Shown here piece after piece: positions 1-62,799 of a stretch of DNA of 62,799 bases. The notes under the pieces were generated by a model that searched no databases, was not told the DNA's origin, and saw nothing but the letters and a program-made list of their open reading frames with translations. The translations under genes were made by a program, and so were the position numbers. Positions within the stretch are counted from its first letter, which is position 1; each line of letters starts with the position of its first letter. Origin of the DNA: Lachnospiraceae bacterium (GTDB lineage Bacteria > Bacillota > Clostridia > Lachnospirales > Lachnospiraceae); contig JAGBLN010000054.1 of assembly GCA_017635395.1 (NCBI GenBank), positions 1 to 62,799 of the forward strand, in the 5' to 3' direction.

Positions 1-50
1 AAGTGCTTAACGCTAAAAGCTAATTTATGATGTTATTTCGGAGGTGTAAT

Positions 51-308
51 ATGTTTGACGATCTTGTTTTAGAAGTATTCTTAAGGGACCAGCTGAAGCT
101 TTTTTCGGAGCCCGTGGCTGAAACCAGGGATGAGGCAGAAGGTTTTCTTGAGGAAGTATTTGCCGAGGTAGTAGATAGTCCCGAAGAGGTACTCGAATAT
201 CTGGACGAAGCAGGCATGGATGTAACTGACATGGGCAAGGACGATATCGCAGAAATAGAAGAAGTATTCCCTATAGGTGACGGAAGGTACCTGATAGTTA
301 ATGCATAA
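51..308 (+). CDS. small acidic protein of unknown function
   Basis: An 85-residue protein with no family I recognise. GGAGGTG at 40-46 sits just before the ATG at 51, so I prefer this start over an in-frame ATG at 27. About 30 percent of the residues are Asp or Glu, there is no cysteine and no membrane segment, so a soluble, mostly helical cytosolic protein is likely. It ends just before the promoter of a candidate structured RNA on the same strand. Function is not inferred. Confidence 0.65.
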   Translation: MFDDLVLEVFLRDQLKLFSEPVAETRDEAEGFLEEVFAEVVDSPEEVLEYLDEAGMDVTDMGKDDIAEIEEVFPIGDGRYLIVNA

Positions 309-325
309 TACTCTGTTATCGGGAG

Positions 326-353
326 TTAACCTTGCGCTTGCATAAATTATACT
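326..353 (+). promoter_or_regulatory. sigma-A-type promoter of the rod-like RNA
   Basis: TTAACC at 326-331 and TATACT at 348-353 with a 16-base spacer. The -10 is near consensus and the -35 is weaker. The predicted start is near 360-362, directly at the foot of the long hairpin. Confidence 0.55.
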
Positions 354-360
354 TCCCTTT

Positions 361-584
361 CACAGACTAAAGTAGAACGACACTCGCAGCTGTTTGCGGA
401 CGGTCACGATGCGGTTTTAGCTCCGGGAAAATCCACTGCCTAGTGTGCCTCAGCGTCCGATACAGGGCTGCGAGACAACGTTTTTCGTTGGCTCGCATGT
501 GACGGACGCATAGGCACAGTTGGCAGTTAGTTTCACGGAGCGTTGCATCGGTCCGCAAACTCTGCGAGTCGTCGTTCTTTTTTT
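361..584 (+). ncRNA. candidate rod-shaped structured RNA (6S-like)
   Basis: A region of about 220 bases folds back on itself almost completely. Pairings seen by eye: 374-381 with 571-578, 383-389 with 562-568, 392-401 with 551-560 (10 perfect pairs), 407-412 with 545-550, 420-425 with 536-541, 435-440 with 522-527, 444-450 with 512-518, 453-459 with 503-509, 469-474 with 492-497, and 476-480 with 486-490 closing a five-T loop. A run of seven T follows at 578-584, giving an intrinsic terminator on the plus strand only, and a promoter precedes it. No convincing ORF is present. Length, rod shape and internal loops recall 6S RNA, but I cannot confirm a 6S central bubble. SRP RNA is unlikely because no GGAA-type apical domain is visible. 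Confidence 0.55.
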
Positions 585-628
585 ACTAGACTATATGTGG
601 GAAGTTAGGTTTTAGATAGATTTGTTTT

Positions 629-1531
629 TCAAGCGTACTTATACAGTAATTCTGCCAGCCCGTCATGGTTATTGTCAGCAGCTGTGATCACATCGGCAGC
701 TTCCTTGACTGTGTCTTCCGCATTCAGCATGGCAATTCCGGTTCCGGCAGCTTCCAGCATGGAGATGTCGTTCTGGGCATCGCCGGCTGCAAAAGTATTC
801 TCTATAGGAATATTTAATAATTCTGAAAGTTCTGTAATAGCAAGTCCCTTGCCTGCGTCTGAAGGGAAAGATTCGAGATAGCACGGAGTAGACTTGAGGC
901 ATGATACACGTCCTTCGCAGGCCTTTTCTATTCGTTTTCCCAGCTCTGCAAGCTCAGCCAGGGAGGTTTCTCCCGACGGAGGTGTGAATTCATTTCCTTT
1001 ATCGATCGTATCCGGGAAAAGCTCTATGCGTCTTTCGTGTGCCTGTATGGCATACTCATCGAAAACCTTTATGCAGAGTACTTTGCATGGTGCTTCCGTA
1101 ACACCCTCCGGAAAGTTTTCAAGTACCTTGAAAGGGAGATGCACCGTGTGTGTATAGCGGCAGAGCTCATCATCCAGGGCGGAAGTGAGTATGTGCGTCA
1201 GGTTATAAGTCTGAACATGTATACCCATTTCTTTTGCTATGGATGCAATAGTCCGGACGTCATCAAGGCTTATGGATTTTTTCAGTATGTCCCTGCCGGA
1301 GGTGTCCCTTATCCATGCTCCGTTGAAAGCAACCGCATAAGTTTCAAATCTGTCCAGTGAAAGCTCTCTGATCGTATCTTCCACGCTGGTCATGGGACGG
1401 CCGGAATTAATGGCAATAAGATTCCCCTTGGAAGCCCAGTGCTCCAGGGCTTCATAGGTACGGGGAGTTATTATCTTGTCTGAATTAAGCAATGTGTTAT
1501 CCAGATCCAGATGTATGATCTTCTTTGCCAT
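629..1531 (-). CDS. HAD superfamily (Cof/IIB type) phosphatase
   Basis: A 300-residue haloacid dehalogenase-type phosphatase, probably acting on small phosphorylated metabolites in the cytosol. The N-terminus has HLDLDNTLL with the nucleophile Asp9 and acid Asp11. INSGR provides motif II, and GDAQNDISML near residue 250 is the Mg-binding motif IV. The size and the inserted cap domain between motifs II and III fit the Cof/YidA subgroup. I start at the ATG at 1531, preceded by AGAGG, rather than the TTG two codons upstream. It lies 43 bases downstream of the ABC-F gene on the same strand and may be co-transcribed. The substrate cannot be read from the sequence. Confidence 0.88.
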   Translation of the reverse strand: MAKKIIHLDLDNTLLNSDKIITPRTYEALEHWASKGNLIAINSGRPMTSVEDTIRELSLDRFETYAVAFNGAWIRDTSGRDILKKSISLDDVRTIASIAKEMGIHVQTYNLTHILTSALDDELCRYTHTVHLPFKVLENFPEGVTEAPCKVLCIKVFDEYAIQAHERRIELFPDTIDKGNEFTPPSGETSLAELAELGKRIEKACEGRVSCLKSTPCYLESFPSDAGKGLAITELSELLNIPIENTFAAGDAQNDISMLEAAGTGIAMLNAEDTVKEAADVITAADNNHDGLAELLYKYA

Positions 1532-1574
1532 TTGCAATCCTCTGTAATGTGACGGCAGCCAGCTTCGTTATCCG

Positions 1575-3215
1575 TCAGTTCTCGTCGTCTTCTATCTGTG
1601 CCTTGTAAACTGTACGCTTCCTTGCCATTTCATCGTTTGCAAGGTACTCGTCGTATGTGGTGATCTTGTCGATCATGGTACCGTCAGGCAGTATCTCGAT
1701 GATGCGGTTAGCTGAAGTCTGTGTGAACTGATGGTCATGGCAGGCAAAGAGCACAACACCCTTAAATTTCATAACACCTTCGTTGAGCGAGCTGATGGAC
1801 TCCATATCCAGATGGTTTGTAGGCTCGTCAAAGATCAGGCAGTTGGCTCCGCTGATCATCATCTTTGAAAGCAGGCATCTTACCTTCTCGCCTCCGGAGA
1901 GGACCTTGACTTTCTTTACGCCATCTTCACCGGGGAAGAGCATACGTCCGAGGAATCCTCTTACATAAGTCACATCCTTTACGGGAGAGTAGCCCATAAG
2001 CCACTCTGTTATGGTGTAATCGTTGTTGAATTCCTTTGTATTATCCTTGGGGAAGTAAGCCTGTGAAGTAGTTACGCCCCACTTGTAGGTACCGGAATCA
2101 GGCTCGATCTCACCCATGAGGATCTTAAAGAGAGCTGTTTTTGCCTGCTCATTGGAACCTACGAAAGCTATCTTGTCATCATGTCCCATAGTAAAGGAGA
2201 TGTGGTCAAGAAGCTGTGTGCCGTCCTCGCCCTTAAGGCATATGTCTTCAACTATAAGAACCTCGTTACCGATCTCTCTGTCAGGACGGAAATCGATATA
2301 GGGATACTTTCTGCTGGAAGGCTTGATCTCGTCCAGCTGAATCTTTTCAAGGGCGCGCTTACGGGATGTAGCCTGCTTTGACTTGGAAGCGTTTGCGGAG
2401 AAACGGGAAATGAATTCCTGCAGCTCCTTGATCTTTTCTTCCTTTTTCTTGTTGGCTTCCTTCATCTGTCTGATGAGGAGCTGGCTGGACTCGTACCAGA
2501 AATCGTAGTTTCCGGCGTAGAGCTGGATCTTGCCGTAGTCGATATCTGCTGTCTGGGTGCAGACTTTATTTAAGAAGTAACGGTCGTGGCTGACAACGAT
2601 GACTGTATTCTCGAAGTTGATCAGGAATTCTTCCAGCCATTCGATAGCGTCTAAGTCTAAGTGGTTGGTAGGCTCGTCCAGGAGCAGTATGTCGGGGTTA
2701 CCGAAAAGCGCCCTTGCGAGCAGGACCTTCACCTTTTCGCTGCCGTTGAGGTCTTTCATAACAGCGTAGTGGAGGTCAGTGTCTATGCCCAGGCCGTTTA
2801 GGAGGGTAGCGGCATCGGACTCAGCTTCCCAGCCGTTCATTTCCGCGAATTCGCCCTCAAGCTCGCTGGCCCGGATTCCGTCCTCATCGGAGAAATCTTC
2901 CTTTGCATAGATGGCATCCTTTTCTTTCATTATCTCAAAGAGTCTCTGGTTGCCGCCTATGACAGTATCGAGAACCGTCTGGTCATCATATTTGAAATGG
3001 TCCTGTTCAAGCACTGACATACGCTGGCCGGGGGTTATGATTATTTCACCCTTGGAGGTTTCCAGATCCCCGGAAAGGATCTTTAAGAATGTGGATTTTC
3101 CGGCGCCGTTTGCACCGATCAGACCGTAACAGTTCCCTTCAGTGAATTTGATATTTACATCCTCGAAAAGAGCCTTCTTTCCGACGCGGTATGTAACGTT
3201 ACTTGCTTCTATCAT
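1575..3215 (-). CDS. ABC-F family ATPase (YkpA/YbiT-like)
   Basis: A 546-residue soluble protein with two ABC ATPase domains and no membrane segments, the layout of ABC-F proteins that act on the ribosome. The first domain has Walker A GANGAGKS (residues 34-41) and LLLDEPTNHLD. A Lys/Glu-rich linker follows (about 245-300), then a second domain with LSGGEKV and LIFDEPTNHLD. Two oddities: the second Walker A reads GSNEQAKT instead of GxxGxGK(S/T), and the first signature reads LNGSEK instead of LSGGQ. The two domains may therefore be catalytically unequal. AAGGAG precedes the ATG. The linker and arm do not let me separate a housekeeping factor from an antibiotic-resistance factor; no drug-resistance context is seen. 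Confidence 0.9.
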   Translation of the reverse strand: MIEASNVTYRVGKKALFEDVNIKFTEGNCYGLIGANGAGKSTFLKILSGDLETSKGEIIITPGQRMSVLEQDHFKYDDQTVLDTVIGGNQRLFEIMKEKDAIYAKEDFSDEDGIRASELEGEFAEMNGWEAESDAATLLNGLGIDTDLHYAVMKDLNGSEKVKVLLARALFGNPDILLLDEPTNHLDLDAIEWLEEFLINFENTVIVVSHDRYFLNKVCTQTADIDYGKIQLYAGNYDFWYESSQLLIRQMKEANKKKEEKIKELQEFISRFSANASKSKQATSRKRALEKIQLDEIKPSSRKYPYIDFRPDREIGNEVLIVEDICLKGEDGTQLLDHISFTMGHDDKIAFVGSNEQAKTALFKILMGEIEPDSGTYKWGVTTSQAYFPKDNTKEFNNDYTITEWLMGYSPVKDVTYVRGFLGRMLFPGEDGVKKVKVLSGGEKVRCLLSKMMISGANCLIFDEPTNHLDMESISSLNEGVMKFKGVVLFACHDHQFTQTSANRIIEILPDGTMIDKITTYDEYLANDEMARKRTVYKAQIEDDEN

Positions 3216-3361
3216 TTTATGACTCCTTAAAAAAAATAGTTTTCACACGAACCATAACAGTTTCGCATAAAAACGTTCTTTTTTCAATATATAAATATAA
3301 CAAGGAATATACACGAACGGGGCTTATGTATTTGTCATATAGACAAAAAGAAGAGCGCAGC

Positions 3362-4507
3362 TTAAGTCCTGTTGGGAACGTAATCCTCAGGAAGCTTGGA
3401 TACTACCTGATTCTTGCCGTTGCGCTTGCCGTAGTAGAGCTTGTCGTCCGCTTGCTGTATCAGATGTTCTATGGTGAAGCCGGGGATCGATTCAGCGGCA
3501 CCAAAAGTCATGGTGACTTTTACATCACCGGTTTCGCTTTCGCATACGTGTTCCTCAACGGCCTTGCGTATCTTTTCGACTGTGAGCAGGCCGCTTTCCA
3601 GGGAATCATTCATCATGATGAGTATTTCTTCACCGCCCCAGCGGCATACCACATCCTGTGAACCAACGTTGCGGGAAATGATCTCAGCGACAGAGGTAAG
3701 CACCAAATCACCTGCATCATGACCGAAGGTATCGTTGACATGCTTGAAATCGTCTATGTCTCCAAGCACCAGGGTAAATCTTTTACCGGTCTTCTTGAGC
3801 TCCAGCATGCGCTCATCCATTTTCTTATTCATGCTGCGGCGGTTGTACAGATGGGTGAGTGGATCCTTGTGTGCCAGTTCATCAAGCTGTTCATTCTGAA
3901 GCTCGAGTATTTTCTGCTTGCTGAGAAGCTCCCATACGAACAGGAAGGAAAATCCTACCATCAGAGCCAGCGCTGCCAGTGAGTTGATAACAAAGAGCAA
4001 AGTCGTCAGACCTTCGGATAAAGGTTCAAAAGGGTTAAGCATGGAGCTTAACAGATAATTGAAGAAAAATGCCACTATCAGCAGTACTGAAAGCGCCAGC
4101 GAGAGAATATTCCTTTTTGAACCCTTAATGATAAAGGGAAAATAGAATGCACCCGTGATAGCGGAAAAAAGGAAACACTGAAATCCCGCCTCCCAGCCGA
4201 TAGTTAAGATAGATGCAGTGGTCATAAGTATGACTTCGGAAATACCGCCTAAAAGCACCGAAAGGAGTTGCCCCTTTTTTACGAGTTTGGGAGCAATCGT
4301 ATAGATGACGATGCATACCACGATGTTTGCGATCATCAGCTTGTACGACTGGCAGATGAGCATAAGAATAGAAAGGATGACATGGATAAAACCTAACACA
4401 TAAAGGGAGTACTTATAAATAAGCTCTCCCGAAAAATAAGAATTCCCTGTCATCAGGGCATTTACGTAATGCTTAAAGTTATCAGATGCTTTGTTTTTTT
4501 CTACCAT
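3362..4507 (-). CDS. membrane diguanylate cyclase (GGDEF)
   Basis: 381 residues. The N-terminal half (about 20-200) holds several hydrophobic helices with short loops, so it is an integral membrane sensor. The C-terminal half is a GGDEF domain with DPLTHLYNRRS, GDIDDFKHVND and an intact catalytic GGEEI, so it should make cyclic di-GMP from GTP. The allosteric RxxD inhibitory site expected before GGEEI is absent (GSQD is found), so product inhibition may be missing. The gene points away from groES and precedes the ABC-F gene by 146 bases. It may supply the second messenger degraded by the HD-GYP protein encoded near 23.2 kb, though that link is inference. Confidence 0.92.
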   Translation of the reverse strand: MVEKNKASDNFKHYVNALMTGNSYFSGELIYKYSLYVLGFIHVILSILMLICQSYKLMIANIVVCIVIYTIAPKLVKKGQLLSVLLGGISEVILMTTASILTIGWEAGFQCFLFSAITGAFYFPFIIKGSKRNILSLALSVLLIVAFFFNYLLSSMLNPFEPLSEGLTTLLFVINSLAALALMVGFSFLFVWELLSKQKILELQNEQLDELAHKDPLTHLYNRRSMNKKMDERMLELKKTGKRFTLVLGDIDDFKHVNDTFGHDAGDLVLTSVAEIISRNVGSQDVVCRWGGEEILIMMNDSLESGLLTVEKIRKAVEEHVCESETGDVKVTMTFGAAESIPGFTIEHLIQQADDKLYYGKRNGKNQVVSKLPEDYVPNRT

Positions 4508-4615
4508 ACTATAGATATGATAACACTAAGGGGAGCTATTATCAAAGGAAAAATGAATTTATACGAAATATAAAAACGCACAAAAACTGACTGTCAGTTT
4601 TGGACAAATCGTCCA

Positions 4616-4644
4616 TTGAAATTAAGGGCGGAAAAAATTATATT
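4616..4644 (+). promoter_or_regulatory. groESL vegetative promoter
   Basis: TTGAAA at 4616-4621 and TATATT at 4639-4644 with a 17-base spacer. The predicted start falls a few bases before the CIRCE operator. Confidence 0.75.
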
Positions 4645-4655
4645 ATCTCTTGTAG

Positions 4656-4682
4656 TTAGCACTCGAACAAAATGAGTGCTAA
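4656..4682 (+). promoter_or_regulatory. CIRCE operator (HrcA binding site)
   Basis: TTAGCACTC, nine bases, GAGTGCTAA: a perfect match to the CIRCE element. It lies between the promoter and groES, so HrcA should repress the operon until heat or protein-folding stress. Confidence 0.98.
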
Positions 4683-4729
4683 CAAGTTAAAGAGCGAAAG
4701 AAAAATGAAATCATAAGGAGGCATGTGTC

Positions 4730-5002
4730 ATGAAATTAGTACCTTTAGGTGACAGAGTAGTACTCGAGCAGCTCGAGGCTGAAGAGACAACAAAGTCCGG
4801 CATCGTTCTGCCCGGTCAGAGCAAGGAGAAGCCCCAGCAGGCAAAGGTTATAGCTGTAGGCCCCGGCACAGAAGAAGTAAAGATGGAAGTAAAGAAGGGT
4901 GACGAGGTCATCTATTCAAAGTATTCTGGAACTGATGTTAAGCTTGACGGCAATGAGTACATCATCGTTAAGCAGAGCGACATCCTTGCAATTGTAAAAT
5001 AA
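4730..5002 (+). CDS. groES: GroES co-chaperonin
   Basis: A 90-residue GroES (Cpn10) that caps the GroEL cavity during ATP-driven folding. The N-terminus ([19 protein letters not shown]) and the mobile-loop region ([15 protein letters not shown]) are typical, and the length is normal for the family. AAGGAGG at 4715-4721 sets the start. It is the first gene of a two-gene operon under CIRCE/HrcA control, 63 bases ahead of groEL. Confidence 0.99.
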
Positions 5003-5008
5003 TAGTAA

Positions 5009-6688
<1,680 letters not shown>

Positions 6689-6728
6689 TAAGCGGCACAG
6701 GGTAAAACTGCTTAAATCAAACTAACGG

Positions 6729-6762
6729 ATCCCCCGGATAGAAACATCCGGGGGATTTTTTT
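6729..6762 (+). terminator. groESL terminator
   Basis: Perfect 11-base-pair stem (6729-6739 with 6746-6756), six-base loop, then a T run. Confidence 0.95.
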
Positions 6763-6782
6763 ACCCCTTTATTGTAGGAATC

Positions 6783-6791
6783 TGTTATAAT
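6783..6791 (+). promoter_or_regulatory. extended -10 promoter of the AEP cluster
   Basis: TGTTATAAT, an extended -10 with a perfect TATAAT at 6786-6791. No good -35 is visible at the right distance. It lies about 60 bases before the first phosphonate gene. Confidence 0.6.
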
Positions 6792-6853
6792 AGTATGCGG
6801 TTTTGTGAGAAAACCGTAAAAAGCTTAAGCGATACAGCAGAGAGGAATTTTCT

Positions 6854-7990
6854 ATGTCTGAAAACAAGGTAAAAAGAAATGTGCTTTTGAATCCGGGACC
6901 GTCCACTACTACGGACAGCGTGAAATATGCGCAGATCGTGCCGGATATCTGTCCCAGGGAAAAAGAATTTGCCGGGATAATGGCGCCCATGCGTGACGAT
7001 CTGGTAAAGATCGTGCATGGCGATACTAAGGAGTATACGGCGGTGCTTTTCTGCGGATCAGGCACCATATGCATAGATATAGCGCTCAATTCACTTCTGG
7101 AAGAAGGGAAGAAAGCTCTTGTGGTAAGGAACGGATCCTATTCGGCAAGAGCCTGTGATGTGCTTGAATACTACGGCATGCCTCATGTCATCCTGAATCA
7201 GCCTTATGATGCGCTGCCGGATATGGACGCACTGGAGGAGCTGCTTAGAAAAGAAAACAATATCGGCTATGTTTATATGACACACCACGAGACCGGAAGC
7301 GGCCTGCTCAATCCCATCAGAAAGGCCGGGGAGCTGGCACACAAGTACGGCGCATTCCTTATAACGGACACTACTTCGTCCTATGCGATGATTCCTATAA
7401 ATGTATATGAAGACAATGTGGATTTTTGTATGGCTTCTGCACAGAAGGGCATAATGGGAATGACCGGTCTTTCATACATCATCGGACGCAGGGATATCAT
7501 TGAAAAGTCAAAGGATTTTCCCAAGCACTCTTACTACTGCAATCTTTACAGGCAGTACGCTTATTTCGAGGAGACCGGTGAGATGAATTTCACGCCGCCG
7601 GTACAGACCATTTATGCCGCTAAGCAGGCTCTTATCGAATATTTCGAGGAGGGTGAGCAGGCTAAGTGGGAGAGACATCAGCGTATTATGGCAGCGATCA
7701 GAAAGGGTGCTGACGAGCTGGGATTTAAGGAACTCCTGCCCAGGGAGATACAGTCCGGACTTGTGGCTGCACTTATCTATCCCGATGATGAGAACTGGGA
7801 TTTTGAGAAGATCCATGATTACTGCTATGAAAGGGGCTTCACTATCTATCCCGGAAAGATGCAGGGTAAAGGAACATTCAGGCTCTGTGCCCTTGGTGCG
7901 ATCGATGCTCCCGATATCGAAGCTTTCTGGGAAGTATTCAAAGAAGCTCTTGCGGCGTACGGCATAAAAGTGCCGGTAAAATATAACTGA
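6854..7990 (+). CDS. phnW: 2-aminoethylphosphonate transaminase
   Basis: A 378-residue class V, PLP-dependent aminotransferase of the PhnW/AepZ family, interconverting phosphonoacetaldehyde plus an amino donor with 2-aminoethylphosphonate (AEP). LLNPGPSTTT is the family N-terminus, HHETGSG and DTTSSY line the cofactor pocket, and the Schiff-base lysine is Lys198 in SAQKGIMG. In catabolic loci this enzyme sits beside phosphonatase (PhnX), which is absent here. The neighbours are PEP mutase and phosphonopyruvate decarboxylase, so the biosynthetic direction is more likely. First gene of the cluster, behind an extended -10 promoter, with an AGAGG-type ribosome binding site. Confidence 0.9.
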   Translation: MSENKVKRNVLLNPGPSTTTDSVKYAQIVPDICPREKEFAGIMAPMRDDLVKIVHGDTKEYTAVLFCGSGTICIDIALNSLLEEGKKALVVRNGSYSARACDVLEYYGMPHVILNQPYDALPDMDALEELLRKENNIGYVYMTHHETGSGLLNPIRKAGELAHKYGAFLITDTTSSYAMIPINVYEDNVDFCMASAQKGIMGMTGLSYIIGRRDIIEKSKDFPKHSYYCNLYRQYAYFEETGEMNFTPPVQTIYAAKQALIEYFEEGEQAKWERHQRIMAAIRKGADELGFKELLPREIQSGLVAALIYPDDENWDFEKIHDYCYERGFTIYPGKMQGKGTFRLCALGAIDAPDIEAFWEVFKEALAAYGIKVPVKYN

Positions 7991-8068
7991 AAATTTTGTG
8001 GATATACGAATCTGAGCGTCAAAGCCATATTTGATCAGAACTGCGATTTAGAGAAAGGATAAGTCAAA

Positions 8069-9424
8069 ATGTTACTTTATATCGATCCCGGAACAGGAAG
8101 TATGCTGTTTTCAGTGCTTATAGGTGTCTTTGCGACGCTTGTATTCTTCGCGCAGAAACTGATACTCAATATCAAGTTTGCCATGAGCGGCGGCCGAGCG
8201 CAGAAGGAAATGGCAGAGAAGGTGCCCTACCTTATTTTCTCGGATTCAAAGAGATACTGGAATACCTTTAAGCCCATCTGTGACGCTTTCGAAAAGAGAA
8301 AGACGGAAGTGGTGTACTGGACAGCATCTCCCGACGATCCCGCACTTGAGGAAAAGTACGAGTACATAAAGGCTGAGTTTATAGGCGAGGGTAATAAGGC
8401 TTTCGCAAGGCTTAATCTTGCAAAGGCAAATGTTCTTTTATCTACCACACCGGGACTTGACGTGTACCAGTGGAAGCGTTCAAAAAATGTTGACTGGTAT
8501 GTGCATGTTCTGCATGCTGCAGGCGATCCCGTTATGTACAGGATGTTCGGTCTTGATTTCTACGATGCCGTATTCCTTTCCGGTGAGTTTATGGAGGAAG
8601 AGATTCGCAAGCTGGAAGAATTGCGCGGAATTCCGGCAAAGGAACTTCCCCAGGCCGGCATTCCTTACCTGGATGGAATGAAGGCTCGTCTTGACAGCGA
8701 AAAGGCAGCAGGAGAGGCTGATAATAGTGAAAAGAAAGATGCTAAAAAGCCTACCGTCTTGGTGGCTCCGGCATGGGGACCCAGCGGACTGCTTACGACT
8801 CTCGGTCCTGAGATGCTCACTGCTCTTAAGAATACCGGATACAACATAATAGTCCGTCCCCATCCCCAGTCCATGACTGCGGAGAAGGCGCTTATGGATA
8901 AACTGATGGCAGAGTATCCGGATAGTGATGATTTCCATTGGAATTTTGATAATGACAATTTCAATGTGCTTAAGAATTCCGACATAATGATCTCGGATTT
9001 CTCCGGCGTTATCTACGACTACACACTTGTATTTGACAAGCCTCTTATCTATACGGATACCGGTGCCGGATATAACAAGGATGTGTATGACTGCTGCTGG
9101 CTTGAGGATGAGCCCTGGATGATAAAGAAGCTTGCGGAACTCGGTACCGCACTCAAGAAGGAAGACATCGGAAACGTAAAAGAGATAATAGATAAGGCTC
9201 TCGCTTCCGCTTCCGACAGCAATGCAAGAGATACGGCGCGCTCCGAGACCTGGGTAAATATCGGATCTGCCGGAGAGCATATTGCTGACTATATGATCAA
9301 GAAGGAAGCTTTCCTTGAAGAAGAAGCAAAGAAGAAGGCTGCTGAGCTAGAGGAAGAGATGGCTAAAAAGAAGTCCGGTAAAAAGAAGAAAAAAGACGAC
9401 AATACAGCTGAAGGAGAGAGATAA
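8069..9424 (+). CDS. CDP-glycerol glycerophosphotransferase-like, putative CMP-AEP transferase
   Basis: 451 residues with the GT-B-like fold signature of the TagB/TagF family, which move phospho-alditols from CDP-alditols onto teichoic acids. RPHPQS near residue 265 and SDFSGVIYDYTLVFDKP are the characteristic motifs. One hydrophobic segment near residues 9-31 suggests membrane attachment; the C-terminal 50 residues are a Lys/Glu-rich helix. It sits inside the AEP cluster, and its stop codon abuts the start codon of the PEP mutase fusion. My inference is that the true donor is CMP-AEP rather than CDP-glycerol, with a surface glycan or teichoic acid as acceptor. The family assignment is firm; the substrate is not. 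Confidence 0.8.
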   Translation: MLLYIDPGTGSMLFSVLIGVFATLVFFAQKLILNIKFAMSGGRAQKEMAEKVPYLIFSDSKRYWNTFKPICDAFEKRKTEVVYWTASPDDPALEEKYEYIKAEFIGEGNKAFARLNLAKANVLLSTTPGLDVYQWKRSKNVDWYVHVLHAAGDPVMYRMFGLDFYDAVFLSGEFMEEEIRKLEELRGIPAKELPQAGIPYLDGMKARLDSEKAAGEADNSEKKDAKKPTVLVAPAWGPSGLLTTLGPEMLTALKNTGYNIIVRPHPQSMTAEKALMDKLMAEYPDSDDFHWNFDNDNFNVLKNSDIMISDFSGVIYDYTLVFDKPLIYTDTGAGYNKDVYDCCWLEDEPWMIKKLAELGTALKKEDIGNVKEIIDKALASASDSNARDTARSETWVNIGSAGEHIADYMIKKEAFLEEEAKKKAAELEEEMAKKKSGKKKKKDDNTAEGER

Positions 9425-10732
9425 ATGAAAACTGTTTATACCTGTTTTACCACAGATGTTATCCATGAAGGACACTTAAATATCATCAGGGAAGCGAAAA
9501 AGCTGGGAAAAGTTGTTGTCGGAGCACTCAGCATAGAGGAATCCATCAGATACAATAAATTTCCCATCTTAAGCATAGAGGACAGGATCGCACTGTATAA
9601 AGCAATTCCTGAAGTGGATGATGTAATAGTCCAGGAAAATATGAACTACAGTGATGTGTTTGAAAAGGTTCATCCCGACTATATCGTACACGGGGATAAC
9701 TGGAAGTCAGGCCCGGAAAGCACCATAAGGGAAAATGTCATCGCCCTTATCAAGGCTGCGGGAATGAATCCTGATGAGGCTCTTGTTGAGATACCTTATA
9801 CATATAATGAGACTGTAAAAAAGATAGACAGACAGCTCAGGGAAAAGCAGGCAATGCCTGAATACAGAAGAGGCCGTCTGAGACAGCTCATAGATATGCG
9901 TCCTGTCGTAAGGATAATGGAGGCTCACAGCGGACTCACAGGACTTATCTGCGAGAAGACTGTGGTTGAGAGCGAGGGCAGGCTGGATCAGTTTGACGGC
10001 ATGTGGGTAAGCTCACTTTGCGACAGTACCGACAGAGGCAAACCTGACATAGAGCTTGTGGATATGACCAGCCGTTTAAGGACTATCGATGATATCCTTG
10101 AGGTTACCACCAAGCCAATAATCCTTGACGGAGACACCGGCGGACTTGCCGAACACTTTGTTTATAACGTCCGTACTCTTGAGAGAGTGGGCGTATCGGC
10201 GGTTATCATTGAGGATAAGATAGGCTTAAAGAAGAATTCATTATTCGGAAATGAAGTTGTCCAGACACAGGACACTATAGATAATTTCTCTGCAAAGATC
10301 GCAGCAGGAAAGAAGGTAAGCCTTACGGATGATTTCATGATCATCGCACGTATCGAGAGCCTTATCCTTGAGCAGGGAATGGATGATGCGCTTACCAGGG
10401 CATTCGCATTCAGGGATGCAGGCGCAGATGCGATCATGATACATTCCAGGAAGAAAGATCCTGCGGAGATATTTGAGTTCTGTGACAAGTTCAGAAGCTC
10501 GGATAAGCATACTCCCATAGTGGTGGTACCCACATCCTTCAATTCCGTAACGGAAGAAGTGCTGGCTGAACACGGCGTAAATATTGTCATCTATGCAAAC
10601 CAGCTTATGAGGGCAGCGTTCCCTGTCATGGTATCCACGGCAGAGGACATACTCAGAAACCACAGGGCACTGGAGGTTGATTCCAAGCTTATGCCGTTTA
10701 AGGACATCATCACACTGATAGATGAGCTATAA
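9425..10732 (+). CDS. aepX: cytidylyltransferase-like/phosphoenolpyruvate mutase fusion
   Basis: 435 residues in two domains. Residues 1 to about 130 are a HxGH-type nucleotidyltransferase (HEGH near residue 16, IVHGDNW near 90) like glycerol-3-phosphate cytidylyltransferase. Residues about 150-435 are PEP mutase, which turns PEP into phosphonopyruvate, the committed step that forms the C-P bond. The diagnostic loop EDKIGLKKNS is at 263-272. This fused layout resembles AepX proteins of capsule phosphonate loci. The ATG follows the previous stop codon with no gap, so the two are translationally linked. Whether the N-terminal domain is catalytic or structural is open, because a separate LicC-type nucleotidyltransferase follows. 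Confidence 0.93.
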   Translation: MKTVYTCFTTDVIHEGHLNIIREAKKLGKVVVGALSIEESIRYNKFPILSIEDRIALYKAIPEVDDVIVQENMNYSDVFEKVHPDYIVHGDNWKSGPESTIRENVIALIKAAGMNPDEALVEIPYTYNETVKKIDRQLREKQAMPEYRRGRLRQLIDMRPVVRIMEAHSGLTGLICEKTVVESEGRLDQFDGMWVSSLCDSTDRGKPDIELVDMTSRLRTIDDILEVTTKPIILDGDTGGLAEHFVYNVRTLERVGVSAVIIEDKIGLKKNSLFGNEVVQTQDTIDNFSAKIAAGKKVSLTDDFMIIARIESLILEQGMDDALTRAFAFRDAGADAIMIHSRKKDPAEIFEFCDKFRSSDKHTPIVVVPTSFNSVTEEVLAEHGVNIVIYANQLMRAAFPVMVSTAEDILRNHRALEVDSKLMPFKDIITLIDEL

Positions 10733-10792
10733 GATCTGAAGACATAAAAACGGGAGCGTTCTGAGCTTCCGAAATTAAAAGTGGAGGCTGAA

Positions 10793-11527
10793 ATGGCTGA
10801 AGAAATAGCCGTACTGATGGCAGCGGGACTTGGGTCCCGGATGCGTCCCCTTACGGACAGGATCGCAAAACCTCTTGTTAAGGTACACGGTAAAAGAATG
10901 ATAGACACCGTTATACAGGGGCTTATAACAAGAGGCGTAAAAAAAATATTTGTTGTAACGGGATACAAGAGTGAACAGTTTGAAGTGCTGGAAAAAGAGT
11001 ATTCCGATCCTGAAAAGGGTATCGTCCTGACGGTGCTTAAGAATACGGAGTATGAGACCGTGAACAACATTTCTTCCGTGAAAGCTGCCTGTGATGCAGG
11101 TGCCATCGGCGATGCGGACACTTTCATATGTGAGGCGGATCTTTATATCCCGGATCCTGCCGTGTTTATGGCAAAGCTTGATCATTCCTGTTATTTCGGC
11201 AGGATGGTGGCCGGAAGGTCTGATGACTGGGTATTTGAGCAGGATGAAAACGGACGTATCACAAGAGTCGGAAAGGTCGGCACAGACGTCTATAACATGG
11301 TAGGAATATCCCGGTTTAAAGCGTCGGATGCGGAAATATTAAAGAATGCAATTTACGAGGCCTATGAAAAAGGCGGATACGAAGAGCTCTTCTGGGATGA
11401 TGTGGTAAATGACAATCTGGATAAGCTGGACCTGACAGTTCATCCCATAGCGGACGGAGCCATAACGGAGATTGATTCCATTGAGGAACTGGCAGCGGTG
11501 GATCCGGACTGGAGCAAAGAAAAATAA
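10793..11527 (+). CDS. LicC/PntC-type nucleotidyltransferase, probable CTP:AEP cytidylyltransferase
   Basis: 244 residues, a nucleotidyltransferase of the LicC/PntC/GlmU-N type. MAAGLGSRMRPLT is the nucleotide-binding loop, followed by KPLVKVHGKRMID, and CEADLYI provides the metal-binding acidic residues. In this setting the likely reaction is CTP + AEP to CMP-AEP, as described for PntC, giving the donor for the CDP-glycerol-type transferase upstream. CTP:phosphocholine cytidylyltransferase is the alternative. I start at the ATG at 10793, using TGGAGG at 10782-10787; a GTG at 10781 would sit on that site. Confidence 0.8.
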   Translation: MAEEIAVLMAAGLGSRMRPLTDRIAKPLVKVHGKRMIDTVIQGLITRGVKKIFVVTGYKSEQFEVLEKEYSDPEKGIVLTVLKNTEYETVNNISSVKAACDAGAIGDADTFICEADLYIPDPAVFMAKLDHSCYFGRMVAGRSDDWVFEQDENGRITRVGKVGTDVYNMVGISRFKASDAEILKNAIYEAYEKGGYEELFWDDVVNDNLDKLDLTVHPIADGAITEIDSIEELAAVDPDWSKEK

Positions 11528-11619
11528 TATAAACTTCCCACATGTAGTCGGTGGGAAGCAGAACGATGAATTTCTGAATTATATAACAGCCCCGCATGGT
11601 TGCGGCAGAGAGGTGAAAT

Positions 11620-12738
11620 ATGACGGCAGAAAAATTAACACAGATTTTAGGAGCAGATTTCTATGCAGGTGTTCCCGACAGCCAGCTGAAGGCATTGTGC
11701 AATTTCCTGATGGACAGGTATGGCATAGATGCCACCCGTCATGTGATCGCAGCCAACGAGGGCAATGCGGCTGCACTGGCAGCAGGTTATCATCTTGCAA
11801 CCGGAAAAGTTCCTGTTGTATATATGCAGAACAGCGGTGAGGGAAATATCATCAACCCTCTGGCATCACTTTTAAATGACAAGGTTTACGGGATCCCGAT
11901 GATCTTTGTGATCGGATGGAGAGGCGAGCCCGGAGTGCATGACGAGCCCCAGCATATCTACCAGGGTATAGTGACCGTTAAGCTTATGGAGGATATGGAT
12001 GTACGTACCTTTGTAGTAGATAAGGAATGCACTGAGGAGACGCTTACAGCTGCCATGAAGGATTTTGAAAAGGATCTGGCAGCAGGCAAGCAGGTGGCCT
12101 TTATCATAAAGAAGGGCGCTCTTTCCTATGACGGAAAAGTGGATTATAAGAATGAATATACCATGAACAGGGAGGAAGCAATCGCACACATCACGGCAGT
12201 AAGCGGTGATGATCCGATAGTTTCCACCACCGGCAAGATCAGCAGGGAGCTTTTTGAAAATCGTACTGCAGGCGACGGTGAGCATGGCAGGGATTTCCTG
12301 ACGGTAGGCTCCATGGGGCACTGCTCATCCATAGCCCTGGGCGTGGCTGTGAACAAGCCTGAAAAAACAGTCTGGTGCATAGACGGAGACGGCGCAATGC
12401 TTATGCACATGGGGGCAATGGCAGTAGTAGGAAAATTCGCGCCGAAGAATCTTATACATATTGTTATAAATAATGAGGCACATGAGACTGTGGGCGGCAT
12501 GCCTACTGCAGCATCTTCCGTAGATGTTGTTGCTGTGGCAAAGGCCTGCGGATATCCCAATGCCGTAAGCGTTTCGGATTTTGACAGCCTTGATGCAGAG
12601 CTTAAGAAGGCAAAGGCTGCCGGTGAGCTCAGCCTTATAGAAGTAAAGTGCCAGGTGGGGGCAAGGGATGACCTGGGAAGACCTACCACCACGGCAATGG
12701 AGAATAAAGAGAATTTTATGAAATATCTGAGTAAATAA
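11620..12738 (+). CDS. aepY: phosphonopyruvate decarboxylase
   Basis: A 372-residue thiamine-diphosphate enzyme that decarboxylates phosphonopyruvate to phosphonoacetaldehyde, pulling the unfavourable PEP mutase reaction forward. The N-terminal half has ANEGNAAALAAGYHLATG with the catalytic Glu region, and the C-terminal half has the ThDP/Mg motif GDGAMLMHMGAM followed by NN. The length matches single-chain Ppd/AepY. AGAGGTG precedes the ATG. A 92-base gap separates it from the previous gene and holds a hairpin with CTTCCCAC and GTGGGAAG arms (about 11535-11558), without a T run. It is the last AEP gene. Confidence 0.92.
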   Translation: MTAEKLTQILGADFYAGVPDSQLKALCNFLMDRYGIDATRHVIAANEGNAAALAAGYHLATGKVPVVYMQNSGEGNIINPLASLLNDKVYGIPMIFVIGWRGEPGVHDEPQHIYQGIVTVKLMEDMDVRTFVVDKECTEETLTAAMKDFEKDLAAGKQVAFIIKKGALSYDGKVDYKNEYTMNREEAIAHITAVSGDDPIVSTTGKISRELFENRTAGDGEHGRDFLTVGSMGHCSSIALGVAVNKPEKTVWCIDGDGAMLMHMGAMAVVGKFAPKNLIHIVINNEAHETVGGMPTAASSVDVVAVAKACGYPNAVSVSDFDSLDAELKKAKAAGELSLIEVKCQVGARDDLGRPTTTAMENKENFMKYLSK

Positions 12739-12773
12739 ATCTTTAGTAAGTAAATCAAGAAAGAGGTAAGCTT

Positions 12774-13319
12774 ATGGCTGATAATTACAAGAACGAAGAA
12801 AAGTTAAAATCATACATCAGGACAATTCCTGATTTTCCCAGCGCTGGGATACAGTTCAGGGATATCACCACGCTTATCGGTGACGCTGATGGCTTTAAGC
12901 TTGCCGTTGACACCATGGCTGAGATGGCTTCCGATGTTGAATATGATGTGGTAGCCGGAGCTGAGTCGAGAGGTTTTATATTTGGTGCGCCTCTTGCATA
13001 CAATGAGGGCAAGCCCTTTGTACTTATCAGGAAAAAGGGAAAGCTTCCTGCAGAGACTGTTGAGATGAGCTATGATCTGGAATACGGTCAGGCTACCATT
13101 GAGATGCATAAGGACAGTGTGAAGAAAGGTGACAGGGTGCTGATAGTTGATGACCTGATCGCTACCGGCGGTACCACCGAAGCCATGATCAAGCTGGTGG
13201 AGTCACTTGGAGCCGAAGTAGCGGCTGTGGTTGTTATTATTGAACTGCCTGATCTTAAAGGCCGGGAGAAGATAGAGGGATATAAACTTTATTCTGCCGT
13301 AAGATATATGGGCGAGTGA
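12774..13319 (+). CDS. apt: adenine phosphoribosyltransferase
   Basis: 181 residues. It salvages adenine with PRPP to AMP in the cytosol. The PRPP-binding signature VLIVDDLIATGGT is intact near residue 125, and AGAESRGFIFG is the family's N-terminal motif. Length is normal (about 170-180). AAGAGG lies before the ATG. It is followed by the (p)ppGpp enzyme, a neighbourhood common in Firmicutes. Confidence 0.97.
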   Translation: MADNYKNEEKLKSYIRTIPDFPSAGIQFRDITTLIGDADGFKLAVDTMAEMASDVEYDVVAGAESRGFIFGAPLAYNEGKPFVLIRKKGKLPAETVEMSYDLEYGQATIEMHKDSVKKGDRVLIVDDLIATGGTTEAMIKLVESLGAEVAAVVVIIELPDLKGREKIEGYKLYSAVRYMGE

Positions 13320-13397
13320 GCGGATTATCCGTAGACGGCTGATGTTTGATCTATTCATACGCAGCCGGATGATTGTTTTGAGGGTTGGGGATGATCA

Positions 13398-15836
13398 TTG
13401 AAGGCTAAGGTCGAAAATGAAATAGAAGAAATCGGAAAGATCATAGAAAATGCGGAGGAAGGCAAGGATAAAGCTGACGCTGCGTCTTTTTCTGCGGCAA
13501 AGACTGAGGAAAAACAGCCTGAGGCTGAAGAAAGACTGAGCGCAGAAACTGCTGTCAAGACCCCGGTCGTTATCGATTACGGCCGTATAGAAACTATCGA
13601 AGAATTCCAGAGCCCTGAAGCTTTATATCGTGAGCTTACGGACAGAGTAAGGAAGTATCATCCTTCGGAAGACATATCACTTATTCAGAAGGCATATGAA
13701 ACTGCCGGACGATTTCATAAGGATCAGAAAAGAAAATCGGGAGAACCGTACATAATACATCCTCTTTGTGTGGGAATAATACTTGCCGAAATGGAAATGG
13801 ACAAGGAGACCATAGCGGCAGGTCTTCTTCATGACGTGGTTGAAGATACGGTGATGACCATAGATGAGCTCAAGGACAGCTTCGGCGCAGAGGTTGCTTT
13901 TCTTGTTGACGGTGTGACCAAGCTCTCTCAGATACAGTACAGCTCGGATAAGGTGGAGCTGCAGGCACAGAACCTCAGGAAGATGTTTCTTGCGATGGCC
14001 AAGGATATCCGTGTCATCATGATAAAGCTTGCAGACCGCCTGCATAATATGCGTACGCTTTCATATCACAGTCCCGAAAAGCAAAAAGAGATAGCGCGTG
14101 AAACTCTTGATATCTATGCACCCATTGCACAGCGTCTCGGTATTTCAAAGATCAAGGTTGAGCTGGAGGATCTGTGCCTTAAATATCTGGAGCCTGATTA
14201 TTATCACCGATTGTCAGTGATGATAGCTGAGAGAAAGTCTGAAAGAGAGAGGGTAGTTCAGGATATCGTTAATGAGGTTTCCAAGCATATCAGTGATGCG
14301 GGAATATCAGCCAAGATCGACGGACGTGCAAAGCATTTCTTCAGTATCTATAAAAAAATGAAAAACCAGAATAAGACTCTGGATCAGATATATGATCTCT
14401 TTGCGGTACGTATCATTGTTGCCAGCGTAAGGGACTGTTATGCCGCACTTGGTGTTATCCATGAGATGTATAAGCCAATACCCGGAAGATTCAAGGACTA
14501 CATAGCTGTTCCCAAGGCAAATATGTATCAGTCCCTGCATACTACACTGGCGGGTACAAACGGTGTGCCTTTTGAGATACAGATCCGTACATATGAGATG
14601 CACAGGACCGCTGAATACGGTATCGCAGCGCATTGGAAATACAAAGAGTCTTCAGACGGTAAGAAACCCGAGCTTCAGGAGGAGGAGAAACTCAATTGGC
14701 TGCAGCAGATCCTTGAATGGCAGAAGGAAATGGGCGACAGTAAGGAGTTTATGAGCCTTCTCAAAAACGACCTGAATCTTTTTTCGGACAGCGTTTACTG
14801 TTTTACTCCCACGGGAGATGTTAAAAACCTTCCGGCGGGTTCCACACCTATAGATTTTGCTTACAGTATTCATTCTGACATTGGAAATCATATGATGGGC
14901 GCCAGGGTAAACGGCAAACTGGTAACCATAAATTATGAGATAAAAAACGGCGACGTGATAGAGATCATGCAGTCGGCCAATGCCAGGGGACCCAGCAGGG
15001 ACTGGCTGAACATCGTTAAGTCAACTCAGGCCAAGACCAAGATAACACAGTGGTTCAGGAATGAGTTTAAGGAAGAGAATATCGAAAAAGGCAGGGATAT
15101 GCTCCAGGCTTATCTTAAGTCAAGGAACATAGAACCTTCAGACCTGCTTAAGCCCGAGTATGAGTCGCATCTTTTGAAGAAGTATGGCTTTAAGGATTGG
15201 GATAATATTCTTGCTGCTATCGGTCACGGTGCGTTGAAGGAAGGCCAGATAGTCAATAAGCTCATAGAGGTGAGCGGCTATGACAAGAGGACTGTTCCGT
15301 CAGACGAGGATATCCTGGAGGAAATCAGCGAAAAGGAGCAGAAGTCAAGCGTAACCCGCAAGCCAAACTCCATTGCCGGCAACAGCATAATAGTAAAGGG
15401 TGCAGGCAATGTGGCTATAAGATTTCCTAAGTGCTGTACGCCGCTTCCCGGGGATGACATCATCGGTTATGTAACAAGAGGCCGCGGCGTGACCATTCAC
15501 AGAAAAGATTGCGTAAATATACTCACCATTCCGGAAAACGAAGTGGAGAGATTAGTAGAGGCAGAGTGGGAACTTGATGCGGCTACATCGCCCGGCAGCA
15601 GGTATATGGTGGAACTCCTTGTATATGCGGAGAACCGTTCGGGACTCCTGGCGGATATATCAAGGGTTATGTCAGACAGCGACATAGATATACAGGCCCT
15701 TACCACTAAGACGAATGCCAGGGGCATGGCTACCATGAATATTTCCTTTGAGGTTTCCAGCCGTGATGAAGTGAGCATGATAGCAACAAGGCTCAGAAAT
15801 ACAAAGAGCGTAATAGATGTTAAGAGGCCTGAGTAG
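13398..15836 (+). CDS. relA: bifunctional (p)ppGpp synthetase/hydrolase
   Basis: An 812-residue RSH protein controlling the stringent response. In order: an acidic extension (1 to about 70), HD hydrolase domain with LLHDVVEDT, synthetase domain with RFKDYIAVPKANMYQSLHTT, TGS (about 470-530), a Cys/His-containing region (FPKCCTPLPGD, HRKDC) and a C-terminal ACT domain. The intact HD and the RFKD sequence suit a bifunctional Rel rather than a synthetase-only RelA. The only in-frame start near the expected place is TTG at 13398 with a weak purine-rich upstream sequence, so low translation is possible and the exact start is uncertain. It sits between apt and a metallo-hydrolase. Confidence 0.95.
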   Translation: MKAKVENEIEEIGKIIENAEEGKDKADAASFSAAKTEEKQPEAEERLSAETAVKTPVVIDYGRIETIEEFQSPEALYRELTDRVRKYHPSEDISLIQKAYETAGRFHKDQKRKSGEPYIIHPLCVGIILAEMEMDKETIAAGLLHDVVEDTVMTIDELKDSFGAEVAFLVDGVTKLSQIQYSSDKVELQAQNLRKMFLAMAKDIRVIMIKLADRLHNMRTLSYHSPEKQKEIARETLDIYAPIAQRLGISKIKVELEDLCLKYLEPDYYHRLSVMIAERKSERERVVQDIVNEVSKHISDAGISAKIDGRAKHFFSIYKKMKNQNKTLDQIYDLFAVRIIVASVRDCYAALGVIHEMYKPIPGRFKDYIAVPKANMYQSLHTTLAGTNGVPFEIQIRTYEMHRTAEYGIAAHWKYKESSDGKKPELQEEEKLNWLQQILEWQKEMGDSKEFMSLLKNDLNLFSDSVYCFTPTGDVKNLPAGSTPIDFAYSIHSDIGNHMMGARVNGKLVTINYEIKNGDVIEIMQSANARGPSRDWLNIVKSTQAKTKITQWFRNEFKEENIEKGRDMLQAYLKSRNIEPSDLLKPEYESHLLKKYGFKDWDNILAAIGHGALKEGQIVNKLIEVSGYDKRTVPSDEDILEEISEKEQKSSVTRKPNSIAGNSIIVKGAGNVAIRFPKCCTPLPGDDIIGYVTRGRGVTIHRKDCVNILTIPENEVERLVEAEWELDAATSPGSRYMVELLVYAENRSGLLADISRVMSDSDIDIQALTTKTNARGMATMNISFEVSSRDEVSMIATRLRNTKSVIDVKRPE

Positions 15837-15863
15837 GCCTTTGCTGTGACAGAGGGAGCATGA

Positions 15864-16538
15864 ATGGGTAATACGGATTACAAGATAGCCGGCATGACGC
15901 TGGGGATGGTGGGAACCAACTGTTACTGCATATATGACAGTAACGGCACCGGAGTATTTATCGACCCTGCAGACAGGGGCGGCGCTATAGCTGACAAGCT
16001 TGAAGAGATGGGGATAAAGCTGTCGGCAGTGCTCCTGACTCATGGGCATTTTGACCACATGACCGGGGCAAAGGAGCTCTGTGAAAAAAGCGGCGCTAAG
16101 GCATACTGTTTAGACAAAGAAAAAGATCTTATAGTGGATCCGTCCAAGAATGTGTCGTTAGCTTTTTGCGGTGAGCCCATAACGTTTAAGCCTGACGGTT
16201 ATTTTAGCGACGGACAGTGGCTTACATTTGGCAAAGACGGAATGGAAATAAGCACTGAGGAGCAGGAAGGTTTTTCCTGCCAGGTGATAGCAACCCCGGG
16301 GCATACCGTCGGGGGATGCTGTTTTTATTTTAAATCGGCCGGTATTCTTTTTTCCGGCGATACCCTTTTTGAGGAATCTGTAGGACGTTCTGATTTCCCT
16401 ACCGGAAGCATGAGTACCCTTGTAAGAAGCATAAAGGAAAGGCTTTTTGTACTGCCGGATGATACAAAGGTTTATCCGGGACATAACGGTGATACTACCA
16501 TAGGCCATGAAAAGAAATACAATCCGTTTTGTGTATAA
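15864..16538 (+). CDS. metallo-beta-lactamase-fold hydrolase (glyoxalase II-like)
   Basis: 224 residues. THGHFDHMTGA is the zinc-binding HxHxDH motif. TPGHTVGG, FSGDTLFEESVGRSD and VYPGHNGDTTIGHEK supply the other ligands. This is the short YcbL-like hydrolase commonly found between relA and hemZ in Clostridia; thioester hydrolysis is likely but the physiological substrate is unknown. It begins 27 bases after relA and ends 15 bases before hemZ, so the run is probably co-transcribed. Confidence 0.9.
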   Translation: MGNTDYKIAGMTLGMVGTNCYCIYDSNGTGVFIDPADRGGAIADKLEEMGIKLSAVLLTHGHFDHMTGAKELCEKSGAKAYCLDKEKDLIVDPSKNVSLAFCGEPITFKPDGYFSDGQWLTFGKDGMEISTEEQEGFSCQVIATPGHTVGGCCFYFKSAGILFSGDTLFEESVGRSDFPTGSMSTLVRSIKERLFVLPDDTKVYPGHNGDTTIGHEKKYNPFCV

Positions 16539-16553
16539 GGGTGCTGTCTGACT

Positions 16554-18080
16554 ATGCTTACACTAAAGATCAACAGAGAAGAAAATGAATATGACCTTTA
16601 CGCGCTGGTTACATCATTCTATCCGGAACAGGGGATAAAAGTCGTAATAGAGGATAATGAAAGTGTCCGCAGTGACAATGATGAAATATCCGGCGATGCC
16701 GGCAGCAACACTATATACGCATCACTTACGCCGGAAAAGAGTGACAAGGGTTTTATACATTTTTCTTCGGGAGAAATACTTGAAAAGGATGCTACATTTC
16801 CTTTTAAAACTGATGAAGAAGACCCCACTGCTGTAAAGCGGCAGTGGAAGCTCTTTCTCTACGATTCGCTATCAGAATATACCGGCCGTACGCTTCCCTG
16901 GGGAGCACTCACCGGCGTGAGGCCTACGAAGCTGATAATGGGGATGCTGGGGACGGATGAAGAGGCGGACAGTCTCAGACAGAGAGTGAAAAAGGATCTT
17001 TATGACAAGTATCGGGTATCCGATAAAAAAGCGGAACTTGGCATAGAGATCGCAACTCTTGAAAGCAGCATATTAAAGCCGTTTATAAATGAAGACGGGT
17101 ACAGCCTGTATATAGGAATACCCTTCTGCCCTTCCAGGTGTCTCTACTGTTCTTTTACCGCATTTCCTATTGATGCATATTCAGACCGGGTGAGGTCATA
17201 CCTGGATGCGCTGAAATACGAAATGGAGCAGATGCGCATTTATATGAATGGCAAGGAACCGGATACCGTATATGTTGGCGGCGGTACGCCCACATCCCTT
17301 GACGAGCAAAGTTTAGAAATTCTGTTGCAGTATATCGGTGAGTGCGTGGATATTAAGTCACTTAAGGAATTCACAGTGGAAGCAGGCCGTCCAGACTCCA
17401 TTACTCCGGGGAAACTTAAAGTGATGAAGAATTACGGTGTGACAAGGATATCCGTAAATCCCCAGACTATGAAGGAAGAAACTCTAAAGCTCATAGGCAG
17501 GCGTCATACTACAGATGATATAAGGCGTGCTTTTGGCGAGGCCCGTGACGCAGGCTTTGACAATATAAATATGGACATGATCCTTGGACTTCCGGGGGAG
17601 ACTCTTTCCGATGTGGAGAGGAGCTTTGATGAAGTGGCTGCGTTTAAGCCAGACAGTATCACCGCTCATTCCCTGGCAGTAAAGCGGGCTTCCAGGATGA
17701 AGCAGTGGATAGCTGAGCATGGTGCCATAAAGGGACTGGATGCAGACAAGGCAATGCTTAAGGCTAATGAGACAGCGGCGTCACTGGGGATGAAGCCATA
17801 TTATCTCTACCGCCAGAAGAATATGGCGGGAAGCCTTGAGAATACAGGCTTTGCCCTGGAAGGAAAGTATGGTCTTTATAATATCCTTATCATGGAGGAA
17901 GTGCAGTCCATAGTGGCGATCGGCGTGGGAACTGTGAGCAAAAGGGTTCACAAGAACGGCTCCGGCCTCATCGAGAGATGCGACACCCACAAGGACGTAA
18001 GCCTGTATTTATCGGACTTAGAGGCTATGGTGGAAAGAAAACGTAAGCTGTTTTCACCCAAGGCGCCTGCTATTGAATAA
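16554..18080 (+). CDS. hemZ: HemZ, radical SAM coproporphyrinogen dehydrogenase-like
   Basis: A 508-residue radical SAM enzyme of the HemZ/HemN group. The cluster motif is CPSRCLYC (CX3CX2C) within GIPFCPSRCLYCSF, about residue 190. VYVGGGTPTSL and NMDMILGLPGET are typical of the family. The N-terminal ~180 residues are the HemZ-specific extension. HemN-like enzymes oxidatively decarboxylate coproporphyrinogen III, but close relatives differ in function, so heme synthesis is not certain here. The next gene's -35 hexamer overlaps its stop codon. Confidence 0.9.
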   Translation: MLTLKINREENEYDLYALVTSFYPEQGIKVVIEDNESVRSDNDEISGDAGSNTIYASLTPEKSDKGFIHFSSGEILEKDATFPFKTDEEDPTAVKRQWKLFLYDSLSEYTGRTLPWGALTGVRPTKLIMGMLGTDEEADSLRQRVKKDLYDKYRVSDKKAELGIEIATLESSILKPFINEDGYSLYIGIPFCPSRCLYCSFTAFPIDAYSDRVRSYLDALKYEMEQMRIYMNGKEPDTVYVGGGTPTSLDEQSLEILLQYIGECVDIKSLKEFTVEAGRPDSITPGKLKVMKNYGVTRISVNPQTMKEETLKLIGRRHTTDDIRRAFGEARDAGFDNINMDMILGLPGETLSDVERSFDEVAAFKPDSITAHSLAVKRASRMKQWIAEHGAIKGLDADKAMLKANETAASLGMKPYYLYRQKNMAGSLENTGFALEGKYGLYNILIMEEVQSIVAIGVGTVSKRVHKNGSGLIERCDTHKDVSLYLSDLEAMVERKRKLFSPKAPAIE

Positions 18081-18101
18081 CAAGGGCTATTTTCATATAA
18101 T
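18073..18101 (+). promoter_or_regulatory. promoter of the lipoprotein/kinase operon
   Basis: TTGAAT (18073-18078) and TATAAT (18096-18101) with a 17-base spacer; the -35 overlaps the hemZ stop codon. Confidence 0.75.
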
Positions 18102-18175
18102 GAAGTGAAGATTTAGCCAATGAGTCACGGTTCTGGGACATTAAAGATTTTCAGAATAAAGGGGGAATAGAACTC

Positions 18176-19465
18176 ATGAAAAAGATGATCGGCATGGTTG
18201 CAGCCATAAGCGTTCTTGCATCGCTGAGCGCATGCACCGGCAAGGCTCCGGAAGAAACGACAGAGGGATTTTCTCCGAAGCTCAAGACAGATACGGCATG
18301 CGACATCACGGTAGTCGGAAGTTATGATAATTTTGAGGCTTTAGAAGCTGAATTTGACAGATTCAACGAGATATATCCGAATGTTCATCTTAGCTATGTG
18401 AAGCTTGATGACTATAACAATATATTGGATACAGTGCTGGAAGGTGATGACAGCCCCAATATTTTCTTTTCTTTTACCTGGATGATGGGTAATGAGAAAT
18501 ACGATCATGTATTCACTCATACGGAAGAGCTTTCTGATCCGGCATTGGGCCTTGATATGGATTGCATCCGCCCCGGTCTTATCAATCATGATGCGGAAGG
18601 CAATGTGATGATGGTGCCGATCTTTTCAAGAAGCTATGGCATGCTGGTGAACAAAGACCTGTTTGAAAAGGAAGGCTTAAGCGTCCCTGCTACAAGGACG
18701 GAGCTAATGACGGTGTGTGAAGAGTTTCATAACAAGGGGTATGAGAGCCCTATGATGGGTTACAGTCTGGACTCATCCGGATGTTTTATGTACACGCTTG
18801 CTTATCCTATGTTTGTTGCTACTCTTGCTGAGGATCCGGAAGCACTTGCACTTGCCAATGATCTTGATCCGGCAGCAGGAGAATATATGCGCCCGGCATT
18901 GGAATCCGTAGAACAGCTGATAGAGAGCGGATGTATTGATCTTAATGAGTGCGACAAGATCGAGGATAATTACACTGAGGTGATCCTCCGCTTTTTTGAG
19001 GGTGATGTACCCATGATGATCTGCGCCGGGGACACAGTATCCGGTACCAGGAAGAGGGAAAGCCAGTCCGAGGCATTTATCAATTCGCCTTTTGAGTATA
19101 TCTTTGTACCGATTCCGCTGACGGATGAAGGCGGCTACTTTATAGACAGTCCATCCGTAGAATTCTCAGTCAATAAGGAATGCGATAATCTGGATATGAC
19201 AAACGAGTTTATGCGTTTTCTTATCACGGACAGCGAACTGAATGAACTGGCTTCCGTGAAGCGTCTGATCACACCTACTGCGGATATGTCTTTTGACTCG
19301 GTTTATGCTCCCTTCAGCCAGGTGCCGTCTGAACGCACGATCTCACCGGAGGTAGTCGGCATTACGGATCCGCTTACAGTACAGATCAAGATGGCGTCAT
19401 TCCAGGTCGGAAAAGGCGATATCACCATAGATGATGCTGTTGCGATGTACGGAACCTTTGAGTAA
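18176..19465 (+). CDS. extracellular solute-binding lipoprotein
   Basis: 429 residues. The N-terminus is a lipoprotein signal with lipobox LSAC, so the mature protein starts at about Cys20 and is anchored outside the membrane. The rest resembles family 1 (sugar-type) ABC solute-binding proteins: ITVVGSYDNFEALEAEFDRF, then PNIFFSFTWMM, then VNKDLFEKEG. No permease or ATPase gene lies nearby. Instead a hybrid histidine kinase starts 16 bases downstream, so the protein may present a ligand to the kinase rather than feed a transporter (inference). It is the first gene after a strong promoter, with AAAGGGGG before the ATG. Confidence 0.88.
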   Translation: MKKMIGMVAAISVLASLSACTGKAPEETTEGFSPKLKTDTACDITVVGSYDNFEALEAEFDRFNEIYPNVHLSYVKLDDYNNILDTVLEGDDSPNIFFSFTWMMGNEKYDHVFTHTEELSDPALGLDMDCIRPGLINHDAEGNVMMVPIFSRSYGMLVNKDLFEKEGLSVPATRTELMTVCEEFHNKGYESPMMGYSLDSSGCFMYTLAYPMFVATLAEDPEALALANDLDPAAGEYMRPALESVEQLIESGCIDLNECDKIEDNYTEVILRFFEGDVPMMICAGDTVSGTRKRESQSEAFINSPFEYIFVPIPLTDEGGYFIDSPSVEFSVNKECDNLDMTNEFMRFLITDSELNELASVKRLITPTADMSFDSVYAPFSQVPSERTISPEVVGITDPLTVQIKMASFQVGKGDITIDDAVAMYGTFE

Positions 19466-19480
19466 AAAGCGGGAGGGCGT

Positions 19481-22303
19481 GTGAAGAAAGCGACGGTCAT
19501 CATTCCAAACCTTCTCATCATTGGATTTATACTGCTTTTTATCGTAAGGTATGCAAGTTTCAAGGTGGAAGAAAGCAACCGGAACGCGATAGAAGCATAT
19601 GAGAAGATGACTCTCACAGTGGAGCAGATCATTGCTAACTATATCGAGGATGAGCAGCATCTGTGCGATATATGGTCGAACTATGTCAACAACTCCGCGG
19701 AGGCCGGCACCCCGATGACTGCGGAGGAGGCGATCTCCTATATCAGAAAGGCTAAGATATCTCCCGAGATATCCGGCCATCTCATTTTCATGGACGATCC
19801 GAATCTTTCGGGCATATCAACTGCGGAAAATGTGAGCAAGCCCGGCGATTACTCGGTTTCCTACAAAAATATATATATCTTTGACAATCTTGAAAGTGTG
19901 AGCAATGCTACCGGTGTAGTTAATATCACGCGGGCTTACACAAATCCCACGAACGGAATACAGTCCATCGCATTTATGAATTACGTGAAGGTTCTTGACC
20001 CGGATACCGGGGAATTAAGGACCGCTCTTTTGATGCGTGTGGTTCCGCTTAGCCTTCTCGAGCAGAAACTGGTTTTCTTAAAAGGTGAATACGAGAGTAT
20101 TGAAATAAGTATCTTTGACAAAGACGGCGACTATATTATCCACGGCAAATCATTAAAGAACAGCAATTTCTTTGAATATTACAAATCCTATAACGATGTT
20201 ACCGCTGAGGAATATGAGAGCTTTATGCAGGAGATCATTGGCGGAGAAGGTTCGATGGTCATTAAGAACTCCAAGGGTGAGGACTGCGTGATAGCCTATA
20301 CGCCCTTTGAATCACTGAAGTCCTGGTACCTGCTTGCGTACATTCCAAAGGATGACCTGGTGCAGAACCGCGTGGTTGACTGGCTTTTGTTAGGTATCGT
20401 TTCAGTAGGACTTGTCAGCCTGCTCATATATAATTTCGTTATACTGATGATATATAACCGTAAACTTTCGGAAGCGGCATTGGAGGCCAATAAGGCCAAT
20501 GATGCCAAGTCCTACTTCCTTTCAACAATGTCACATGATATCCGTACCCCCATGAATGCCATCCTTGGACTAAACGAGATGGTATTAAGGGACAGCAATG
20601 ACGAGACAATCATTGGTTATTCCGAGAATATCAGGACAGCCGGCAATACGCTTTTAGGCATCATAAACGATATCCTGGACTTCTCGAAGATCGAAGCCGG
20701 CAAAATGGACATCATCAATGTGGATTACAGTTTTGTGTCCGTACTGAACGACATTGTAAACATGGTGCAGAAGAAGGCTGAAGAAAAAGGTCTGGCTTTT
20801 AACATGGATATAGACAGGGAGATACCTCTGATACTTAACGGGGACGAGATAAGGATCAAGCAGGTCATAACAAATATCCTTTCCAATGCGGTCAAATATA
20901 CCAAGGAAGGTTCTATAACCTTTTCTGCGGGATATGAAAAAATACCGGAGAAACCGGATAGCATTAAACTGAAGATAAGCATTGCCGATACCGGGATAGG
21001 GATCAAGCCGGAAGATATGGACCGGCTTTTCAAGGCATTCGAGCGTATTGAGGAAAAAAGAAACCGCAATATAGAAGGTACGGGCCTTGGCATGACCATA
21101 GCGCAGAGCTTTCTGTCCATGATGGGCAGCCGTCTTGATGTAGAAAGTGTTTACGGAGAGGGATCGGTATTTTCTTTTGCCTTGGAACAGAAGGTGGTAA
21201 AATGGGATCCCGTCGGAAATTACGAGGAAGCGTTTAAGCGCTCGCTGAAAGAAAGACAGGGGTATCGTGAGAAGTTTACCGCGCCTTATGCGAAAATACT
21301 CGTTGTTGATGATACTCCCGTTAATCTTACTGTATTTGCCAATCTTTTGAAACGCACAAAGATTCAGATCGATACTGCGGAATCCGGTGATGAAGCAATC
21401 GCGATGTATAAAAACAGGCATTATGATGTGATATTCCTGGATCATATGATGCCGGATAAGGACGGTATCGAGACCCTTGTAGAGATGCGGGAGCTTAAGG
21501 AAACTCCGAACGGGGATACACCGATCATCTGTCTTACCGCCAATGCGATATCGGGTATGCGCGAGATGTATATCAAGGCAGGCTTTGACGACTATATTAC
21601 AAAACCGATAGATCCCGATCGCCTGGAAGTGATGCTTTTGCAATATCTGCCGAAGGGGAAGGTGGCACCGGCATCGGATGCTGGCGGAGATGACGATTAT
21701 GTGCTCCCGGACTTTCTCTTTCATCTGGATGCGATCGATGTGGGCTCCGGTCTGAATCACTGCGGCAACGGCGAGTCTTATATGGCGACGTTAAAGATGT
21801 ATCTTGACACGGCCGTTAAAAATGCGGATGACATCGAAAGGTTCTGGGCTGCGAGGGATATTAAGAATACAACGATAAAGATCCATGCCCTTAAGAGTAC
21901 CTCCAGGGTAATAGGAGCGCTGGAGCTCGGAGAGTTTGCGGCAAGGCTTGAAAAAGCCGGGGATATGGGTGATACGGAAACGATCGGCAGGGAACTGTCA
22001 AAGCTTATTTCGCAGTACAGGAAGCTGGCCAAAGCTCTGGAGCCGTTAAATGAGCAGGATGATCCGGAGAATGATGATCGTCCGCTTATTACCATGGAGG
22101 AATTAAATGAGGCCTACAGGACTCTGTCAGAGTTCTGCGCAAGCTTTGATTTTGACAGCGTGGTCCATGTGGCACAGTCTCTGGAAGGATACAGGATCCC
22201 CGAAGATGAGGCGACAAGGGTTGACGCGATCATAAAAGCAGTGGACAATTTTGATTATGAAATGATACCCGGGATAATCAAAGGAGAGGTAGGACAGCCA
22301 TGA
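19481..22303 (+). CDS. hybrid sensor histidine kinase with receiver and Hpt domains
   Basis: 940 residues. One membrane helix (about 7-25), an extracellular sensor region (about 26-295, probably Cache-like), a second helix (about 298-323), a DHp domain with phospho-acceptor His352 in SHDIRTPMNA, an ATPase domain (NILSNAVKYT, DTGIGI, GTGLGM), a receiver (VVDDTP, phospho-acceptor Asp in FLDHMMP) and an Hpt domain with HALKSTSR. A further ~60-residue helical tail follows. It therefore contains a complete His-Asp-His relay. GTG start with GGGAGG upstream, 16 bases after the lipoprotein gene. It overlaps the next response-regulator gene by four bases (ATGA), so that regulator is the likely phosphate target. 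Confidence 0.93.
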   Translation: MKKATVIIPNLLIIGFILLFIVRYASFKVEESNRNAIEAYEKMTLTVEQIIANYIEDEQHLCDIWSNYVNNSAEAGTPMTAEEAISYIRKAKISPEISGHLIFMDDPNLSGISTAENVSKPGDYSVSYKNIYIFDNLESVSNATGVVNITRAYTNPTNGIQSIAFMNYVKVLDPDTGELRTALLMRVVPLSLLEQKLVFLKGEYESIEISIFDKDGDYIIHGKSLKNSNFFEYYKSYNDVTAEEYESFMQEIIGGEGSMVIKNSKGEDCVIAYTPFESLKSWYLLAYIPKDDLVQNRVVDWLLLGIVSVGLVSLLIYNFVILMIYNRKLSEAALEANKANDAKSYFLSTMSHDIRTPMNAILGLNEMVLRDSNDETIIGYSENIRTAGNTLLGIINDILDFSKIEAGKMDIINVDYSFVSVLNDIVNMVQKKAEEKGLAFNMDIDREIPLILNGDEIRIKQVITNILSNAVKYTKEGSITFSAGYEKIPEKPDSIKLKISIADTGIGIKPEDMDRLFKAFERIEEKRNRNIEGTGLGMTIAQSFLSMMGSRLDVESVYGEGSVFSFALEQKVVKWDPVGNYEEAFKRSLKERQGYREKFTAPYAKILVVDDTPVNLTVFANLLKRTKIQIDTAESGDEAIAMYKNRHYDVIFLDHMMPDKDGIETLVEMRELKETPNGDTPIICLTANAISGMREMYIKAGFDDYITKPIDPDRLEVMLLQYLPKGKVAPASDAGGDDDYVLPDFLFHLDAIDVGSGLNHCGNGESYMATLKMYLDTAVKNADDIERFWAARDIKNTTIKIHALKSTSRVIGALELGEFAARLEKAGDMGDTETIGRELSKLISQYRKLAKALEPLNEQDDPENDDRPLITMEELNEAYRTLSEFCASFDFDSVVHVAQSLEGYRIPEDEATRVDAIIKAVDNFDYEMIPGIIKGEVGQP

Positions 22304-23073
22304 CAACCGGCAAAATACTTATAATAAGCAGCGGATCCGGATTTACAGCTGATGCGCTTGACAGCAATCTTAAGAAAGCGGGATTTACTACTGTATTTTC
22401 AGAGCCTGTAGTAAAGAGCATTGAGGTTAACAGGATCGACTGCGACATTGTTCTCATGCTGGCGGGGGATTATGTGTACGACTCTGCGGAAGCGCTTGTC
22501 TATATCAAAGATATCACATCGGATGATGACATTCCGTTTTGCGTTATCGGGTACGAGCAGGAGCTTGCGCAGATAGCAAAGTACATTCCGGAAGAACGGA
22601 TCAGAAAGGTATTCAAGCGTCCCTTCGATGCGAAATATATTGCCGAAGAATTGACGGCGGTTGCCGAAGTAGCTTCTGAGCACAGGCTTGAAAAGCGTAT
22701 CCTTCTGGTGGATGATGATCCGACATTCCTAAAGATGCTTCAGGGCTGGCTTTCTGACCGGTACCGCATTACTGCGGTTAAATCGGGAATGCAGGCCATA
22801 ACATATATCGCTCACCATACGCCGGATCTCATTCTGCTTGATTATGATATGCCCATAACTCCGGGCCCACAGGTAATGGAGATGATCAGGAGCGAAATAA
22901 GCGCTTCCGAGATCCCTATCATATTCCTGACCGGTAAATCCGACCGTGAAAGTATTATGAGTGTTATGCGGCTGAAGCCCCAGGGATATCTGTTGAAAAC
23001 CATGAGCAAAGAAGCAATCGTGGAAGCTGTCGATAATTACTTTATTGCGCACAGGTGGGATTATCTGAACTGA
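22300..23073 (+). CDS. double-receiver response regulator, no output domain
   Basis: 257 residues. Residues 1 to about 125 look like a receiver that has lost its acidic pocket and phospho-Asp (LIISSGSG, then LMLAGDYVYDS). Residues about 130-257 are a complete receiver: LLVDDDP, phospho-Asp in LLDYDMP, FLTGKS and the conserved Lys in LLKT. There is no DNA-binding or enzymatic output. The start overlaps the kinase stop. A paralogue with the same architecture is encoded at 30.7 kb. It may act as a phosphate shuttle or through protein contacts. Confidence 0.88.
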   Translation: MTTGKILIISSGSGFTADALDSNLKKAGFTTVFSEPVVKSIEVNRIDCDIVLMLAGDYVYDSAEALVYIKDITSDDDIPFCVIGYEQELAQIAKYIPEERIRKVFKRPFDAKYIAEELTAVAEVASEHRLEKRILLVDDDPTFLKMLQGWLSDRYRITAVKSGMQAITYIAHHTPDLILLDYDMPITPGPQVMEMIRSEISASEIPIIFLTGKSDRESIMSVMRLKPQGYLLKTMSKEAIVEAVDNYFIAHRWDYLN

Positions 23074-23118
23074 TCCCTTATTAAATTATTAAGAGGCATC
23101 AATATTCTTTATCGCATC

Positions 23119-23144
23119 AGAGAATTTGCTTTCACAAATTCTCT
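23119..23144 (+). promoter_or_regulatory. perfect hairpin ahead of the HD-GYP gene
   Basis: AGAGAATTTG (23119-23128), six-base loop, CAAATTCTCT (23135-23144). There is no T run, so it is not a standard terminator. It lies in the mRNA leader about 35 bases before the start codon and could be an operator, a processing site or a translation control element. Confidence 0.5.
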
Positions 23145-23178
23145 ACATGTAGCCGCCAAAGTGGCAGAAAGGGAAAAT

Positions 23179-24189
23179 ATGGAAGAGAGAATCGTAGTAG
23201 TTGATGATGACGCCATGATACTCAAACATGCAAATAGGATACTTACGGAAGCTGGTTTCAGGGTCACATGCTTAAAGAACGGCAGGCTTTTGATGGACTA
23301 TATCGCAATGAATCCGGTTGACCTTCTTTTGCTGGATATAAGAATGCCTGAGATGGACGGCTTTGAGACGATCTGTGCATTAAGGGAGTGGGAAAGTGAG
23401 AATTCCAAAGAGGAAGTTCCGGTAATTTTCCTTACTGCAAATGAGGATTCCGATTCAGAGGCAAAGGGCCTTTCTCTTGGTGCTATGGATTTTATAAGAA
23501 AGCCTTTTTCTTCGGAGGCCTTAAAGATAAGGGTACGAAATCTTCTTGACCTTATACTTCTTCAGAGAGATCTTCACCGGGAGGTGGCTAAAAAGACTGC
23601 CGAGCTTGAAAGCCTTTCACTGCATGTGGTACACACTCTCGCTAAAACCATAGATGCCCATGATGCATATACGAATGGTCATTCCGAAAGGGTAGCGTCA
23701 TACTCCAAGGAGATAGCCAGAAGATACGGCTATGATGAGGGGAGACAGGAAGAAATCTACATGATGGGACTCCTGCATGATGTAGGCAAGATAAGTGTTT
23801 CAGATACTGTGATAAATAAGCCTGGAAGACTTACGGATGAGGAATATATGCAGATCAAGCAGCATCCTGTGAAGGGGGCTGAGATACTGACGACCATCAG
23901 TGAAATGCCAAAGTTAGTAACCGGAGCAAGATGGCATCATGAAAGGTATGACGGCAAGGGTTATCCCGACGGCTTAAAGGGTGAAGAAATCCCGGAAGAA
24001 GCCAGGATCATTGCTGTTGCGGATGCCTATGACGCAATGACCAGTCACAGGAGTTACAGGGACATTATTCCCCAGGATCATGTGAAAAGTGAGCTGGAAA
24101 AGGGGATGGGTACACAGTTTGATGAGAAATTCGCACGCATTATGCTTGAGATGATCGCTGAGGATCAGGAGTATACCATGCATGAGTGA
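23179..24189 (+). CDS. response regulator with HD-GYP domain (c-di-GMP phosphodiesterase)
   Basis: 336 residues. An N-terminal receiver (VVDDDAMI, phospho-Asp in LLDIRMPE, FLTAN, KPFS) is joined by a helix to an HD-GYP domain with LLHDVGKI, HHERYDGKGYP and ADAYDAMTSHRSYR. The metal and substrate motifs are all present, so cyclic di-GMP hydrolysis is expected, gated by phosphorylation. The likely kinase is the hybrid kinase upstream. I start at the ATG at 23179 with AAAGGG upstream; a GTG at 23161 is less likely. It may oppose the membrane cyclase near 4 kb and feed into motility. Confidence 0.93.
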   Translation: MEERIVVVDDDAMILKHANRILTEAGFRVTCLKNGRLLMDYIAMNPVDLLLLDIRMPEMDGFETICALREWESENSKEEVPVIFLTANEDSDSEAKGLSLGAMDFIRKPFSSEALKIRVRNLLDLILLQRDLHREVAKKTAELESLSLHVVHTLAKTIDAHDAYTNGHSERVASYSKEIARRYGYDEGRQEEIYMMGLLHDVGKISVSDTVINKPGRLTDEEYMQIKQHPVKGAEILTTISEMPKLVTGARWHHERYDGKGYPDGLKGEEIPEEARIIAVADAYDAMTSHRSYRDIIPQDHVKSELEKGMGTQFDEKFARIMLEMIAEDQEYTMHE

Positions 24190-24310
24190 TGATAATCCTA
24201 TGGAGAAGCGGTCAGCTGCAAAAGCAGTTGTGGAGAAAACCGGACATTTGTGGTAGTATTTATAAATGTAACCGGAGCTTATTATGAGTATGAAGGCAAG
24301 GGGGAAACAG

Positions 24311-24931
24311 ATGCAGACAGTTAAAGTAATCATAAAAAATGACGGGACAGGCTTAGAAGAAGCGCTGGATAGAACTACAGCGTTTGCAGAAGAACTTAAT
24401 CTTCCGCAGAAGGAACGCATCCGCCTGAGACTGCTGGGTGAGGAACTTTTCGGAGTCGTATGTGCAGTGACCAAGGAGTTTTCAGCTGAGTACTGGGCAG
24501 AGCTTGACGGGGATACTGCAAAGCTTACCCTTGAAGCAAAGACAAATATGGATCCTGAAAAGAAGATGAACCTTGTTGACATTTCTTCAAAGGGCAGAAA
24601 TGAAGCGAACAAGGGCCTGATGGGAAGGATATTTGATATTTTTGAATATATAATGTTCACTCCTGTGGATGTAGAGGCTTTTGACATGGCACAGATGCAG
24701 GCCGGTAACGTACAGATGGGATGCTATGCAGGCGCCGTGACATCAAGCTATATATGGTCTTTGGATCAGTATAGGAATGATGTTAAGAATGCCCATGACA
24801 ATAATGAAGCAGAAGCAGAGTGGGACGAGCTGGAGAAATCCATCATTGCAAATATTGCAGATGATGTTAAGGTCTGGATAGAAGGAGACAAGGTCTGCCT
24901 TGTGATTGAAAAGGAAGTTCATGCAGGCTGA
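24311..24931 (+). CDS. GHKL ATPase-like protein, possible anti-sigma kinase partner of STAS
   Basis: 206 residues. The first ~110 residues resemble the GHKL fold of anti-sigma factor kinases (RLRLLGEELFGVV as a divergent N-box, later GLMGRIFDIFEY), but the classical ATP-binding asparagine is not obvious. The C-terminal half is acidic and unlike known RsbW/SpoIIAB. The following gene encodes a STAS antagonist, the usual partner. I prefer the ATG at 24311, preceded by CAAGGGGG, over an ATG at 24284. It could regulate a sigma factor or act as an output of the phosphorelay. Assignment is moderate. Confidence 0.6.
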   Translation: MQTVKVIIKNDGTGLEEALDRTTAFAEELNLPQKERIRLRLLGEELFGVVCAVTKEFSAEYWAELDGDTAKLTLEAKTNMDPEKKMNLVDISSKGRNEANKGLMGRIFDIFEYIMFTPVDVEAFDMAQMQAGNVQMGCYAGAVTSSYIWSLDQYRNDVKNAHDNNEAEAEWDELEKSIIANIADDVKVWIEGDKVCLVIEKEVHAG

Positions 24932-24972
24932 TAGCGTGCTAAATATAAAGCAGGCGCGGCAAAGGAGGCAAT

Positions 24973-25275
24973 ATGTTAAACATTAAACAGGAAAAAGACG
25001 GAGAAAAGCTTACGGTTGCGCTTGAGGGAAGGCTGGATACCACCACTGCTCCGCAGCTGGATAAGGAACTGGATCCCATTGCGGAAGACGTGAAGGAGCT
25101 GGTTTTTGATATAACAAATCTGGACTATGTTTCTTCGGCAGGACTCAGGATACTTCTTTCAATGCATAAGAATATGAGCGCGCGTGGACGCATGGTGCTT
25201 CGCGGCGCAAACGAGAATGTAATGGAAGTTTTTGAAGTGACGGGCTTTGCCAATATTCTGAATATTGAAGCCTGA
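24973..25275 (+). CDS. STAS-domain anti-sigma factor antagonist
   Basis: 100 residues, a single STAS domain of the SpoIIAA/RsbV type: VALEGRLDTTTAPQLDKEL, then DYVSSAGLRILLS with the serine normally phosphorylated by the partner kinase. AAAGGAGG lies before the ATG. It follows the GHKL-like gene by about 40 bases, making a candidate partner-switching pair. No sigma factor gene is adjacent. Confidence 0.9.
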   Translation: MLNIKQEKDGEKLTVALEGRLDTTTAPQLDKELDPIAEDVKELVFDITNLDYVSSAGLRILLSMHKNMSARGRMVLRGANENVMEVFEVTGFANILNIEA

Positions 25276-25342
25276 ATAATGCAGTTTATCATATCTAGGG
25301 TATGTTTCCTTTTTTCAAGCAATTAGCAAGTTCATATTGTGC

Positions 25343-25378
25343 ATCAGATGGGCAGGCCCTTCGCGGCCTGTCCGTATC
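25343..25378 (+). terminator. hairpin between the STAS and phosphopantetheinyl transferase genes
   Basis: GGGCAGGCC (25350-25358) pairs with GGCCTGTCC (25365-25373) over a CTTCGC loop, with weaker pairing outside. No T run follows, so it is at best a weak terminator or an mRNA-stability structure. Confidence 0.4.
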
Positions 25379-25462
25379 AGTATGTACCGGCCGGATGGCT
25401 TGTGGTGAGGCAGAGGTTTCAATTCAGACATTTGGGGGCTTTCGCTCCCTGGAGATGAAAGA

Positions 25463-26161
25463 ATGATGCGTGTGTACCTTATGGATATAGGCGGCCTTGA
25501 ATCAGCGGATGCATGTGCAGGCGCACTGGAACTGATAGATCCGGATCGGAGGAAACAGCTTGAGGGACGGACCGGCAAGCCGGCCACGCTGTCCCTTGCG
25601 GCAGGAATGCTTATTCAGTGTGCATACCTGGATTACAGTAAGGAAGGCGCCGGTGAAAAAGAAATCTTGTTTTATTCCAAGGATGCGATAGAATGTACAA
25701 GTGTGCTGAAGGCTGCAGGTCATGTTGAGAATGTATGCAAGAGTTCAGACGGCAGGCCTTATTTTCCGGAACACCCGGATGTTTTCTTCAGTGTATCACA
25801 TTCCGGCGGCTATGCGGCTTGTTCGTGTTCGGATGTTCCTAATGGAATCGATATACAGGAACACCGGGAACTTAGCTGTGATATATCGGGCAGGTATTTC
25901 GCCGGCGAAGAGGATGAATACCTAAAGAATGAATCCTCAAATGTTACCATGGATTTCTTTGACCTATGGTGTCTCCACGAGGCGTACATGAAGTACACGG
26001 GACTGGGGATGAAACAGGGGATGAAGGATGTGAGTTTCCTTCCTGTGCTTAAAGCAGATAATATGAAAGCTTGCATTAAAACGGATGAGGCTAAAAAAAT
26101 ATGTGCACAGATCCTGCAGGCTCCTGCGGGATACAGTCTGGGAGTTGTAAGCGGCTTATAG
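25463..26161 (+). CDS. Sfp-type 4'-phosphopantetheinyl transferase
   Basis: 232 residues. It moves phosphopantetheine from CoA to a serine of a carrier protein. The Mg-binding motif is GIDIQ (consensus G-I/V-D), and the second motif is DLWCLHEAYMKYTG, matching W-x-x-x-E-A-x-x-K. VSHSGGYAAC precedes them, as in Sfp. No polyketide, peptide-synthetase or fatty acid genes are in the window, so the carrier protein is elsewhere. ATG at 25463 preceded by GGAGATG. Confidence 0.85.
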   Translation: MMRVYLMDIGGLESADACAGALELIDPDRRKQLEGRTGKPATLSLAAGMLIQCAYLDYSKEGAGEKEILFYSKDAIECTSVLKAAGHVENVCKSSDGRPYFPEHPDVFFSVSHSGGYAACSCSDVPNGIDIQEHRELSCDISGRYFAGEEDEYLKNESSNVTMDFFDLWCLHEAYMKYTGLGMKQGMKDVSFLPVLKADNMKACIKTDEAKKICAQILQAPAGYSLGVVSGL

Positions 26162-26210
26162 GCCTTGCGGAGGCAGACTGTGGCTGTAATGTCCGGTGCC
26201 TGGAGGAATG

Positions 26211-26921
26211 ATGGATAAGTTATATATAGTTATACCGGCGTATAACGAATCAGAAAACATAAGACAGCTGGTCGAGGACTGGTATCCCGTGATAGAAAAG
26301 CACAACGGGGAAGGGGAAAGCCGGATGGTGGTCATAGATGACGGCAGCAAGGACGACACCTTTAAGATACTCTGCGAAATGGCTAAGGACAGGCCGCTGC
26401 TGCAGCCGCTTACCAAGGAAAACGGTGGGCATGGCGCAACCATTCTTTATGGTTATAAATATGCGCTGGCCCATGGTGCGGACTACATCTTCCAGACGGA
26501 TTCAGACGGACAGACGCTGCCGGAGGAGTTTGAGCCTTTCTGGAAGCGCAGGAAAAAGTATGACATGGTCATAGGCTGGCGCAGGACCAGGGGGGACGGC
26601 GCAGGGCGGGTGTTCGTGACCAGGACGCTTCGGAAGGTCATAAACGTATGCTTCGGGGTGAAGATTCCTGATGCAAACACTCCGTATAGACTGATGAATG
26701 CGAGAACGCTGGAAAAGTACATTGATATCATACCCGAGGATTATTTCCTTACCAATGTGGTGGTGTCGGTAATCTTTAAGAAGAAGGGCTGCCGCACAAG
26801 ATATATACCTATTACATTCAGACCGAGGCAGGGTGGGGTAAATTCCATAAATATGATCAAGATCATAAAAATCGGAACCCAGGCGCTGCGGGATTTCAGG
26901 ATGATAAACAAGAGGCTGTAA
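26211..26921 (+). CDS. family 2 glycosyltransferase (dolichol-phosphate-mannose synthase-like)
   Basis: 236 residues, GT-A fold. VIPAYNESENI, DDGSKDDT and the metal-binding QTDSDGQTLPE are typical. The lack of membrane helices suggests a cytosolic enzyme that charges a lipid carrier or acceptor with sugar. It differs from the RQGxARN family further downstream. Of the clustered start codons I use the ATG at 26211, best spaced from TGGAGG (26201-26206). Sugar and acceptor unknown. Confidence 0.85.
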   Translation: MDKLYIVIPAYNESENIRQLVEDWYPVIEKHNGEGESRMVVIDDGSKDDTFKILCEMAKDRPLLQPLTKENGGHGATILYGYKYALAHGADYIFQTDSDGQTLPEEFEPFWKRRKKYDMVIGWRRTRGDGAGRVFVTRTLRKVINVCFGVKIPDANTPYRLMNARTLEKYIDIIPEDYFLTNVVVSVIFKKKGCRTRYIPITFRPRQGGVNSINMIKIIKIGTQALRDFRMINKRL

Positions 26922-26968
26922 TATAGCGGATGGACAGGCGGACGTAAGTGCGGCATAGCGCACAAAGT

Positions 26969-26996
26969 TTGCATATGGTTAATAAAGTGGTAGAAT
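26969..26996 (+). promoter_or_regulatory. promoter of the 27.0-kb orphan gene
   Basis: TTGCAT (26969-26974) and TAGAAT (26991-26996) with a 16-base spacer, ahead of the orphan gene at 27041. Confidence 0.5.
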
Positions 26997-27040
26997 AGCT
27001 GTAGTTTTCGGGAAAGTTGCGGAATTAGGAGGCGTAGGCG

Positions 27041-27373
27041 TTGAACATCGATAATATGATGACCAGGGTAAAAGTGAATAATGAGATAGACCTTTGCGAG
27101 CTGGTCGGTGGAAAGAAGAAGAACATCGATGTGACGAGGCACAAGATCGAGGCTGCGCTTCAGTATGCCCGTGTTTCATATTTTCTGAGGTGGCAGGAGC
27201 CAGGGTTTTTCAGCAGGTTATTCAAGGGCGAAAAGACAAGGGTTGTTTTCTGCATCAATGCGGCCCAGCTGGAAGATGCGATGAAGGTTTTTGATGAGCT
27301 TCAGCTGGCTGAGGATGAAGTGAAATTCCTGGGTGGCAAATCCAAGAACAAGTATATGTATGCAGAGCAGTAA
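27041..27373 (+). CDS. conserved-looking protein of unknown function
   Basis: A 110-residue protein I do not recognise. It appears soluble and mixed alpha/beta, with a basic middle (GEKTRVVFC) and an acidic C-terminal third. AGGAGG at 27027-27032 is ideally spaced from a TTG at 27041, so I accept the TTG start; the next ATG is at 27056. It is monocistronic, with its own promoter and a strong terminator. Confidence 0.7.
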   Translation: MNIDNMMTRVKVNNEIDLCELVGGKKKNIDVTRHKIEAALQYARVSYFLRWQEPGFFSRLFKGEKTRVVFCINAAQLEDAMKVFDELQLAEDEVKFLGGKSKNKYMYAEQ

Positions 27374-27465
27374 GACAGTAGCGGAAAACGGATCCCACTA
27401 GATTTTGTCCCTGCGCGGCTTGAAAGGCTAGTTAGAATAGATTTCGACAAATAAGAGATAACAGG

Positions 27466-27496
27466 AAAGGAAGCGTAGTCCGCTTCCTTTTATTTT
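27466..27496 (+). terminator. terminator of the 27.0-kb gene
   Basis: Perfect 10-base-pair stem (AAAGGAAGCG 27466-27475 with CGCTTCCTTT 27481-27490), five-base loop and T-rich tail. Confidence 0.85.
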
Positions 27497-27550
27497 GCTC
27501 CTTGCAACTGTTTCAGAGCCTGATGAGGGGAGCTGGCTTTATGCAAAAAT

Positions 27551-27584
27551 AAGGGACTGTAGTTTCCTACAATCCCTTTTTTAA
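27551..27584 (-). terminator. terminator of the tRNA operon (bidirectional)
   Basis: 12-base-pair stem (27551-27562 with 27567-27578) with one mismatch-like wobble and a four-base loop. T-rich sequence on both strands makes it usable in either direction; on the minus strand it directly follows tRNA-Pro. Confidence 0.85.
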
Positions 27585-27586
27585 TG

Positions 27587-27661
27587 TCGGAGTGACAAGA
27601 TTCGAACTTGCGGCCTCCGCGTCCCTAACACGGCGCTCTAGCCAAACTGAGCCACACCCCG
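27587..27661 (-). tRNA. tRNA-Pro (anticodon AGG)
   Basis: Complete cloverleaf of 75 bases. The acceptor arm CGGGGTG pairs with CACTCCG, the anticodon loop is TTAGGGA (anticodon AGG), the T loop is TTCGAAT and the discriminator is A. CCA is not encoded. Co-transcribed with tRNA-Thr eight bases upstream. Confidence 0.96.
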
Positions 27662-27669
27662 ATATTAAA

Positions 27670-27742
27670 AGCTGCCGAGCGGAATCGAACCGCCGACCTC
27701 CGCATTACCAATGCGACGCTCTACCGACTGAGCCACGGCAGC
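27670..27742 (-). tRNA. tRNA-Thr (anticodon GGT)
   Basis: Complete cloverleaf of 73 bases. The acceptor arm GCTGCCG pairs with CGGCAGC, the anticodon loop is TTGGTAA (anticodon GGT), the T loop is TTCGATT. CCA is not encoded. First gene of a two-tRNA operon. Confidence 0.96.
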
Positions 27743-27777
27743 AGCTGTATCCGACAATTCTCGGCTACCGAAAACTA

Positions 27778-27806
27778 ATAATACCAAATGGAAAAGTTTG
27801 TGTCAA
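27778..27806 (-). promoter_or_regulatory. promoter of the tRNA operon
   Basis: On the minus strand: TTGACA (27801-27806), 17-base spacer, TATTAT (27778-27783). Near-consensus. Confidence 0.85.
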
Positions 27807-27928
27807 GAATTATTTTTTAAAATTAATGATTAAATAAAAACGGTTTACTTATTTTATTTATGTAAATCTATTATGAAAAGTACCATGAAAAATGTGAAAA
27901 AAGCTGTGCAAAAATAGGCTTCGATTCC

Positions 27929-27957
27929 TTGACATTTGGTGCCTCTGATTTTATACT
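27929..27957 (+). promoter_or_regulatory. pckA promoter
   Basis: TTGACA (27929-27934), 17-base spacer, TATACT (27952-27957). Very strong match, fitting a highly expressed gene. The AT-rich stretch from 27807 to 27928 holds no gene. Confidence 0.88.
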
Positions 27958-28014
27958 TATTGCTGTTGGGTTCGACACATCTAATATAATATTCTGTAAG
28001 AAAGGAAAAACGCT

Positions 28015-29628
28015 ATGGCAAATGTTGATTTAACTAAGTATGGCATCACAGGTGTGACAGAGGTTGTTTACAATCCCTCCTATGACAAACTTTTCGAAGA
28101 GGAGACAGATCCTTCTCTTGAGGGCTTTGATAAAGGACAGGTTACAGAGCTTGGTGCTTTTAACGTAATGACTGGTATCTACACAGGACGTTCACCTAAA
28201 GATAAGTTCATCGTAATGGATGACAAGTCAAAGGACACTGTATGGTGGACATCTGATGAGTACAAGAACGACAACCATCCTGCAACTCAGGAAGCATGGG
28301 AAGCTTGTAAGAAGCTTGCTATTGAGCAGCTTTCAAACAAGAAGCTCTATGTTGTTGATGCATTCTGCGGCGCTAACAAGGATACACGTCTTGCAGTTCG
28401 TTTCATTATGGAAGTAGCATGGCAGGCACATTTTGTAAGAAATATGTTCATCCAGCCTACAGCAGAAGAAGAGGCTGCTTTCGAGCCTGATTTCAAGGTT
28501 TACTGTGCTTCCAAGGCAAAGGTTGAGAACTACAAGGAGCTTGGCCTTAACTCTGAGACAGCAGTTCTTTTCAACGTAACATCCAAAGAGCAGGTTATCC
28601 TTAACACATGGTACGGCGGCGAGATGAAGAAGGGTCTCTTCTCTATGCAGAACTACTTCCTTCCTCTTGAAGGAATCGCTTCCATGCACTGCTCTGCTAA
28701 TACAGATATGGAAGGTAAGCACACAGCTATCTTCTTCGGTCTTTCCGGAACAGGTAAGACCACACTTTCTACAGATCCTAAGAGACTCCTCATCGGTGAT
28801 GACGAGCACGGCTGGGATGACAACGGCGTATTCAACCTTGAGGGCGGATGCTATGCAAAGGTTATCGGTCTTGACAAGGAGCACGAGCCTGACATCTACG
28901 GCGCTATCAAGAGAAACGCTCTTCTTGAGAACGTTACTGTTGATGCAGAAGGCAAGATCGATTTCGCTGATAAGTCAGTTACAGAGAACACTCGTGTATC
29001 TTATCCTATCGACCACCTCGAGAAGATCGCTAAGAATGTAAACAAGGTTTCTTCCGGTCCTGCAGCTGAGAACGTAATCTTCCTTTCAGCTGACGCATTC
29101 GGAGTACTTCCTCCTGTATCCATTCTTACACCTGAGCAGACTCAGTACTACTTCCTGAGCGGTTTCACAGCTAAGCTTGCTGGTACAGAGCGTGGTATCA
29201 CAGAGCCTACTCCTACCTTCTCAGCTTGCTTCGGTCAGGCATTCCTTGAGCTTCATCCTACAAAGTACGGTGAGGAGCTTGTTAAGAGAATGCAGAAGAG
29301 CGGCGCTAAGGCTTATCTTGTAAACACAGGCTGGAACGGAACAGGTAAGAGAATCTCCATCCCTGATACCCGTGGTATCATCGATGCTATCCTTAACGGT
29401 GACATCCTTAAGGCTGAGACAAAGACAATTCCTTTCTTCAACTTTGAGGTTCCTACAGCTCTTCCCGGAGTTAACAGCGATATCCTTGATCCCAGAGATA
29501 CATATGCTGACGCTTCTGAGTGGGAGACAAAGGCTAAGGATCTTGCAGAGAGATTCCAGAAGAACTTCAAGAAGTATGAGACAAACGAGGCTGGTAAGGC
29601 ACTCGTTGCAGCAGGCCCTCAGCTGTAA
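28015..29628 (+). CDS. pckA: phosphoenolpyruvate carboxykinase (ATP)
   Basis: A 537-residue ATP/ADP-dependent PEPCK interconverting oxaloacetate and PEP plus CO2. Motifs: [17 protein letters not shown] (P-loop), [12 protein letters not shown] (metal-binding kinase-2) and the C-terminal NTGWNGTG. Length is normal. In fermentative gut anaerobes it often runs toward oxaloacetate, saving ATP (general knowledge, not shown here). AAGGAAA precedes the ATG. Monocistronic, with a near-consensus promoter and a strong terminator. Its PEP could also feed the AEP pathway. Confidence 0.98.
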
Positions 29629-29657
29629 TTTCCAAGTAAAATACAGATTTTTCAAGA

Positions 29658-29694
29658 CCGCAGGAGCGAATGCTCCTGCGGCCTTCTTTCTTTA
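29658..29694 (+). terminator. pckA terminator
   Basis: Perfect 10-base-pair GC-rich stem (29658-29667 with 29672-29681), GAAT loop, then a T-rich tail. Confidence 0.9.
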
Positions 29695-29787
29695 TTCTCA
29701 AATTGAAAACAGCTGGGATGCCTTGTATAATTATCGTGAAAGTCTTATCCGTATGTTTTTTGCGTGCTTTGTACAGAGGGAGGAACA

Positions 29788-30576
29788 ATGGTTACGTTTT
29801 TAATAATAATCCTGGTTGCGGTTTTCGGAGTTCTTGGCATTATCTTGGTTCTGCTGGGCATATTTCTGTATTTCAAGATTAAGGCTGACCGCTTTGCCAG
29901 AGAGCTTGGGGCAAAGGATTTTGGCGATGCCGTGATAAAGACAAAGGAGGCCCTGGACCAGTCAAAGGTGGAGGCTTCTAAGATGCCGAAATCGGTTACA
30001 GATGTCTCTTCTATAAAACTTCCTGCCATAGTGAAGGATTTTCCGGAGTTTAACTATAATGAGATGAAGGAGCGGGCAGAGGTTGTGCTCAGGAGTTATT
30101 TCAAAGCGGTAACTGAAGAAAATACCGCGCTTTTGGAATTCGCTAACGCTGAACTTTTTTCCGAGACGGAGGATCATATAGAAGGAATCAAGGCTAAAGG
30201 GCGTAAGGAACGCTTTGATTCCGTCCATGTACACAAGACAGCCATATCCGATTACGTAAAAAAGTCTGGGCGTTGTATCGTTACTTTCCAGTCAGCCGTA
30301 CAGTATCTGTACACGCTAAAGAATCTTGACGGAAAACTCCTGGAAGGCGATGAATATCTTTACGAACAGAAAAAATATGAAGTAAAGATGATCTACATCC
30401 AGGACAGGGATGCAGGCGATAATAACTACATAGATGGTGCGAAATCCCTGACCTGTCCCAGCTGCGGAGCGCCACTTAAGATGCTGGGGGCAAAGAAGTG
30501 CGAGTACTGCGGATGCCCTATAGCGGAGTTCAATATAAAGATATGGACTTTCTCAGAGGTTGTGGAAATTTGTTAA
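29788..30576 (+). CDS. membrane-anchored Tim44/NTF2-like protein with zinc ribbon
   Basis: 262 residues. One membrane helix (about 3-28), a linker, a Tim44/NTF2-like globular region (about 90-205, containing LRSYFKAVTEEN and VTFQSAVQYLYTL), then a zinc ribbon with two CxxC pairs (CPSCGAPL and CEYCGCPI) near residues 224-244. Topology suggests the ribbon is cytosolic. Function is unknown; Tim44-like domains often bind membranes or partner proteins. AGGGAGG is ideally placed before the ATG at 29788. Confidence 0.7.
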   Translation: MVTFLIIILVAVFGVLGIILVLLGIFLYFKIKADRFARELGAKDFGDAVIKTKEALDQSKVEASKMPKSVTDVSSIKLPAIVKDFPEFNYNEMKERAEVVLRSYFKAVTEENTALLEFANAELFSETEDHIEGIKAKGRKERFDSVHVHKTAISDYVKKSGRCIVTFQSAVQYLYTLKNLDGKLLEGDEYLYEQKKYEVKMIYIQDRDAGDNNYIDGAKSLTCPSCGAPLKMLGAKKCEYCGCPIAEFNIKIWTFSEVVEIC

Positions 30577-30604
30577 AAAGTCTGTATATTTTGGAGACTG
30601 GATT

Positions 30605-30613
30605 TGCTATAAT
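30605..30613 (+). promoter_or_regulatory. extended -10 promoter of the second double-receiver operon
   Basis: TGCTATAAT, an extended -10 with a perfect TATAAT at 30608-30613, 67 bases before the start codon. No clear -35. Confidence 0.6.
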
Positions 30614-30680
30614 AGTGTAATATGGGATGATAATATAATAGCGTTACGAGGTTCGAAACACAGGCCGGCAGAGGTTTTAA

Positions 30681-31556
30681 ATGTTTGAGACCATACTGAT
30701 CATCAGAAGGACCGAAGGGTTCATAGTAAATAACATAAAGAAGAATCTCACACAGAAGCAATACACTGTTTCTGAGTGCGGCATAGATGAGGAAGAAATC
30801 CGTGCAGTAAAGAATGATGCCAGTGTCATACTTTTTTACGTGACCGAGGATCTTGAAGCTTACTCCAAGGCGATGATCTATATTAAGGAGCTCTGTGTCG
30901 AGGAGAATAAGCAGCTCATACTTATTTCCAATCCAATGGAGTATGAGGTGGTCAGCAAGTATATTTCCGAGGAGCTTATAGCGGATGTTATCGGAAGGCC
31001 GGTAGACATAGAACGGCTTCTTAGTGATATAGAGGAGATCCTTGATGAGCAGTCCATGCAGGCAAGGAAGAAATGCATCCTTATTGTTGATGATGATCCT
31101 ACATACCTGCGTACCATAAGAGGATGGCTCAAGGACCATTACCGCGTGGGAATGGCGAATTCCGGCATGCAGGCACTGACCTGGCTCGCAGGAAATGAGG
31201 CAGACTTAATCCTCCTGGATTATGACATGCCTGTTACATCCGGACCGCAGGTTCTCAGGATGCTTAAGGCAGAGACGAATTCTGCAGGCGTGCCGGTTAT
31301 GTTTCTTACTGGCAAGTCTGACAAGCTGAGCGTTCTTAGGGGCGTATCCCTTAAGCCGGAAGGATATCTTCTGAAAACTATCGGAAAAAATGCCCTTCTT
31401 GAGACTATAGATAATTATTTTACCGAACATTCTACGGGCGGCAGCGATGACGGCGGTAATGCAGGCAGCAGTGATGATTCCGGATTTGACATCTGGGACG
31501 AGTACGGCGTTGAAAATAACGGCCTTGTTGGCGGCGGAACAGGGGATAAAAAATAA
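30681..31556 (+). CDS. double-receiver response regulator, paralogue of the 22.3-kb gene
   Basis: 291 residues. Residues 1 to about 125 are a degenerate receiver (ILIIRRTEG, VILFYVTED; no phospho-Asp). Residues about 130-250 are a full receiver with LIVDDDP, LLDYDMPVTSGPQV, FLTGKS and LLKT. It shares long blocks with the regulator at 22.3 kb, including SGMQA and the YLLKT region, so the two arose by duplication. A Gly/Asp/Ser-rich tail (about 250-291) is unique to this copy. No output domain and no kinase beside it. Its stop overlaps the next start by one base. Confidence 0.87.
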   Translation: MFETILIIRRTEGFIVNNIKKNLTQKQYTVSECGIDEEEIRAVKNDASVILFYVTEDLEAYSKAMIYIKELCVEENKQLILISNPMEYEVVSKYISEELIADVIGRPVDIERLLSDIEEILDEQSMQARKKCILIVDDDPTYLRTIRGWLKDHYRVGMANSGMQALTWLAGNEADLILLDYDMPVTSGPQVLRMLKAETNSAGVPVMFLTGKSDKLSVLRGVSLKPEGYLLKTIGKNALLETIDNYFTEHSTGGSDDGGNAGSSDDSGFDIWDEYGVENNGLVGGGTGDKK

Positions 31557-32500
31557 TGGGACTTCGTTTCAGGAAGAGCATTAAACTGTGCAAGGGCGTA
31601 AAGCTTAACCTCGGCACAAAAAGCGCAAGCGTCAGTGTAGGAGGCAAAGGCTTTCATCAGACTTTTTCTACAACTGGGCGCACCACTTCTTCAGTAGGCA
31701 TACCCGGCACGGGTGTTTCATATCAGAAGAGTTTCAGCTTAAAAAACAAATTCAATGAACTTTTTGGCGGCAAGAAGGAGTCTGCGTCAAAGCTGGCTCA
31801 GTCTGATAAGGAAGCAAAGGCGGCGGCAAAGCTTCAGGCTGCGAATGAGTCTGCAGAGGCGGCAAGGCAGCAGGTGGCTGAGTTTGAGGCGGCTGTTGAT
31901 GAGCTTCGTTCTATACATAAGGCCTGTGATATTTCCGTGGACTGGAACAATGTCCGTGAGCCGGAGCTTAAGGCGCTTAGCGAGAGAATATTAAAAGGCG
32001 ATACAGATGCCTATCTTGAGGCTGTGGAACTGGCAGGCCCTTTTGATGACCTTGTGGAGTACGGAAGCGAGTTTGAAATAGGCACGGATGATCCTGCTGT
32101 GCTTGAGGTGGAGTTTGTTATCAATTCAGAGGATACGATTCCGGGAAAGGTTCTTGCGCTTACAGAGACCGGCAAGCTTTCTGAAAAGCAGATGAGCGCT
32201 ACCATGCATTATGAACTGCTTCAGGACTATGTGTGCAGTACGATGCTCAGGATCGCAAGAGACAGTTTTGCACTGCTTCCTGTACAAAAGGTAGCCGTGC
32301 ATGCTACGGATATGGTCGTTAATACTGCTACGGGAAATGACGAGCAGCAGACTTTTGTGTCAGCCGTTTTTGACAGGACAGCTTTTGATAATATCAATTT
32401 TGAGCGCATAGATCCTTCGGATACCGTTGGGTCATTTAAATGCAATATGGATTTCAAAAAAACAAAGGGCTTTAAGCCTGTAGAAAAAGTGGAGGTATAA
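31556..32500 (+). CDS. DUF4236 domain protein
   Basis: 314 residues. The first ~60 residues (MGLRFRKSIKLCKGVKLN, then GIPGTGVSYQKS) are the DUF4236 domain, function unknown. An Ala/Glu/Gln-rich coiled coil follows (about 75-125), then a mixed alpha/beta C-terminal region. There is no signal peptide. The start overlaps the stop of the double-receiver gene, so they are translated together and probably act together. mscL follows after two bases. Confidence 0.8.
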   Translation: MGLRFRKSIKLCKGVKLNLGTKSASVSVGGKGFHQTFSTTGRTTSSVGIPGTGVSYQKSFSLKNKFNELFGGKKESASKLAQSDKEAKAAAKLQAANESAEAARQQVAEFEAAVDELRSIHKACDISVDWNNVREPELKALSERILKGDTDAYLEAVELAGPFDDLVEYGSEFEIGTDDPAVLEVEFVINSEDTIPGKVLALTETGKLSEKQMSATMHYELLQDYVCSTMLRIARDSFALLPVQKVAVHATDMVVNTATGNDEQQTFVSAVFDRTAFDNINFERIDPSDTVGSFKCNMDFKKTKGFKPVEKVEV

Positions 32501-32502
32501 AA

Positions 32503-32997
32503 ATGTTCAAAGGTTTATTAAAAGAATTCAAGGAGTTTGCACTTAAGGGAAATGTAATGGATATGGCTATCGGTGTCATCATCGGTGCTGCATTCGGTAA
32601 CATAGTCACTGCACTTACGGACAGTTTCATAAATCCGCTTATTGCGCTTGTTACCGGCGGTGCTACAAAGGATGAAAACGGTGTGATGCAGGTAGTCGGC
32701 GGTGTATGGGAGATCAACAATGTACAGTTCAACTATGGCGCATTTGTATCCGCTGTAGTAAATTTCCTCATCATAGCGCTGATACTTTTCATATTGCTCA
32801 AGGCTATCAATACAGCTACCAAGGCTGCTGAAGAAGCTGCTAAGAAGCTTGCAAAGAAGAAGGCTGAAGAAGAGGCTGCAAAGCCTGCTGAAGATTCAGC
32901 AGAGGTTAAGCTTCTTAAGGAGATGCTGGCCATCATGAAGGAGCAGAATCCTGAAGCGGCGGCAGCAGCAGAGAAGAAACTTGAGGGTGAGGCATAA
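32503..32997 (+). CDS. mscL: large-conductance mechanosensitive channel
   Basis: 164 residues. FKEFALKGNVMDMAIGVIIGAA is split here as the N-terminal amphipathic helix plus TM1 (about 14-45); TM2 lies at about 78-103 (VVNFLIIALILFILL). The Ala/Lys/Glu-rich C-terminus forms the cytosolic helical bundle. It opens as a pentameric pore under hypo-osmotic stress. It is slightly longer than usual (130-150) because of the C-terminal tail. Translationally close to DUF4236. Confidence 0.96.
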   Translation: MFKGLLKEFKEFALKGNVMDMAIGVIIGAAFGNIVTALTDSFINPLIALVTGGATKDENGVMQVVGGVWEINNVQFNYGAFVSAVVNFLIIALILFILLKAINTATKAAEEAAKKLAKKKAEEEAAKPAEDSAEVKLLKEMLAIMKEQNPEAAAAAEKKLEGEA

Positions 32998-33025
32998 ATA
33001 AGGCGTATCAGAAAGGAACGGGGGT

Positions 33026-34090
33026 ATGAAGGATTCCATAAGCGTGATCATTCCTTGCTACAACGAGGAGAAGCATATCGAGAGATGCCTGACATCCATA
33101 ATCAGACAGACTACGGGGCTTAAGTATTCGTTTGACGGAACAGACCGTGACAAGATAGAGATAATCTGTGTTGACGATGCGCCTACGGATGGAACTACGG
33201 CAATACTTAAGGACTGGGAGAAGAGATATCCTGAGAATATCAGGGTCATCATAAACGAGAGGAACAACCGTCAGGGTGCTGCCCGCAACATCGGCATGCA
33301 GTATGCAAGCTGCGAGTGGATATCTTTCGTGGATGCTGATGACTGGCTTGAGCCGGATTTCTTTGAAAAGCTCATAAAGAAGTCACATGACAATACTTAT
33401 GATATAGTAGCCTGCAATTACGCTGAGGATACATCTGTCGAGCTGACATATTTTGAGGCAGGCGATATGGACGGAAAAGACAAGGATGTCTTCGTAACGG
33501 ATGATATGGTCCGCAAGGAAGTGTTCAGGGAGCAGCGTTTTGGAAAGGCTTATCCCAGCATCGTCAAGAGGCATTTCCTGACGGGGCATAGGATCACATT
33601 TCCGGAAAGGCTTATGTATGAGGATATTTATTACAAGGAACTTCTTCATATGGAGATAAGCCGCGGTGCTATTGTAAATGAGAATCTCTATCATTTCTAT
33701 GTAAGGCCCGAGGAAGAAAAGCGAGTGTCTGATGTGATGAGCTATGCTGATTATCTCACCATAATGATGCTGCTCTGGAAGGAATGGGGCCGTCGCGGAT
33801 ATTTCTCAAAGTATGAGAACGAGCTGACTGCGGAATTTATCAAGGTGGGTTATATCGGCTTCCTTAGGATGCTTTTTGCCAGGAAGGACGTGCTGCCTTA
33901 CACATATTTCCTTCTTATTAAGGAGCTGGTGCTTACTCTTACCCCTGCGGCAGACAAAAAGCACTATCTGAAGAATAGCCCTTATTTTACGGATTTTCAG
34001 AAGCTCTGGATCAGTGCACTGTGGCGTGATGTGGACAGGGATGACTTTGACAAGATTGTGGAGGCCACTATCGAAGCCGGCGGAATCTGA
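33026..34090 (+). CDS. family 2 glycosyltransferase, RQGxARN family
   Basis: 354 residues. The N-terminal GT-A domain has SVIIPCYNEEKHIERCL, CVDDAPTDGT, NRQGAARNIG and the metal-binding FVDADDW. The C-terminal ~150 residues are helical with ERLMYEDIYY, matching the glycosyltransferases around the flagellin gene. Its place directly before flgM, and that kinship, suggest a role in flagellin glycosylation. GGAACGGGGG precedes the ATG. Sugar unknown. Confidence 0.85.
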   Translation: MKDSISVIIPCYNEEKHIERCLTSIIRQTTGLKYSFDGTDRDKIEIICVDDAPTDGTTAILKDWEKRYPENIRVIINERNNRQGAARNIGMQYASCEWISFVDADDWLEPDFFEKLIKKSHDNTYDIVACNYAEDTSVELTYFEAGDMDGKDKDVFVTDDMVRKEVFREQRFGKAYPSIVKRHFLTGHRITFPERLMYEDIYYKELLHMEISRGAIVNENLYHFYVRPEEEKRVSDVMSYADYLTIMMLLWKEWGRRGYFSKYENELTAEFIKVGYIGFLRMLFARKDVLPYTYFLLIKELVLTLTPAADKKHYLKNSPYFTDFQKLWISALWRDVDRDDFDKIVEATIEAGGI

Positions 34091-34159
34091 GAAAAAACGG
34101 AAAATCAAAAAATACAAAATAAAAAATACAAAATTAAGAAATTTTATCTCCTTGCAAGG

Positions 34160-34186
34160 TAAACTTTCCCAAATATCTGACGATAA
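34160..34186 (+). promoter_or_regulatory. sigma-28 promoter of flgM
   Basis: TAAACTTT (34160-34167), 11 bases, GACGATAA (34179-34186), close to the sigma-28 consensus TAAAGTTT-N11-GCCGATAA. Confidence 0.82.
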
Positions 34187-34198
34187 TATAGTCAGATA
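34174..34198 (+). repeat. inverted repeat overlapping the flgM promoter
   Basis: TATCTGAC (34174-34181), nine bases, GTCAGATA (34191-34198): a perfect 8-base inverted repeat covering the -10 and start region. It could be an operator for a dimeric regulator or a 5' hairpin. Confidence 0.5.
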
Positions 34199-34245
34199 GT
34201 ACAGTTAGACATGAGAATCACTTATTATGCCAAGGAGGCGATGTT

Positions 34246-34524
34246 ATGAGAATAGAAGCGTATTCACAGATTCAGAATCTGTATCAGCCTAGAAAGAGTT
34301 CAGGACCTGCGCCTGCAAAGGCTCCTTCTGATTTCAGGGATTCACTTATGATTTCCGGAGCAGGAAGGGAACTGCAGACCGCGAGGGATGCTGTTGCTTC
34401 AGCGTCAGACGTAAGGGAAGACAAGATAGCTGCCCTTAAGGATGCATACAGCCAGGGAACTTATAATGTAAGTTCATCCGCTTTTGCCGAGAAGATTGCA
34501 TCACGGTTCTACGAAGAAGTGTGA
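34246..34524 (+). CDS. flgM: anti-sigma-28 factor FlgM
   Basis: 92 residues. The C-terminal half (VREDKIAALKDAYSQGTY, then AEKIASRFYEE) is the sigma-28-binding region of FlgM; the N-terminal half is Ser/Pro-rich and probably disordered. It holds sigma-28 inactive until the hook is complete. It is the first gene of the late flagellar operon, has its own sigma-28 promoter and therefore feeds back on its own expression. AAGGAGG before the ATG. Confidence 0.9.
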   Translation: MRIEAYSQIQNLYQPRKSSGPAPAKAPSDFRDSLMISGAGRELQTARDAVASASDVREDKIAALKDAYSQGTYNVSSSAFAEKIASRFYEEV

Positions 34525-34551
34525 CGGAGTTTCCATATGTAAATGTTAAAC

Positions 34552-34584
34552 AAGCCTTTTCCTTTTGATAAAAGGAGAAGGCTT
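34552..34584 (+). terminator. attenuator-like hairpin between flgM and flgN
   Basis: 15-pair stem (34552-34566 with 34570-34584, one G-U) and a three-base loop. The tail is only weakly T-rich, so partial termination or mRNA protection is likely. Confidence 0.6.
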
Positions 34585-34623
34585 ATTTAAAAATAACTAT
34601 TATTAAAAATAGGAGGCCTGACA

Positions 34624-35142
34624 GTGGCAAGTCTGATGGAAAATATCATCACAATCCTGAATTCGGAGAATGATGCATATATTGAGCTCATAGCTTTATC
34701 AAAGGAAAAGACTCCGGTCATAGTGAAGGGCGACTTAAAAAAACTCAATGAAGTGACCGAAAAGGAACAGGCCATAGTGGCGCACATACAGAAGCTGGAG
34801 CGCGACAGGGTGAGCGTCATGAAGGATATTGCCGAGGTTACTAACAGGAATGATGAAGAACTGAAGCTCACAGACCTGATAGAGCTCATGGGAAACAGGC
34901 CGGACGAACAGCGTAAGCTCAGGGAAGTCCATGATAAATTAAAGACCACCCTGGATGAAATGAGGATGATCAATGACCGTAACAGGGAACTGCTCAAGAG
35001 CTCCCTAGATATGGTGGAATTCGAGATAAATCTCCTGCAGTCCATGAAACAGGCGCCTGAGACAGCGGATTACAATAAAAATGCTTACTCTACAGGCGCT
35101 ATCATGGGAAGCGGCACCAAGCGTTTCGATACAAAACAGTGA
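34624..35142 (+). CDS. flgN: FlgN-family flagellar chaperone
   Basis: 172 residues, predicted nearly all helical, with the heptad-like pattern of FlgN (LIALSKEKTPVIVKGDLKKL, EKEQAIVAHIQKLE). It keeps the hook-associated proteins FlgK and FlgL soluble until export, which fits the next genes. GTG start at 34624, since AGGAGG (34612-34617) is well spaced from it; an ATG lies four codons later. Confidence 0.88.
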   Translation: MASLMENIITILNSENDAYIELIALSKEKTPVIVKGDLKKLNEVTEKEQAIVAHIQKLERDRVSVMKDIAEVTNRNDEELKLTDLIELMGNRPDEQRKLREVHDKLKTTLDEMRMINDRNRELLKSSLDMVEFEINLLQSMKQAPETADYNKNAYSTGAIMGSGTKRFDTKQ

Positions 35143-35150
35143 GGTAGGAT

Positions 35151-36872
35151 ATGTCATTATTTGGAGATCTTTATGTAGGAACATCAGGACTGCAGTCCAG
35201 CCAGGAAGCACTCAATGTTGTTGCCCACAATATCACCAATACCGATACGGAAGGCTATGTACGCCAGCAGGTTTCCTATAACACAAGGGAATACAGCAGG
35301 CTTTCTTTGGATGCCAGCGGCGTTTCCTACAGGCAGACAGGCTTAGGTGTCTACATTGCTGAAGTAAGGCAGGTAAGGGACCGTTTCGTGGACGAGTCCT
35401 ACCGCAATGAATACGGCAGGCAGGGTTTCTATGATGTTTCCTATGATGCCATAGAGGAAATCGAAGAGGTAATGGGCGAACTGGACGGCCCGATATTTTA
35501 TGAGTCCCTTAACAATATCTGGACAGCTATAGAGGAACTGGCAAAGGATCCTGATAACGAAGTGTGCCAGTCCATGCTCATTCAGTATGCCCAGTCATTT
35601 ACTGAGGCTGCAGGGAATGTTTATGCGGACTTAAGCAGGTATCAGGACAACCTTAACGTGGAGGTCGGCAATACTGTTGGCCGCATCAATGAGCTGGGAA
35701 AGAAGATATACAGCCTTAATTCCCAGATCCGTGCCATCGAAGCAGGCGGCATAGAAAATGCAAATGACTATAAGGATGCCAGAAACCAGGCTTTAGATGA
35801 GCTGGCAAACCTTGCAAATATAAGTTATCGTACTGACTACTTCGGCAATGTCCTGGTAAGTCTTGAAAACCATGACTTTGTCACAATGAATACCGTAAAT
35901 GAGATCGGCATCCTTCAGGATGAGGAAAACGAGGGCTTCTATAAAGTATTCTGGCCGGATTCTGCTACCATGAAGGGCCGCGACGAGCATGGAAATCCTA
36001 TATATGATCCGGATTCAGCACCGGTATTTGATTTTTCCGTACCTATTTCCGCATCCAAGAATACGGATGTGGGCAAGCTGAAGGCGCTGGTTTTGGCAAG
36101 AGGCGACCACAGGGGAAATTATACTGACCTCTATGGAAAGACAGTTACGGAAAGATATGGCACAGGAACGAAGCAGGTAACTTATACCGCTGAAGAAAAC
36201 TATGCCAAGGTAAAGGATTCTGTAATGATGAACACCATGGCTGAGTTTGACGGACTGGTACACAACGTGGTGACGGCCATCAACCAGGCACTTATTGATG
36301 CGGCTGAAACAGCAACTGCTAAAAATCCTGCATCAACCTATATGCGTGATGAAAACGGCAATCCTGTTCTTCTTTTTGAGCGCGTTGCCTGTGATGAGTT
36401 TGATGCGTCGGGAAAGCTTCTTCCTGAGGATGTGGAGAATTCCTCCACCTGGTTTTCATCGGCAAATATCTGTGTAAATGCGGACCTTCTGCAGTACCCT
36501 ACACATCTGGGACTGGTAAAGGAAGACGGTTCAGTGGATTATGAGACTGCCGCGAAATTTAGGGATGTCTTTACGGAAGCTAAATATGTAATTAATCCGA
36601 CCTTAACCAACCTGATATCCATACAGGATTATTATTCAAACTTCATGGCCCAGGTGGCTAATTCAGGTAACGTATATCAGAACCTGCGGGACAACCAGGA
36701 ACTTACCGTAAACCAGATAGAGGCTACCAGGCAGGGCGGAATAGGCGTATCAACTGACGAGGAGCTTTCAAATATGATCAAGTTCCAGAATGCCTATAAT
36801 GCAAGCAGCCGTTTCATAAATGTCATAGACGAATGCACGGAGCATATCATTACGTCTTTAGGACATGCATGA
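35151..36872 (+). CDS. flgK: flagellar hook-associated protein FlgK (copy 1)
   Basis: 573 residues. The N-terminal D0/D1 region GDLYVGTSGLQSSQEAL and NITNTDTEGYVRQQV, and the C-terminal NMIKFQNAYNASSRFINVID, are the FlgK ends that form the hook-filament junction. The middle is variable. It starts eight bases after flgN. It differs strongly in the middle from a second FlgK-like gene immediately downstream. Confidence 0.92.
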   Translation: MSLFGDLYVGTSGLQSSQEALNVVAHNITNTDTEGYVRQQVSYNTREYSRLSLDASGVSYRQTGLGVYIAEVRQVRDRFVDESYRNEYGRQGFYDVSYDAIEEIEEVMGELDGPIFYESLNNIWTAIEELAKDPDNEVCQSMLIQYAQSFTEAAGNVYADLSRYQDNLNVEVGNTVGRINELGKKIYSLNSQIRAIEAGGIENANDYKDARNQALDELANLANISYRTDYFGNVLVSLENHDFVTMNTVNEIGILQDEENEGFYKVFWPDSATMKGRDEHGNPIYDPDSAPVFDFSVPISASKNTDVGKLKALVLARGDHRGNYTDLYGKTVTERYGTGTKQVTYTAEENYAKVKDSVMMNTMAEFDGLVHNVVTAINQALIDAAETATAKNPASTYMRDENGNPVLLFERVACDEFDASGKLLPEDVENSSTWFSSANICVNADLLQYPTHLGLVKEDGSVDYETAAKFRDVFTEAKYVINPTLTNLISIQDYYSNFMAQVANSGNVYQNLRDNQELTVNQIEATRQGGIGVSTDEELSNMIKFQNAYNASSRFINVIDECTEHIITSLGHA

Positions 36873-36875
36873 TGA

Positions 36876-36943
36876 AACCTGTCCGATAGCATTTTGATGG
36901 GGAGAAACGGCAGCTCACGGCACTGTTTATCGGGTGACAGGTT
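36876..36943 (+). promoter_or_regulatory. long hairpin between the two flgK genes
   Basis: AACCTGTC (36876-36883) with GACAGGTT (36936-36943), continued by CGATA with TATCG after a three-base bulge; the loop is 39 bases. No T run. It may protect or split the operon mRNA. Confidence 0.5.
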
Positions 36944-36969
36944 AATAAAAACGTGACATGGTCCGATAT
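36943..36969 (+). promoter_or_regulatory. sigma-28-like promoter of the second flgK
   Basis: TAAT (36943-36946), 15 bases, TCCGATAT (36962-36969). The -10 is a strong match and the -35 a partial one. Confidence 0.6.
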
Positions 36970-37048
36970 ATTCATTGACAGCGGATCGTACGGAGGACGT
37001 ACGAAAGAGAAATGTAAGGTCAGTACAATACATGAAAGGTGAGCGCCT

Positions 37049-39010
37049 ATGTCATCTACATTTTTAGGTCTTAATACAGCATATACCGGACTTCAGTCCT
37101 CAAATGCATCTTTAAATACCACAGCTAACAATATATCCAATGCGGAGACAAAGGGCTACAGCAGACAGCAGGTTACGACTCAGGCTGCTGAGGCTATACG
37201 CTCGTTTACCACATACGGCTGTGTAGGCGCCGGCGTAGAGACCATAGCAATAGAGCGTGTCCGGGATGAGTTCTATGACCAGAAATACTGGGGCAACCAG
37301 AGCAAGCTGGGCGAGTACGAGACCAAGCAGTATTACATGACGGTCATGGAGGATTATTATACCGACGATAATACGATACAGGGCTTCACCACTATCTATG
37401 AGAAATTCTATGATTCCGTGCAGGAGCTTGCCAAGCATGCGGGAGATACCACCTTCAGGCAGCAGATGATAGGCCAGGCAGGGAATCTTACCACATATTT
37501 CAATGATATGTACACCAGTCTTCAGAAGATGCAGGATGACATCAACCAGGAGCTGAAGGTTGACATCGACAGGATCAACTCCATTTCTGAAGAAATCGCT
37601 TCTCTTAACAAGCAGATAAATGTTATAGAGATGAATACCGGTGCGGTTGCAAACGAACTCCGTGACCAGAGGGACCTGCTTGTAGACGAGCTTTCGGAAC
37701 TGGTGGATGTGGAAGTAAAGGAAACTCCTATCGTGGATGCTAACGATCCTGACAGGGAGACCGGCGGAAACCGCTATACCGTAAAGATCTGCGGGCAGCA
37801 GCTGGTAGACGGAAACTATTACAAGACGCTTACCTGCGTGGTAAGGGATACTACCAATAAAGTAAACCAGACAGACATCAACGGACTGTATGACATATAT
37901 TTTTCCGGCGACCAGACTTGGACTTATGATGATTATCTGAGGAAGGGCGACGCCCTCAATATTTATGGCGCATCCACCTCCGGAAAGATCTCCGGCCTCA
38001 TACAGATGCGAGACGGAAACAATTCCGAGAATTTCAGCGGAAAGGTGTCAGCTGTTGATGCCAAAGCACAGACAGTTACAGTCAGAGTTACCCAGGATTA
38101 TCTTATGGACCTGAACAAGCTGAACCTTACACAGGACGGCGGTATCATAAGCATAGCCAGCAAGAACTATTATATAACTGGTGACTGGACGTACAATTAC
38201 ACTGAGGGAAACAACTACGCTGAATTTACCTTCCAGCTGGACAAGGCCAAGAATGGCTCAAATCAGGTTGGAGTTTCAGCCGCAACCAATGCGTCGACTG
38301 CTGAAATAGGCCATTCAGTGGGATATCAGGGAATCCCTTACTATCTGTCACAGATGAACGAGTGGGTGCGCATGTATTCCACAGCGACCAATAACATATA
38401 TAAAGAAGGTGTTACCGAAAAGGGAACCGACGGCATAGATTTCTTCAATTGCGAGGATGCCAGCGGCAATGTTTATAAATTTACCGAATCATACGAAAAG
38501 ACCGGAGTATCGGGTAATACCATAACGATCAAGTCCACGGATGACAGCTATTACAATCTGAACGCCGGAAATTTCAGGGTAAATCAGGAGCTAATAGAGG
38601 ATGCGGACCTCCTGGCTACACGCAAGCGCATATATACTGATGAAAAGGGTGTAAATACGTATACGGACGGTGAGTTTGAAGGCGAGAGTAAGAATGATAT
38701 CGTGACGGAGATCATCGACCTTAAGACCAATAAGCAGAAAATGTCCTTCAGGGGCTGCGCATCAGACCAGTACCTGGTATGCGTGCTTTCTGATGTGGCT
38801 CTCAATGCAAACAGGGCAAATAATTTCACGAAGAATTATGAGACGCTGCAGACCTCCATAGAGAATCAGAGGCTGTCAATAAGCGGCGTGGATAACGACG
38901 AAGAGGCAGTTAATCTCACAAAGTACCAGCAGGGCTACAATATGGCATCCAAGATGATACAGGTACTTACGGAGGTTTATGACAGGCTGATACTGCAGAC
39001 CGGAGTATAA
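37049..39010 (+). CDS. flagellar hook-associated protein FlgK (copy 2)
   Basis: 653 residues. The ends are FlgK-like: FLGLNTAYTGLQSSNASL and NNISNAETKGYSRQQV at the N-terminus, LTKYQQGYNMASKMIQVLTE at the C-terminus. The central domain is longer than in copy 1 and unlike it. The two tandem genes may form a two-component hook-filament junction, or be alternatives. It has its own sigma-28-like promoter. AAAGGTG before the ATG. Confidence 0.88.
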   Translation: MSSTFLGLNTAYTGLQSSNASLNTTANNISNAETKGYSRQQVTTQAAEAIRSFTTYGCVGAGVETIAIERVRDEFYDQKYWGNQSKLGEYETKQYYMTVMEDYYTDDNTIQGFTTIYEKFYDSVQELAKHAGDTTFRQQMIGQAGNLTTYFNDMYTSLQKMQDDINQELKVDIDRINSISEEIASLNKQINVIEMNTGAVANELRDQRDLLVDELSELVDVEVKETPIVDANDPDRETGGNRYTVKICGQQLVDGNYYKTLTCVVRDTTNKVNQTDINGLYDIYFSGDQTWTYDDYLRKGDALNIYGASTSGKISGLIQMRDGNNSENFSGKVSAVDAKAQTVTVRVTQDYLMDLNKLNLTQDGGIISIASKNYYITGDWTYNYTEGNNYAEFTFQLDKAKNGSNQVGVSAATNASTAEIGHSVGYQGIPYYLSQMNEWVRMYSTATNNIYKEGVTEKGTDGIDFFNCEDASGNVYKFTESYEKTGVSGNTITIKSTDDSYYNLNAGNFRVNQELIEDADLLATRKRIYTDEKGVNTYTDGEFEGESKNDIVTEIIDLKTNKQKMSFRGCASDQYLVCVLSDVALNANRANNFTKNYETLQTSIENQRLSISGVDNDEEAVNLTKYQQGYNMASKMIQVLTEVYDRLILQTGV

Positions 39011-39096
39011 AGCAGGTAAAAGGCTGTTGAGGGATTCTGGCTAAACGGAGCAGGCCAAGATCGAAAAACTGTACATGAGCTACAGGGAGGAAAGAT

Positions 39097-40626
39097 ATGA
39101 GAATAACCAACAAAGTAATGCAGAACAATTCGCTGCGCCATATCAATAATAACAAGAATCTTCAGGATACACTGAATACACAGCTTTCAACAGGCAAGAA
39201 AGTTGACAAGCCTTCTGATGATCCTGTTGTAGCGATCCGTGCATTAAGGCTCAGGAGTGACGTATCCCAGATCGACCAGTATTATAAAAAGAATATCGAG
39301 GACGCAAAGAGCTGGCTGGAGCTGACAGAGAGTTCCGTTAAGCAGACCGTTAAGGCGCTGACCAGCATGATCACCCAGTGTGAGACCGGCGCTTCCGACC
39401 AGTATACTGTACAGAACAAGCTGGTCATGATCGACAGCTTAAAGGAACTGAAGGATGAGGTCTATAACATCGGAAATGCGGACTATGCGGGAAGATATAT
39501 CTTTACCGGCTATCGTACCAATACTTCTCTTACATTCGGAAATGAAGTAAAGGATCAGAAGTATACCATTACGGAAGCGTTCGATTTCGATGACCTGGAA
39601 AAGATGTCCTTTGTGGATACTGATAATCTGGCAGGCATAACAAAAGCCAATTATGATCAGGCAAGCTCGACTGCGGTTACTGAGCAGAAGATATCGTCCA
39701 TGGATTATTATCGTTTCCGTCTGGGCTATGACGGGCTTGATACGACACAGTCCAATCTTTCAATACAGACTCTTGACGGTTCTGTTTCCATCGCTATGAC
39801 AGTGGCTGCGGATGCAGAGACCGCTTATAAGGATTCCATAAATAATCCAAGCGGCTGCTACATTGTACCTCAGACCGGCGAGATAGTTATGGGTGCGGAT
39901 GTATATGATCAGATCAATAATACACTGAATCCCGACGGAACAAAGGCAAAGTTTACGCTGTCATATGATAAGACAGAGTGGAAAAATACGGATTTAAGAC
40001 CTGAACATTATTATCACTGCACGACTCAGGATGCAACAGGTAAGAATATAGAATATAACGCAGAGTATCTGGATAAGGGTGAATGGGACCAGCCCATAAA
40101 ATATCAGATCGGCTTCGATCAGAATATACAGGTCAATTCCTATGCGTCGGATATCTTTGTTACGGATGTGGGCAGGGATGTGGACGAAATAACGGATCTG
40201 GCGGAAAAGCTTTCTGATATTCTGGAAAAGTATGACATGCTTAAGGAAATGTCCAAGGATACTGTTACATATTCCGATGCACAGCTCGACACGATCAAGG
40301 GTGAGCTGGCGGCGGCGGATAAGGCTAAGACATATCTGACAGATCAGTTGCAGAAGACCTTCAGCAAGTATATAAGCAAGATGCAGGGGTATCTGGATCT
40401 GGCAAACAGGGCTGTGGCTGAGATAGGTAACAGGGGAGCACAGGTGGATCTGGTTGCCAACAGGCTGTCAGACCAGCAGACCACATTCAAGGAGCTGCAG
40501 TCCAATAACGAGGATGCTGATGCGACTGAGGTGGCGGTTCAGCTTTCCAGTGCCCAGGTGTCCTACGAGGCGGCTCTTATGGCTACCAGCAAGATGATCA
40601 GCACCACGCTGCTGAATTATCTGTAG
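39097..40626 (+). CDS. flgL: flagellar hook-associated protein FlgL
   Basis: 509 residues. The flagellin-like N-terminus (MRITNKVMQNNSLRHINNN, LSTGKKVDKPSDDPV) and C-terminus (SSAQVSYEAALMATSKMI) identify FlgL, the adaptor between FlgK and the filament. It is longer than the usual 300-400 residues because of a large central insertion. AGGGAGG before the ATG. Confidence 0.92.
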   Translation: MRITNKVMQNNSLRHINNNKNLQDTLNTQLSTGKKVDKPSDDPVVAIRALRLRSDVSQIDQYYKKNIEDAKSWLELTESSVKQTVKALTSMITQCETGASDQYTVQNKLVMIDSLKELKDEVYNIGNADYAGRYIFTGYRTNTSLTFGNEVKDQKYTITEAFDFDDLEKMSFVDTDNLAGITKANYDQASSTAVTEQKISSMDYYRFRLGYDGLDTTQSNLSIQTLDGSVSIAMTVAADAETAYKDSINNPSGCYIVPQTGEIVMGADVYDQINNTLNPDGTKAKFTLSYDKTEWKNTDLRPEHYYHCTTQDATGKNIEYNAEYLDKGEWDQPIKYQIGFDQNIQVNSYASDIFVTDVGRDVDEITDLAEKLSDILEKYDMLKEMSKDTVTYSDAQLDTIKGELAAADKAKTYLTDQLQKTFSKYISKMQGYLDLANRAVAEIGNRGAQVDLVANRLSDQQTTFKELQSNNEDADATEVAVQLSSAQVSYEAALMATSKMISTTLLNYL

Positions 40627-40665
40627 TCATCATCTTGTTATCTTGCACAAAATATGTTAAAATTA

Positions 40666-40702
40666 CCCCGTCGGATTATGTGTTTTACACAAAACGGCGG
40701 GG
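40666..40702 (+). terminator. terminator-like hairpin after flgL
   Basis: CCCCGTCG (40666-40673) with CGGCGGGG (40695-40702), plus an inner TGTG/CACA pairing. The tail is AT-rich rather than a clean T run. Confidence 0.6.
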
Positions 40703-40804
40703 TTAATATATTATAAATTTTTTAATACTGAGGGGTGAGAATCGCTTTTTTGTTTTAGCTTTTAAAAAGCTGGTTTTCGTCAGGCAGAGAGCAGGAGGTT
40801 ATTT

Positions 40805-41272
40805 ATGGAAATTAAAACAAGGATTTTTGGGGATGTTACTATCAGTGATGATAAGATGATCAGCTTTCCTAACGGAATCGTCGGATTTCCGGATCTTAAG
40901 GACTTTGCACTTATCCACGATGAGGAGCAGGGAGACCAGGCCGGGATCAGATGGATGCAGTCCGTTCAGGAACCTAATTTTGCAATGCCTGTTATCAACC
41001 CTTTGGTTGTAAAAGAAGATTATGATCCCATGGTGGATGATGAGCTGCTTTCTGTTATAGGAAAAGGTGAGAATGTACTGGTGCTGACTACTATCACAGT
41101 GCCTACGGACCTGTCCAAAATGAGTGTCAATCTCAAGGCGCCCTTCGTTATCAATGTTGATACCCGCAAGGCTGTTCAGGTAGTGCTTGAGGAGGATCTT
41201 CCGGTTAAGTTCTATGTATATGAGCTTTTGAAGGCTCGCAAGGAGAATGCCAAGAACGATAAGAAAAACTGA
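40805..41272 (+). CDS. fliW: flagellar assembly factor FliW
   Basis: 155 residues with the FliW hallmarks FPNGIVGFPDLKDFAL and INPLVV. FliW binds either flagellin or CsrA; when flagellin is exported, FliW frees to sequester CsrA and flagellin translation resumes. csrA follows after 121 bases. GCAGGAGG before the ATG at 40805. Confidence 0.96.
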   Translation: MEIKTRIFGDVTISDDKMISFPNGIVGFPDLKDFALIHDEEQGDQAGIRWMQSVQEPNFAMPVINPLVVKEDYDPMVDDELLSVIGKGENVLVLTTITVPTDLSKMSVNLKAPFVINVDTRKAVQVVLEEDLPVKFYVYELLKARKENAKNDKKN

Positions 41273-41317
41273 GGCTGTTTTTTGAATGGCTGACATGCAG
41301 GTAGTCAACAGCCTGCA
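41272..41317 (+). promoter_or_regulatory. mutually exclusive hairpins in the csrA leader
   Basis: AGGCTGTT (41272-41279) pairs with AACAGCCT (41307-41314). Alternatively TGCAGG (41296-41301) pairs with CCTGCA (41312-41317). The two share 41312-41314, so only one can form. The first overlaps the fliW stop. Confidence 0.4.
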
Positions 41318-41393
41318 GCCAGCTGACAAATACAACCATAATGCGAAATGAACAAGAAAGAATGATATAAAATATCAGGAAAGGTTGGTAAAA

Positions 41394-41618
41394 ATGCTTG
41401 CTTTATCCAGAAAAAAAGGCGAGGCACTTTTCATAAATAATAATATTGAGGTTACCGTGCTGGAAGTAAAGGGTGACCAGGTTAAGCTTGGCATCAAGGC
41501 ACCTAAGGAAATCCCTGTGTACAGAAGCGAGGTATATGAGCAGATTCAGGCTGCAAATAAGGAAGCTCTTACCGAACAGACACCGGATAATCTCAGCAAA
41601 TTATTCAAGGGCGAATAA
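41394..41618 (+). CDS. csrA: carbon storage/translation regulator CsrA
   Basis: 74 residues, the RNA-binding dimer CsrA: MLALSRKKGEALFINNNIEV, then VKLGIKAPKEIPVYRSEVY, with the RNA-contacting residues of strands 1 and 5. It represses translation by binding GGA motifs in mRNA leaders. I start at the ATG at 41394 preceded by AGGAAAGG; a TTG three codons earlier is less likely. The likely target is the flagellin leader at 53.4 kb, with FliW as antagonist. Confidence 0.97.
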   Translation: MLALSRKKGEALFINNNIEVTVLEVKGDQVKLGIKAPKEIPVYRSEVYEQIQAANKEALTEQTPDNLSKLFKGE

Positions 41619-41644
41619 TTTTTTATATTTTTTTGTAAAAAAAC

Positions 41645-41672
41645 TAAAGTAAGGGATAATAGCTGCCGATAA
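41645..41672 (+). promoter_or_regulatory. sigma-28 promoter of flaG-fliD
   Basis: TAAAGTAA (41645-41652), 12 bases, GCCGATAA (41665-41672). The -10 is a perfect consensus; spacing is one base longer than the enteric optimum, within the SigD range. Confidence 0.85.
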
Positions 41673-41748
41673 ATATGATAAGCTGAAGAAGCTTTCATTA
41701 TATTTTGTTGCAAATGGAATAGCAATTATTCACATGGAGGTGAGAAAG

Positions 41749-42198
41749 ATGGCAATAGAACCTATCAGCAGTGCGATGTCATATACGGCACAGCCCGTAG
41801 CAAAAGCAGCCGCACCGCAGCCTGTACCGTCATCGGAGCAGGGGCAGACCATAGAGGTGAATGCACCTCAGGTTGATGCCAAGACCCTTTCTGTGTCAAA
41901 GACTCAGACTGACGGCGAAGGCGGTGGCAACAGCGGCAAAAACGGAGCTTCCAAGCAGGAGGGACAGTCTCAGCAGGTAAGCGATGAGGCTATCAAGAGT
42001 GCTATGAAGGAGCTTCAGAAGAAGAATACCAATTATATTTCAGAGTTCGGTATCCATGAGAAGACCAACCGTATAACCATAAAGATCGTAGACAAGAAGA
42101 CCAAGGAGGTTATAAAGGAACTGCCTCCTGAGAAAACTCTTGATATGATCGCAAGGGTATGGGAGTATGCCGGTCTTGTAGTGGATGAGAAGCGATAA
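41749..42198 (+). CDS. flaG: FlaG family protein
   Basis: 149 residues. The C-terminal 75 residues (NRITIKIVDKKTKEVIKELP, then MIARVWEYAGLVVDEK) form the FlaG domain; the N-terminal half is Gln/Ser/Gly-rich and probably disordered. FlaG affects filament length. I use the ATG at 41749, preceded by GGAGGTG, rather than an ATG at 41734. It lies 18 bases ahead of fliD under a sigma-28 promoter. Confidence 0.93.
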   Translation: MAIEPISSAMSYTAQPVAKAAAPQPVPSSEQGQTIEVNAPQVDAKTLSVSKTQTDGEGGGNSGKNGASKQEGQSQQVSDEAIKSAMKELQKKNTNYISEFGIHEKTNRITIKIVDKKTKEVIKELPPEKTLDMIARVWEYAGLVVDEKR

Positions 42199-42216
42199 AG
42201 GTCAGGAGGTGAGCTT

Positions 42217-43929
42217 ATGTCTTCAGATTTAATTAGATTGACGGGTATAAACTCAGGTCTTGATACCGAGAGTATAATATCCGCATATACATCAAAAGCA
42301 AATTTAAGACTGAAAAATGCCAGAGCTTCCCTGACCAAGAATCAGTGGACTCAGACAGCTTGGAAGTCACTTAACAGCAAGATTTACTCGTTCTATACAG
42401 GGACAGCCGGCAATAACAGAATGAGTAGTGCATATAGAAAGAAAGTTACTAAATCGTCCAGCGGTGCACTTAGTGTTACTGCAGGCGAAAATGCTGTGGA
42501 CGGCGTTCAGACAGCACAGATCAAGGCAACTGCTAAGGCGGCATATTTTACCAGTGCTGCTATGAAGACGTCAGATGATGGCGGAGCTACAACCCGCAAT
42601 ATCACGGGTAGTGAAGATTTAGCTAAGGCTTTAGACCTTGGAGAGGGTGGCGCAAGTTTTCAGTTCACATCTGCTAAGGGAACACAGACCTTTCAGATAA
42701 TGAGCAGGGATACCTATGAAGTTCTGACAGATGATGAAAAGCAGCAGATGGCTGATAATAATATTACGGCCGTTACATCTATAGATGATCTTGTTCAGGG
42801 ACTTAAGGACCAAGGGGTAAATGCAAACTATGATGAAGCAAATGCCAGATTCTTTGTAAGTGCTAAATCTTCAGGTGAGAATTACGATTTCAATTTTAGC
42901 GCAAATGGCGATAATGATTATTCATCTTTGAATGCTTTAAACAAGCTGGGGCTCTTAAGTAAGGAGGCGGCAGACAGATTTGCAAAGGCTGCCAAGGATC
43001 AGCTTCCTGCATATGAAAATATGAGTATTGATGTGATTAAGGCGGATTTGGGATGGACTAATCTGGCATCTAAGGTAGATGGATCAAATGCCAAGCTTAT
43101 CTTAAATGGTGCAGAGTTTGAGAGTTCCACTAATTCCTTTAATATCAATGGCAATACATATAATATTAATTATATGCCGGCTACAGATGAAGAAATATCA
43201 GTTACCACATCAACGGACTATGATGCCGTATATGATGTCATAAAGGACATGCTTAAAGAGTATAATTCTCTGGTTAACGAGATGTCAAAACTTTATGGTG
43301 CTGATAAGGCTAAAGATTACGAGCCTCTTACTTCCGAACAGAAGAAGGAAATGTCTGAGTCTGAAATAGAAGATTGGGAGAATAAGATTAAGGATGGTTT
43401 GCTTAGCGGTGACAGTACTTTGTATGATGCAAGACAGGCTTTGATAGATGCTTCTCTTGATTCTTATACCATAACAGATGCTGATGGCAATGAGTCAAAG
43501 ATGTACCTTACGGATTTTGGTATTGCTACTGCAGGCTATTTTTCCGCAGAGGAAAATGAGCGTTATGCCCTTCACATTGATGGCGACAAGGATGACAGTG
43601 TTTCATCTGGAAATGCAGATAAGCTTAAAGCAATGATTGCATCTGATCCGGAAAAGGTTACTCAGTTTTTTGCAGCATTCTCCGCAAAGCTTTATGACAA
43701 TCTATATGCTAAGATGGGAAGCAGCAAGTTGTCGAGCATATATAAAGTCTACAATGATAAACAGCTTGCCAGCGAAGAAACAGATTGGAAGAAGAAAGTT
43801 TCGGAGATTGAGGATGAGATTAAGAGCATAGAGGATAAGTGGTATGATAAGTTTGCATCCATGGAGACTGCTCTTGCGAAACTAAATGGAAACTCCAGCG
43901 CTATAACGGGAATGCTTGGTGGTGGCTGA
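42217..43929 (+). CDS. fliD: flagellar filament cap protein FliD
   Basis: 570 residues. The FliD N-terminus is clear (RLTGINSGLDTESIISAYTS), and the C-terminal domain ends in a helical segment (DEIKSIEDKWYDKFASME). It caps the growing filament and guides flagellin folding. The gene is visibly AT-richer than the flgK-flgL genes, matching the following island. AGGAGGTG before the ATG. Confidence 0.93.
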   Translation: MSSDLIRLTGINSGLDTESIISAYTSKANLRLKNARASLTKNQWTQTAWKSLNSKIYSFYTGTAGNNRMSSAYRKKVTKSSSGALSVTAGENAVDGVQTAQIKATAKAAYFTSAAMKTSDDGGATTRNITGSEDLAKALDLGEGGASFQFTSAKGTQTFQIMSRDTYEVLTDDEKQQMADNNITAVTSIDDLVQGLKDQGVNANYDEANARFFVSAKSSGENYDFNFSANGDNDYSSLNALNKLGLLSKEAADRFAKAAKDQLPAYENMSIDVIKADLGWTNLASKVDGSNAKLILNGAEFESSTNSFNINGNTYNINYMPATDEEISVTTSTDYDAVYDVIKDMLKEYNSLVNEMSKLYGADKAKDYEPLTSEQKKEMSESEIEDWENKIKDGLLSGDSTLYDARQALIDASLDSYTITDADGNESKMYLTDFGIATAGYFSAEENERYALHIDGDKDDSVSSGNADKLKAMIASDPEKVTQFFAAFSAKLYDNLYAKMGSSKLSSIYKVYNDKQLASEETDWKKKVSEIEDEIKSIEDKWYDKFASMETALAKLNGNSSAITGMLGGG

Positions 43930-43951
43930 GTAAAATTATAATGGTTAAAAT

Positions 43952-43986
43952 GCACAGCCGCTTGTATAGGGTACAGGCGGCTGTGC
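43952..43986 (+). promoter_or_regulatory. strong hairpin after fliD
   Basis: GCACAGCCGC (43952-43961) pairs perfectly with GCGGCTGTGC (43977-43986), and the stem extends inward by about five more pairs. No T run, so probably an mRNA-stability or processing structure. Confidence 0.6.
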
Positions 43987-43999
43987 TGAATAATATCGG

Positions 44000-44026
44000 G
44001 CATCAAAACGGATTAGGTTTTGATGC
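44000..44026 (+). promoter_or_regulatory. hairpin with GGA loop ahead of fliS
   Basis: GCATCAAAAC (44000-44009) pairs perfectly with GTTTTGATGC (44017-44026) around a seven-base loop GGATTAG. GGA in a hairpin loop near a ribosome binding site (44035-44043) is what CsrA recognises; a CsrA site is possible. Confidence 0.5.
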
Positions 44027-44049
44027 TTGTTGAAAAAAAGGGGTACAAA

Positions 44050-44433
44050 ATGGTTAAGAATCCTTACGAACAGTACAAAAATAACGCCATAGCTACAGCC
44101 ACTCCGGCAGAACTAACTCTTATGCTTTATGAAGGCGCTATAAAGTTTGGAAATTTGGCAATCAAAGCCATAGAGGAAAATGATATTGAGAAGGCATACA
44201 GGAATATTGTGAAGGTTCAGAATATAATATCTGAATTTAGGAATACCCTGGATTTCAAGTACCCTGTAGCTAAGGATTTTGACAGGGTGTATGAGTACCT
44301 TGAGAGGCGTCTTGTAGAAGCCAACATGACCAAGGACAAGGAAATAATGGAAGAAGTGGTGGGGCATATCCGCTCCATGCGTGATACCTGGAAGGAAGTA
44401 ATGAAAAGAGCAAAGATAGCTGAGAATCAGTAG
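44050..44433 (+). CDS. fliS: flagellin export chaperone FliS
   Basis: 127 residues with the FliS start VKNPYEQYKNNAIATATPAEL and helical body (LMLYEGAIKFGNLAIKAIE). It binds flagellin monomers and prevents early polymerisation. The ATG at 44050, just after AAAAAAGGGG, gives the family's usual N-terminus; an ATG at 44020 would fall inside the hairpin. Confidence 0.95.
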   Translation: MVKNPYEQYKNNAIATATPAELTLMLYEGAIKFGNLAIKAIEENDIEKAYRNIVKVQNIISEFRNTLDFKYPVAKDFDRVYEYLERRLVEANMTKDKEIMEEVVGHIRSMRDTWKEVMKRAKIAENQ

Positions 44434-44531
44434 TCATTGTAAGATTTGTTGTTTCGCTAGCTCAGATAGCAGATAATTTGACATTGTTACATATGTCCGA
44501 TGGTCATGCTGATTTTGGGGATAGAGAGTTT

Positions 44532-45008
44532 ATGACAGAGCAGTATCTAAAAAAACTCATCGAAAATATGGAACAGAAAAAAGCTGTGCTTGTGTCCATT
44601 AAGGAGAGTACTGCAAAACAGGCGAAGGCCATGCAAGCAGATAATCCTGATTGGAAGGCTTTTGATGCGATGCTGGATGAAAAAGGTGAGCTGATCGATA
44701 AGCTAAATTCTCTTGACGATGCATTCAATGCAATCTTTGATCGGATAAAAGATGATCTTTTAGCCAATAAGGCAAAATATAAAACCGAGATCACCCACCT
44801 GCAGGAACAGATAAGGGAAGTGACTTCGCTCAGTACCTCAATACAGGCTGATGAACTACGCAACAGGGATCTTGTAACTAAACGTATAAACGAAAGCCGA
44901 CAGAAAATACGACAGGACAGAAAGACCATCAATGTAACTGGCAAGTACTACAATGCCATGAACAAGATTAATCTGATCGATCCGCAGCTGATGGATACTA
45001 AGAAGTAA
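44532..45008 (+). CDS. FliT/FlgN-like flagellar chaperone (putative)
   Basis: 158 residues, nearly all predicted helix with coiled-coil character (YLKKLIENMEQKKAVLVSIK, LLANKAKYKTEITHLQEQI). Position directly after fliS, and size, suggest a FliT- or FlgN-type export chaperone; sequence alone is not decisive. Start taken as the ATG at 44532 after GATAGAGAG. Its 3' end overlaps the convergent Maf gene by 11 bases. Confidence 0.65.
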   Translation: MTEQYLKKLIENMEQKKAVLVSIKESTAKQAKAMQADNPDWKAFDAMLDEKGELIDKLNSLDDAFNAIFDRIKDDLLANKAKYKTEITHLQEQIREVTSLSTSIQADELRNRDLVTKRINESRQKIRQDRKTINVTGKYYNAMNKINLIDPQLMDTKK

Positions 45009-46503
45009 AGTTATGCGTTCCTTTGATCCTGGCACCGCAGTCTGAAAGGTTGTAGACCTTAACATTAGAAGACTGGGAGAGTCTGTTTTCTATCCAACTC
45101 AAGTATGAATATAATTGTTCACTGGTGTAAACGGTACCACCGTTTACATCTTTTATTTTTATCAGATTTTCCTTTTCTATGCCGCCCTCGTCGATGGTTC
45201 CCTGGGCATGAGTTTTACCGCCGGGGTATGCCATATCGACGCCGGCGAGATATAGTTCCTGGGCACCAAATTGAAGAGCAATGTCTATTGCAAGAGTGGT
45301 GACACTTCCTCCAGTATTGAATAGAGGAAAACTGTGGGCATTTGCATAATCCTCCGCAGGCGGATAGCCCTTTTGCAGTGCAAGAAACTTTTTACCGGAG
45401 TAGTCTGATGCAAAGCGCCAGTATGCTGTTGAATCAATTATCATTGGAATGTCGCATTCTTCAATTCCTTCGATGTGTTTATATGTTCTCTCCTGTGCAT
45501 CCATTACTATGACATAGTCAGCCTTTATCCCATGCTCCATTAATTTCTTTAAGACTGTTGATACACAGACTATGAGTGTATCAGTTTTTTCGGCTTGAGT
45601 CTTTAGGTATTTAAGGTTTCTGTCAAGGGAAGGCCCTGCAGCTATAATATAAGTTTTCTTTTGAAAAAAATTATCCCTGATTTCTGAAATATTGTGGGGG
45701 CAATTTTTGATGTTATTGTTAAAATTAATTATAAGTCTTCTCTTTAATTGATAATAAGAATTCCAGCTTATGTAGAATCTTCGTAATGAAGCTCTTTGTT
45801 CTGAATCTGCAATTTTAAGCAGGGAAGGATAATGGAATAGGATTCCCGTATTCTCGTCGGATAGGCATCTGCAAAAATCAGCGCAGGTAGGATCATTATA
45901 TATTTTGATTCGGTCATTTGAAAAGAGACCGAAATTGTCGTTTGCCTTTACGTATTCAATCAATTCTGTATGAGGTTCAAAGACTTTGATACGGAGTGTG
46001 CCTAAAGATGCTTTATACAAGGCGTCTATGTGATATCCGAGACCAAGGCCAAATACAACATACTCTGAATATTTTTCTTCATAATACAGGTTGATCATTT
46101 GTCTTGCTTCATCCATGGGATTGCAGTTAGAATGAAGGTATATTTTTCCGACATTATAGTAAAGCGTCATTGCACCGGAAGAAGTTGGTTCTAAAGTGTA
46201 ATTATCTATGTTAATACTTTCTGCGGGCGTTATTTGTGATTTAATGAACGGGATGAAGGAATCCTCAAGAATATCTGCATACAGAATCATGTCGCCGACT
46301 TCGAGTGCGTTAGACATAGCGTTTAAGCATGTTAATAAGGAATCATAGTCATCGCCTGGATTAAAGATAGTCTCAGGAAGAGCTTTGATTTTTTCAGAAA
46401 GAATTTTTATTTTTAATGAGGCCTCGTGGTAATTTTGGCAACGTATATAGCTGATGATTTCCTGTGATACGTCTATGATCTTAAATGGGATAGTGTTTTC
46501 CAT
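44998..46503 (-). CDS. Maf/DUF115 motility-associated protein (flagellin nonulosonate transferase-like)
   Basis: 501 residues. The core (about 260-440) is the DUF115/MptE-like domain: IIAAGPSLDRNLKYL, VIVMDAQERTYKH, NTGGSVTTLAIDIALQFGA and GVDMAYPGGKTHA. Maf proteins attach sialic-acid-like sugars to flagellin serines and threonines. It is the last gene of a minus-strand run that converges on the fliS operon. No nonulosonic acid synthesis genes are in the window, so the sugar must be made elsewhere or differ. Confidence 0.88.
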   Translation of the reverse strand: MENTIPFKIIDVSQEIISYIRCQNYHEASLKIKILSEKIKALPETIFNPGDDYDSLLTCLNAMSNALEVGDMILYADILEDSFIPFIKSQITPAESINIDNYTLEPTSSGAMTLYYNVGKIYLHSNCNPMDEARQMINLYYEEKYSEYVVFGLGLGYHIDALYKASLGTLRIKVFEPHTELIEYVKANDNFGLFSNDRIKIYNDPTCADFCRCLSDENTGILFHYPSLLKIADSEQRASLRRFYISWNSYYQLKRRLIINFNNNIKNCPHNISEIRDNFFQKKTYIIAAGPSLDRNLKYLKTQAEKTDTLIVCVSTVLKKLMEHGIKADYVIVMDAQERTYKHIEGIEECDIPMIIDSTAYWRFASDYSGKKFLALQKGYPPAEDYANAHSFPLFNTGGSVTTLAIDIALQFGAQELYLAGVDMAYPGGKTHAQGTIDEGGIEKENLIKIKDVNGGTVYTSEQLYSYLSWIENRLSQSSNVKVYNLSDCGARIKGTHNFTS

Positions 46504-46559
46504 AAATTACTCCGTTATTATTCCACTGACTGTTTGGAATGGTTTTATAGGCTACAGTT

Positions 46560-47735
46560 TTATCTTAATTCTGCGATATTTATCATTTCTGCGACACGTA
46601 TATTGAAGCTATGGTATTCCTGTATTTTTTTATACCCGGAATACGCGATGGCTAAGCGCTCATCATCGTGTTCCAGATAGTATCCGGCCTTCTCGATGAG
46701 ATCACTTTTGCTTTCAAAATAGACAAAATCGGTACCGGGGATGAAATAATCCTCAAAATCTGCCTGATAGTTTGTGAGCAAAAAACCACCGCAACCCATT
46801 ATATCGAATGCTCGAAGTGGGATAGCATTTACTATGCTGCGGAGCGTGATATTTAGATTTATTTTTGCACACTTTATTGCTTTAGGGGAGTCCTTATAGT
46901 ATTCCACTGAACCTCTGTTGTCTACAAGAGGGAGCGTGGGAGTTTTCTCGGGGGTATAGAGGGTGACGTTGTATTTTTGAGAAAGTGCAGCTACCAGTTC
47001 TTGACGTTCCATGCCTGTTATCTTTCTGGCAACAAAATAATTGGCCAGTACCCATGAAGCATCTTCTATGCCGTCTCCACTTTCATACATGGGGCAGACC
47101 TTCTGGATGTTTTTAACTATCTCGGGAGTGAGGCTTTTTTCAAGTATCGATGCACCATATATCTGTTTCTGGATGCTTATGATTCCGTCGAGGTATCCGG
47201 AGGTATAGTCATCCAAACCGTTAAAATGTCTGATCAGATTGTGCTTGGCCTCAGTATACATGGAGCCAATGAGTGCAATGTCAGCGGAATATTTATTTCT
47301 TTCGGTATCGCTTATTACTACGCTGTCGAAGTATTCCGTGTCCGCTGCCATAGGAAGGTAGTAAACAGTTTCAGCACCCTTTCTGCGTAAGTTTATATAT
47401 TCATTTTTGTCAAAAACAAAGGCGTAATTGGTGGGAAACTCGATTGTCTTTGAATACAAAAGGATATAAGGACTGTCATAGGTCCATGATATGTATTTCA
47501 CCCTGCAAGCGGCAGCAGCAATTGCAGCCACTGGGAAATAGTTAAAAGAGAATACGGCATCTGCTTTGTTGTCAAGAATGGCTTTAACTACCAGGTTTGC
47601 AAGATTTTCGCTATTTTTAGTGCTCTCTTTCTTAATTGGAAAGTCAAGCTCACACAGATCAAAGCCAGCAAGCTTAAATGCCTTCCTTATGTGGAAATAT
47701 CCGAAACAGTCCCATTTTAATGTGAGAATTTTCAT
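46560..47735 (-). CDS. DUF3880/CgeB-type glycosyltransferase (copy 1)
   Basis: 391 residues. An N-terminal DUF3880-like half (MKILTLKWDCFGYFHIRKAF, SWTYDSPYIL) and a C-terminal GT-B half with ITLRSIVNAIPLRAFDIMGC, GGFLLTNY and a terminal helix. The C-terminal half matches the plus-strand copy at 57.5 kb (DVMGCGAFVLTPY there), showing duplication within the island. Donor and acceptor sugars unknown; flagellin is the likely substrate by context. Confidence 0.82.
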   Translation of the reverse strand: MKILTLKWDCFGYFHIRKAFKLAGFDLCELDFPIKKESTKNSENLANLVVKAILDNKADAVFSFNYFPVAAIAAAACRVKYISWTYDSPYILLYSKTIEFPTNYAFVFDKNEYINLRRKGAETVYYLPMAADTEYFDSVVISDTERNKYSADIALIGSMYTEAKHNLIRHFNGLDDYTSGYLDGIISIQKQIYGASILEKSLTPEIVKNIQKVCPMYESGDGIEDASWVLANYFVARKITGMERQELVAALSQKYNVTLYTPEKTPTLPLVDNRGSVEYYKDSPKAIKCAKINLNITLRSIVNAIPLRAFDIMGCGGFLLTNYQADFEDYFIPGTDFVYFESKSDLIEKAGYYLEHDDERLAIAYSGYKKIQEYHSFNIRVAEMINIAELR

Positions 47736-47765
47736 AATTGGATGACCCTTTTACAAAATCTTTAA

Positions 47766-48923
47766 TCAGTTCTTATTGCTGCTATAGGATTTATACACCC
47801 AATCCTCCGGTTTGGCCTTTCCTTTAGGAGCGGTATCCCAGGGATAAACAAAAGTGTCGGAAGGATTACAATATCTGCAGCTTTCTATAGGTGCATGGAG
47901 TTTTTCTAAGATGGTAACGCCATCTATAGATGTATCATGAATGTTAATTATATCGGATTTGCCTGCAACCATGTTTTTTCCATAAAGCTTTGAAAAGCGT
48001 GGAAGGATGTAGGGCATTATACAATTGGATAGTGTACCTTCACGGAGAAATGTGCAGTGAGTTACATCACATTTTGAATAAGCTTCAGCAGGAATCTGAG
48101 TGCCGTCAGGATCTATGCAGGTTCTGAATACGCATATTGGATCTGAAACAAGACAGTTGACGCCGTAAAAACAGCATAGCGCTTTTATCTGTTTCAATTT
48201 TTGGGATGAAGGTGGATAAAGACTGATATTAAAACTGCAGTGATTATCGCGCATTGTACGCAGCAGATGTTCGTAGTCTTTATTCAGTAGCAGGCCGTTG
48301 GTTACCACATGTATATCCGCATCTGGGAATATTTCTCTGGTCACATCTATAAAATCAGGAAGTTGTTCGTTAAGAAGTGGTTCGCCGCCCATGAGACGGA
48401 TTCGCTCGATTCCCCAAAAGAGTTCATGTAAGCGCTCCATATCTTTTATATATTGATCTAAGTTTGCCAGTCTAGGTTCTGCTATATTAGAAAGGTGTGC
48501 ACAACCTTTGCAGTTTAAATTGCAGTGGTCGGCAAGATGAAATTCCAGATAATCAAGTCTTGGCTTTGGGGTGTCAATGCGTTCAAGATAGTCGAAAGTG
48601 AACTCGTCGGCAGAAAGTTCATAGTAATAATGAGGGAGATAATATAGTTCAAAAACTCCCTGGAGCATCAGTTTACATGCAAGCTGGTGGAGCTTGCTGT
48701 GATGAACGGCGAGGATGACGACATGGATATCGCCTTTTTGGTACATTTCGCCTATTTTTTCAGTGGTGTATACGGGAAGCCCATCCTGTACTTCTATATC
48801 GCCAGGGATGTCCGTACCATAACAGACGAATTTAAATCCTTCAGGCTTAAGAATATCGTAAGCGGTTTTTAGAAATACACCGTAAAGCTCGGTGCCCCAG
48901 ATAGCTATGCGGATATCACCCAT
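47766..48923 (-). CDS. radical SAM enzyme with N-terminal nucleotide-binding-like domain
   Basis: 385 residues. Residues 1 to about 110 look like a Rossmann-type domain (IRIAIWGTELYGVFL). The radical SAM core has CNLNCKGC (CX3CX2C), RLMGGEPLLN and HVVTNGLLL. The C-terminal third has further cysteines (CDVTHC, ESCRYC), possibly a SPASM-like auxiliary cluster. It sits between two glycosyltransferase genes, so modification of a sugar, nucleotide-sugar or glycosylated flagellin is suggested. The reaction cannot be named. Confidence 0.85.
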   Translation of the reverse strand: MGDIRIAIWGTELYGVFLKTAYDILKPEGFKFVCYGTDIPGDIEVQDGLPVYTTEKIGEMYQKGDIHVVILAVHHSKLHQLACKLMLQGVFELYYLPHYYYELSADEFTFDYLERIDTPKPRLDYLEFHLADHCNLNCKGCAHLSNIAEPRLANLDQYIKDMERLHELFWGIERIRLMGGEPLLNEQLPDFIDVTREIFPDADIHVVTNGLLLNKDYEHLLRTMRDNHCSFNISLYPPSSQKLKQIKALCCFYGVNCLVSDPICVFRTCIDPDGTQIPAEAYSKCDVTHCTFLREGTLSNCIMPYILPRFSKLYGKNMVAGKSDIINIHDTSIDGVTILEKLHAPIESCRYCNPSDTFVYPWDTAPKGKAKPEDWVYKSYSSNKN

Positions 48924-48938
48924 ATTTTTATCCCCTTA

Positions 48939-49967
48939 TTATATGCCGTTCTTCTGGATCAGCTGTGCCATATTTGCAAAATCTTCTTTGGTAACATTCA
49001 GATAAATAAAGCCCAACAGGAGTTTTTGAAATTCGGTGAAGCCCTGATCGTAATATTTGTTATTTTCTACGCTGTTTATTCTGTCCCTGACCGTTTCCTG
49101 CAATAAGCGAAATAGAGAATATTGTGGCGTCGAGTAACGCAGACAGATCAGCTTCAAAAAGTCCAGGTAACAGTTGTGTAGAAAATCAAACTCTACTGCA
49201 TCACTGTATTCTTCATGATAGCCATTCGATACCATGTAGTCCCATTTTAACAGCTGTACTGTAAGAAAATCAATGTGGTGCAGGGAATCTGATGCAAGTA
49301 TGGTAGAATTTTCATTTACAAAATAGTGATAGAGCGGGAGCTCCAGTTTGCAGTAATGCTCAATCTTGCAGGACAGCATTCCACACCAGAGATTATCTTC
49401 GTAGGTTACTTCTTCAGGAAAAAGCAGATTATTTTCAAGGATAAACTGTCTTTTTATTAGCCGTCCCCACACCTGGGGTTCAGCGGAGGTAAAACGGATC
49501 TGCTCGGCCCGCATTTCTTCGCTGCATATTCGGATTTCCCGGAATTGAAAATCAGGATCAGTTGTTGTTGATGGTGTTGGTTGTCTACCAAAATCACGAA
49601 CATGGCCGCAGGTAACCATCTCTGCACCGGTTTTAACAGCTACGTTATACATTATCTTAAGACAGTTTAAATCTATCCAGTCATCTGAATCCACATATGT
49701 AATATAAGGGGAGTCAGCATATTCGATGGCAAGATTTCTTGCTGCTCCCTGCCGTCTGTTTTTGTCGCAATGGATGACGGCTATACTTTCGGGATATTTG
49801 GCCTCCCATGCAAGCAGTCTGTCATATGTTGTATCCGTGGAAGCGTCATCGACACATATGATTTGCAGGTTTTCGATTCCTATGGTTTGGTAAACTAGGG
49901 ACTCCAGGCATCTGTCGATATATGGGGCTACATTATAGCAGGGTATGATAATGCTTATTTGAGTCAT
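48939..49967 (-). CDS. family 2 glycosyltransferase, RQGxARN family
   Basis: 342 residues. ISIIIPCYNVAPYIDRCL, CVDDASTDTT, RRQGAARNLA and the metal-binding YVDSDDW form the GT-A domain. The helical C-terminus has EEVTYEDNLW and HYFVNENSTI, shared with the paralogues at 33.0, 51.3 and 54.4 kb. The ATG at 49967 is chosen because AGGAGC precedes it. First gene of the minus-strand run, 15 bases before the radical SAM gene. Confidence 0.86.
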   Translation of the reverse strand: MTQISIIIPCYNVAPYIDRCLESLVYQTIGIENLQIICVDDASTDTTYDRLLAWEAKYPESIAVIHCDKNRRQGAARNLAIEYADSPYITYVDSDDWIDLNCLKIMYNVAVKTGAEMVTCGHVRDFGRQPTPSTTTDPDFQFREIRICSEEMRAEQIRFTSAEPQVWGRLIKRQFILENNLLFPEEVTYEDNLWCGMLSCKIEHYCKLELPLYHYFVNENSTILASDSLHHIDFLTVQLLKWDYMVSNGYHEEYSDAVEFDFLHNCYLDFLKLICLRYSTPQYSLFRLLQETVRDRINSVENNKYYDQGFTEFQKLLLGFIYLNVTKEDFANMAQLIQKNGI

Positions 49968-50242
49968 GGACTGCTCCTGTTTGTTATGGTAAACGGCAGA
50001 ATCACCTGTCATTTACTATAAATCTTTCATCCTTATTATAAACGATAATGGATGTTTTAATGCTAAGAATTTTAATGCTGTAGTTAAACTGAATATTTGT
50101 TTTCATCTGGTATGCTTTTGGTATATTAGAAAAGCTTCAAATCTGCTAAAATTGCAGATGAATAGTTGTTTATATGCGGAAATTGATTCCACAATGAAAT
50201 TGAATGTATGGATTTGCTGAAATCCTAAATGAGGATGTGTAC
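49968..50242 (+). promoter_or_regulatory. divergent intergenic region of the glycosylation island
   Basis: 275 AT-rich bases between divergent operons. TATAAT is seen on the minus strand (50035-50040), and TATATT on the plus strand near 50121-50126 with a weak TTTTCA upstream. A small palindrome, ATCTGC/GCAGAT, lies at 50141-50159. No sigma-28 consensus seen and no gene. Confidence 0.45.
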
Positions 50243-51307
50243 ATGCCTGGCGAAAAAAAAATCAGCATTATAGTTCCGTGCCATAATTCAGCTGATACTC
50301 TTGATAGAACATGGAAATCGATAGAGGATCAGACTATGCCGTTAGAGGATATAGAAGTGATTTTTGTGGATGATGCTTCTGATGATGACGGAAAGACGTG
50401 GCAGCTTCTAAATGAAATAGAAAAAATAAAGCCGGAAAGTGTGATAATAATTCAGCTGGAGAAAAACCTTCGTCAGGGAGGGGCACGCAATGCGGCGCTT
50501 AAGTATGTCTCCGGTGAATATATCATGTTTCTTGATTCTGATGACACATATGTAAAGGAGTGCTGTCAGGAATTATATGATATTGCCGAAATGTATAATG
50601 CGGATATTATTCAATTCAGGCATTCCATGGTCTCTGATGGCGTGGCTTCGGAGAGTGTGCCTGTTAATGCGGAAACGAGTGGAAGAGTACTTGTGTATGA
50701 GTTGAGGGAAAATGAAGATGTTCGCAGAGCTTTTTTAACTATGCAGGTAGCAGGCTTCAATTGTAATTGTACCAGTAAAATGTATTCATCGGCACTTGTT
50801 AGAGAATGCGGAGCTCTTTATGCAGAAAATGTAATATATGAGGAGCCTAAGTTTGTATATCCTGTGTTTCTTTACGCAGACAGAATCGTTTTAGCAGATA
50901 AAGCTTATTATGAATATCATTGGCATATGGGGTCTACCATGACAAGCCTTTTAGGCCAAAGACTTATGGAGCATCCAAAAGTTCAGCTAGAGCTCATGGC
51001 AGATATCATAGACAGACAGGAAATATATGAAAAATACAGAGAAGAAGTTGATTATTATTTTTTTAGAACTTTTTATGTGGAAACCTTGGTTTTCATGTAT
51101 GTGAATAAAGGCTATGTATCAGTTGAGGCGATGTCTTATATGCAGGAAATATGTAAAAGGCTTATACCGAATATCGCAAATAACAGGTATATAATCGCAG
51201 ATGACGACATGTTGTGGTTTGTGGAAACGCTTCAGAAAGTGTTTAGTGACGAGACAGTAATATTCAATATAGGAAAAGAAGCGGCAGGGAGATTGATAAA
51301 TGACTAA
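50243..51307 (+). CDS. family 2 glycosyltransferase, RQGxARN family
   Basis: 354 residues. ISIIVPCHNSADTLDRTWKS, FVDDASDDDGKTW, LRQGGARNAA and the metal-binding FLDSDDTY. The C-terminal half contains GSTMTSLLGQRLMEHPKVQL, nearly the same as in the 56.4-kb gene (GSTMTSELGTHLMEHPYVQL), so these two are close paralogues. I start at the ATG at 50243 after GAGG; an ATG at 50204 lacks a site. It overlaps the next gene by eight bases. Confidence 0.86.
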   Translation: MPGEKKISIIVPCHNSADTLDRTWKSIEDQTMPLEDIEVIFVDDASDDDGKTWQLLNEIEKIKPESVIIIQLEKNLRQGGARNAALKYVSGEYIMFLDSDDTYVKECCQELYDIAEMYNADIIQFRHSMVSDGVASESVPVNAETSGRVLVYELRENEDVRRAFLTMQVAGFNCNCTSKMYSSALVRECGALYAENVIYEEPKFVYPVFLYADRIVLADKAYYEYHWHMGSTMTSLLGQRLMEHPKVQLELMADIIDRQEIYEKYREEVDYYFFRTFYVETLVFMYVNKGYVSVEAMSYMQEICKRLIPNIANNRYIIADDDMLWFVETLQKVFSDETVIFNIGKEAAGRLIND

Positions 51308-52343
51308 GCATAAAATAAGCGTTATAATTCCTTGCTATAATGTATCGAAATATATAGATCGCTGCATGCAGTCACTGGTTGATCAAAGTTTCGGTATAAA
51401 CAATATGGAGGTTATATGTGTTGATGATGCATCAACGGACGATACTGCAGATAAACTTCTACGATGGGAAAAAAAATATCCGGATAATATAATGATAGTC
51501 GAGTCCAAATCTAATGGGAGACAGGGAGCAGCCAGAAATATAGGATTAGGTTATTCATCTGCCGATTGGGTGTGTTTTGTGGATTCGGATGACTGGGTGG
51601 AGCCCGACTATTTGGAAATTTTTTATGCGCATACGGAACTTGATGGAATTGACATGGTGTGCTGTGATAGTGGGAGAGATCCGCATGTGGATTTGTGTCA
51701 TTTTAGCGAGTCTGAAAGAGAAACTGCGAAACAACCGTCATTTTTTGTAATTAGTGATATAAACCAGCGAAAAGAACTTATTCATTATAATAAAATAGCG
51801 TTTACTGCATATGGCAAACTTATTAACAGAGAATTTCTTTTGGAAAATGATATATTTTTTCCAGAAGGGGTGGTGTATGAGGATGTTTACTGGGGCAGTC
51901 TCATAAACTATTACGTGAAAAAAGTGTATTTTACCGGGAAAAGACTATATCATTATTTTGTAAATGGAGATTCTACTGTTTTAAACAAAGGGGCAGATTA
52001 CCATATTGATATGCTTACTGTAAATTCTATGCTTTGGCGTGAAGTGATATTGAGGGGATTTTGGGATGACTACCGGGATGAAATAGAATTTGAGTTTTTT
52101 TACAGTAATATCTTAGCTTTTACCAAGATTATCGTATTACGTTTTGAAACTCCGCCTTATTCGCTTTATCGATTGTTAAATATAATGGCTGTTACACATG
52201 TGCCGGAGTATTGGAAAAATCCATATTATCAATCAGAGAGCCTTCCGGAAATTCATCGCCTGATAATAGATGGTGTGTATATGGGGTTGGATAAGGAAAG
52301 CTTTGTGCAGTGGGCTGAGAATATTAAGCAGATAGGACTATAA
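51300..52343 (+). CDS. family 2 glycosyltransferase, RQGxARN family
   Basis: 347 residues. ISVIIPCYNVSKYIDRCMQS, CVDDASTDDT, GRQGAARNIG and FVDSDDW. The C-terminal half has PEGVVYEDVYW and HYFVNGDSTVL, close to the genes at 48.9 and 54.4 kb. The start lies inside the previous gene, so translation is coupled. AGGGAG just upstream serves as ribosome binding site. Acceptor presumably flagellin or its glycan. Confidence 0.86.
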   Translation: MTKHKISVIIPCYNVSKYIDRCMQSLVDQSFGINNMEVICVDDASTDDTADKLLRWEKKYPDNIMIVESKSNGRQGAARNIGLGYSSADWVCFVDSDDWVEPDYLEIFYAHTELDGIDMVCCDSGRDPHVDLCHFSESERETAKQPSFFVISDINQRKELIHYNKIAFTAYGKLINREFLLENDIFFPEGVVYEDVYWGSLINYYVKKVYFTGKRLYHYFVNGDSTVLNKGADYHIDMLTVNSMLWREVILRGFWDDYRDEIEFEFFYSNILAFTKIIVLRFETPPYSLYRLLNIMAVTHVPEYWKNPYYQSESLPEIHRLIIDGVYMGLDKESFVQWAENIKQIGL

Positions 52344-52345
52344 TT

Positions 52346-53176
52346 ATGGATGATAATGTTTTCGTGAGCGTGATAATTCCTACTTATAATCGTTGTGATT
52401 ATATTAGTGCTTCTATAGATAGCGTGTTGAAACAGACATGTGAGAATTTAGAATTGATTGTAGTCGATGATGCGTCAGAAGATGATACTGCACAGGTGGT
52501 GACATCTATAAGGGATGAAAGAATAAAATATTATCGCTTGAATAAAAATTCTGGTGCTGCAGCTGCAAGGAATTTTGGTGTCGATAAGGCAAAATATGAC
52601 TTGATTGCATTTAATGACTCTGATGATAGGTGGCGCCCGGAAAAATTGGAAAAACAAATACAAAGATTTAATGAAATTCCGGAAGCAGTATTGGTATATT
52701 CAGCGTATGAGTGTAAAAAAGATGGGCTCAATAGAAGGGTTCCTCCTGAGGAGTATCCATGTACAATGCTTGAGGGAGACATATACAGGTATTTATTGAA
52801 GAATAACACGGTTGGAGCACCTACAATTCTTATAAGAAGGGATGTATTTGAAAAAGCAGGCGAGTTTGACAGCGCATATCAGGCTCTTGAAGATTGGAAT
52901 TTGGTATTGAAGGCGGCTAAATTTGGAAAATTTGCCTATGTTGATGAAGTGCTGCTTGATGTTACATTGCTTCAGGACGGAGTAAGCTCGTCAGGGGCAA
53001 ATTATTTTAATGGCCGTTGCCGGCTGCTTGCAGACTATATGGAAGATATACAGGCTTATGGATTATTTGATGATGTATGCGGTGATATTCTAAAAAGAGC
53101 GGAAAGTGAAGGTGTACTTGATCACGTAAAGAAAATGATGATGCTTTGTTTGCAGGAAAAAATGGGAAAGCTGTAA
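52346..53176 (+). CDS. family 2 glycosyltransferase (ordinary type)
   Basis: 276 residues. VSVIIPTYNRCDYISASIDS, VVDDASEDDTA, SGAAAARNFG and FNDSDDRW. It lacks the RQGxARN signature and the long helical tail of its neighbours, so it is a separate branch of GT2. It begins two bases after the previous stop and ends before two tandem hairpins, making it the last gene of this three-gene run. Confidence 0.86.
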   Translation: MDDNVFVSVIIPTYNRCDYISASIDSVLKQTCENLELIVVDDASEDDTAQVVTSIRDERIKYYRLNKNSGAAAARNFGVDKAKYDLIAFNDSDDRWRPEKLEKQIQRFNEIPEAVLVYSAYECKKDGLNRRVPPEEYPCTMLEGDIYRYLLKNNTVGAPTILIRRDVFEKAGEFDSAYQALEDWNLVLKAAKFGKFAYVDEVLLDVTLLQDGVSSSGANYFNGRCRLLADYMEDIQAYGLFDDVCGDILKRAESEGVLDHVKKMMMLCLQEKMGKL

Positions 53177-53180
53177 AAAT

Positions 53181-53222
53181 CGAAAATCTGATGGGATTTT
53201 CGTGATTTTACCATAAAATCAC
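53181..53222 (+). terminator. tandem hairpins between the GT run and flagellin
   Basis: CGAAAATC (53181-53188) with GATTTTCG (53195-53202), then GTGATTTTA (53202-53210) with TAAAATCAC (53214-53222). Both are perfect. No long T run follows, but they probably insulate the flagellin gene. Confidence 0.6.
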
Positions 53223-53232
53223 CAAAAAGAAC

Positions 53233-53261
53233 TTGCAAATATGCTTTTCCTTTGGTAATAT
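53233..53261 (+). promoter_or_regulatory. possible sigma-A promoter of flagellin
   Basis: TTGCAA (53233-53238), 17 bases, TAATAT (53256-53261). It may add basal expression to the sigma-28 promoter downstream. Confidence 0.5.
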
Positions 53262-53320
53262 TTAAGTGTAGTGGAGATTGAAAAAGTTCTAAAATCTCGA
53301 AAAATTTTTTAAAAATGGTA

Positions 53321-53347
53321 TTAAGTATCGGGAAATTGTTCCGATAT
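53321..53347 (+). promoter_or_regulatory. sigma-28 promoter of flagellin
   Basis: TTAAGTAT (53321-53328), 11 bases, TCCGATAT (53340-53347), close to consensus. Predicted start near 53354, giving a leader of about 80 bases. Confidence 0.85.
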
Positions 53348-53390
53348 ATTTAATACAAGGGGTTCGAAAGGATCCAAATCACTAATAACT

Positions 53391-53406
53391 GCGGCACGGA
53401 TGTCGC
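53391..53406 (+). promoter_or_regulatory. candidate CsrA-binding hairpin in the flagellin leader
   Basis: GCGGCA (53391-53396) pairs with TGTCGC (53401-53406) around the loop CGGA. The core CACGGAUGU fits the known CsrA preference for ACANGGANGU with GGA in a loop. A second GGA overlaps the ribosome binding site (AAGGAGG, 53421-53427), the same two-site arrangement known for Bacillus hag. Confidence 0.7.
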
Positions 53407-53434
53407 AATACAACATTTTCAAGGAGGAAAAGTT

Positions 53435-54253
53435 ATGGTAGTACAGCACAATTTAACAGCAATGAACAGCAACAGAATGTTAGGTCTCACGACCAGCTCT
53501 CAGGCTAAGTCAACCGAGAAGTTATCTTCTGGTTACAGAGTTAACAGAGCAGCAGATGATGCAGCAGGTCTTGCTATAAGTGAGAAGATGCGTCGTCAGG
53601 TTAAGGGCTTAACACAGGCAAGCCGCAATGCACAGGATGGTATTTCCTGCGTACAGACAGCAGAAGGTGCTCTTACTGAAGTTCATGATATGCTTCAGAG
53701 AATGAACGTTCTGGCTAACCAGGCTTCTAACGACACGATGTCAACTGCAGACCGCAAGTATCTGGATCAGGAAGTTCAGGCTCTTGTATCTGAAATTGAT
53801 CGTGTACAGAGCACAACAACCTTCAACGAGAAGAATCTGCTTGATGGAACATTCTCAGGAAAGAATCTTCAGGTAGGTGCAGAGTCTGGCCAGTTTATCA
53901 GCATCAGCATTGCTAACATGAAAGCTTCCAGCATTGGTCTTTCAAGCGTATCTGTATCTGGTGACAGCAACGTAAATGCACAGTCTGCAATCACACAGAT
54001 TAAGAACGCTCTTGCAAGCGTATCTTCTCAGAGAGCAGATCTCGGTGCTGTTCAGAACAGACTTGAGCACACAATCAAGAACCTTGACAACGTTGTTGAG
54101 AACACAACAGCAGCTGAGTCTCAGATCCGTGATACGGATATGGCTTCCGAGATGGTTGCATTCTCGAATGCAAACATTCTTGCACAGGCAGGTACTTCAA
54201 TGCTCGCTCAGGCAAATCAGTCCAACCAGAACGTTCTTTCACTGCTTGGCTGA
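53435..54253 (+). CDS. flagellin
   Basis: 272 residues, the short filament subunit. The N-terminal D0/D1 ([38 protein letters not shown]) and C-terminal D1/D0 ([30 protein letters not shown]) are typical; the central region is only a short loop, so no D2/D3 domains. Ser/Thr-rich stretches near residues 160-190 are likely glycosylation sites. [14 protein letters not shown] resembles the D1 region seen by TLR5. Codon usage is that of a highly expressed gene, unlike its AT-rich neighbours. AAGGAGG upstream. Confidence 0.98.
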
Positions 54254-54283
54254 TAGCAGCTTCATTAAACAAAGCTACCAAAG

Positions 54284-54312
54284 AAAGGGCTGTCCGAAAG
54301 GACAGCCCTTTT
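54284..54312 (+). terminator. flagellin terminator
   Basis: Perfect 12-base-pair stem (54284-54295 with 54300-54311) with a GAAA loop and a short T tail. Confidence 0.93.
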
Positions 54313-54384
54313 ACCGTTATAACCTATAACAACGTAAGTTTTTTTATTATAAGATTTGGGTTTTTTAGCGAGGAGAGAGCAAAA

Positions 54385-55401
54385 GTGATCAGCGTTATAA
54401 TACCTTGTTTTAATGTTGAAAAATATGTTACTAAGTGTTTGGATTCAGTTTTGTCCCAGACAATAGGAATTTCAGAACTGGAAATTATATTGATTGATGA
54501 TGCTTCAACGGACGGAACGCTTCAGTTGCTGTATCAATATGAAAAAAAGTATCCTAAGAATATAGTATTGATTCCCTTTGAAGAAAATCAGAGACAGGGA
54601 ACTGCAAGAAATGTGGGGATGTTATATGCTACGGGAGATTATATTTCCTTTGTTGATTCAGACGACTGGATAGAGGCGGATATGTACGAAAAGCTTCTTG
54701 CAGCGATGGAACAGGAGGATTATGACTATGTAGCATGCAGAGGCTTTAGGAATTATGAGAACGGATCACAGGCTATAATTGAGAGAAAAGAGCCGGCAGG
54801 GGTGTATGTTAATATACCCTCCGTTGTAGAGGGCGGTGAGTGGTTTGAGGCCGGGATAAATGGTGGTGTTTATTTGAGGCTTTATAAAAAAAGTTTTTTA
54901 ATGGACAATGATTTAAGATTTGCTGAAAGACTTCTTTATGAGGATAATTATTTTGTATCAATTGCTTCTTTGTATACGAGAAAAATCAAGTTAATTGATG
55001 ACTGCCTGTATCATTATCGCGAAAATAACGTATCAACTACGATGGGAAGGAACAATTATTCCCAATTTGACAGATTAACCATAGAAGAAATGAAGCTTGA
55101 GAAATATAAGCTGCTGGGGATATTTGACAGATTTCATGATATGATAGAAAAAGAATTTTTTAGGCTATTTTATTTTAATACACTTTACATAATGGCTGTA
55201 AGATTTGATATACCGCCATACGAGGTTTATCTTCGGATGAGGTCAACAGTATTAAAGTGGTTTCCTGATTATAAAACTGATAGTAGACTTATTTCATGTG
55301 ACAACTCCTTATATGAGGTGTTGCTTGGATTATTAGATATGCAAATGGACGAACACAAGTTTAGGGCAATTATGAGCAAATATGCTTCAATGTCGCGATA
55401 G
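54385..55401 (+). CDS. family 2 glycosyltransferase, RQGxARN family
   Basis: 338 residues. ISVIIPCFNVEKYVTKCLDS, LIDDASTDGT, QRQGTARNVG and FVDSDDW. The C-terminal half carries ERLLYEDNYF and an HYRENN element where paralogues have HYFVN. GTG start with GAGGAGAG upstream. It follows the flagellin terminator and starts a second plus-strand run, LicD next. Confidence 0.86.
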   Translation: MISVIIPCFNVEKYVTKCLDSVLSQTIGISELEIILIDDASTDGTLQLLYQYEKKYPKNIVLIPFEENQRQGTARNVGMLYATGDYISFVDSDDWIEADMYEKLLAAMEQEDYDYVACRGFRNYENGSQAIIERKEPAGVYVNIPSVVEGGEWFEAGINGGVYLRLYKKSFLMDNDLRFAERLLYEDNYFVSIASLYTRKIKLIDDCLYHYRENNVSTTMGRNNYSQFDRLTIEEMKLEKYKLLGIFDRFHDMIEKEFFRLFYFNTLYIMAVRFDIPPYEVYLRMRSTVLKWFPDYKTDSRLISCDNSLYEVLLGLLDMQMDEHKFRAIMSKYASMSR

Positions 55402-55413
55402 GTTATTAAGAGT

Positions 55414-56367
55414 ATGAATTATCCTAAAAAATATTTTCAAAGTGAAATAATAGATGGTTTTGAAGTTTCTGTCATGATGAAACGCTGCTGGGCAGCACAG
55501 ATGGAAGTACTGGAGATATTTGACGACATATGCAGAAGACATTCAATTCGCTATTTTCTTGCAGATGGTACGCTTTTGGGGGCTGTGCGTCATAAAGGCT
55601 TTATTCCCTGGGATGATGATATAGATATTTGGATGTTTGGCGATGATCTTGATGCATTTATAAGGGATGCAGGGGATGAGATTGTTCGTGCAGGACTTTC
55701 GGTTTTGTCTCCATTTACGAATAAAGAATGTACGGCCTTGAATATGGCGTACCGCATTAATAATTCAAAATATACTTATAATCTCCAAGAGGAATTTTTA
55801 AAAAAATACTGGTTATTTCCATTTGTGGCTGGCCTGGATATTTTCACTCTGAATTATATACCTCGTGATACAGCATGTGAAAATAGTTTAATGCAGTTAT
55901 TTAGTACAACTGTTGCAATAGGAACATTATGGAACGACATGTCTATTTCAGAAGCGGACAAGATGGATATGTATATCCAGCTGACTAAAACGCTTGGGGT
56001 GACGCCGGTAGAAAAGGAAAAAATATTCAACCATATATGGCAATTATCTGATCGGATAGGACATATGTATGAAGAATCAGAATCAGATAAGGTAGCGGAA
56101 CTGTCTGCCTATATTAATAATCCTTCCAAGATATATAAGAAAGAATGGTTTTACGAAACGGTGTATTTGGAGTTTGCAGGGAAAAAATTCCCGTGTCCTG
56201 CCTGCTATAAGGAAGTGCTTATTTCTGATTTTGGTGAGGATTATATGCAGCCGCAAATGATAGCCGGCGAGCATGAATATCCATATTATAAAAAACAACA
56301 TAAGGAAATGCTGGATGCTTTTGCTAAGGCGGGCATTAACTGCCCGGAGATTTACAAGGGCGTATAA
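55414..56367 (+). CDS. LicD family phosphotransferase
   Basis: 317 residues. YFLADGTLLGAVRHKGFIPW and DDDIDIWM are the LicD/nucleotidyltransferase-fold signature with the metal-binding DDDID. LicD proteins transfer phosphocholine or similar groups from CDP-linked donors to glycans. Because this genome also encodes what looks like CMP-AEP synthesis (6.8-12.7 kb), an AEP transfer onto the flagellar glycan is one possible role; phosphocholine is another. The ribosome binding site is weak. Confidence 0.87.
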   Translation: MNYPKKYFQSEIIDGFEVSVMMKRCWAAQMEVLEIFDDICRRHSIRYFLADGTLLGAVRHKGFIPWDDDIDIWMFGDDLDAFIRDAGDEIVRAGLSVLSPFTNKECTALNMAYRINNSKYTYNLQEEFLKKYWLFPFVAGLDIFTLNYIPRDTACENSLMQLFSTTVAIGTLWNDMSISEADKMDMYIQLTKTLGVTPVEKEKIFNHIWQLSDRIGHMYEESESDKVAELSAYINNPSKIYKKEWFYETVYLEFAGKKFPCPACYKEVLISDFGEDYMQPQMIAGEHEYPYYKKQHKEMLDAFAKAGINCPEIYKGV

Positions 56368-56390
56368 GAGAATTACAGGATTTGGACAAT

Positions 56391-57446
56391 ATGAAAAAAA
56401 TATCAATAATAATACCATGTTATAACGTTTCAGATCTGGTATATGATTCATGGAATTCTATTAAGAATCAGACCATGGATTTGTCAGATATAGAGTGTAT
56501 TTTTATAGATGATGCGTCAACGGATGATGGATTAACATGGAAAATGCTGAATAAAATAGAGGAGGAAGCCCCGGAAAGCGTAAAAATTATTCATAGTGAT
56601 GAGAATATGCGACAGGGGGGAGCACGTAATATTGGCTTACAATATGCCGAGGGAGAATATCTGATGTTTCTTGATGCTGATGATATGTATCGTTCGGATG
56701 CGTGTATGTCGTTGTATCAAAAGGCGAAAGCGGGAGATTATGATATCATACAGTCCAAACATAATATGGTTGGAGAATTGGGAGAAAAAAAGAGCAATAA
56801 TGGGAAATCGGCAGGCGATATACAGGAAAAGGCATATGAACTGTCAGATGATAATATACGAATGATGTTTCTTATTAATGCTATAGGAGATTTTGGCTGC
56901 ACGAACAAGTTTTATAAAATGAAATTGGTAAAGGAAGCAGCAGTTCATTTTGCGGAGCATGTGATATATGAAGAACCCTTGTTTGTATATCCGCTGTTCG
57001 CATATGCTGATAATGTGCTTATTACGGAGGAAGCATATTATCAGTATAATCTGCACGAGGGCTCAACAATGACGTCAGAATTGGGCACGCATCTTATGGA
57101 ACATCCTTATGTGCAGTTATTGCTTATAGAGGATATGATTACAAGGGAGGATGTATATAAGAAATATTATTATGCAATCATGCTCCATTTTATTCATTCA
57201 TATTATACAGAAACATTGCTGTTTGCGAGAGTGAACAGAGGCGCTAATCTCGAATTAAGCTATTTCCACGAAATGCAAAATATATGTCTTAAGCTGTTTC
57301 CAGACTATAAAAGCAATCCTATTCTTAAATCTGTTTCACCATATGTACAGCGTGCGGCGGAAAGTATAGAAGAGAAAATTGAAACACAGGAGGATTTTCT
57401 GCAGCTTTTAGATGATGTGGCAAGAGCTGCGGGTGTTGTTGCCTGA
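56391..57446 (+). CDS. family 2 glycosyltransferase, RQGxARN family
   Basis: 351 residues. ISIIIPCYNVSDLVYDSWNS, FIDDASTDDGLTW, MRQGGARNIG and FLDADDMY. GSTMTSELGTHLMEHPYVQL marks it as the close paralogue of the 50.2-kb gene. I start at the ATG at 56391, with ACAGGA upstream; a TTG at 56382 overlaps that site. Between licD and the DUF3880 gene. Confidence 0.86.
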   Translation: MKKISIIIPCYNVSDLVYDSWNSIKNQTMDLSDIECIFIDDASTDDGLTWKMLNKIEEEAPESVKIIHSDENMRQGGARNIGLQYAEGEYLMFLDADDMYRSDACMSLYQKAKAGDYDIIQSKHNMVGELGEKKSNNGKSAGDIQEKAYELSDDNIRMMFLINAIGDFGCTNKFYKMKLVKEAAVHFAEHVIYEEPLFVYPLFAYADNVLITEEAYYQYNLHEGSTMTSELGTHLMEHPYVQLLLIEDMITREDVYKKYYYAIMLHFIHSYYTETLLFARVNRGANLELSYFHEMQNICLKLFPDYKSNPILKSVSPYVQRAAESIEEKIETQEDFLQLLDDVARAAGVVA

Positions 57447-57485
57447 TTGTAAAATCATGTACTAAAAGCTGATGGAGTACAAATT

Positions 57486-58655
57486 ATGAAAATTCTTCTT
57501 TATACATGGTTCGGTTCGTATACGGATGATGATACGGAAAAGAATCTTATAAAAATGGGGCATGTCTGTAAAAGGATAAGGAATGAGAGCCTTCAGTTTT
57601 CGGACAGATACGAAAATGATGATTTTTATGAATCATTTGCGGGGTTTTTAGACCGGGAAAAATATGATTGCGTTTTTACAACAAATTTTCATCCATTGAT
57701 AGCTAAAGTGTGCTATGAAAAAGAAATTCCGTATATTGCGTGGTCATATGACAGCCCGCCTAATATTCCTGACACAAGGTATATGGATTTCCCAACTAAT
57801 CGCATTTTTTTCTTTTCACGAGACGATGTGGAAGATTTCAGATCTCAGGGGATAGACACTGTATATTATATGCCGCTTGCAGTAGATACTGGTAAGTGGG
57901 ATGCGGTAAAGGTAACTGAAAAAGTCGGCCAGATATACAAGGCGGACATTTCTTTGGTGGGAAGTTTGTATAGTTCTACTTTGCCTGGGCTTATGAATAT
58001 GATGTCAGAAGAACAGCGTATTTTTTTTGAGAGACTTTCGGAGATACAGTTAAAAAGCTATGATAAGTATTTATTAAAAGATTTTATAACAGATGGGGTG
58101 GCCGGAGAAGTATGCCAGAGTATTGCAGAAAAATATCCTGACAGTGTAAGACCTACATCAAAGCAGCTTATATATGCTACAGCTTCATATGTTACGCATC
58201 TTGACAGAATGTTATTGTTGAGAGTCCTGTCGCGAAAATATGGTACACATCTTTATACTCAGAAAATATCCACAAGTGAGAAAGAGATGCTTAAAGATGT
58301 AATAATCCATGGACCGGTAACGTATGATAAAGAAATGCCACTCGTTTTTAAAAATACCAAAATTAACCTGTGTCCCACTTTCAGGGGTAATGTTTCGGGA
58401 ATACCACTTCGGATACTGGATGTGATGGGCTGCGGGGCTTTTGTGCTTACTCCATACAGAGAGGAAATAGAAGAGTATTTTACAAATGGAAGAGAAATAG
58501 TTACTTATCACAGCCCGGAAGAGGCACTTGATAAGGCTGATTTTTATATTAAGAATGATAAAGAACGCAGGAGTGTAGCAATGGCTGGGTATGAAAGGGT
58601 GAAAAAAGGCTTTTCATACTGTGAACAACTTGCAAAGATGTTAAGGACTATATGA
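57486..58655 (+). CDS. DUF3880/CgeB-type glycosyltransferase (copy 2)
   Basis: 389 residues. MKILLYTWFGSYTDDDTEKN and AWSYDSPPNIPDTRY in the N-terminal half; NLCPTFRGNVSGIPLRILDV and MGCGAFVLTPY in the C-terminal GT-B half. Paralogous to the 46.6-kb minus-strand gene. It overlaps the following GT4 gene by four bases (ATGA), so the two are translationally coupled. Confidence 0.84.
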   Translation: MKILLYTWFGSYTDDDTEKNLIKMGHVCKRIRNESLQFSDRYENDDFYESFAGFLDREKYDCVFTTNFHPLIAKVCYEKEIPYIAWSYDSPPNIPDTRYMDFPTNRIFFFSRDDVEDFRSQGIDTVYYMPLAVDTGKWDAVKVTEKVGQIYKADISLVGSLYSSTLPGLMNMMSEEQRIFFERLSEIQLKSYDKYLLKDFITDGVAGEVCQSIAEKYPDSVRPTSKQLIYATASYVTHLDRMLLLRVLSRKYGTHLYTQKISTSEKEMLKDVIIHGPVTYDKEMPLVFKNTKINLCPTFRGNVSGIPLRILDVMGCGAFVLTPYREEIEEYFTNGREIVTYHSPEEALDKADFYIKNDKERRSVAMAGYERVKKGFSYCEQLAKMLRTI

Positions 58656-59728
58656 ATTTAAAGAAAATTTTGTACATCACACATCAGCTTACAAGGACCG
58701 GTGCACCGAATGTGCTGCTGGATATGATACTCTGCAGCAAATCGGAGGGGAATGCAGTTGCTGTCATTTCGCTGTCAGATGGACCAGCTAAAACCGAATG
58801 GGAGTCTGCAGGAATAGATGTCATAATCATGCCGGGACTGGCACTTATGGGGGAACAGATGGTGCCGATTATGCGCGGATTTGATGTGATAGTGGTCAAT
58901 ACGCTTGTATGTTGTGACGTCATTCCTTTGTGTGTGGAATCGGGTGTTTATACCATCTGGTGGATTCATGAGCACGAGAATTATTTTGCATATTACAAGG
59001 GGAGGCTGCCACAGTGGGATCAGATAAAGAGAAATGTCAGAGTGTATGGTGTGAGTCCTGTTACCAACAGACTTATAACAGGGATGGCGGGATACAATGC
59101 TGCGGGGCTTTTACCGTTTTGCGTGCCGGATAGAATTGATGATTTTCAGGCAAAAAAGCATGTCGAAGTGAGGGATAAAGTAAGTTTTGTGTGTGTCGGT
59201 CTTTTCGCTTATGTAAAGGGACAGGATATACTGTGCAAGGCAATATCAGGCTTGCTATCAGAAATAAAAGAAAGAATAGAAATCAGTTTTTTTGGTGATC
59301 TTACCGAAGTAGATGAAGCGGTTTATCTGCCGGCAATGGAGCTTACAAAAAAATCAGACAATGTGCATGTTATGCCGAGTGTTCCGCATGATAAGATGCT
59401 TGAAATAATAGCCGACTCAGATTATATTGTTATACCTTCGCGAAAGGAACCGATGCCTACTGTGGCGGTAGAGGCAATGATGCTTAATACCCCATGCATA
59501 TTATCAGATATTTGCGGCGTGACAGATTTTCTTGAAAATGGAATAAATGCTTTATTTTTCTCTTCCGGTAGCGTAGAAAATTTACAGAGTAGGATAGTGG
59601 AAGCTGTTGATATTGCAGGTACTGAAAAATATGAGCGTTTAGCACAAAACGCGAGACTGGTATATGAAAGTGAATTTGGAAGAGAGTCTTTTGCTAAGCG
59701 ACTTATAGAAATCCTGTCAGCTTCTTAA
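58652..59728 (+). CDS. family 4 (GT-B) glycosyltransferase
   Basis: 358 residues. The N-terminal half has TRTGAPNVLLDMIL; the C-terminal half has FVCVGLFAYVKGQDIL and IPSRKEPMPTVAVEAMMLNTP, the E-x7-E nucleotide-sugar site of GT4. Last plus-strand gene of the island; its 3' end overlaps a truncated gene on the other strand by 26 bases. Confidence 0.88.
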   Translation: MNLKKILYITHQLTRTGAPNVLLDMILCSKSEGNAVAVISLSDGPAKTEWESAGIDVIIMPGLALMGEQMVPIMRGFDVIVVNTLVCCDVIPLCVESGVYTIWWIHEHENYFAYYKGRLPQWDQIKRNVRVYGVSPVTNRLITGMAGYNAAGLLPFCVPDRIDDFQAKKHVEVRDKVSFVCVGLFAYVKGQDILCKAISGLLSEIKERIEISFFGDLTEVDEAVYLPAMELTKKSDNVHVMPSVPHDKMLEIIADSDYIVIPSRKEPMPTVAVEAMMLNTPCILSDICGVTDFLENGINALFFSSGSVENLQSRIVEAVDIAGTEKYERLAQNARLVYESEFGRESFAKRLIEILSAS

Positions 59729-60115
59729 CGAATACTTCCCAAGAGAGGTATTGCTCAACTTTTTGACGCCCCTTTACTATTCCTGAATAGAGTGTCTCGG
59801 GATCGGATAACAGATCATGTGTCAATTCAGGTATTAATTCCGGATGAGATATATCGTAGAAATATAATCCTTCATTTGACGAAAAAATATCTTTGAGATA
59901 TAAGGTGGGATCACTTAATACAGCGGCACCGTTTGCAAGCGATGTGGGGATTCTGTCATGTGAGCCGTCTCGAAAAAGTGGCATAATATTTAATGTAAGC
60001 TTGCTTTTTCTGCATAGCTCTGAGGTACGATTGTATGGGACATCACCAAGGGCAGTAGTGTTGTGTGCACTGTAAACGTCAAACCATGCGCCTACCATTA
60101 TAACAAAAAATCTGT
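59703..60115 (-). pseudogene. 5'-truncated glycosyltransferase remnant
   Basis: Only the C-terminal ~135 residues remain: FVIMVGAWFDVY, NIMPLFRDGSHDRIPTSLAN and a terminal helix resembling the C-terminal half of DUF3880/CgeB-type glycosyltransferases. The frame is still open at the IS66 side (near 60115) with no plausible promoter or ribosome binding site at the first ATG (60098), so the upstream coding part was removed or separated by the insertion. It converges on and overlaps the GT4 gene. Confidence 0.8.
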
Positions 60116-60160
60116 CATACTCTAAAAAATTGAAAAAACTAACGAGTTTTTTAGAGTATG
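60116..60160 (+). repeat. inverted repeat at the left end of the IS66 element
   Basis: CATACTCTAAAAAA (60116-60129) and TTTTTTAGAGTATG (60147-60160), a perfect 14-base inverted repeat with a 17-base loop, just before the tnpA ribosome binding site (60161-60167). It may block read-through from the host gene or control tnpA. Confidence 0.7.
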
Positions 60161-60176
60161 AAAGGAGACAGTTATA

Positions 60177-60539
60177 ATGGATCAGATTACTACCGATGTG
60201 CGTATGGCTGAATGGACTTCAGTTATACAGCAGTGCCAAAATCGTCCGGACGGACAGACAGCAAAACAATGGCTCGAGGAGAACGGTGTCTCTTCAAAAA
60301 AGTATTACTATTGGCTCCGTAAAGTACGTAAGCAGTTTTATAATGACACAGTCGAAAGCCTTCCGGACAGACGCAGTGTTGCAACCACCGGGCTGGCTTA
60401 TGTAGAGCTTCCGGCTGATGAACACGTATCAAATGCCGCAACAATTACACTCCGTACCCGCAAGGCAACGCTCGAAATCGCAGGAGCATCAGACGAACTG
60501 GCCGTCAGGCTGGTAGAGGCGGTGAGCCATGCTATATGA
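60177..60539 (+). CDS. tnpA: IS66 accessory protein TnpA
   Basis: 120 residues. The N-terminal helix-turn-helix region (WTSVIQQCQNRPDGQTAKQW, GVSSKKYYYWLRKV) is typical of IS66 OrfA/TnpA. The C-terminal half is the usual short beta-rich region (ITLRTRKATLEIAGASDE). AAAGGAG upstream. It overlaps tnpB by 11 bases. Confidence 0.92.
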   Translation: MDQITTDVRMAEWTSVIQQCQNRPDGQTAKQWLEENGVSSKKYYYWLRKVRKQFYNDTVESLPDRRSVATTGLAYVELPADEHVSNAATITLRTRKATLEIAGASDELAVRLVEAVSHAI

Positions 60540-60885
60540 GGCTCACGGTATCAAAAAGTTTGTCGTTGTATGTGGCTACACGGATCTGAGAAAAGGTATA
60601 GAAGGACTTGCGCAGATCATTGAAGGGACATACAATGTTTCGCCGTTTGAGGAGGACACTCTGTACCTGTTCTGTGGCAGGCGTGGCGACAGGATAAAGG
60701 CCTTGCTGTGGGAAGGAACCGGTTTCCTGCTCCTTTACAAACGTTTTGAAAACGGGACACTTTCATGGCCACGTACCCCGCAGGAAGCTGTTGCGATAAG
60801 CAAGCATGAATACAGGCTGTTGTTGCAGGGACTGAATCCGGTAAAGCCGAAGGTAAGGATATCCAGCGCCACTACAGCCTTTTGA
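60529..60885 (+). CDS. tnpB: IS66 accessory protein TnpB
   Basis: 118 residues of the IS66 Orf2 family: GYTDLRKGIEGLAQII, TLYLFCGRRGDRIKALLWEG and FENGTLSWPR. Required with TnpA and TnpC for transposition; function unknown. Coupled to tnpA by overlap. A 253-base gap with no convincing gene follows. Confidence 0.95.
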   Translation: MLYEAHGIKKFVVVCGYTDLRKGIEGLAQIIEGTYNVSPFEEDTLYLFCGRRGDRIKALLWEGTGFLLLYKRFENGTLSWPRTPQEAVAISKHEYRLLLQGLNPVKPKVRISSATTAF

Positions 60886-61138
60886 TTTTGTGCAAAACAG
60901 AGAAATTTTCTAATGGCGGTAATCCGGAAGCAGCATGGATGGTCACTGCCCCAAATGAAGCTCCTGTATGTCCTGCATCGCAGGCCAACGCAATACAGAG
61001 GCTTAATGCACTTTGAAAACATCCAATGTCCGGATGCCATGAGAACGCCTTGTGAAGTCCCTGAGCGGCAGGTAATAATGACGAATGCATTTTTTCGGCA
61101 AGGTGGCATTATCTTTCCATATCCGCTACAATAAAATC

Positions 61139-62680
61139 ATGGCAGACATAGGAAAGAAAAAATATACAGCTGAGGAACTGAGTACCATGGATCCTGCTGT
61201 AATGGCAGGAATAATCCTTTCGCTACAGGATCAGATCGAGGCCCTGAATACCAATTTTGAGAATCTCATCGAGCAGATCCGCATAGCCAACCAGAACCGT
61301 TTTGGTCGCCGTACAGAGAAGCTGGATGTGATTGACGGCCAGCTGTCACTGTTCGATGAAGCAGAAAACCTGGCAGACAGGGATGCGGCGGAGGCATGTG
61401 TGGAAGAGGTAGTACAGGCCTATAAACGCAAGAAGAAAAAAGGCAAGCGTGAAGAGGATCTGTCCGGGTTTCCAGAGGAGCCGCATGAACACAAGGTATC
61501 GGAAGAAGACCTTGACGCTTTCTTCGGTAAAGGCAACTGGAAAGCGATGCCTTCCGATGAGTACAAGCGTTTACGTTATGAACCTGCATCCTGGACCGTC
61601 GAGAAACACACAGTTGAAGTATATGTCGGAACGGACGGCATACATCAGGATGAGTTCATGAGGGGCGATCGGCCTAAGGACCTGATACGCAACAGTATTG
61701 TAACGCCGTCTCTTGGCGCAGCTATACTGAACGGGAAATATGTCAATGCAATACCACTGTACCGTATAGAGCAGGAGTTTGACCGTAATGGTCTTACCCT
61801 AAGCAGACAGACGATGGCAAACTGGGTCATAGGATTTGATAATTACTTCGAACCACTATGGCAGAGAATGAAATACCACCTGAAGCTGCTTCATGTCACA
61901 CAAGCCGATGAAACACCGGTGCTGGTTCTGAACAACGGTGAGCCTGAACGGAGCAAATGTTACATGTGGGTGTACCGATCTGGTGAGTATTATACTGAAA
62001 GACAGGTGATCCTTTATGAATATCAGCCATCAAGGGACCATAGGTATCCAAGCGAATTCCTGAAGGATTATAAAGGGATCCTGGTCACGGACGGTCTGCA
62101 GCAGTATCATCTGGTTGAAAAGGAAATCGCAGGTCTTATAAACGCTAACTGCTGGGCTCATGCACGGCGGGACTTTGCTGATGCCTGCAAAGCCATAGGC
62201 AAAAAGAACCAGTCGGCGCTTAGGCTTTCAGTGGCACATAAGGCACTGGAATTAATCGCAGCCATCTACCATGAAGATGAAAAACTCAAAGCAAAAACCG
62301 CCGAAGAAAGGTTAGCACAGCGTCGGATAAAGGTAGCGCCCCACGTTGAATCGTTCTTTGCGTGGGCAAAAGAAAGGCTGAACGACGGATCCAGCCTTCC
62401 TAAAGGAAAAACTGTCGAAGGTCTGAACTATTGCATCAATCAGGAAAAATACCTGAGGGTCTTTCTTACTGATGGAAATGTTCCTATAGACAATTCTGCC
62501 AGCGAACGTGCGATTCGGCCATTCTGCATCGGCAAGAAGAACTGGATCCTTATCAATTCGGAAAAAGGTGCAAGGGCAAGTGCACGGGCTTACAGTATCG
62601 CTGAAACGGCAAAGGCCAATAACCTGAAGCCTTATAAATATTTTGAGTATCTTCTTACTGAATACTCCGGGACTATTTGA
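61139..62680 (+). CDS. tnpC: IS66 transposase TnpC, C-terminus replaced
   Basis: 513 residues. An N-terminal coiled coil (DQIEALNTNFENLIEQI), no visible zinc-finger cysteines, then the DDE transposase core: D in QADETPVLV, D in VTDGLQQYHL, E in NSASERAIRPF. The family's final ~40 residues are absent: the frame ends with LLTEYSGTI inside the first of the 22-23-bp repeats, so the element is probably inactive. ATG at 61139. Confidence 0.9.
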   Translation: MADIGKKKYTAEELSTMDPAVMAGIILSLQDQIEALNTNFENLIEQIRIANQNRFGRRTEKLDVIDGQLSLFDEAENLADRDAAEACVEEVVQAYKRKKKKGKREEDLSGFPEEPHEHKVSEEDLDAFFGKGNWKAMPSDEYKRLRYEPASWTVEKHTVEVYVGTDGIHQDEFMRGDRPKDLIRNSIVTPSLGAAILNGKYVNAIPLYRIEQEFDRNGLTLSRQTMANWVIGFDNYFEPLWQRMKYHLKLLHVTQADETPVLVLNNGEPERSKCYMWVYRSGEYYTERQVILYEYQPSRDHRYPSEFLKDYKGILVTDGLQQYHLVEKEIAGLINANCWAHARRDFADACKAIGKKNQSALRLSVAHKALELIAAIYHEDEKLKAKTAEERLAQRRIKVAPHVESFFAWAKERLNDGSSLPKGKTVEGLNYCINQEKYLRVFLTDGNVPIDNSASERAIRPFCIGKKNWILINSEKGARASARAYSIAETAKANNLKPYKYFEYLLTEYSGTI

Positions 62681-62770
62681 GCCACCTGTCCGGAAATTGA
62701 GAGCCACCCTTCCGTTTAGCACGGAGCCATCATTCCGGTGATTACAGAGCCACCTGACTCTGATTACATA
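62662..62770 (+). repeat. array of 22-23-bp degenerate direct repeats, probable transposon end
   Basis: GAGCCA begins at 62679, 62701, 62724 and 62747, steps of 22, 23 and 23 bases. Units share GAGCCA(C/T)C and a CCG(G) core near the middle; half a unit (CTCCGG) precedes the first. Such arrays occur at the ends of some IS21-like elements. It interrupts tnpC; the rest of the element lies beyond the window. The final ~30 bases hold nothing I recognise. Confidence 0.65.
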
Positions 62771-62799
62771 CAATCCTTTATACTGTATTCATGCGCCAT

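Follow-up and report, generated by a model that had tools for sequence, protein, structure and literature searches.

The window, a 62,799-nucleotide stretch of DNA from a Lachnospiraceae genome that is 72.6% complete (G000), carries a five-gene operon whose products probably make 2-aminoethylphosphonate (AEP), activate it as CMP-AEP and, by means of a TagF/TarL-like phosphotransferase (GPT), transfer it to an acceptor in the cell envelope. The synthesis of AEP and its activation as CMP-AEP follow a known logic (Rice et al. 2019); the new part is GPT, the candidate transferase.

A five-gene phosphonate operon

Five co-directional open reading frames occupy the + strand between positions 6854 and 12738 and all could be assigned to families, so the AEP gene set proposed in the initial annotation is real. 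An AEP transaminase of the PhnW/AepZ type (AEPT; 6854..7990; TIGR03301, 425.9 bits against a cut-off of 360.8), in which K198 of a SAQKG motif is presumably the catalytic residue, is followed by GPT (8069..9424; PF04464, 41 bits, cut-off 22.1), a PEP mutase with an N-terminal cytidylyltransferase domain (PepM; 9425..10732; TIGR02320, 407.9, cut-off 319.55), a PntC/LicC-type cytidylyltransferase (10781..11527; best PDB match LicC 1jyk, E=4.6e-26) and phosphonopyruvate decarboxylase (Ppd; 11620..12738; TIGR03297, 461.2, cut-off 312.5). The successive intergenic gaps are 78, 0, 48 and 92 bases. The operon extends to 12738, as first annotated, but it does not start at 6783; it begins at 6854, after groEL and a 12-pair terminator-like hairpin (6729..6756, -) in the groEL/operon interval. 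This hairpin has the longest stem among the seven terminator-like sites of the region, where 4.9 are expected in shuffled sequence; a promoter scan was uninformative (11 sites, 10.8 expected).

The order AEPT-GPT-PepM-PntC-Ppd is common to three relatives: Lachnospiraceae bacterium AB2028 (genome G200, locus L084), whose operon proteins are 93-99% identical to those of the window, a complete genome of the window's genus (G004, L050), and G201 (L085). With the window itself they make up what we refer to as the window's clade, and in all four members AEPT and PepM flank GPT. Relative to AB2028, dN/dS is 0.009-0.051 across six domains of the operon, indicating that the genes are maintained. The assignment of PEP mutase, decarboxylase and transaminase to AEP synthesis is supported by family scores that all exceed their cut-offs. 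The PEP mutase has the motif EDKIGLKKNS (EDKxxxxxNS), encoded at 10211-10240, and its gene is accompanied by those for Ppd and AEPT (TIGR03297, TIGR03301), as in the Pnt phosphonyl tailoring clusters.

Two cytidylyltransferases

The PntC-like protein matches Treponema denticola PntC (6pd1, E=2.7e-9) more weakly than it matches LicC. The same is described for the AEP-specific PntC of Atopobium rimae, which is likewise closer to LicC than to the T. denticola enzyme (PMC6697681). At the position of LicC Asp105, the window's protein has Glu118 and T. denticola PntC has Glu104, a residue that adjoins the AEP amine according to that paper. In an alignment of matches of at least 180 aa, the window's protein has this glutamate; among the other PntC-like rows, 19 of 20 from PepM loci share it, as do 8 of 18 from loci without a detected PepM. 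Asp120, Asp206 and Glu230 correspond to LicC Asp107, Asp192 and Glu216, so that the acidic residues at D107 and E216 are retained as D120 and E230; at the second PntC marker the window's Asp206 agrees with LicC, where T. denticola PntC has Glu196. PF01633 (choline kinase) gave no match in either the window's genome (72.6% complete) or G004, which, together with Glu118, disfavours a phosphocholine pathway. Both observations speak for the original proposal that the LicC/PntC-type enzyme would make CMP-AEP; the glutamate in loci without PepM, Asp206 and the stronger match to LicC speak against it.

That proposal overlooked a second cytidylyltransferase. The PEP mutase has two domains, a PF01467 cytidylyltransferase at residues ~1-135 and the mutase at 152-433, of which the N-terminal one matches the CyTase domain of Fom1 (5x3d, E=1.9e-21). 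The fused domain has HEGH (HxGH) at residues 14-17. Asp37 is found in 40 of 44 rows of an alignment of matches longer than 100 aa, Fom1 included; the four members of the window's clade have Ile instead. Although Asp37 has been lost, decay of the domain is unsupported, its dN/dS relative to AB2028 being 0.031. From its sequence, the fused domain appears to be a second, possibly altered, cytidylyltransferase.

The GPT family and its YidC-sulfatase partners

GPT is 451 aa long and has a single hydrophobic segment, at the N terminus; profile matches include Cps3D (8qoy, 2.6e-8) and TarL (8va1, 3.7e-4). We ordered 460 relatives by similarity to this GPT and studied the best 80, a choice that may favour phosphonate-linked copies. 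In alignment A2, comprising the window and 44 of the 80 loci (45 were listed; L148 was dropped for a stop), H149 and H265 (in RPHPQ) are invariant in 45 of 45 rows. The N-terminal YIDPGTGS is also invariant in all 45, partly by construction because the motif itself served as one of two scan patterns, and it differs in 1 of 10 rows of another GPT alignment. A further alignment (A3) covered 32 of 60 available loci.

Phosphonate clusters surround 23 of these best 80 of 460 loci, and in 20 of the 23 the nearest phosphonate gene is less than 900 bp from GPT. An AEPT match is present in 14 of them and an Fe-alcohol dehydrogenase in 4 (L097 has both); 6 have neither, and we therefore label the group phosphonate clusters and not AEP clusters. 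A GPT tree was built from the window, the full set of 80 loci and 3 outgroup rows. Phosphonate linkage is scattered over it: across 35 rows, the label switches between phosphonate and NTPAT at least 8 times. Some loci among the best 80 lie near a CobD-like/cytidylyltransferase fusion, which may make CDP-ethanolamine. The absence of a recognised cytidylyltransferase near GPT in 12 of 44 well-flanked loci counts against transfer from CMP-AEP. Across 200 genomes of the family, co-occurrence of PepM with GPT is modest (5/9 versus 16/191, p=8e-4; p=0.02 without G000 and G004).

GPT has a sulfatase segment or YidC-sulfatase protein nearby in 67 of the best 80 of 460 loci; it is missing in 4 of 44 well-flanked ones. 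YidC-sulfatase proteins (E up to 1e-100) occur in 8 of the 200 family genomes, and all 8 are among the 9 with a close GPT (Fisher p=1.6e-13, uncorrected for kinship). None is encoded beside GPT in the three relatives of the window's clade (L084, L085, L050), which counts against the proposed reading. The window's genome encodes two YidC-sulfatase fusions and one YidC-Glyphos_transf-Sulfatase fusion of 1224 aa, encoded at L081:7426-11100 (G000:C34), which unites all three modules in one polypeptide. Profile matches of the sulfatase half are weak: the best is to the phosphonate monoester hydrolase 2w8s (7.8e-6), followed by several sulfatases and then LTA synthase 4uoo (1.3e-3). These scores do not place it closer to LTA synthase than to hydrolases, so that a transfer activity of this half is putative. 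In vitro, the YidC of Escherichia coli has lipid scramblase activity (preprint PMC10491306). The CDP-glycerol-type gene is the likeliest candidate for the transferase of the operon, as initially suggested.

Donor, acceptor and relation to known systems

The main rival to transfer by GPT places a different enzyme at the last step. A LicD-family phosphotransferase is encoded in a flagellin glycosylation island of the window (55414..56367, + strand; PF04991, 112.5 bits, cut-off 22.6), one gene from an open reading frame (53435..54253, + strand) that we take, from its sequence, to be flagellin. AEP might be made and activated as above, with LicD as the transferase, the flagellin glycan as the acceptor and GPT otherwise engaged. 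LicD is the transferase paired with LicC in phosphocholine systems, this is the one LicD detected in the window's genome, and LicD genes are commoner around the 22 PepM loci of the family sample (8 of 22) than GPT or YidC-GPT genes (4 of 22; L050, L053, L054 and L067). In G177 (L055), two flagellin genes, one further gene and PepM are followed by two LicD genes, and AEP has been demonstrated on the flagellin glycan of Clostridioides difficile (PMC8861647). We nevertheless regard this reading as unlikely. The window's LicD lies ~43 kb from the operon, which embeds GPT and not LicD; its counterpart in AB2028 is only 56% identical, compared with the 93-99% of the operon proteins; there is no flagellin match in 17 kb around the two LicDs of G004 (C23), and one occurs near only 2 of the 22 PepM loci. 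The window's LicD protein scores 66.7 bits against NF045866, below the cut-off of 225. A flagellin 91% identical to that of the window lies close to LicD in AB2028 (L208).

Somewhat less probable still is that GPT is an ordinary CDP-glycerol glycerophosphotransferase, its place in the operon reflecting a shared polymer, and that the AEP is carried by a poly(glycerol phosphate) teichoic acid. Teichoic acid is one of the acceptors named in the initial annotation. GPT belongs to PF04464 and matches the TagF-like Cps3D and TarL; TagD is above the cut-off in G201 (L085; 204.6 bits), a weaker TagD-like gene is present in G004 (92.9 bits, below the cut-off), so CDP-glycerol would be available in both, and GPT adjoins a TagD-like gene in G052 (L075). 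Set against this, no separate TagD was matched in the window's genome (72.6% complete) or in AB2028; all that resembles TagD in these two is a 435-aa frame of PepM size, which scores below the cut-off. The TagD-like genes of G004 and G201 lie ~1 kb or less from a LicD match and not near GPT, so their product may serve LicD, and the only two PF04464 proteins of G004 are both of the GPT type, a family tied to the YidC-sulfatase protein. These results weaken the classical wall teichoic acid reading and do not support the attachment to teichoic acid as it was proposed. A role of the genes in degrading AEP, or in making a diffusible phosphonate, is very improbable in our view. The PhnW/AepZ family, which includes AEPT, has members able to work in the catabolic direction, but PepM and Ppd build the C-P compound, and the operon, in which no further small-molecule tailoring gene was seen, encodes a TagF-like transferase along with the two cytidylyltransferase domains. 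In line with the initial annotation, which called PhnX-type degradation absent, the best PhnX score in the window's genome (72.6% complete) was a weak 33.3 bits, below the cut-off of 220, and there was no match in the complete congener G004; AEP catabolism was rejected on this basis.

Since no separate TagD is found in G000 or AB2028, though two relatives have one, CMP-AEP is the likeliest candidate donor for GPT. From gene content, domains, conserved motifs and conserved linkage we infer a pathway in which PepM, then Ppd, then AEPT would convert PEP to AEP; AEP would be activated to CMP-AEP mainly by PntC, with the Fom1-like domain second; and, on the cytoplasmic side of the membrane, the anchored GPT would move the AEP group onto an acceptor of the envelope. 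By analogy, a membrane-linked envelope molecule that the YidC/sulfatase proteins handle outside might receive the product or be the base on which it is assembled. A broader and quite tentative idea is that three modules form a machine that delivers small phosph(on)ate head groups made in the cytosol to the surface, with the donor genes swapped and the machine kept. A cytidylyltransferase would make CMP-AEP, CMP-HEP or CDP-ethanolamine, GPT would put the head group on a membrane lipid, the YidC-like domain would flip this lipid and the sulfatase-family domain would move the head group onto an outer acceptor; a donor-gene swap could thus exchange phosphoethanolamine for its hydrolysis-resistant analogue AEP. 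No three-module envelope machine of this kind was found in the literature searched.

Together with its relatives, the operon points to one particular candidate transferase and to partner proteins, which are open to testing in AB2028, the closest named genome, for example. The occurrence of phosphonate genes or the CobD-like/cytidylyltransferase fusion beside one transferase family is a natural comparison that bears on why cells choose a phosphonate over a phosphate ester. AEP in gut and rumen would also gain a bacterial origin through this operon; where the flagellar AEP of C. difficile comes from is a question raised in the paper on that organism (PMC8861647). In light of that flagellin glycan, and of the activation logic described in 2019, the statement that there are few descriptions of phosphonate envelopes in Firmicutes should be qualified.

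The 2019 paper describes activation as CMP-AEP in one actinobacterium and one spirochaete; it calls the tailoring steps after AEP enigmatic and leaves the transferase open (Rice et al. 2019, PMC6697681). With its Pnt clusters (A. rimae, Olsenella uli, T. denticola) the window shares ppm, ppd, aept and a LicC-like PntC, and a ppm-fused together with a separate nucleotidyltransferase is already described there. Those clusters belong to other phyla and are described with LicD-like phosphotransferases or glycosyltransferases in their neighbourhoods; the paper's main text contains none of the words CDP-glycerol, Firmicutes and Clostridi. The window's PEP mutase has the CyTase-PepM order of Fom1 from Streptomyces (fosfomycin) and keeps HxGH and HGDxW. 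Fom1 acts on hydroxyethylphosphonate (PMC6697681) and keeps Asp37, whereas the window's domain has Ile there and belongs to an AEP cluster that encodes a second cytidylyltransferase. With the sulfatase-family (PF00884) phosphotransferases, such as LTA synthase, the sulfatase half of the partner protein shares a DNT...DH motif, but it is fused to a YidC-like (PF02096) membrane domain. GPT shares PF04464 with the TagF, TarL and Cps3D polymerases, by both Pfam and profile matches, and differs from them in being short, in its N-terminal hydrophobic segment and in having relatives near YidC-sulfatase and phosphonate or CobD-like/cytidylyltransferase genes.

The operon and its fused PEP mutase

Five genes on the same strand form the operon: an AEP transaminase (AEPT, 6854-7990), a short TagF-like transferase (GPT, 8069-9424), a PEP mutase (PepM, 9425-10732) whose start directly abuts the GPT stop, a LicC/PntC-like cytidylyltransferase (PntC, 10781-11527) and a phosphonopyruvate decarboxylase (Ppd, 11620-12738). 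The operon is flanked by groEL on one side, with a 12-pair hairpin between them (6729-6756), and by apt/relA on the other. The initial annotation had PEP mutase, Ppd and AEPT making 2-aminoethylphosphonate (AEP), and all three indeed exceed curated NCBIfam cut-offs. The closest named genome found, Lachnospiraceae bacterium AB2028, has the same gene order, groEL, apt and relA included; its operon proteins are 93-99% identical to those of the window, with dN/dS values of 0.009-0.051. The window's genome is a 2.1-Mb assembly of 58 contigs that is 72.6% complete, so absences from it carry little weight; its congener G004 is listed at 100% complete.

The PEP mutase call was correct for the enzyme but overlooked its N-terminus, which is a fused PF01467 cytidylyltransferase (CyT) domain by Pfam, with the Fom1 CyTase domain as nearest solved relative (E=1.9e-21). 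When Fom1, the window's CyT and 42 CyT sequences of fetched loci are aligned (44 rows), the first histidine of HxGH is present in every row and the second in 42, and the H, G and W of the HGDxW stretch are invariant, with D in 39. Asp37 occurs in 40 rows, including Fom1, and is Ile in exactly four: the window, AB2028, G004 and a further genome, G201. We refer to these four as the window's clade, based for G004 on its listing in the same genus and for AB2028 and G201 on identity and on the GPT tree, where they group with the window (100/100). Because purifying selection still acts on the CyT domain (dN/dS = 0.031), its function in this clade may be changed rather than lost. At two Spirochaetales (Treponema) loci, L088 and L092, GPT adjoins CyT-PepM and the second HxGH histidine is Ile.

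Activated head group and transferase donor

The nearest solved relative of the window PntC is LicC. The position of LicC Asp105 corresponds to Glu104 in T. denticola PntC, beside the AEP amine (PMC6697681). The window enzyme has Glu118 at this position and keeps Asp at that of LicC Asp192. Of the 20 further PntC-like rows that come from PepM-bearing loci, 19 also have Glu at the Asp105 position, the exception being a LicC-choline kinase fusion (L055); at loci without a detected PepM, 8 of 18 such rows do. Choline kinase gave no match in the window genome (72.6% complete) or in G004. On the strength of Glu118 and this lack of a match, AEP is the likeliest substrate of PntC.

In the window genome and AB2028 (G200), the sole TagD-like match falls below the cut-off and is a 435-aa frame, as long as the CyT-PepM fusion; with no separate match, CMP-AEP is, from gene content, the likeliest donor here. 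CDP-glycerol would be the less probable alternative in this clade, supported by a TagD above the cut-off in G201 (204.6 bits) and a weaker one in G004 (92.9). In both genomes, a TagD-like gene lies within ~1 kb of a LicD match (G004:C1:223482-224702 and G201:C11:143711-144873), which suggests a separate CDP-alcohol/LicD pair.

The GPT family, its partner and its neighbors

The GPT alignment was scanned against one genome per species, and the best 80 of 460 relatives, thus sampled by similarity to the window's GPT, were used. A sulfatase-family segment is present at 67 of these 80 loci and a YidC-like segment at 65; of the 84 sulfatase-bearing frames that reach 650 aa, 82 contain both. Among the 44 loci flanked by 5 kb or more on each side, 40 have a sulfatase-family segment, and the four where none was found (L084, L085, L088 and L145) include those of AB2028 and G201, placing the window's clade among the exceptions. 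The window genome encodes two YidC-sulfatase fusions, on contigs C54 and C8 (domains assigned by Pfam on the C54 copy, which reaches the contig end), and a 1224-aa protein on C34 (L081:7426-11100) joining YidC (PF02096), Glyphos_transf (PF04464) and Sulfatase (PF00884), all above gathering scores. The sulfatase half retains a DNT...DH motif and conserved upstream Asp and Thr residues (81 rows), and its closest profile matches are a phosphonate monoester hydrolase followed by several sulfatases; LTA synthase ranks lower. When the G049 YidC-sulfatase protein was used as query against 200 family genomes, matches with E up to 1e-100 came from eight, all within the nine having a close GPT; the YidC-like neighbor in the ninth, G052, gave no sulfatase match. 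Close GPT and PepM co-occur in five of the nine (p=8e-4, or p=0.02 without the window genome and G004); both this association and the one with YidC-sulfatase are uncorrected for kinship. The second GPT of G004 lies beside two large uncharacterized proteins (702 and 681 aa), the former with no Pfam match, and a YfhO-family protein (L072:3798-8015).

The same 44 well-flanked loci comprise 12 phosphonate clusters, 9 with a fusion of cytidylyltransferase and CobD-like enzyme (NTPAT), 11 with another cytidylyltransferase and 12 with none. Phosphonate loci number 23 among the best 80 of 460 (21 with PepM, two with other pathway genes only); a phosphonate gene lies <900 bp from GPT in 20 of them, and the nearest is on the GPT strand in 22. 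More distant YidC-Glyphos_transf fusions adjoin AEPT/PepM in G135 (L053) and G190 (L054). On the 84-row GPT tree, copies linked to phosphonate genes are dispersed, and phosphonate and NTPAT labels require at least eight changes over 35 rows, an uncontrolled count under sampling by similarity to the window's GPT. The C-terminal half of NTPAT matches the threonine-phosphate-decarboxylase-like enzyme 6oux (E=9.8e-45), which we take to decarboxylate phosphoserine, and scores 183 bits against TIGR01140 (cut-off 291). The fusion of LicC-like cytidylyltransferase and CobD-like decarboxylase adjoining GPT at L073:7269-9074 may make CDP-ethanolamine from phosphoserine: decarboxylation and CMP addition would yield the phosphate counterpart of CMP-AEP. 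If so, one GPT family could serve both head groups, AEP or ethanolamine.

PepM exceeds the cut-off in 21 of the 200 family genomes. We fetched 22 neighborhoods, not counting the window and including G129, which is below the cut-off. AEPT is present in six, all of which also have PepM fused to CyT and a stand-alone PntC-like gene. Nine have an iron alcohol dehydrogenase match in place of AEPT, eight of them with a 668-685 aa frame of MobA-like segment, CyT and PepM, as at L066:8212-12511 (domains confirmed by Pfam for this locus only; similar at L059-L064 and L067). From context, these dehydrogenase clusters should make hydroxyethylphosphonate; the L066 enzyme itself scores 146 bits, far below the TIGR03405 cut-off of 424. 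Neither gene lies within the fetched stretch at the remaining seven loci.

The acceptor, and comparison with known systems

In the most likely pathway, PEP would be converted through phosphonopyruvate and phosphonoacetaldehyde to AEP, PntC would form CMP-AEP, and the N-terminally anchored GPT would move AEP onto an envelope acceptor. Transfer to flagellin by LicD is the second-ranked explanation. A flagellin glycosylation island (44998-59728) in the window's right half encodes an MptE-like (Maf) protein, a radical SAM protein, glycosyltransferases, flagellin (53435-54253) and LicD (55414-56367); two of the glycosyltransferases are verified by Pfam and the others are presumptive. A large ORF at 61085-62680 presumably encodes an IS66-family transposase. 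LicD is close to flagellin in AB2028 too (L208), and LicD lies near PepM at 8 of the 22 family loci, compared with 4 of 22 for GPT or YidC-GPT. In G177, PepM follows two flagellin genes, with a methyltransferase-like gene between, and directly precedes two LicD genes, with a DUF6564 protein and the LicC-choline kinase fusion also following (L055:4619-18310); Ppd is on a different contig, and the locus is a candidate genetic source of flagellin phosphonate. PMC8861647 describes AEP on the C. difficile flagellin glycan, yet reports that pepM was not found in that organism. We favor GPT for two reasons: it is the one that sits within the operon, and between the window and AB2028 LicD has diverged much faster.

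For transfer by GPT, a relay can be proposed that would accommodate every module: AEP would be placed on a lipid acceptor, the YidC-like domain would flip the lipid, and the sulfatase-family domain would carry out transfer outside. The flipping step is drawn from lipid scrambling by YidC in vitro, as outlined in a preprint (PMC10491306).

In open-licence PMC articles, mainly titles and abstract beginnings, we found no account of the GPT family as a phosphonate transferase, of its YidC-sulfatase partner or of the donor swap. The presence of two cytidylyltransferases in one cluster is not new: Rice et al. (2019, PMC6697681) state that ~60% of Ppm (PEP mutase) enzymes carry a fused nucleotidyltransferase and describe clusters in which a separate nucleotidyltransferase accompanies the fused one. 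The AEP/CMP-AEP logic is likewise already known, and its occurrence in the window is a new member.
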